A stretch of DNA of 20,537 bases from positions 1 through 20,537 of the IMG/VR virus record IMGVR_UViG_3300020473_000853; one strand, written 5' to 3'. Within the stretch, counting starts at the first letter, position 1. Each line of letters begins with the position of its first letter. The position numbers were made by a program, and so were the translations under genes. The notes under the pieces are model-generated. The model had not been told where the DNA came from. It saw nothing but the letters and a program-made list of their open reading frames with translations, and ran no database searches. Below are positions 1 through 20,537 of this stretch, in pieces. The DNA comes from a virus.

Positions 1-540
1 AGTTCCACTAGGAGTAAAGTCGCTAGTATAATCAACAGCAGTAGCACCTAACTTAATCATTAGGTTCTCCATATTACCTGTAAATGCCTGAGCATTAGCA
101 GCATTAGCACCAATCTTAACTGGCATATTGCCATAATTGGTGTTATCAGTATAAGTTGTGGTTTGCTTAGTACCACCAACGTACATATTTGTAGCACCAC
201 TATTTCTTACGATAGCGATATGAGTCCAAGTATTTGCTGCTAGATTTGCACTTGATGTTATTCTGTCAACATTACCAGTGTTCCAACGAACAGTGTTATT
301 GACCATAATTAAGTAAGCAGAACTTGTATCACCAGTTGAAGTACGGAAATCTAATAATGTTTGATTACCACTAACACCTGTAGCTTTAACCCACAATTCT
401 ATAGTGAAGTTACCATCAGGAATAGATCCATCACCAAATGCAACTTTCTCAGTAGATGGATGTGTTAGATATGCACTACCATTAAATTCAAGAGATCCAG
501 CACCAGCAGCATAATCTAAATTATCTACAGTTACGTTAGT
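1..540 (-). other. LamG/concanavalin A-like domain 2 (runs off window)
   Basis: From residue about 4337: AGSLEFNGSAYL, GNFTIELWVKATG, NQTLLDFRTST, NTWTHIAIVRNSG, ATNMYVGGTK and AFTGNMENLMI. This is a textbook LamG-like strand order and a better match than domain 1. The closing strand is present (F-T-G-N-M-E-N-L). The protein continues beyond position 1. Confidence 0.85.
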
Positions 541-3500
541 ATTAACTAAAAGACTATTAGTAATGTATTCTCCATCAGAGAATGCACCAGTTGGGTTCTT
601 AGTATAGATCCACTTATTACCTGCATTAGAACCGATTATTTCAGCAGTATTTCCAGATGTTATACCTTTAACAATTTCACCGAAGACAAAGAATCCACCA
701 GAAGACTTATCTTTATAAGCGTGCTTAACAGACTTAAGTGTCTCAGAATCACTGAATGAATATGGAGGTGCAACTCTAGTTACATTTGAAATAGACCAAG
801 GATAAGTTCCAGGTGTAGCACCAGTTGGATCCTGTAATGAATCAGTGATAATTGCAAAGTAGTTAGTAATAGCAGATGTTACGTTTACACAAGCAGTTGT
901 AGAAGGATTTGCCATCACAGCAGTAGATGGTTCAGTCTTCGTTGTTCCAGACTGGAATGCTGCTCTAGTACCAGGTGATGCAGTAGTACCTAGGGCATTA
1001 ATCAGAATATTCGCTAGGGTGGTTATTGTTGCAGCAGGTGTCTGACAAGCAGGAGATGCACCATCAGCAGTGATAGTACCATCAGTAAATTGTGTCCAAC
1101 CGTGTGAAGTATCTTGCTTGGCATATACAACATTTCTCTGAACATCGATTGCTATATCTCTTGCCTTAGTAAAGGCATTTACCATAGTATCGATATCACC
1201 AGTTACAGTACCATAATGAAGAATACGATCTGTTGCTTCCCAAACAAAGTCATTACCACCAACAGCAGCGTTATATGCAATTGCTTCAATAACATCAACT
1301 ATATCTGACAAGCAATGTGAATCACCACCAGATACGTTATATCCTGGATTCTGCTGCTTGGCATAATATAATGCTTCGTGAGCGATATACCACTTATTAG
1401 CAAGTAATAGTGCTCTAGCATCAGCGTGACTATTATCAGTTACACTATACTCACCAGTAACAGTTAAGTCTCTCCACTGCTGTAATGTAGTAAATGAAGT
1501 ATCGATATCCTCCATTCTTATGCACTGGATTGCTAAGTCTCGTGCTTTATTCATTGCCCAAACTGTTTGAGCTTCAGCACCATCAACGTGATATACAGTG
1601 TTACCTTGAACGTAAGTATTAGCAATATCCCAAACTTCAGAGTTACCATCAAACTCTAACTGCCAAGCCATCATATTGATAGCATCTACAATATCATCTT
1701 CACAATCTGAGTTTCTACCAGTATTGATTTGGAAGGAGGGGTAGAAATCTAACATTGCTCCCACGGCTTCTTCAGCGATAAATCTCGCATTACGCTGCAA
1801 AGCGTTAGAAGCATCATTAAGACGTACATCGTGAGTCCTTCTTAGAGATGAATTACCAAAGTAAATCTTCTTAAGACGAATGTCAGAACCAGCAGCAAAG
1901 TCGGTACCAGTTAAATTGTCATAACGTATCTCTTGGTTACGAACTCTCTCAAAGTCTAGGAAGTCTTGGTTATTAGCTGTCTCAGGATCATATATTTCAA
2001 CAGGGTTAATAACTGTTTCTGATATGTTATCAAGTATCTTATTAGGGAAGGTAATAGAAGGTACCCTCTGGAATACTAATGCAAAGAAGGAAGAACTAGG
2101 TGATAGGTCTACCCTATCAATAATCTGATTGGATATATCATCCTGATAAGGTGCAATACTTGTAATAGTTGCTGCAATCTTAGAACGTGCAGAATAAATG
2201 ATATCATTGAACTTGATATTAAATTCACCAGTCTCGTACTTAGCAGTACCAGAAGTACGTGAAAGAACTAGTTCATTAGTAATAACACCATCTTGTAAGT
2301 TATTCTCTTCAACAATAGCAAAATTACCAGCCAAATTAGTGATCCTCTCACCTTGTTCAAAGATAGTCTTAGAAGTTGTAGGGGAAACATCACTTAAAGT
2401 AGAATTGAATCCAGTCTGTGAACCCATTATACTTTCATTAATTTGGAAGGTTCCTTGTATGTCAATAACGTCAATATAATCAACACCTGAATCTATGCAA
2501 GTTGCAGTTGCTTCTGATACCAAACCACGAACAGTATTACCTAAAAGTGGGAAAATACCACCAATAGAACTGAATGTCATTCTAGTGATTACTTTCTGAG
2601 CATAAACTGCTTCACGGAACTTAATTCTAGAAGGTGCTTTAGGTGCTTCAGTAAAGACAACAGAAGGTCCAGCTGTTGAGAATGCAGTACCTGGTGACTG
2701 TGCAACACCATTAATCAAGATAAACATCTGATTATCTGCTGCAGTTATGGAACTACCTTCTACATTAAGAGGGAATTGGGTTTTAATTCCATCAAAGTCC
2801 TCAGAGATGTTATCAATCTTCTTAACGATAGAGGTTAAGATTTCCTCTGAGTTAGTTAATCTCTTCTGTCTGAACAGTACCTCAGTATTATTAAACTGAG
2901 TATAAATGGGTTGTGCGTTAGCAAATGATGTAATTTGATTAATATTAGTGAAACTATTGATATTAACTTCTTTAATAAGGTCAGATACAACCTTTCTTCC
3001 AGAAATATCCTTACCACCAGTGATTGCTAGTTCACCGAAGAGGTTGAAACCAACAGGGTGGTTTGTTTCTAATACAGGCTTTCTCCACTGGTTAATAGGT
3101 GTTTGAGACTTAATAACGTATGAGAAGTTCTGATAGAAGTAAGAATCTTGTATTTTTTGAACAATTTCAGATGGTTTACCAACGTCATCAATAAACTGAC
3201 CAGGAGTATTGGTTAGAGAAGCAATATTCAGTGTACCAGTAGCGATTGATAGGTTATCAATCAAACCAGATGCACGAGAAACTTCACCAGTTACACGCTC
3301 TCCAGATCTCCAAACACCATCATAGTTCTCAAGTTTAAGGATTCTAGGTCCAATCTGCCAACCTTCGTTAGTAGAAACATAACCAGTAGCAGATGCGAGT
3401 TCAAGTGAAGTACCCTGATAAACAAGTTCACCTGCAAGGAATCTAGAAGTTTCAACAATAGCAGTTGCTTGACCACCAAATACTTCAGTTAGAAGTACCT

Positions 3501-6500
3501 GTCTACCTTCACCTTGTGTCAAGAATGTAATGTAAGAACCAGATTCAGCATCTAACTTGGTTAGAGAGATACGTAATTGGTCTGATTCAAGTGAATTTGC
3601 TTCACCAGCAATAGCATAGTATGTCTGATTTGAGTTCAAGCTAACCAAACCTGCAGAACTAGGTTTTGGAAGAATACCTACGGTTGATCCTAGGTCTTCT
3701 GCTCTTAACTGAACTTCAGCACCAGTTGTGATACCGTGTGGGAAGTTGAACTGTAAATAACCTAAGTCAACGTTAACAACGTAGTTAAATTCTGATTTAA
3801 GTGTAACTGTTGGTTCAGAACTGTATCCTGAGCCAGGATCCTTAATAATAACCTCAGAAAGACGATTATTCTTAACAATTGCTTCTGCCTTAGCACCTGA
3901 TCCACCACCACCTTCAATTACAACAGCAGGAACTGAAGTATATCCAGCACCTGGGTCAGTTATCTTAATTTGTGCTAGTAAAGCGGTATTAAACAGCTGA
4001 AGGTTCACAGGGAAAGTTATTTCAGGTCTCAGTGTATAATCGTGTGAGTAACCGAAACCAAACTCATTATTCTTAAGTTTCTTGATCTTACCAATAGATT
4101 TACCTTGTAAGAACACAGAAGCACCTGATCCTTCATCAGGAATAACAACTTCAAGAATTCCACCAGAACCAGCAAGTAAAGAACCAAGAATACCTGGAAT
4201 TGCATCAATATCGATAGATGCAGTCTTATAACCTTTACCTGCAGATGTAAGGACAACATCAGTGATAACACCTTCAAAGTCTCCATCATCCTGAACTGTA
4301 ATGTTACAAGTAGCACCTTCACCATCTCCATCAATAGGAACGTTATAGTAAACACCATTTACGTACTCAGTACCACCATTAAGGATACGAACCTTCTCAA
4401 TCTCTCTATTAGAAGCAATATCAGTAACAATTGGTAGTCTCTGATAGAATCCACCTGCATTTACAAGTTTGATATCAGATATTGGACCAATTGCCTTAAT
4501 TGAGGTTGTTGAGTAAGAAGAACGAGCATTGCCAAATTCATTATTACCAACAGGAGCATTTGTCTTTTCAGGTTCATTTAATAGTCTAAAGGCGAATTTT
4601 TTACCAGCATCGGTTACAGAAGTAACTCTGAATGTTCCATCATAAGGTGATTTAATAACGTCAATGAAGGATCCTTCTCCAACTGGTGAATCTGCACCTG
4701 TTCTAGATGGGTCAAAGTAATATGAAATATTAGTAACATCATCATTAATGACGAATTTAACCAACGGAGTTGGTGAATCATCATCAGTAAATCCAGGTGT
4801 ACCCTCTCTAATAATGTTAATGAATGGATATTCCAGTTTATACTGGTTATCTCTAGAGAATGATAGGAAGTATCCAAGGTTAGAGTCATCATCAAGGTCA
4901 AATATGTACTGATGACCTCTAACAAAGAGGAATTTAGGATGTTTTGCGTAGATATTAACGTTAGATACTGAATTTCCACTACCAGCAAAGGTTGGATCCT
5001 GTACAGCAGTACCTCTCATACGGAATGAGAAATCTCTTGAATTAAAGACCTCTTCTACGAAGAACGAACCATTATAGTCATTTGTAGCAAAGTTCTCTGT
5101 AAATATGATCTCATTTTCTACAAAATTGTGTCTACTAGAAGCAGAACAGTAAACAATGTCAGTATTTACTAATGCACCACTAGGAATTACGTCCTTATTA
5201 AGTTGTGCAATCAAGGATATCTTCTTAACACCAGTCAAACCAGTGAATGTTGCTATCTTACCAGTTTCATCAACAGCAAACTGAAGGTTGACAGCATCAG
5301 CGTCAATAGTATCTCCTTTAATAAATGATGAATCTTGATATATCTCTTCAATCTTAATAGTATAATCTTCTGGAGAGAATGGTTTCCAAGATGCAAAAGC
5401 ACTCATTGTAGAACCATTATATGAAGTATCTGCAAGATCTATCTCATATATGCCAGATGCAGAAAGATATGCCCAAGAAACAGCACCATCAGATACAATA
5501 CCAGTTGTATGTGTAGGTGGAATAGTACCAGATGTACCAGGAGAGGTACACTGATATAGCTTCTTATCGTTATAAACTATGTCTTCTGTAGCATATACAA
5601 AGTTAGTTGCCCAAATTGGATCGGTTTTTTGCTCTGTAAAGTTCCATTCAAGGTCATTTACATCATTAGCAGTTGATTTTAATAGTTTTGAAGTGTCAAA
5701 ATTACCTGCAATCTTACCAATCTTGCAAGAATTGGTTCCAGATTCAACAATTGTTCCATATGCAGATACAACATCGTTACCACCAATTACAGAATACTGT
5801 TGTAATATTGCTCCTTTAGTGAAAGTAGCGTCCTGATTGAAGTTAATTGTCTTAACAAGGTCAATTAGAGCATATTTTGCATCTCTAAAGTAGAATTTTG
5901 GTACAACAGTCGTTGTAAGAAGCAGTTTCTTACCACCAGGAGTCGGAACAGTAGCAGTTCTATTACCAAAATTCTGATCTGTTGATGTTACGGTGAATAT
6001 ACCAGGTTGATGTGTAGAAACAACATCACCATAATCAAGAATCTGAATACCTGCAGGACCAAGAACCCAAGGATTCATTGCTACGTTCTGGGTATTAAAC
6101 GTATAACTGCTCTCAGAGGCGATATTTAAGGTATGTCCTGTCTCAACATCGTTAAGATTGAATGATCCTAATGCTGTCTTGTCCTTATCAATCTTATAAA
6201 CAAATCCTTGTGCAATACTATTAGTACCAGTAACTAAAGCAGAAGTAAATGTATCATCATACTTAGCAGTAGGTGAGACAACTAGGTTATCAATCCATCC
6301 AATCCAGTTATTTGTTGCGTTAGGAGTTGAATTAGATCCAAGTGTTACATCTTTAAGGTTGATATCAACTGTTGTACTTGTAAGTACCTGTGCTTCAATA
6401 CCATTGACATATATACGATACTTGTAATCACCAACACCTACACGTTCTTTAACTAAAGCAACGTGAATAAACTCCTCGTTATTAAAGATTGCTAGGTAGT

Positions 6501-9500
6501 TTGCAGCAGTAGAGAATGTTGTAGTACCAGTTATATCAATAAATGTCTTACCATAGTTGGGACTTGTCTGATCTGCATCAAGACCAGCTCTAACTGTATT
6601 ACCTATATCATCAGTTACAGTGAAGAATTCTGGTTTTGTATTAGCAGCAGTATACTGAGTAGTTGAAAGTGCCCAAAATGCTTCTACAGTATAGCTTGTA
6701 GCAACATCTGATCCATAAAGCATCGTCATAGAATTAGATGCATCTAGTTTTACTGAAGAAGCACCATCATACTTCTTAGTATCATCAATTACAGCATTAC
6801 CAGTTGCATACCACTGTTTGTTAGTTCCAGTAGCAAGAGTGTCATTATATGTGTCATCAGCAAGGTTATCAGCAGTATTCCAGTTAAATATCGCTAATTG
6901 ATCTGCTTCTACTTTATTACCAACAACAATTGTGTCACCAGAACTGTCGTTAGATACAGCAATTGCTTTAAATCCAATACCATCAGTCTCAGTTGCAGTT
7001 GAAGCAGTAATTACTGTACCTGTATTCCAACCAATCTTAAGAGTAGTGGATTCAACTTGATTAAATGTTCTTTCTACAGAACAAGATACATCAACATTAC
7101 CAAAGATATCAAACTCTACACCACCATTATGAACAGCATTATAGGTTCCAGTAGGAACAAATATTCTACTTTGCTCAGCTTCTGTAAAGTCACCATCATC
7201 AAACTTGGTGTATAAGACACCATAATCCTTACCATTAGTATCTTCTGCTGTAGCAGTTACATATACAGCACCATATTCATCAATGGTAAATGTTGGGTTC
7301 TTAAACTTATAACTGGCATTAGTGATCTTTTTAGACCATACAACCTCAATAGTTGCAGTATCATAATAAGTTTCACCAAGTATAATGTCAGATGTATTAT
7401 CAGGTTCAGATATACCACAGAATAGGAAGGTATCCTTAGATTTCCACTTAATTTGATGTAAATGCTCACTAACTTCTGAAGAAGCAATCTTACGCTTCTC
7501 CATCATAGATCCATCAAGATCTAATAATGCAACCCACATATCATCTGGTTGCAATGAGTTAGCATCGGTATAACCACCGATCATCGTTCTACCGTCTTGA
7601 TCTAATGAAATGGTAGTTGCATAATCTCTTCTTGTAGCACCAGAGATACCAGCAATATCACGTTGCCACTGAAGAATACCATCAGGGTTATTATTACCAT
7701 CAAATCCTGAAGTATACTTAGCAACAATAATATCTGGGTTATGAGTAATATTTGTGATGTTAGTAACTGTCTCACCAATTACGTAGATATTGTGAGGATT
7801 ACTATTCTCAACATATAAAGACTTCCATCTTAATGATTTTGGACCAGCAGGTACTGTAGGTACTAGAGTTCTCTGCCAAAGTAAGCGACCATCACTATTA
7901 AACTTAGCAAGAATACCACAAGTATCACCATCAGTAAGATTTCTTTCAGCTGCAACGTAGATCGTACGATCTTCAGCAACTTTAACGTCATTTATAGAAA
8001 CAGTACCAGTTGCTTCTTTCAAGAATGATAAGAAGTAATTTGCCTTCTTATATCTCTGTGGATGTGATACACGAATCTTAGGTGGGTTAGTTACGTCATA
8101 TCCAGAACCAGAGTTGATTATATTTGCTTTCTTAACGGCACCTGCCTCAGTTCTGTCTAAAGTTAACTTGAAATCTTGTCCAGTTGTTGAAATGAGTTCA
8201 TATGATGGGGGTAGTTCTGATGAATAACCAATACCTTCCTGAGTAATGTTTAATTGCTCAACACCAGCAATAACCTTAACTTTAAGAGTTTTATTAGTGT
8301 CATCAAGAACAGGGGTACTCTTAACGATAATTTCATCATTAACACGTAATTCGTGTTCTTCAGCAGTTGTAATCTGTCCGTAAGGTACGTCATTAGTCAT
8401 ATAAGACGAATAACCTGCTATATCAAGACCTTTAACTGAATTAACCTTAGCAGATGCACCAAATCCTTGTGTGTCTGTATTATCAAAATATAGTTTGTCA
8501 CCAACCTTATAAGAGATACCTGGATTCTCAACAACAAATCCGTCAACCTGAGCATCCTCAAACTTGGTAGTAGTCTCAATATCAATATCCACCTCAGATC
8601 TTGTAGAGACTCTAGGGTAGTAATCAAATAATTGTAATACGGGTTCTTCAGCAATATTGATTGGTGTAGTATCTTCAAGATTATTGATTACACCATCTCT
8701 ATTAGTATCTTCAATTTCAAAGATAAGTTCCTCACCAAGTTCAGTTACAAGGATATCAGTGTCTTGGTTTGGTTGACGTTCAATGTCAATATCAACATCT
8801 TCGTAAGGATCACGGAAACGAACAACATCATCAGGAATATTTGTCTGTACAGCATCCTGACTGTAGTTCCACTCATCTGCCTTAGAATATAACTGAGGAC
8901 CAGCAATATATGGGAATACTGGATTACCTGCATCAGATGCGTCAATTGAGATAAAGTATGCGTATACACCTTCAGGGAATTGAGGTGTCTTACAGAAACG
9001 ACCATTATACTGGTCTAGATCACCATATTGGAAAGTATACTCAAAATCTTCAATAAATGAACCTGCAGGATAGTCACTTAGTAAAGGACCATCTGAACGA
9101 ACTGGATTAGGGTTGGTTGCTTGGTCATATATGAGTATTGGCTTGATACGGTAAGAAGATCTAATACGACGTATACCAGAAGACTGGTCAGTAGCATCTA
9201 TGTAACCATAAGGACCATAAATGGGGTTACCATCAAATGCCCATCCGAGGATTGGTGAGTGTTGCCATCCTGTAGATAATTCTTGTAATTGTTGTGTTGC
9301 TTGGTTCTTAAAGACATTATCACCCAAAACATAACGCAACTGCTTAGGATCTGATAAATGTGCGTATTCACCACCATATTGAGTGTTATATCCTGCAAAT
9401 ACGTAACCACGTGCTGTATCGAAAGATTGACCTAACTCATCTTGTAGGTTTCTTGTCCACTCAAATACATTAGCGGTAAACTCTGCCATTTCACCAACTG

Positions 9501-12500
9501 CTTCTAACCTTACAGTTGTTAGACCAGTAGTATATCCAATACCTCTGTTAATAACAGAAACACCAATAACCTTACCTCTATCCTCTCCAACAGTACCAAT
9601 AGTTGCTTTTGCAACAGCACCATAACCATCACCATTGATTACAATCTCAGGAGCAGTGGTATATCCCTTACCTGCAGCAATGATAGCAATAGAAACTATA
9701 CGACCGTTAATAATGATTGGTTGTGCAACAGCACCTTCACCAGAATTCAGTTTGATATTAGGTGAAGAAGTATAAGCAGATCCTGCAGTATCTACCCTTA
9801 CAGATTGAATTGCACCTCTTACAGCAGCAGTTGCGGTAGCACCACTACCATTTCCACCTGAAATAGACACATCAGGTTGTGAGGTGTATCCTTGACCTGG
9901 GTTTTCAACCAGAACCTTAGAAACTATACCGTTAGTAATAACAGCGGTAGCAGTAGCACCGAATCCACCACCACCCACGATAGAAACAAGAGGACTAGAA
10001 GTATAACCACTACCTCCCGCAGATACATCAATTTCACTTAATTGTCCGTTAACAACAACACTTGCGGTAGCACCTGTACCGCCACCACCTGTAATTTCAA
10101 TAAGAGGAGGGTTAGCAGCGTCATATCCTTGACCAACATTAACAATATTAATTCCAGTTACACCACCATACTTAATTCTACTCTCTGACTTATAAGACCA
10201 AGCAGATACACCATTAACCCACGCACCAATAGGACCAAAGTTAGTATCTTCCCGTTTAGAGATCGTATTGATAACTCTAGGAATACGGATCAGTTTACGC
10301 TGGTTACCTGGAAGTAGTGCAGATCCTACAAAAGGACCAACTTCATAGTTTGGTATACCAGATGATGCAATATATGAATACTGATTATTAAAGAACGTAT
10401 TCTGTACGTTTGTAGTAAAATCTCTAATTGCAATGCTAATTCCTTCTTCTGGAGACTTACCTTTATTCAAGTCAACAGATAAGAGGATATTACCTTGAGG
10501 TGAAGAATCTGCAGGTGCAGGAATATTATACTCAAAGATAAAATCACTAATACGTGATGTTACTAGGAACGTACCGTTGAACACAGTTGGGTTTGCACCG
10601 TAGATAGTAACAGTGTCACCAACAAGAAGACCGTGCTTATTAGAGCAAGTTACGGTTGCAGTCTGATTATTAAGACCACCAGGTACAACACCATCAACAT
10701 TAATCAGTTTCTTGACGTTATATAACCAAGAAGTGATACGTTGATCCACAGAAGTAGATCCAAGAGATGCAACGTTTAATTTGTCACCAGGTAAGTAGTA
10801 TGAACCAGTATCTGTCAATACGGTGGATTTTGCGTCTGCAATACCCAAAACACGCATTTTGATCTCAGTAGGAAGACCACGATCGACATATACAAATATT
10901 TGTGAATGAATTATAGTACCTGCATCCCAATCTTCTACAACACCGTTCTCAGAACGTGTACATTCAATGAACTGGTTAAGAGTCTTCTCCTTGTACTGAA
11001 CCTCCTCATCGTCATTAATAAGGATTGTACCGTTTCTTTCAGGCCAACCAATAGTAGAGTCAACAGTAATAATGGATTCTGTAGTACTAAGTTCCTCAAC
11101 CAATGTGGTTTTATAAGGAATTGTAAATGAACCTTGTAGAGTTTCCTCAGATATAGCAAGTTCATATACAGTTCCTACACCAGTATTGATAGCAATAACG
11201 TTCTCAATCAGTGCAGATGCACCTTTAACGTTGATATCTACCTGATCTGAGTACTGAATTAGCTGTGCATCTAGTAAATTTGTAGGATCTCCAGTTATAA
11301 GTTCCGCACGGAGAACTGTATCTACGTTCCAAGATGCAGCAGATGGCTTAATAACCTCATCTTTTGGATAAGATACGTCCACATTCTCTGAGAACAGCAT
11401 CTTAAAGAGGTACTGTGTAGAGATCTTTGTACCTTTAGATGCGTAGAAATCACTAATAGTTTTGATAATCTGCGGAGCATTTACCTTTTCATAGTCAATT
11501 TCCGCATTAGGAAGGTACTGGTTTACGTATCTTCTGTATAATTCCTTAGCAAAGAGTGTATCTAGGTTAGAAATAGTAGATCCAACCTCGTGAGAAGATT
11601 GAACTGTATCCGCTTCCTTAGAGTAAACTTGATTACCTTTCTGATCAAATGAACTTACAGATGAAACACCACGCTTACAATTAACAAAAGCAGATGGTTG
11701 ATATCCAGATCCACCATTATGGATGGTAAATCCAGTAATTTCACCAAAACCAACGTCACAAGATGCTTCTGGAGCAGGAGGAGCAGCAATAAAGACTTTA
11801 GGTGGTTCTGTATCAGAATATCCAGATCCAAAACTGGTTATATTGATATCAGTGATCTCACCATTGAAGATGGTTGCAACAGCAGTAGCACCAGTTCCAC
11901 CAATAGGTTGATCAGCAATATCCTTCCTATTATCAACAATATACACAGATGGAGCATCAGTGTAACCTGCTCCACCAGTTAATAGTTCAATATTAGTTAC
12001 TCTACCACCAGTTACACTTACATCGAGGATTTGAGCACCTACAGGATCGATAATCTTTGCCCTAGGTGTTGTTACATATCCTTGTCCACCTGATACAACA
12101 GTAATTCCATTAACACGTCCATATTCATCAATAGTAGCAACAACATTAGCTGTAATAGCATTATCACCAGTTGGAGGATCCAAATAGACTAATGGAGGTG
12201 TAGTGTAACCAGAACCAGAAGTAACAACACTTATAGACCCTTCTTGGATAGATCCTGTGTGAAGTGTTGGTTGACTAATGGTTGCACCACCAGGATTAAC
12301 AAAACTGATAGATGGAATCTTATCGTAACCACTTCCAGAACTGTCTACAATGAGTTCTGAGACCCCTTCGATAGTATCACTAACAATTGCCCTAATTTGA
12401 GCAGTCTTGCCTTCAGGATCCACTGGAGGGTCAACTACAACGATTGGAGGGTTATTTGCAGAGTAACCTTGTCCTGAAAATAGTAATCTAGTGTCTTTAA

Positions 12501-13551
12501 TACCATTTACTAATGCTTCAGCAGTAGCATTAGCTCCTGGACCTTTGGTAGACGCAATAGTAATCTTTGGAGCAAAACTTAAACGATATCCACTACCACC
12601 AGTCTTAACAATGACCTTATCTACAACACCTTGCTCAATATCCGCAATAGCACTAGCACCAGCACCAAATTCAGGTGCTATCATCTCAATAGATCTAATA
12701 TTAATCTGAGATCCTTGTGCAACGTCATTCTTAAAGATTAACTTATCTTCAAAGATAGTAAAATCTTCATAAGGACGCTTTTCTACTCTGTTTACAACAA
12801 CTATTGATGAAACAGTTGATAATGGGGTATATGAAACGTTATTGTTAGTTAAATTAAATTCTTTAGCATCTACAGTAACACTAATAGTGTCTATAGAACG
12901 TACTGGAATGCTTGTGTAACCAATAAGGTACCGAATAGTATTAATTGCACCTGTAAGTGCTCCTGTAGGGGGAGCAGGGGGTGTCTCCAGACGTATCTTA
13001 TCACCTTCGATAAAATAGTCGATATTTGGGAATAAAAACTCGTTATTTACAACAACTAAGAGATGATCAGCAGTTTGAGGTGAAACTGGCTTACCTAAGA
13101 GTCTAAGATCAAATAAAGTTTGACTATTATCAAATTGTGAAGATATTGGTTCAAATTCTTGTATTTTACGATCAAATTCTGCCTTATTAACACCAGGAGT
13201 GAATACAATGTCGGGAGAATGAGTAACAGACTCGTAATAAATTACCTCATTATCAATTTGTACCGTACCATCTTTCTCTAAGAAATAATTAACGTTCTCA
13301 GCAACAATATCCTTTTGAGTAGGATCAACCTTCTCCAACACAGCAGATTGTGAAGATAGGAAATTAGGATCAAACTCTCCAGAACCAATATCAGTATATC
13401 TTAAGATATTATTCAGTATGTCATACGGACGACCTGATTTCTCTTGAGATCTGTAGTATTCTGAAAGAAGATTGACAAATTGTTCGTTATCTTCTCGGAT
13501 GAATGCAGGTATCTGGTCCTGCACCCTATTTGAGACGGTAATAGCCTTCAT
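1..13551 (-). CDS. Giant multidomain virion structural protein (3' end outside window)
   Basis: One reading frame of 4,517 codons starts at ATG 13551-13549 and is still open at position 1. I read every triplet of this frame and met no stop. An in-frame TAA at 13560-13558 fixes the start (MKAITVSNRVQ). No strong Shine-Dalgarno is visible. It begins 27 nt after gp6. By residue: N-terminal phage-structural motif (about 8-35); GxGY array A (318-625); KGT/YPKDEV module (667-741); YHYH-type domain split by GxGY array B (1075-1556); EF-hand-like loop (1615-1626); more GxGY units (about 1670-1830); beta-propeller-like stretch (1850-2220); LamG-like domain (2253-2430); tail-fibre-type Cys/Thr/Gly module (2658-2702); GxGY array C (3018-3255); tandem helical repeat (3913-4150); second LamG-like domain (4337 onward). 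No signal peptide or membrane segment is seen. Inferred role: peripheral baseplate or host-recognition protein, possibly assembled near gp6. A single polypeptide is certain from the frame; the exact role is not. Confidence 0.93.
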   Translation of the reverse strand, partial: MKAITVSNRVQDQIPAFIREDNEQFVNLLSEYYRSQEKSGRPYDILNNILRYTDIGSGEFDPNFLSSQSAVLEKVDPTQKDIVAENVNYFLEKDGTVQIDNEVIYYESVTHSPDIVFTPGVNKAEFDRKIQEFEPISSQFDNSQTLFDLRLLGKPVSPQTADHLLVVVNNEFLFPNIDYFIEGDKIRLETPPAPPTGALTGAINTIRYLIGYTSIPVRSIDTISVTVDAKEFNLTNNNVSYTPLSTVSSIVVVNRVEKRPYEDFTIFEDKLIFKNDVAQGSQINIRSIEMIAPEFGAGASAIADIEQGVVDKVIVKTGGSGYRLSFAPKITIASTKGPGANATAEALVNGIKDTRLLFSGQGYSANNPPIVVVDPPVDPEGKTAQIRAIVSDTIEGVSELIVDSSGSGYDKIPSISFVNPGGATISQPTLHTGSIQEGSISVVTSGSGYTTPPLVYLDPPTGDNAITANVVATIDEYGRVNGITVVSGGQGYVTTPRAKIIDPVGAQILDVSVTGGRVTNIELLTGGAGYTDAPSVYIVDNRKDIADQPIGGTGATAVATIFNGEITDINITSFGSGYSDTEPPKVFIAAPPAPEASCDVGFGEITGFTIHNGGSGYQPSAFVNCKRGVSSVSSFDQKGNQVYSKEADTVQSSHEVGSTISNLDTLFAKELYRRYVNQYLPNAEIDYEKVNAPQIIKTISDFYASKGTKISTQYLFKMLFSENVDVSYPKDEVIKPSAASWNVDTVLRAELITGDPTNLLDAQLIQYSDQVDINVKGASALIENVIAINTGVGTVYELAISEETLQGSFTIPYKTTLVEELSTTESIITVDSTIGWPERNGTILINDDEEVQYKEKTLNQFIECTRSENGVVEDWDAGTIIHSQIFVYVDRGLPTEIKMRVLGIADAKSTVLTDTGSYYLPGDKLNVASLGSTSVDQRITSWLYNVKKLINVDGVVPGGLNNQTATVTCSNKHGLLVGDTVTIYGANPTVFNGTFLVTSRISDFIFEYNIPAPADSSPQGNILLSVDLNKGKSPEEGISIAIRDFTTNVQNTFFNNQYSYIASSGIPNYEVGPFVGSALLPGNQRKLIRIPRVINTISKREDTNFGPIGAWVNGVSAWSYKSESRIKYGGVTGINIVNVGQGYDAANPPLIEITGGGGTGATASVVVNGQLSEIDVSAGGSGYTSSPLVSIVGGGGFGATATAVITNGIVSKVLVENPGQGYTSQPDVSISGGNGSGATATAAVRGAIQSVRVDTAGSAYTSSPNIKLNSGEGAVAQPIIINGRIVSIAIIAAGKGYTTAPEIVINGDGYGAVAKATIGTVGEDRGKVIGVSVINRGIGYTTGLTTVRLEAVGEMAEFTANVFEWTRNLQDELGQSFDTARGYVFAGYNTQYGGEYAHLSDPKQLRYVLGDNVFKNQATQQLQELSTGWQHSPILGWAFDGNPIYGPYGYIDATDQSSGIRRIRSSYRIKPILIYDQATNPNPVRSDGPLLSDYPAGSFIEDFEYTFQYGDLDQYNGRFCKTPQFPEGVYAYFISIDASDAGNPVFPYIAGPQLYSKADEWNYSQDAVQTNIPDDVVRFRDPYEDVDIDIERQPNQDTDILVTELGEELIFEIEDTNRDGVINNLEDTTPINIAEEPVLQLFDYYPRVSTRSEVDIDIETTTKFEDAQVDGFVVENPGISYKVGDKLYFDNTDTQGFGASAKVNSVKGLDIAGYSSYMTNDVPYGQITTAEEHELRVNDEIIVKSTPVLDDTNKTLKVKVIAGVEQLNITQEGIGYSSELPPSYELISTTGQDFKLTLDRTEAGAVKKANIINSGSGYDVTNPPKIRVSHPQRYKKANYFLSFLKEATGTVSINDVKVAEDRTIYVAAERNLTDGDTCGILAKFNSDGRLLWQRTLVPTVPAGPKSLRWKSLYVENSNPHNIYVIGETVTNITNITHNPDIIVAKYTSGFDGNNNPDGILQWQRDIAGISGATRRDYATTISLDQDGRTMIGGYTDANSLQPDDMWVALLDLDGSMMEKRKIASSEVSEHLHQIKWKSKDTFLFCGISEPDNTSDIILGETYYDTATIEVVWSKKITNASYKFKNPTFTIDEYGAVYVTATAEDTNGKDYGVLYTKFDDGDFTEAEQSRIFVPTGTYNAVHNGGVEFDIFGNVDVSCSVERTFNQVESTTLKIGWNTGTVITASTATETDGIGFKAIAVSNDSSGDTIVVGNKVEADQLAIFNWNTADNLADDTYNDTLATGTNKQWYATGNAVIDDTKKYDGASSVKLDASNSMTMLYGSDVATSYTVEAFWALSTTQYTAANTKPEFFTVTDDIGNTVRAGLDADQTSPNYGKTFIDITGTTTFSTAANYLAIFNNEEFIHVALVKERVGVGDYKYRIYVNGIEAQVLTSTTVDINLKDVTLGSNSTPNATNNWIGWIDNLVVSPTAKYDDTFTSALVTGTNSIAQGFVYKIDKDKTALGSFNLNDVETGHTLNIASESSYTFNTQNVAMNPWVLGPAGIQILDYGDVVSTHQPGIFTVTSTDQNFGNRTATVPTPGGKKLLLTTTVVPKFYFRDAKYALIDLVKTINFNQDATFTKGAILQQYSVIGGNDVVSAYGTIVESGTNSCKIGKIAGNFDTSKLLKSTANDVNDLEWNFTEQKTDPIWATNFVYATEDIVYNDKKLYQCTSPGTSGTIPPTHTTGIVSDGAVSWAYLSASGIYEIDLADTSYNGSTMSAFASWKPFSPEDYTIKIEEIYQDSSFIKGDTIDADAVNLQFAVDETGKIATFTGLTGVKKISLIAQLNKDVIPSGALVNTDIVYCSASSRHNFVENEIIFTENFATNDYNGSFFVEEVFNSRDFSFRMRGTAVQDPTFAGSGNSVSNVNIYAKHPKFLFVRGHQYIFDLDDDSNLGYFLSFSRDNQYKLEYPFINIIREGTPGFTDDDSPTPLVKFVINDDVTNISYYFDPSRTGADSPVGEGSFIDVIKSPYDGTFRVTSVTDAGKKFAFRLLNEPEKTNAPVGNNEFGNARSSYSTTSIKAIGPISDIKLVNAGGFYQRLPIVTDIASNREIEKVRILNGGTEYVNGVYYNVPIDGDGEGATCNITVQDDGDFEGVITDVVLTSAGKGYKTASIDIDAIPGILGSLLAGSGGILEVVIPDEGSGASVFLQGKSIGKIKKLKNNEFGFGYSHDYTLRPEITFPVNLQLFNTALLAQIKITDPGAGYTSVPAVVIEGGGGSGAKAEAIVKNNRLSEVIIKDPGSGYSSEPTVTLKSEFNYVVNVDLGYLQFNFPHGITTGAEVQLRAEDLGSTVGILPKPSSAGLVSLNSNQTYYAIAGEANSLESDQLRISLTKLDAESGSYITFLTQGEGRQVLLTEVFGGQATAIVETSRFLAGELVYQGTSLELASATGYVSTNEGWQIGPRILKLENYDGVWRSGERVTGEVSRASGLIDNLSIATGTLNIASLTNTPGQFIDDVGKPSEIVQKIQDSYFYQNFSYVIKSQTPINQWRKPVLETNHPVGFNLFGELAITGGKDISGRKVVSDLIKEVNINSFTNINQITSFANAQPIYTQFNNTEVLFRQKRLTNSEEILTSIVKKIDNISEDFDGIKTQFPLNVEGSSITAADNQMFILINGVAQSPGTAFSTAGPSVVFTEAPKAPSRIKFREAVYAQKVITRMTFSSIGGIFPLLGNTVRGLVSEATATCIDSGVDYIDVIDIQGTFQINESIMGSQTGFNSTLSDVSPTTSKTIFEQGERITNLAGNFAIVEENNLQDGVITNELVLSRTSGTAKYETGEFNIKFNDIIYSARSKIAATITSIAPYQDDISNQIIDRVDLSPSSSFFALVFQRVPSITFPNKILDNISETVINPVEIYDPETANNQDFLDFERVRNQEIRYDNLTGTDFAAGSDIRLKKIYFGNSSLRRTHDVRLNDASNALQRNARFIAEEAVGAMLDFYPSFQINTGRNSDCEDDIVDAINMMAWQLEFDGNSEVWDIANTYVQGNTVYHVDGAEAQTVWAMNKARDLAIQCIRMEDIDTSFTTLQQWRDLTVTGEYSVTDNSHADARALLLANKWYIAHEALYYAKQQNPGYNVSGGDSHCLSDIVDVIEAIAYNAAVGGNDFVWEATDRILHYGTVTGDIDTMVNAFTKARDIAIDVQRNVVYAKQDTSHGWTQFTDGTITADGASPACQTPAATITTLANILINALGTTASPGTRAAFQSGTTKTEPSTAVMANPSTTACVNVTSAITNYFAIITDSLQDPTGATPGTYPWSISNVTRVAPPYSFSDSETLKSVKHAYKDKSSGGFFVFGEIVKGITSGNTAEIIGSNAGNKWIYTKNPTGAFSDGEYITNSLLVNTNVTVDNLDYAAGAGSLEFNGSAYLTHPSTEKVAFGDGSIPDGNFTIELWVKATGVSGNQTLLDFRTSTGDTSSAYLIMVNNTVRWNTGNVDRITSSANLAANTWTHIAIVRNSGATNMYVGGTKQTTTYTDNTNYGNMPVKIGANAANAQAFTGNMENLMIKLGATAVDYTSDFTPSGT
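1118..1815 (-). repeat. Tandem helical repeat, two copies, about 130-residue pitch
   Basis: Copy 1 (1815-1501) and copy 2 (1425-1118) share the same order of motifs. Copy 1 has ALQRNARFIAEEAV, SDCEDDIVDAI, NSEVWDIA and KARDLAI. Copy 2 has ALLLANKWYIAHEAL, SHCLSDIVDVI, NDFVWEAT and KARDIAI. Each keeps a Cys two residues before the D-I-V-D helix. The segment after copy 2 (PACQTPAATITTLANILINAL) looks like the tail of the same long repeat. I recall similar repeats in cyanophage virion proteins. It is the only mainly helical part of the giant protein. Confidence 0.8.
3790..4500 (-). repeat. GxGY beta-repeat array C (about 5 units)
   Basis: Residues about 3018-3255 include NAGGFYQRLP, NGGTEYVNG, SAGKGYKTA, DPGAGYTSVP and DPGSGYSSEP. 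The last two units are canonical (VVIEGGGGSGAKAEAIV between them), the first three diverged. Just upstream are HPKFLFVRGHQYIFDLDDDS and SYYFDPSRTGADSP, conserved-looking phage structural segments that I cannot name. Confidence 0.75.
5445..5580 (-). other. Tail-fibre-type 'YxCTxxGTxG' module
   Basis: Residues about 2658-2702 contain KLYQCTSPGTSGTIPPTHTT followed by GIVSDGAVSWAYL. The pattern Y-x-C-T, G-T-x-G, P-T-H-T, then V-x-DG-x-V-x-W-x-Y is one I recognise from many phage tail fibres and spikes. It is a small beta module; ligand unknown. Confidence 0.6.
6270..6795 (-). other. LamG/concanavalin A-like domain 1
   Basis: Residues about 2253-2430 include DGASSVKLDASNSMTM, SYTVEAFWALST, EEFIHVALVKE, YRIYVNGIEA and GWIDNLVVSPTAKY. 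These follow the LamG order: strand, F-T-x-E-x-W strand, H-V-A strand, Y-V-N-G hairpin, and closing I-D-x-L strand. Such jelly-rolls commonly bind glycans in surface and tail proteins, so a receptor role is plausible. Confidence 0.75.
6900..8005 (-). other. Beta-propeller-like (SBBP/PQQ-type) repeat region
   Basis: Residues about 1850-2220 hold repeated blade-like segments. Examples are TIYVAAERN...GILAKFNSDGRLLWQRTL, NIYVIGET...IIVAKYTSG...GILQWQRDI, RTMIGGYTD...MWVALLDLDG, TFLFCGIS...IEVVWSKKI and AVYVTATAE...GVLYTKF. The alternation of a Y/V-x-G/A strand with an AKF..DG..LWQR strand is typical of beta-propeller repeats of the SBBP kind. I count five or six blades. Propellers in tail proteins often serve binding; that use here is inferred. 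Confidence 0.65.
8060..8545 (-). repeat. GxGY units D (2-3 isolated copies)
   Basis: Anchors are GIGYSSELPP and GSGYDVTNPP, with a weaker NPGISYKVGD copy upstream. They join the EF-hand-like linker to the propeller-like stretch. They are the same unit type as arrays A-C but without the Gly-rich turn. Confidence 0.65.
8674..8709 (-). other. EF-hand/dockerin-like calcium loop
   Basis: Residues 1615-1626 read DTNRDGVINNLE. This fits the 12-residue EF-hand loop exactly: Asp1, Asn3, Asp5, Gly6, Ile8, Asn9 and Glu12. It lies in an acidic linker just after the YHYH-type domain. Only one loop is seen and no flanking helices were established, so calcium binding is inferred. Confidence 0.55.
8885..10330 (-). 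other. Degenerate YHYH-type domain, split by a GxGY array
   Basis: The first part (nt about 10330-10150) has LLPGNQRKLIRIPR and FGPIGAWVNGVSAW, matching the opening of YHYH proteins (IPR...GAIGVFVNGV). The second part (nt about 9482-8885) has HSPILGWAFDGNPIYGPYGY, RIRSSYRI, a Tyr-Asn-Gly-Arg element, TPQFPEGVYAYF and PVFPYIAGP, which are the family's strongest motifs. The namesake YHYH stretch appears only as GEYAHLSDP, so its His pair is not kept. YHYH domains recur in marine phage and bacterial surface proteins; their activity is not established. Array B sits between the two parts. Confidence 0.8.
9485..10140 (-). repeat. GxGY beta-repeat array B (6 units, regular 37-40 residue pitch)
   Basis: The anchors are GQGYDAANPP, GSGYTSSP, GQGYTSQP, GSAYTSSP, GKGYTTAP and GIGYTTGL. 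The first three units are the most regular: GxGY, Pro, a VSI-type strand, GGGG or GGNG, GATAT/GATAS, then a strand with NG and an I/V-rich strand. This is the cleanest array in the protein and the best place to derive a profile. It lies inside the YHYH-type domain. Confidence 0.9.
11329..13500 (-). other. N-terminal phage structural module of the giant protein, interrupted by repeats
   Basis: Residues about 14-33 (IPAFIREDNEQFVNLLSEYY) match a motif common at the start of myovirus structural proteins. Residues about 667-741 contain FAKELYRRYVNQYLP, IIKTISDFYASKGTK, LFKMLFSENVDVSYPKDEV and IKPSAASW, which match the segment that normally follows it closely in such proteins. Here the two are separated by roughly 630 residues that include GxGY array A. 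Function is unknown; in related phages this module is found in virion proteins. The family recognition is from memory. Confidence 0.6.
11680..12600 (-). repeat. GxGY beta-repeat array A (about 8 degenerate units)
   Basis: Residues about 318-625 contain eight anchors in order: GSGYRLSFAP, GQGYSANNPP, GSGYDKIP, GSGYTTPP, GQGYVTTP, GAGYTDAP, GSGYSDTEPP and GSGYQPSA. Each is followed by a short beta-like stretch (for example VYLDPP), a variable Gly/Ala segment and an I/V-rich strand leading to the next anchor. Units are about 35-50 residues and clearly diverged, so this is an old protein-level repeat rather than a recent DNA duplication. It is probably a stacked beta structure; I know no confirmed fold for it. 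Confidence 0.85.
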
Positions 13552-13578
13552 CTGCTGTTATTATGCTATTTTATTGTC

Positions 13579-15663
13579 TTAGAAACAAGAATTAAATTCT
13601 GGAATCTCAAAGACGGTAGTTGGGTAATCAATAATATTTATTGAGGTTCCATCGAAGTTAATAGCGTTGAAATCGAACGGATCGAAGGTTGGAACGTTAG
13701 TTCCATCAATTGTGTAGTCGATGGTTTGTACAGTTGGGTTAAAGATCGTAGGATCTAGACCTGTACCAATGTTAATATTGCCAGAAGCAGGGATAACTGT
13801 AACAGGAACCCTGTTAGTACCATCAGGGGTACTTGCAATGTCAACAGGTCCAACACAGACCTGTCCACTCTTATAATCAACGGTTCCTACATTCTTTTTA
13901 AGAGTAACTTCAGCCTCATCGACTTTAGTTACCATAATTAGATTTCCGTAACCGTCATCTCTTATATTTACAGGTAATAGTGCTGTAGTATCATTCGTAA
14001 GTAAACTTGTTGATGATATTTGATTAGCATTAGCACCACCCTGTATACTTAAAAGTCCCTCCGTATATCCTGTGGAATAGAAGGTACCTGTTTTCACTGA
14101 GGAATATTTTGGTATACAAGTCCCATCTCCAGCACCATCGGTGCCTTTTGCTCCACCCGAAAGGTCATTGGGATTTGCGATTTCATTATTAAAGTCAATA
14201 CACTGTGTAAATGTTTGACCAAAATTGAAGTTCTCGATGTTCATACCCAAAGACATATGGGTAATGTTGCCACTGATCGAAGGATCAGAGGAATCTATCA
14301 TCGATTGATAAGCACTGAGGTCAATGCGACCATTGAATCTAGTAGATTCTGCTTGAGAATTGTATTGATCGACAGCTCCCAGAACTTTAGACGCAACTTC
14401 ATTATTTGAGAGTGTAGTTTTATTACCGTCAAAGAACGCCCAAGTTTTTGGTCTAATGTATAAGGTAATTGGATCGACAATAACAGGTTCGATTGCTGCA
14501 ATCGAGTATTTAAGCAGATTATTCTTGATTCTTTTTTTGGTTGTTGTATTAAGTAGGGCACCTGATTTAGTTCTAATGGATATGTAAACTTTTCCGTAAA
14601 TTGGTGGTGATAAACGTTCTCCACCGTAAGCAGTAACGGATTTTGCTTGTGGGTATACCTTTTTGGTAATAAATTCGTAATCAGATTCAGTTACTGCTCT
14701 GTTCTGACTGTTAAACGCCCTAGGAGCGTTAAATTTAATACTTAGGGTAGTTTCTACGTCTTCACCATCTTGAGCACCATCTATGGTCACAAGAGAGATA
14801 TTAGACGAAGATACGAGACGACTTTCTGAGTCTATCACACGACCGATGAAACTAAATTGCTTACATCCGTTAGCAGCAGTTCCTTCAGTACGTACATACT
14901 TTAATTTAATGACTTCACCTGCAATTAATTGACGACAGATAACTCCATCACCAAAAACCACGTTATAACGTTGATCATCGGTCTCCTCAAGGAAATATCC
15001 ACGAGTAGTACCATCAACATCAACAATATTCTGAACCAAATTATATGTATCAATCTCTTCAGACTGTGCGTTGGGTGAAATTGAAACAGATAAAAGATCT
15101 GTATCCACCTGATCAGAAGGAATTAAGTAATCTCGCTTCTTAACATCATCAACAACGTACTGATACGTTAAAGTATTACCTTGATTGATAACTACCTTGC
15201 TAAAAGTAGCAATTCCAGTGGATTGATCAACTGTTGCCTGTAAAGCTGATGGTAAAGTAAATGTATATCCTTGTCCACTTACAGCAGATACAAAAACATC
15301 ACCAGCTTGTAAAGTTACTGTGCCAGGATAGGTTGTACCAGATCCAACAGTTTCTGTTTGTACAGCAAATCGCACACAAGCTTTTGGTGCTTTAACTGAT
15401 CTAGGTGTGTAATTTAATTGCTTTGCAATCTTTACAACATTATCTCTAATAGTTGCAGACTCAAGAAACGCCTCATTCATTGCCATATTAGCGTTGAATG
15501 CAGCGTAGTATGTGTTATATGATAAAACGTCAAGCAAATATGATGCAGCAGATCCGTCAAAATCATAATCTGTGAACTCATCTCTAGTTCTCAGGTATGA
15601 TCTAATAGATTCACGTATCTCTGAAAAGTCTAAAGACGTTAAATTTGATGGTATTGCTGCCAT
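13579..15663 (-). CDS. gp6: Baseplate wedge protein gp6 (J-like)
   Basis: At 694 residues it is close to T4 gp6 (660). The N-terminus (SLDFSEIRESIRSYLRTRDE, then DYDFDGSAASYLLDVLSYNTYY) and the following AMNEAFLESATIRDNVVKIAKQLNYTPRS are characteristic of T4-like gp6. Residues about 230-420 carry the Baseplate_J-like core (FGDGVICRQL, FNAPRAFNSQNRAVTESDYE, VYPQAKSVTAYGGE). gp6 dimerises to link wedges into the baseplate ring. The ATG at 15663-15661 overlaps the gp25 stop by one base (TAATG), with GGAGA seven nt upstream, so translation is probably coupled. The last 60 or so residues are Asn/Asp/Phe-rich and end in a Cys. Confidence 0.95.
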   Translation of the reverse strand: MAAIPSNLTSLDFSEIRESIRSYLRTRDEFTDYDFDGSAASYLLDVLSYNTYYAAFNANMAMNEAFLESATIRDNVVKIAKQLNYTPRSVKAPKACVRFAVQTETVGSGTTYPGTVTLQAGDVFVSAVSGQGYTFTLPSALQATVDQSTGIATFSKVVINQGNTLTYQYVVDDVKKRDYLIPSDQVDTDLLSVSISPNAQSEEIDTYNLVQNIVDVDGTTRGYFLEETDDQRYNVVFGDGVICRQLIAGEVIKLKYVRTEGTAANGCKQFSFIGRVIDSESRLVSSSNISLVTIDGAQDGEDVETTLSIKFNAPRAFNSQNRAVTESDYEFITKKVYPQAKSVTAYGGERLSPPIYGKVYISIRTKSGALLNTTTKKRIKNNLLKYSIAAIEPVIVDPITLYIRPKTWAFFDGNKTTLSNNEVASKVLGAVDQYNSQAESTRFNGRIDLSAYQSMIDSSDPSISGNITHMSLGMNIENFNFGQTFTQCIDFNNEIANPNDLSGGAKGTDGAGDGTCIPKYSSVKTGTFYSTGYTEGLLSIQGGANANQISSTSLLTNDTTALLPVNIRDDGYGNLIMVTKVDEAEVTLKKNVGTVDYKSGQVCVGPVDIASTPDGTNRVPVTVIPASGNINIGTGLDPTIFNPTVQTIDYTIDGTNVPTFDPFDFNAINFDGTSINIIDYPTTVFEIPEFNSCF

Positions 15664-16070
15664 TATGTTCTCTCCAACAAGAAGTCTACAGTTTGGGTAA
15701 GAGTTTCACCGATAATAGTGTAATCAACCTCAACTTCAAGATTATTGGTATCATCTACCTCTAACCTAACTTCATTAATAACAACACGTGGTTCAAATCG
15801 TGCTACTACGTTTAAGATCTCTTCTTTCAATTCCTCAGACATAAAGACATCGAAATTTTCGAAAAGCATCTGACGTAACCTTGATCCTTTAGTTGGTTGG
15901 AAAGGTCTCTCTCCAAACCCAGTCAGGACAAGGTTTTTGATGGACTGCTTAATGGCGTTCTCATTCTTAACCACAGAAAAATCCTCAGTATTGGGGTTGT
16001 TTTTCATCCCTATACTGAGGTCACGGAACTGTCTTGAAAGGTTCCTTTCTGCTTTAAACCGATACGCCAT
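15663..16070 (-). CDS. gp25: Baseplate wedge protein gp25 (lysozyme-like fold)
   Basis: At 135 residues it matches T4 gp25 (132). Residues about 25-90 include NPNTEDFSVVKNENAIKQSI, then GERPFQPTKGSRLRQMLFEN, the signature of the gp25/TssE family. The EPR motif (ARFEPRVVI, residues about 90-98) is the element known to contact the sheath/wedge core. gp25 joins the wedge to gp53/gp6 and the sheath initiation site. The start ATG 16070-16068 lies inside a 12-bp palindrome, 27 nt downstream of a CTAAATA motif. No clear Shine-Dalgarno is visible. It ends in TAATG with gp6. Confidence 0.96.
   Translation of the reverse strand: MAYRFKAERNLSRQFRDLSIGMKNNPNTEDFSVVKNENAIKQSIKNLVLTGFGERPFQPTKGSRLRQMLFENFDVFMSEELKEEILNVVARFEPRVVINEVRLEVDDTNNLEVEVDYTIIGETLTQTVDFLLERT
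15671..15675 (-). promoter_or_regulatory. Ribosome binding site of gp6
   Basis: GGAGA on the minus strand, 7 nt before the gp6 ATG and inside the last codons of gp25. It is the clearest Shine-Dalgarno in the window and supports the chosen gp6 start. Confidence 0.75.
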
Positions 16071-16076
16071 ATGGCG
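16065..16076. promoter_or_regulatory. 12-bp palindrome over the gp25 start codon
   Basis: CGCCATATGGCG is a perfect inverted repeat containing the gp25 ATG. In mRNA it could form a 4-bp CGCC/GGCG stem with an AUAU loop that partly hides the start codon. Translational control is inferred; chance occurrence is possible. Confidence 0.4.
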
Positions 16077-16097
16077 GTATTATTGTCTTAATAAGTC

Positions 16098-16104
16098 TAT
16101 TTAG
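16098..16104 (-). promoter_or_regulatory. Putative cyanophage late promoter CTAAATA
   Basis: The minus strand reads CTAAATA directly after the TGA of the small basic gene and 27 nt before the gp25 ATG. CTAAATA has been proposed as the late-promoter element of T4-like cyanophages, in place of T4's TATAAATA. Its position in the short gap between genes would start a gp25-gp6-giant gene transcript. Confidence 0.65.
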
Positions 16105-16257
16105 TCACTTTCCTTGTCCTCGGTACTTCTTCTTCGCTTTATTGCGTGAAGATGCACTGTATTTTGTATGCATACTAGACCCTTGACGAGTCTTTTTGGG
16201 TCTTGGTTCAACTATGGTCGAAGAACCCCAAGCACCTGATTTGGTTTTTACTGCCAT
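16105..16257 (-). CDS. Small basic conserved phage protein (50 aa)
   Basis: ATG 16257-16255 to TGA 16107-16105. The protein starts MAVKTKSGAWGSSTIVEP, continues RPKKTRQGSSMHTKYSASS and ends RNKAKKKYRGQGK. It is rich in Lys/Arg, Gly and Ser, with no predicted hydrophobic core. I recall similar PKKTRQG...KKYRGQG proteins in this same place in cyanophage genomes, though I cannot name a function. It follows the PAAR gene by 16 nt and has only weak SD potential. The C-terminal basic patch suggests nucleic-acid or polyanion contact; that is a guess. Confidence 0.82.
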   Translation of the reverse strand: MAVKTKSGAWGSSTIVEPRPKKTRQGSSMHTKYSASSRNKAKKKYRGQGK

Positions 16258-16273
16258 AATGCGTTTGCTGTTT

Positions 16274-16807
16274 CTATGATGCTAACACATTTGGACTACC
16301 AAATGCAACCACTGATGAACAAGGCCAACTTTTACCTGGTTTTCCATAACCAAGAGGATCCATAATACGTCCTATTGGGATCTTGAATGCTAGAACTTGC
16401 TTTGTAGTAGCATAAAGGAGTCTCCAGTGTCCTTTACCCATCATATCCTCAGTTGTAATAAGACTGCAAACAGTTGGTGTAGGAACAATACAAGTTGCTT
16501 TACCACAGGGACAAAGATAATTGATAATATTGGTTGTTGGCGATAAATGTGGTATAAATTGATCACCAAAGATCATAATTGGTAAACCATTTACTAGAAC
16601 CGTTGCCCTCATTGGGTTTAAAGCAGTAAGTGGGACTAGTGGCATAGGAGGCCACATACAAGTCTTCTCCTTAACAACAATAGGCAGTTGAATCGGTGGA
16701 GTACCGCAAGACTGTGTACTATGTATTGTTGAAGGAATAGGCACACCGTGCCCTGAACAGGGTAGTCCATTATGGTGTGCAACTGGTCGTAAGAGTCCTA
16801 ATGCCAT
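16274..16807 (-). CDS. PAAR-like baseplate spike-tip protein
   Basis: 177 residues. The N-terminus has HHNGLPCSGHGVPIPSTIHS and a following QSCGTPP, typical of PAAR-like proteins; residues about 70-85 (RATVLVNGLPIMIFGDQ) resemble the family's VNG-x-P-x-x-x-x-GD element. There are eight Cys, including LCPCGKATC, and several His, giving many candidate metal ligands. PAAR proteins cap the trimeric spike of contractile tails with a metal-bound tip; T4 gp5.4 is the phage example (97 residues), so this one is about 80 residues longer. Its ATG overlaps the stop of the upstream gene (TAATG), supporting a spike-complex partnership. The extra C-terminal part (GHWRLLYATTKQVLAF onward) is unassigned. Confidence 0.8.
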   Translation of the reverse strand: MALGLLRPVAHHNGLPCSGHGVPIPSTIHSTQSCGTPPIQLPIVVKEKTCMWPPMPLVPLTALNPMRATVLVNGLPIMIFGDQFIPHLSPTTNIINYLCPCGKATCIVPTPTVCSLITTEDMMGKGHWRLLYATTKQVLAFKIPIGRIMDPLGYGKPGKSWPCSSVVAFGSPNVLAS

Positions 16808-17765
16808 TATTGATCTTGGTTAGTTAAATCACATTCATCGAAATATGGGTTACCCCATCTCTTAATTGAATCTTCTAATAGGTTTGTTGCTCCAGGTAAG
16901 TAGTTTGCCCAGTGCATCTTGCCATTCCACGGTCCTATTTCTATGTATGGATTGTCTTCTGTAGTTTTACCTGTATCAAATGCTACTGTAGAGTGCACAA
17001 TGTTCTGTAGTGCAGCACATTGACCATATTCATTAAGGTTGCTGCTCTGTACCCACGTGGAGGGGTTAGAGAAAGGTTGCCCTGTACAGATATCATCACT
17101 TGCCAAACCATTACCATTGGCATCATATCCACTATATACGTCCAAAACACCATCAGCAATAAAGTTATGCCAACAAAGATCTGGGAATTTGTTGTTGGTA
17201 CAGCTATCTAACTGGATAGTATTGTACGTATGATTGTATGTTTGACCATTCATAGTATCATAGATGCTTATAGAACCACTTCCATACGCCGTATAGTTGT
17301 CAGGACCAACCCAAGTAGCGAGTTTCTCGAGCTCTGTTCCATAGAAATCGAATGTAGTTTCATCACCAGCACTAGGAACGAACGTATAATTACCACCACC
17401 TGAACTAAAACACCGTCCTTTTACCGTAGAACCACGTGTACAAGAGTGAGATTTATCATTTGGACCAGCAGGGCGTGGTCTAGTGTAAGAAGGTTTGGGT
17501 AAAGACTCCAACCAATCTAAGAATCTCTGGTTAATTACCTCACCTTTTTGAGAAACATCACCTTCACACCACATTGATACACGTACTTGAGCGAATTCTT
17601 CCTTACTTCCGCAGTATTTGTAAGGTAGATACCCATAAGTCTTCTCATCACCGTACTGATCATACGAAACATATGGACAAGGTATGTCAAAGAAACGCCT
17701 AACTTGATAAAAATTGGTCTGAAATGTCTCTAAACACTCTCCTCCAAACATTCCAGGCATTCCAG
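16807..17765 (-). other. Cys-rich C-terminal region of the partial structural protein
   Basis: About 318 residues with 11 Cys: GECLETF, FDIPCPYVSYDQYGD, YKYCGSKEEF, SMWCEGD, SHSCTRGSTVKGRCFSS, LDSCTNNKFPDLCW, DDICTGQ, GQCAAL and DECDL. Trp/Tyr are also frequent. No family recognised. A weak Asp/Asn-Gly loop (YDANGNGLASDD) is present. Confidence 0.6.
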
Positions 17766-20537
17766 CAGCCATTTTACTCTCAACATACGCTGAATCTTCT
17801 ACAGAATGTGATACAGCATCAGAAATAAACGCATCATTTTGTCCCCAAGTAGCATCAGCATTCAAAATTTGACTTGAATATTGTTCAGGATCCATATATG
17901 TGCTTAAATTTGTCCAATCTTTACCTACACCTGGGTTTAAACACGCAACAGGTATCTGATCACAGAATTTTACCTTCTCATCAGCATTATAATCAGTCGC
18001 TTTAATATACCCAGACACATACTCTGTCTGAATTGGTGCATTAAAACCCTTAAATGACTCTTTAGCATACCCTAATCCTTCACCCCAAGCGTCATTTGCT
18101 TCTTTATTTGGTATATTTTCACCTTCAGTATCAGATTCTAGTGATCTAGAGAGCTGATCTTCAATACCTTTAGCACCTTCACCCACATATGTGTCTGAAC
18201 GAATCTTTTTATCACGTTGTGCTACAGATATTTGTACTTCTTCGCCAGGCTGATAACCAGCACCTGGGTCAAGAATGGTTACTGTCTTGACACAACCTAG
18301 TGCATCAATGGTAACTGTGGCTTCTGCTTGCTTAATAGTACCAGTATAACCAGCTTCAGTGATGTATTTTTGGTTTTTTACGTTACCTGCAACGTTTGCA
18401 GCGTCATAACCTGCCATTTCAAAGTCATCATTAGTCTCATAACTGATTGCAATTTCTCCAGATACGTTATCTTCAAAGGTTTCTGGTATATGAGACGCAG
18501 TATCTGAGTATCCTTCTTGTCTTGCAAGGTCAGGAATAGAAATAACCACCTGTGGATCTGTATAATCTCTACCACCATTGATAATTTCAATAGATCCTAT
18601 CTGTCCTGCATCATTAACTGTTGCTTCTAATATAGCCTCATCAAAGTCTCTTTTAGGTATCTTTGCTTCATTGTCAATCTCTACCTTATAATATGACAAT
18701 TTCTTTGGAAATTCATATACTCCAAAGAATGCTGCTTTGTCTTTTATTCCATATCCAGCTAAAATTGAAGCAACTGCACCATTTGCAGAGTTGTATGTTT
18801 GCTGATATTGGAATTCATTACCCTTTGCACCTGCTATAGTCTGTAATCTCATATATCCACATCTCAATTCATCACCAAAATACCTTACACTTTGGATCAA
18901 CCACCCATTTATAGTCTCACCAATCGTATAGAACCCCTCTTCGTTCGTATATCTGAAGAATACCATCAAATCATCGGTTCCTACAGCCCAAAATGACTCT
19001 TGAAGACCACTTCCAGCTGGTGCATCGACTGCAATATGTGTTTTTTGGGTCACCCACGCATCTTGACGCATCTCATAGTAATAAGAGTGGTAAGTTGTAT
19101 GCGGGTCGTGAGGACAGTCAGCAGTAGACGGATTACAAGGTGCATCAGTAGTGATCAAATTGATGCCATATATGGGTCCAGAGAAGGGAAATACGGTATC
19201 ATACAAATAATACACGAATTGACCCTCAAAAGCGTCGTGAAAACCCAAAAATCGGGGTAAAGCTGCCTTTACAGCACCATTTTTGCCATAATACCACTCA
19301 AAATTGCCTTTTTCATCGATTAATTCGGCATTATCGGGGTTTCCCCAACCTAAAGTGCTTGCAGGGGGTGATTGTTCGTTATAATCTTCCTCTCCATAGC
19401 CTCCATCTTCATCCCATTCGTACCAAGTTGACCTAGAAACCTCTCCAGTATTGATAGGTTTGCCTGATTCAACAACCTGCTTTTTCTTACGTGGTGCATT
19501 TCTAGAGAACACATACCCTAATATGCCTTGATACTTGTAATCCTGATCTAGTGGTAACTTACAGTTAGGGACACCAGGAATGTCCATTTCTAGGTTATAC
19601 TCATTTGCTGGGTCTGTGGTATAGAAGTCATCAGGGTTATCTAACCTCTTATAATGATACAGAGGTATTAGTGACTCATTAGGATGTGTTACACCTGCAG
19701 AAACAGCAGCAGCTGATGAAGTCCAAATGTATCCTAGACTAGCAACTGAGTTACCTGGGTCATTAAGTATACTTGTAGTAAGAGAAGCATTACAATCACT
19801 ACCGTCTCCATCCTTAAAGCATATCTTAGTATTACCATCTTGTAAGGTAAACCCTGCAGCATTACCATTAGTAATAGTACAGTTGTATGTTTGACCACCT
19901 GTAATCGTAGCAGTCTGTGGAACTGCAGTACCAGTCCTTCCACTTTGAGTAAATGATATATTCAGACTAGGAATTGCATATGTTCCTAATGCAGTACCAG
20001 CAGTACTAGGATTATCGTTCCAACTAAAGTTAAATGTAATCGTAGCGGTACCTGATCCTGTACAGACTAGATTACCACTTGCATCAAATGTTGCTGCTAC
20101 TGTACTAGCACCACTAACTGTGGAGAAGTAACTATTAAAATTTACAGGGTCATATAATAAGAATAACTCTGAATTACCACTATGACTTGACTCTGAAAGA
20201 TAAAAAACCTCCCTCTTATTCCTAGGTTCTGCATTATAACGTCTAGGATTAAAAGGAACGCTATCAGGTAGTTCTTTTAAGTAATGCCAAGTATGATCTA
20301 CTCTCCTACAAGAGAACCATCTCCATATAGGTCTTCTTTCCGCATCGCAGTTAGCAACGCAAGTCTCAACCTGTGTTCCGATATAATAAACTTCATCCTT
20401 TCCAAACTCATAAGATCCAGGACCACTTCCTTCCACCTTAATCTGATACCCACCAGGACCGAACTGGGCAAATGCTTGATGATCTTCAGTTGTATATGAA
20501 CGGGAGTATTCGTGTGAATCTACGGGATTCTGGTAAC
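16807..20537 (-). CDS. Cys-rich multidomain structural protein, 5' end outside window
   Basis: The frame is open from the window edge (first full codon 20535) to TAA at 16809-16807: 1,242 visible residues. A GTG at 20436 is internal, because the frame continues upstream (HEYSRSYTTEDHQAFAQFGP). Visible parts, by nucleotide: DUF5648-like segment (20220-20125: VFYLSES, LFLLYDPVNFNSYFS); Ig-like insert (20125-19745); resumed DUF5648-like repeats (19740-19480: LYHYKRLDNPDDFYTTD, YKYQGILGYVFS); aromatic region (19380-18840); two GxGY units (about 18600-18535 and 18285-18220); and a Cys-rich C-terminus. I count 25 Cys. It precedes the PAAR gene with a TAATG overlap, so it may be part of the hub/spike, possibly the C-terminal extension of a gp5-like protein. 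No lysozyme or OB-fold is visible in the window. Confidence 0.9.
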   Translation of the reverse strand, partial: YQNPVDSHEYSRSYTTEDHQAFAQFGPGGYQIKVEGSGPGSYEFGKDEVYYIGTQVETCVANCDAERRPIWRWFSCRRVDHTWHYLKELPDSVPFNPRRYNAEPRNKREVFYLSESSHSGNSELFLLYDPVNFNSYFSTVSGASTVAATFDASGNLVCTGSGTATITFNFSWNDNPSTAGTALGTYAIPSLNISFTQSGRTGTAVPQTATITGGQTYNCTITNGNAAGFTLQDGNTKICFKDGDGSDCNASLTTSILNDPGNSVASLGYIWTSSAAAVSAGVTHPNESLIPLYHYKRLDNPDDFYTTDPANEYNLEMDIPGVPNCKLPLDQDYKYQGILGYVFSRNAPRKKKQVVESGKPINTGEVSRSTWYEWDEDGGYGEEDYNEQSPPASTLGWGNPDNAELIDEKGNFEWYYGKNGAVKAALPRFLGFHDAFEGQFVYYLYDTVFPFSGPIYGINLITTDAPCNPSTADCPHDPHTTYHSYYYEMRQDAWVTQKTHIAVDAPAGSGLQESFWAVGTDDLMVFFRYTNEEGFYTIGETINGWLIQSVRYFGDELRCGYMRLQTIAGAKGNEFQYQQTYNSANGAVASILAGYGIKDKAAFFGVYEFPKKLSYYKVEIDNEAKIPKRDFDEAILEATVNDAGQIGSIEIINGGRDYTDPQVVISIPDLARQEGYSDTASHIPETFEDNVSGEIAISYETNDDFEMAGYDAANVAGNVKNQKYITEAGYTGTIKQAEATVTIDALGCVKTVTILDPGAGYQPGEEVQISVAQRDKKIRSDTYVGEGAKGIEDQLSRSLESDTEGENIPNKEANDAWGEGLGYAKESFKGFNAPIQTEYVSGYIKATDYNADEKVKFCDQIPVACLNPGVGKDWTNLSTYMDPEQYSSQILNADATWGQNDAFISDAVSHSVEDSAYVESKMAAGMPGMFGGECLETFQTNFYQVRRFFDIPCPYVSYDQYGDEKTYGYLPYKYCGSKEEFAQVRVSMWCEGDVSQKGEVINQRFLDWLESLPKPSYTRPRPAGPNDKSHSCTRGSTVKGRCFSSGGGNYTFVPSAGDETTFDFYGTELEKLATWVGPDNYTAYGSGSISIYDTMNGQTYNHTYNTIQLDSCTNNKFPDLCWHNFIADGVLDVYSGYDANGNGLASDDICTGQPFSNPSTWVQSSNLNEYGQCAALQNIVHSTVAFDTGKTTEDNPYIEIGPWNGKMHWANYLPGATNLLEDSIKRWGNPYFDECDLTNQDQ
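18220..18605 (-). repeat. Two GxGY-type units in the Cys-rich protein
   Basis: IEIINGGRDYTDPQVVISIP and VTILDPGAGYQPGEEVQISV, about 105 residues apart. They are the same unit seen in arrays A-D of the giant protein, showing that the two neighbours share a building block. Confidence 0.7.
19480..20220 (-). other. DUF5648-like 'FYTTD' repeats split by an Ig-like insert
   Basis: LIPLYHYKRLDNPDDFYTTD and YKYQGILGYVFS fit DUF5648-type repeats (YRFYNP..GDHFYTT, then YEGI.GYV). An upstream copy begins at VFYLSESSHSGNSELFLLYD and stops at NSYFST; its expected end (LGYIWTSS) comes about 125 residues later. Between them is a Thr/Gly/Ser-rich stretch (GTATITFNFSW, AVPQTATITGGQTYNCTI, KICFKDGDGSDCNAS) with beta-sandwich character. 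Confidence 0.6.

Follow-up and report, generated by a model that had tools for sequence, protein, structure and literature searches.

In phage T4, the gene directly after gene 6 encodes gp7, a baseplate wedge chain of 1,032 aa, and one published view is that cyanophages do without it: the accessible text of one study has gp7 absent from the phages that it covers (cyanophages and pelagiphages) and replaced by VrlC (PMC7029224), and that of another, which calls gp7 very divergent, counts it in the non-cyanophage core (PMC3037559). A cyanophage family of very large proteins is already known as phrog_701 (cyanophage virion structural protein; 6,136 profile positions), its members so far named ‘structural’, ‘hypothetical’ or ‘wedge initiator’ in databases. 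One of them, CPXG_00128 of P-RSM6 (HQ634193, 8,573 aa), stands in GenBank as ‘hypothetical protein’, so the size class is already catalogued; in the literature searched, the giant protein is not the main subject of any paper. PHROG files phrog_701 under ‘head and packaging’, though its genes adjoin gp6 and gp25.

The window analysed here is the whole 20,537-base stretch of DNA, ending where its IMG/VR record ends, and the genes described lie on its minus strand. A PAAR-like protein of 177 aa (16274..16807; phrog_281, E 5.8e-19), for which T4 offers gp5.4, directly upstream of gp6 and annotated with the same PAAR-like name, is followed by the baseplate wedge subunits gp25 (15663..16070; 135 aa; PF04965, E 5.3e-14) and gp6 (13579..15663; 694 aa; PF21379, E 1.1e-16; phrog_219), the latter 57.4% identical to the S-SZBM1 protein. 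The giant protein (1..13551, residues 1–4517 of ~8,570) comes next. The preliminary description, made from the letters alone, had set it in the place of T4 gene 7, directly after gp6, and gene order bears this out; the order gp25–gp6–giant recurs in S-WAM1, P-TIM40, S-SZBM1 and P-RSM6, where it is annotated or readable from the record notes.

The surroundings of these genes hold several smaller observations. A possible basic ORF of 50 codons (16105–16257, minus strand, starting MAVKTKSGAW), picked out by eye, lies between the PAAR-like gene and gp25, a gap in which P-TIM40 and S-SZBM1 also have small annotated ORFs. Upstream, a protein of 1,209–1,242 aa (16807–20535, minus strand), which may extend beyond the record at its 5′ end, has one stretch (109–227) like phrog_773 ‘major head protein’ and another like a baseplate wedge family; proteins of 1,231–1,430 aa upstream of gp25 in P-TIM40, S-WAM1, S-SZBM1 and P-RSM6 are likened to it by place and size. 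The T4-type late promoter TATAAATA has zero exact matches in the window, and with one mismatch it has 31, against a shuffle mean of 50.7.

The giant frame begins with an ATG at 13551 and runs to position 1 through 4,517 codons without a stop, open at the window edge, as the preliminary description had stated and retranslation confirms. From the base composition of the stretch, 6.8% of codons (~308 in a frame of this length) would be stops, the probability of none being ~10^-139; a chance open frame is thereby ruled out. The five other frames of the stretch hold 187–668 stops, and GC by codon position in the giant frame is 0.49/0.42/0.22. The frame stays open across all sequence that the window shares with five further contigs (G001, G003, G006, G008 and G010). 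Compared codon by codon between the window and G001, G003, G006 and G010, pN/pS is 0.18–0.25 over the whole shared part, so that the entire shared stretch is under selection as protein; in 300-codon blocks it ranges from 0.05 to 0.57, the top values falling in blocks with few synonymous changes.

Extension past position 1, proposed earlier as the way to the stop codon, has been achieved through relatives: the last 400 residues, used as query, found 11 loci in IMG/VR, and the whole records of relatives were then searched. The frame continues, and four contigs contain the entire gene, of 8,572 (G006), 8,566 (G010), 8,596 (G003) and 8,566 aa (G008); in each of them its TAA overlaps the following gene's ATG. 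In another relative, G034, the frame is open over 8,864 codons. Computed mass is ~927–930 kDa and pI ~4.8 (G003, G006 and G010), and the expectation of a protein much longer than gp7 is more than borne out, complete relatives exceeding T4 gp7 more than 8 times. The window frame is thus best read as the first half of a tail baseplate protein of ~8,570–8,600 aa from a marine cyanophage, running off the record with its C-terminal part beyond.

Synonymous divergence is patchy along the giant gene when the window is compared with G001, G003 and G006: same-residue codons that differ make up from 1% per 150-codon block to as much as 24%, 23% and 37%, respectively, with a variance 8–12 times the permuted mean that, for each of these contigs, is higher than in any of 2,000 permutations. 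The pattern looks like recombination inside the gene, as far as sequence comparison can indicate.

The window protein is a new member of phrog_701: its residues 1–3755, the best-matching stretch, align to profile positions 1–3741 with E=0, and the C-terminal half of G006 reaches profile position 6129. No NCBIfam family matches it at E<=0.1. Among 50,697 phage records, its N-terminal 750 residues find matches in 410 and residues 1518–4517 in 404, with 393 and 390 of these, respectively, carrying Synechococcus, Prochlorococcus or ‘Cyanophage’ in their names; the best places in these records are all below 60% identity. Homologue lengths read from annotation in a hand-picked subset of 17 matching records (15 cyanophages, phiM12 and Cr30) are 767 aa in Cr30, 1,007 in phiM12, 3,032–7,351 in 14 cyanophages and 8,573 in P-RSM6. 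Thirty giant-locus records, hand-chosen from 80 loci, have frames of 1,210–8,864 codons, many cut by contig ends, and therefore give no size distribution.

By BLASTP with 150-residue pieces of G003, a complete relative, 8,461 of its 8,596 residues are covered by the P-RSM6 protein, which lies in the same place after gp25–gp6 and is of the same size class; identity is ~49–59% in the N-terminal 3,800 residues and lower beyond, with many overlapping repeat matches. S-WAM1 (6,737 aa), S-SZBM1 (6,619 aa) and P-TIM40 (7,351 aa), whose giants are labelled ‘baseplate wedge initiator’ or ‘putative structural protein’, share the gene order and are collinear with G003 at ~49–52% identity over the N-terminal 3,700–4,170 residues, but are shorter, and S-WAM1 and S-SZBM1 show no match to the G003 repeat region at ~5,190–7,400.

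A sequence link to T4 gp7 itself lies near the N-terminus. The preliminary description had judged the protein unlike gp7 by eye, and in part this stands: the T4 gp7 Pfam domains PF21427, PF21428 and PF21456 (domains V, VI and helical) have no match in the window protein at E<=0.01, so that the claim made here is of a gp7 counterpart and not of membership in those families. The N-terminal 800 residues do, however, hold a conserved gp7 core segment of 32–35 residues. Profile A1, built from residues 1–800 of 34 giant-type rows (33 of them hand-picked from 80 loci), aligns residues 697–728 (11368..11463) to T4 gp7 729–760 with 38% identity over 32 columns (E 1.3e-4). With short-type relatives added in profile A2 (41 rows: 37 hand-picked from another set of 80 and four giant-type), the match reaches E 1.5e-6 over 35 columns. 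Among 177,635 PDB sequences, the top matches to A2 are the two sequences of gp7 (E 4.8e-5 and 2.5e-4), and the third is at E 0.6; with A1 alone, gp7 (E 0.098) comes second to an unrelated tailspike (E 0.081). A search of the N-terminal 750 residues against gp7 and other wedge proteins had been suggested earlier; by sequence, residues 1–750 used alone give nothing meaningful among solved structures, and it is the residue 1–800 profile that matches T4 gp7; residues 1501–4517 and the C-terminal 2,854 residues of G006 have no such match at E<=0.01.

The specificity of the link has been gauged in several ways. Among 21 T4 proteins (one genome stretch minus gp18, repEA, repEB and short gp17 forms), gp7 scores 45.3 with A1 and 56.1 with A2, the runners-up 22.1 and 20.1. 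Shuffling gp7 100 times gives maxima of 28.0 and 31.0; in the whole T4 genome, translated in six frames, gp7 is the sole match to A2 (E 9.8e-8). Matches to phrog_26741 and phrog_2885, weak or strong, are common to T4 gp7 and the giant. PF23786 (Baseplate_wedge) stays below its 27-bit cutoff in the window protein, at 16.4 bits for the whole and 13.8 bits for the N-terminal 750 residues, and is above it in the relatives from S-SM2, Cr30 and phiM12; the Cr30 (767 aa) and phiM12 (1,007 aa) proteins directly follow an annotated wedge gene.

The gp7-like core appears to be split in the giants. In the AlphaFold2 model of residues 1–800 (pLDDT 77.8), a first half at residues 6–53 (13393..13536), also marked by A2, consists of helices at 6–13, 16–21, 23–37 and 45–53 of low model confidence, and a second at residues 663–720 (11392..11565) of helices at 663–679, 692–706 and 709–720 of moderate to low confidence. 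Between them, residues 67–660 (11572..13353) form a beta-rich stretch, modelled mostly with confidence at 130–620, that carries eight GSGY-type repeats (motifs 319–614). Positions 3–115 of A2, where giant-type rows are absent (they are partly present in the second half), match the giant N-terminus in four isolate homologues with E 5e-15 to 2.8e-13. The two halves of A2 lie ~500 residues apart in the giants of P-RSM6, S-WAM1, S-SZBM1 and P-TIM40 and are contiguous in S-SM2, so that the giants carry an insertion inside the core; on the strength of these profile matches, ~500 of residues 67–660 are a putative insertion splitting it.

Structural comparison adds little to this. A Foldseek search with the 1–800 model returns zero PDB chains at E<=0.001, and its best matches in BFVD are cyanophage proteins or nameless entries. 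The model of a short-type N-terminus (300 residues) is poor (pLDDT 57.6), with fold matches of Z<=7.5, mostly to small beta-barrels, and gp7 is not among the 50 fold-search matches listed for it. For Vibrio phage XM1, the accessible text of a structural report describes the gp7 orthologue gp17 (242 aa) as a core of residues 1–79 and 107–133 around a loop, 80–106, that holds a tail spike (PMC10457771). By that description, a core interrupted by a host-contact insertion, the two proteins are alike, with 27 inserted residues in gp17 against ~500 in the giant; the analogy suggests a role that the giant's core insertion may have.

Beyond the core, the protein is made up of repeats and recognisable modules. 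GSGY-type repeats form two arrays in the window part, the second at residues 1140–1340 (9532..10134; motifs at 1140, 1180, 1219, 1257, 1294 and 1337), with a further group near residues 3105–3240; the region of the second array is also repeated in G003, whose residues ~5,170–7,400 are strongly self-similar and lack a counterpart in S-WAM1 and S-SZBM1. A LamG/concanavalin A-like domain occupies residues 4367–4499 (55..453; PF13385, E 1.2e-18) and a YHYH-family domain residues 1390–1537 (8941..9384; PF14240, E 4e-29, profile positions 68–183 of 193). Domains of the latter kind are described, in the accessible text, as predicted metal-dependent hydrolases with three conserved His and an Asp (PMC7824862). 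Here, a single His (H1431) is invariant in 10 aligned copies and the YHYH tetrapeptide is absent from the whole giant frame in the window, which makes an enzymatic role doubtful as judged from the alignment; the first 67 positions of PF14240 are unmatched, and further triad residues may lie elsewhere. In G006, a Pfam ‘Phycobilisome’ match (38.8 bits against a 22.2-bit cutoff, E 1.1e-9) falls at giant residues ~4,033–4,188 (L016:14847-20000, piece residues 33–188), though none of its stretches clears the threshold individually; it is unlisted for the window protein at E<=0.01. Repeated helical units may have matched by chance here, odd as the match is in a cyanobacterial phage family.

Virion mass spectrometry, named in the preliminary description as a check, exists for one homologue. 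According to the accessible text of that report, S-SZBM1_208 (6,619 aa, 724 kDa) was detected in CsCl-purified virions by 71 peptides at 13.5% coverage, its emPAI of 0.41 lying between those of a gp8-like wedge protein (1.37) and gp6 (0.23) (PMC9146016). A second virion report, in its accessible part, gives 91 unique peptides for S-CREM2 ORF122, ‘baseplate wedge protein, intermediate’ (PMC10665884), which by its coordinates has 1,937 aa, follows inner wedge proteins and is a homologue by place and label alone. As far as these accounts go, both sets of peptides are compatible with an intact or a cut chain, and neither shows intactness.

Downstream of the S-SZBM1 giant lie a YHYH protein (207), a gp9/gp10-like protein (206), a second protein labelled ‘baseplate wedge initiator’ (SSZBM1_205; L207:7260-9107) and a gp8-like protein (204); the position of the last means that the T4 order 6–7–8 is kept, with extra genes between. 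SSZBM1_205, also detected in virions in the accessible data (PMC9146016), is one of a set of second A2-matching proteins, frames of 614–637 aa, found in the giant-bearing genomes of S-SZBM1, S-WAM1, P-TIM40 and P-RSM6 and matching at positions 68–125 only. It shares beta-repeat families with the giant, and the common label may mislead annotation.

The giant is probably the cyanophage counterpart of T4 gp7, a baseplate wedge chain enlarged ~8-fold, and the likeliest composition is a small gp7 core, helical by low-confidence models and split by a beta-rich insertion of ~500 residues, then ~7,800 residues made up of repeats and domains of lectin-like type. An unlikely alternative, but the one with most to be said for it, is a host-recognition side-fibre that merely adjoins gp6, the gp7 role being taken by VrlC or by the 615-aa ‘wedge initiator’ downstream. 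The published replacement of gp7 by VrlC speaks for it, as do the link of LamG and YHYH domains to host recognition in the accessible text of the same study (PMC7029224), the 32–35 columns to which the gp7 match extends and the label that SSZBM1_205 shares with the giant. Against this, the gp7-core positions of A2 (193–224) match the giant frame alone in four giant-bearing genomes and gp7 alone in T4, and have no match in the four proteins of the wedge region that follow the giant in S-SZBM1; SSZBM1_205 matches A2 at 86–125 only, outside those positions, and has zero Pfam matches. The proteins that follow the wedge gene in Cr30 and phiM12, moreover, match PF23786 above its cutoff.

Cutting of a whole translated giant into several virion proteins by a protease seems very improbable: the 13.5% peptide coverage in S-SZBM1 is compatible with more than one chain in the accessible data (PMC9146016), but the accessible virion literature shows no cleavage. 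An assembly origin of the long frame, through a false join or missed frameshift, had been named from the start as what would undo the claim, and the window record is indeed a metagenomic fragment; uninterrupted frames in the same place in five contigs and in the isolates P-RSM6, P-TIM40, S-WAM1 and S-SZBM1, together with the pN/pS values, rule this out for practical purposes, and no sign of either defect appears across the contig comparisons.

If the giant is a gp7 counterpart, its two helical pieces would pack with two copies of gp6 into the ‘core bundle’ of the wedge, and six giant copies would encircle the baseplate. Both the core insertion and the long C-terminal region may then project outwards, forming an integral skirt or fibre in contact with sugars on the host surface, and host contact passed through the wedge could trigger contraction of the sheath; docking and receptor binding are both conjectural. 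A bolder form of the proposal, in which one chain of ~0.93 MDa per wedge replaces most of the separate outer parts of the T4 baseplate and six copies make the first host contact, is decidedly unlikely, since the separate gp8-like and gp9/gp10-like proteins downstream in S-SZBM1 make any such takeover partial at most.

More interesting than the open frame as such are the link to gp7, the splitting of the core and the range of sizes. As far as profile similarity can tell, the link to gp7 argues against the view, in the accessible text of PMC7029224, of cyanophages without gp7, and it offers a place to look for how marine T4-like cyanophages build the host-facing side of the tail. The gp7 proteins of S-SM2 (4,156 aa) and P-SSM2 (5,195 aa) resemble the giants in that they carry a YHYH domain and, close to the N-terminus, a gp7-like core; they are without the ~500-residue core insertion, so that their core segment falls near residue 200, compared with 700 in the giants. 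From 767–1,032 aa in Cr30, phiM12 and T4, the wedge protein reaches ~8,600 aa in P-RSM6 and the relatives of the window protein, a growth that appears to have come by insertion into the core and extension of the C-terminus. T4 gp7, ~8 times smaller, shares with the giant its place after gp6 and the core segment at 729–760.
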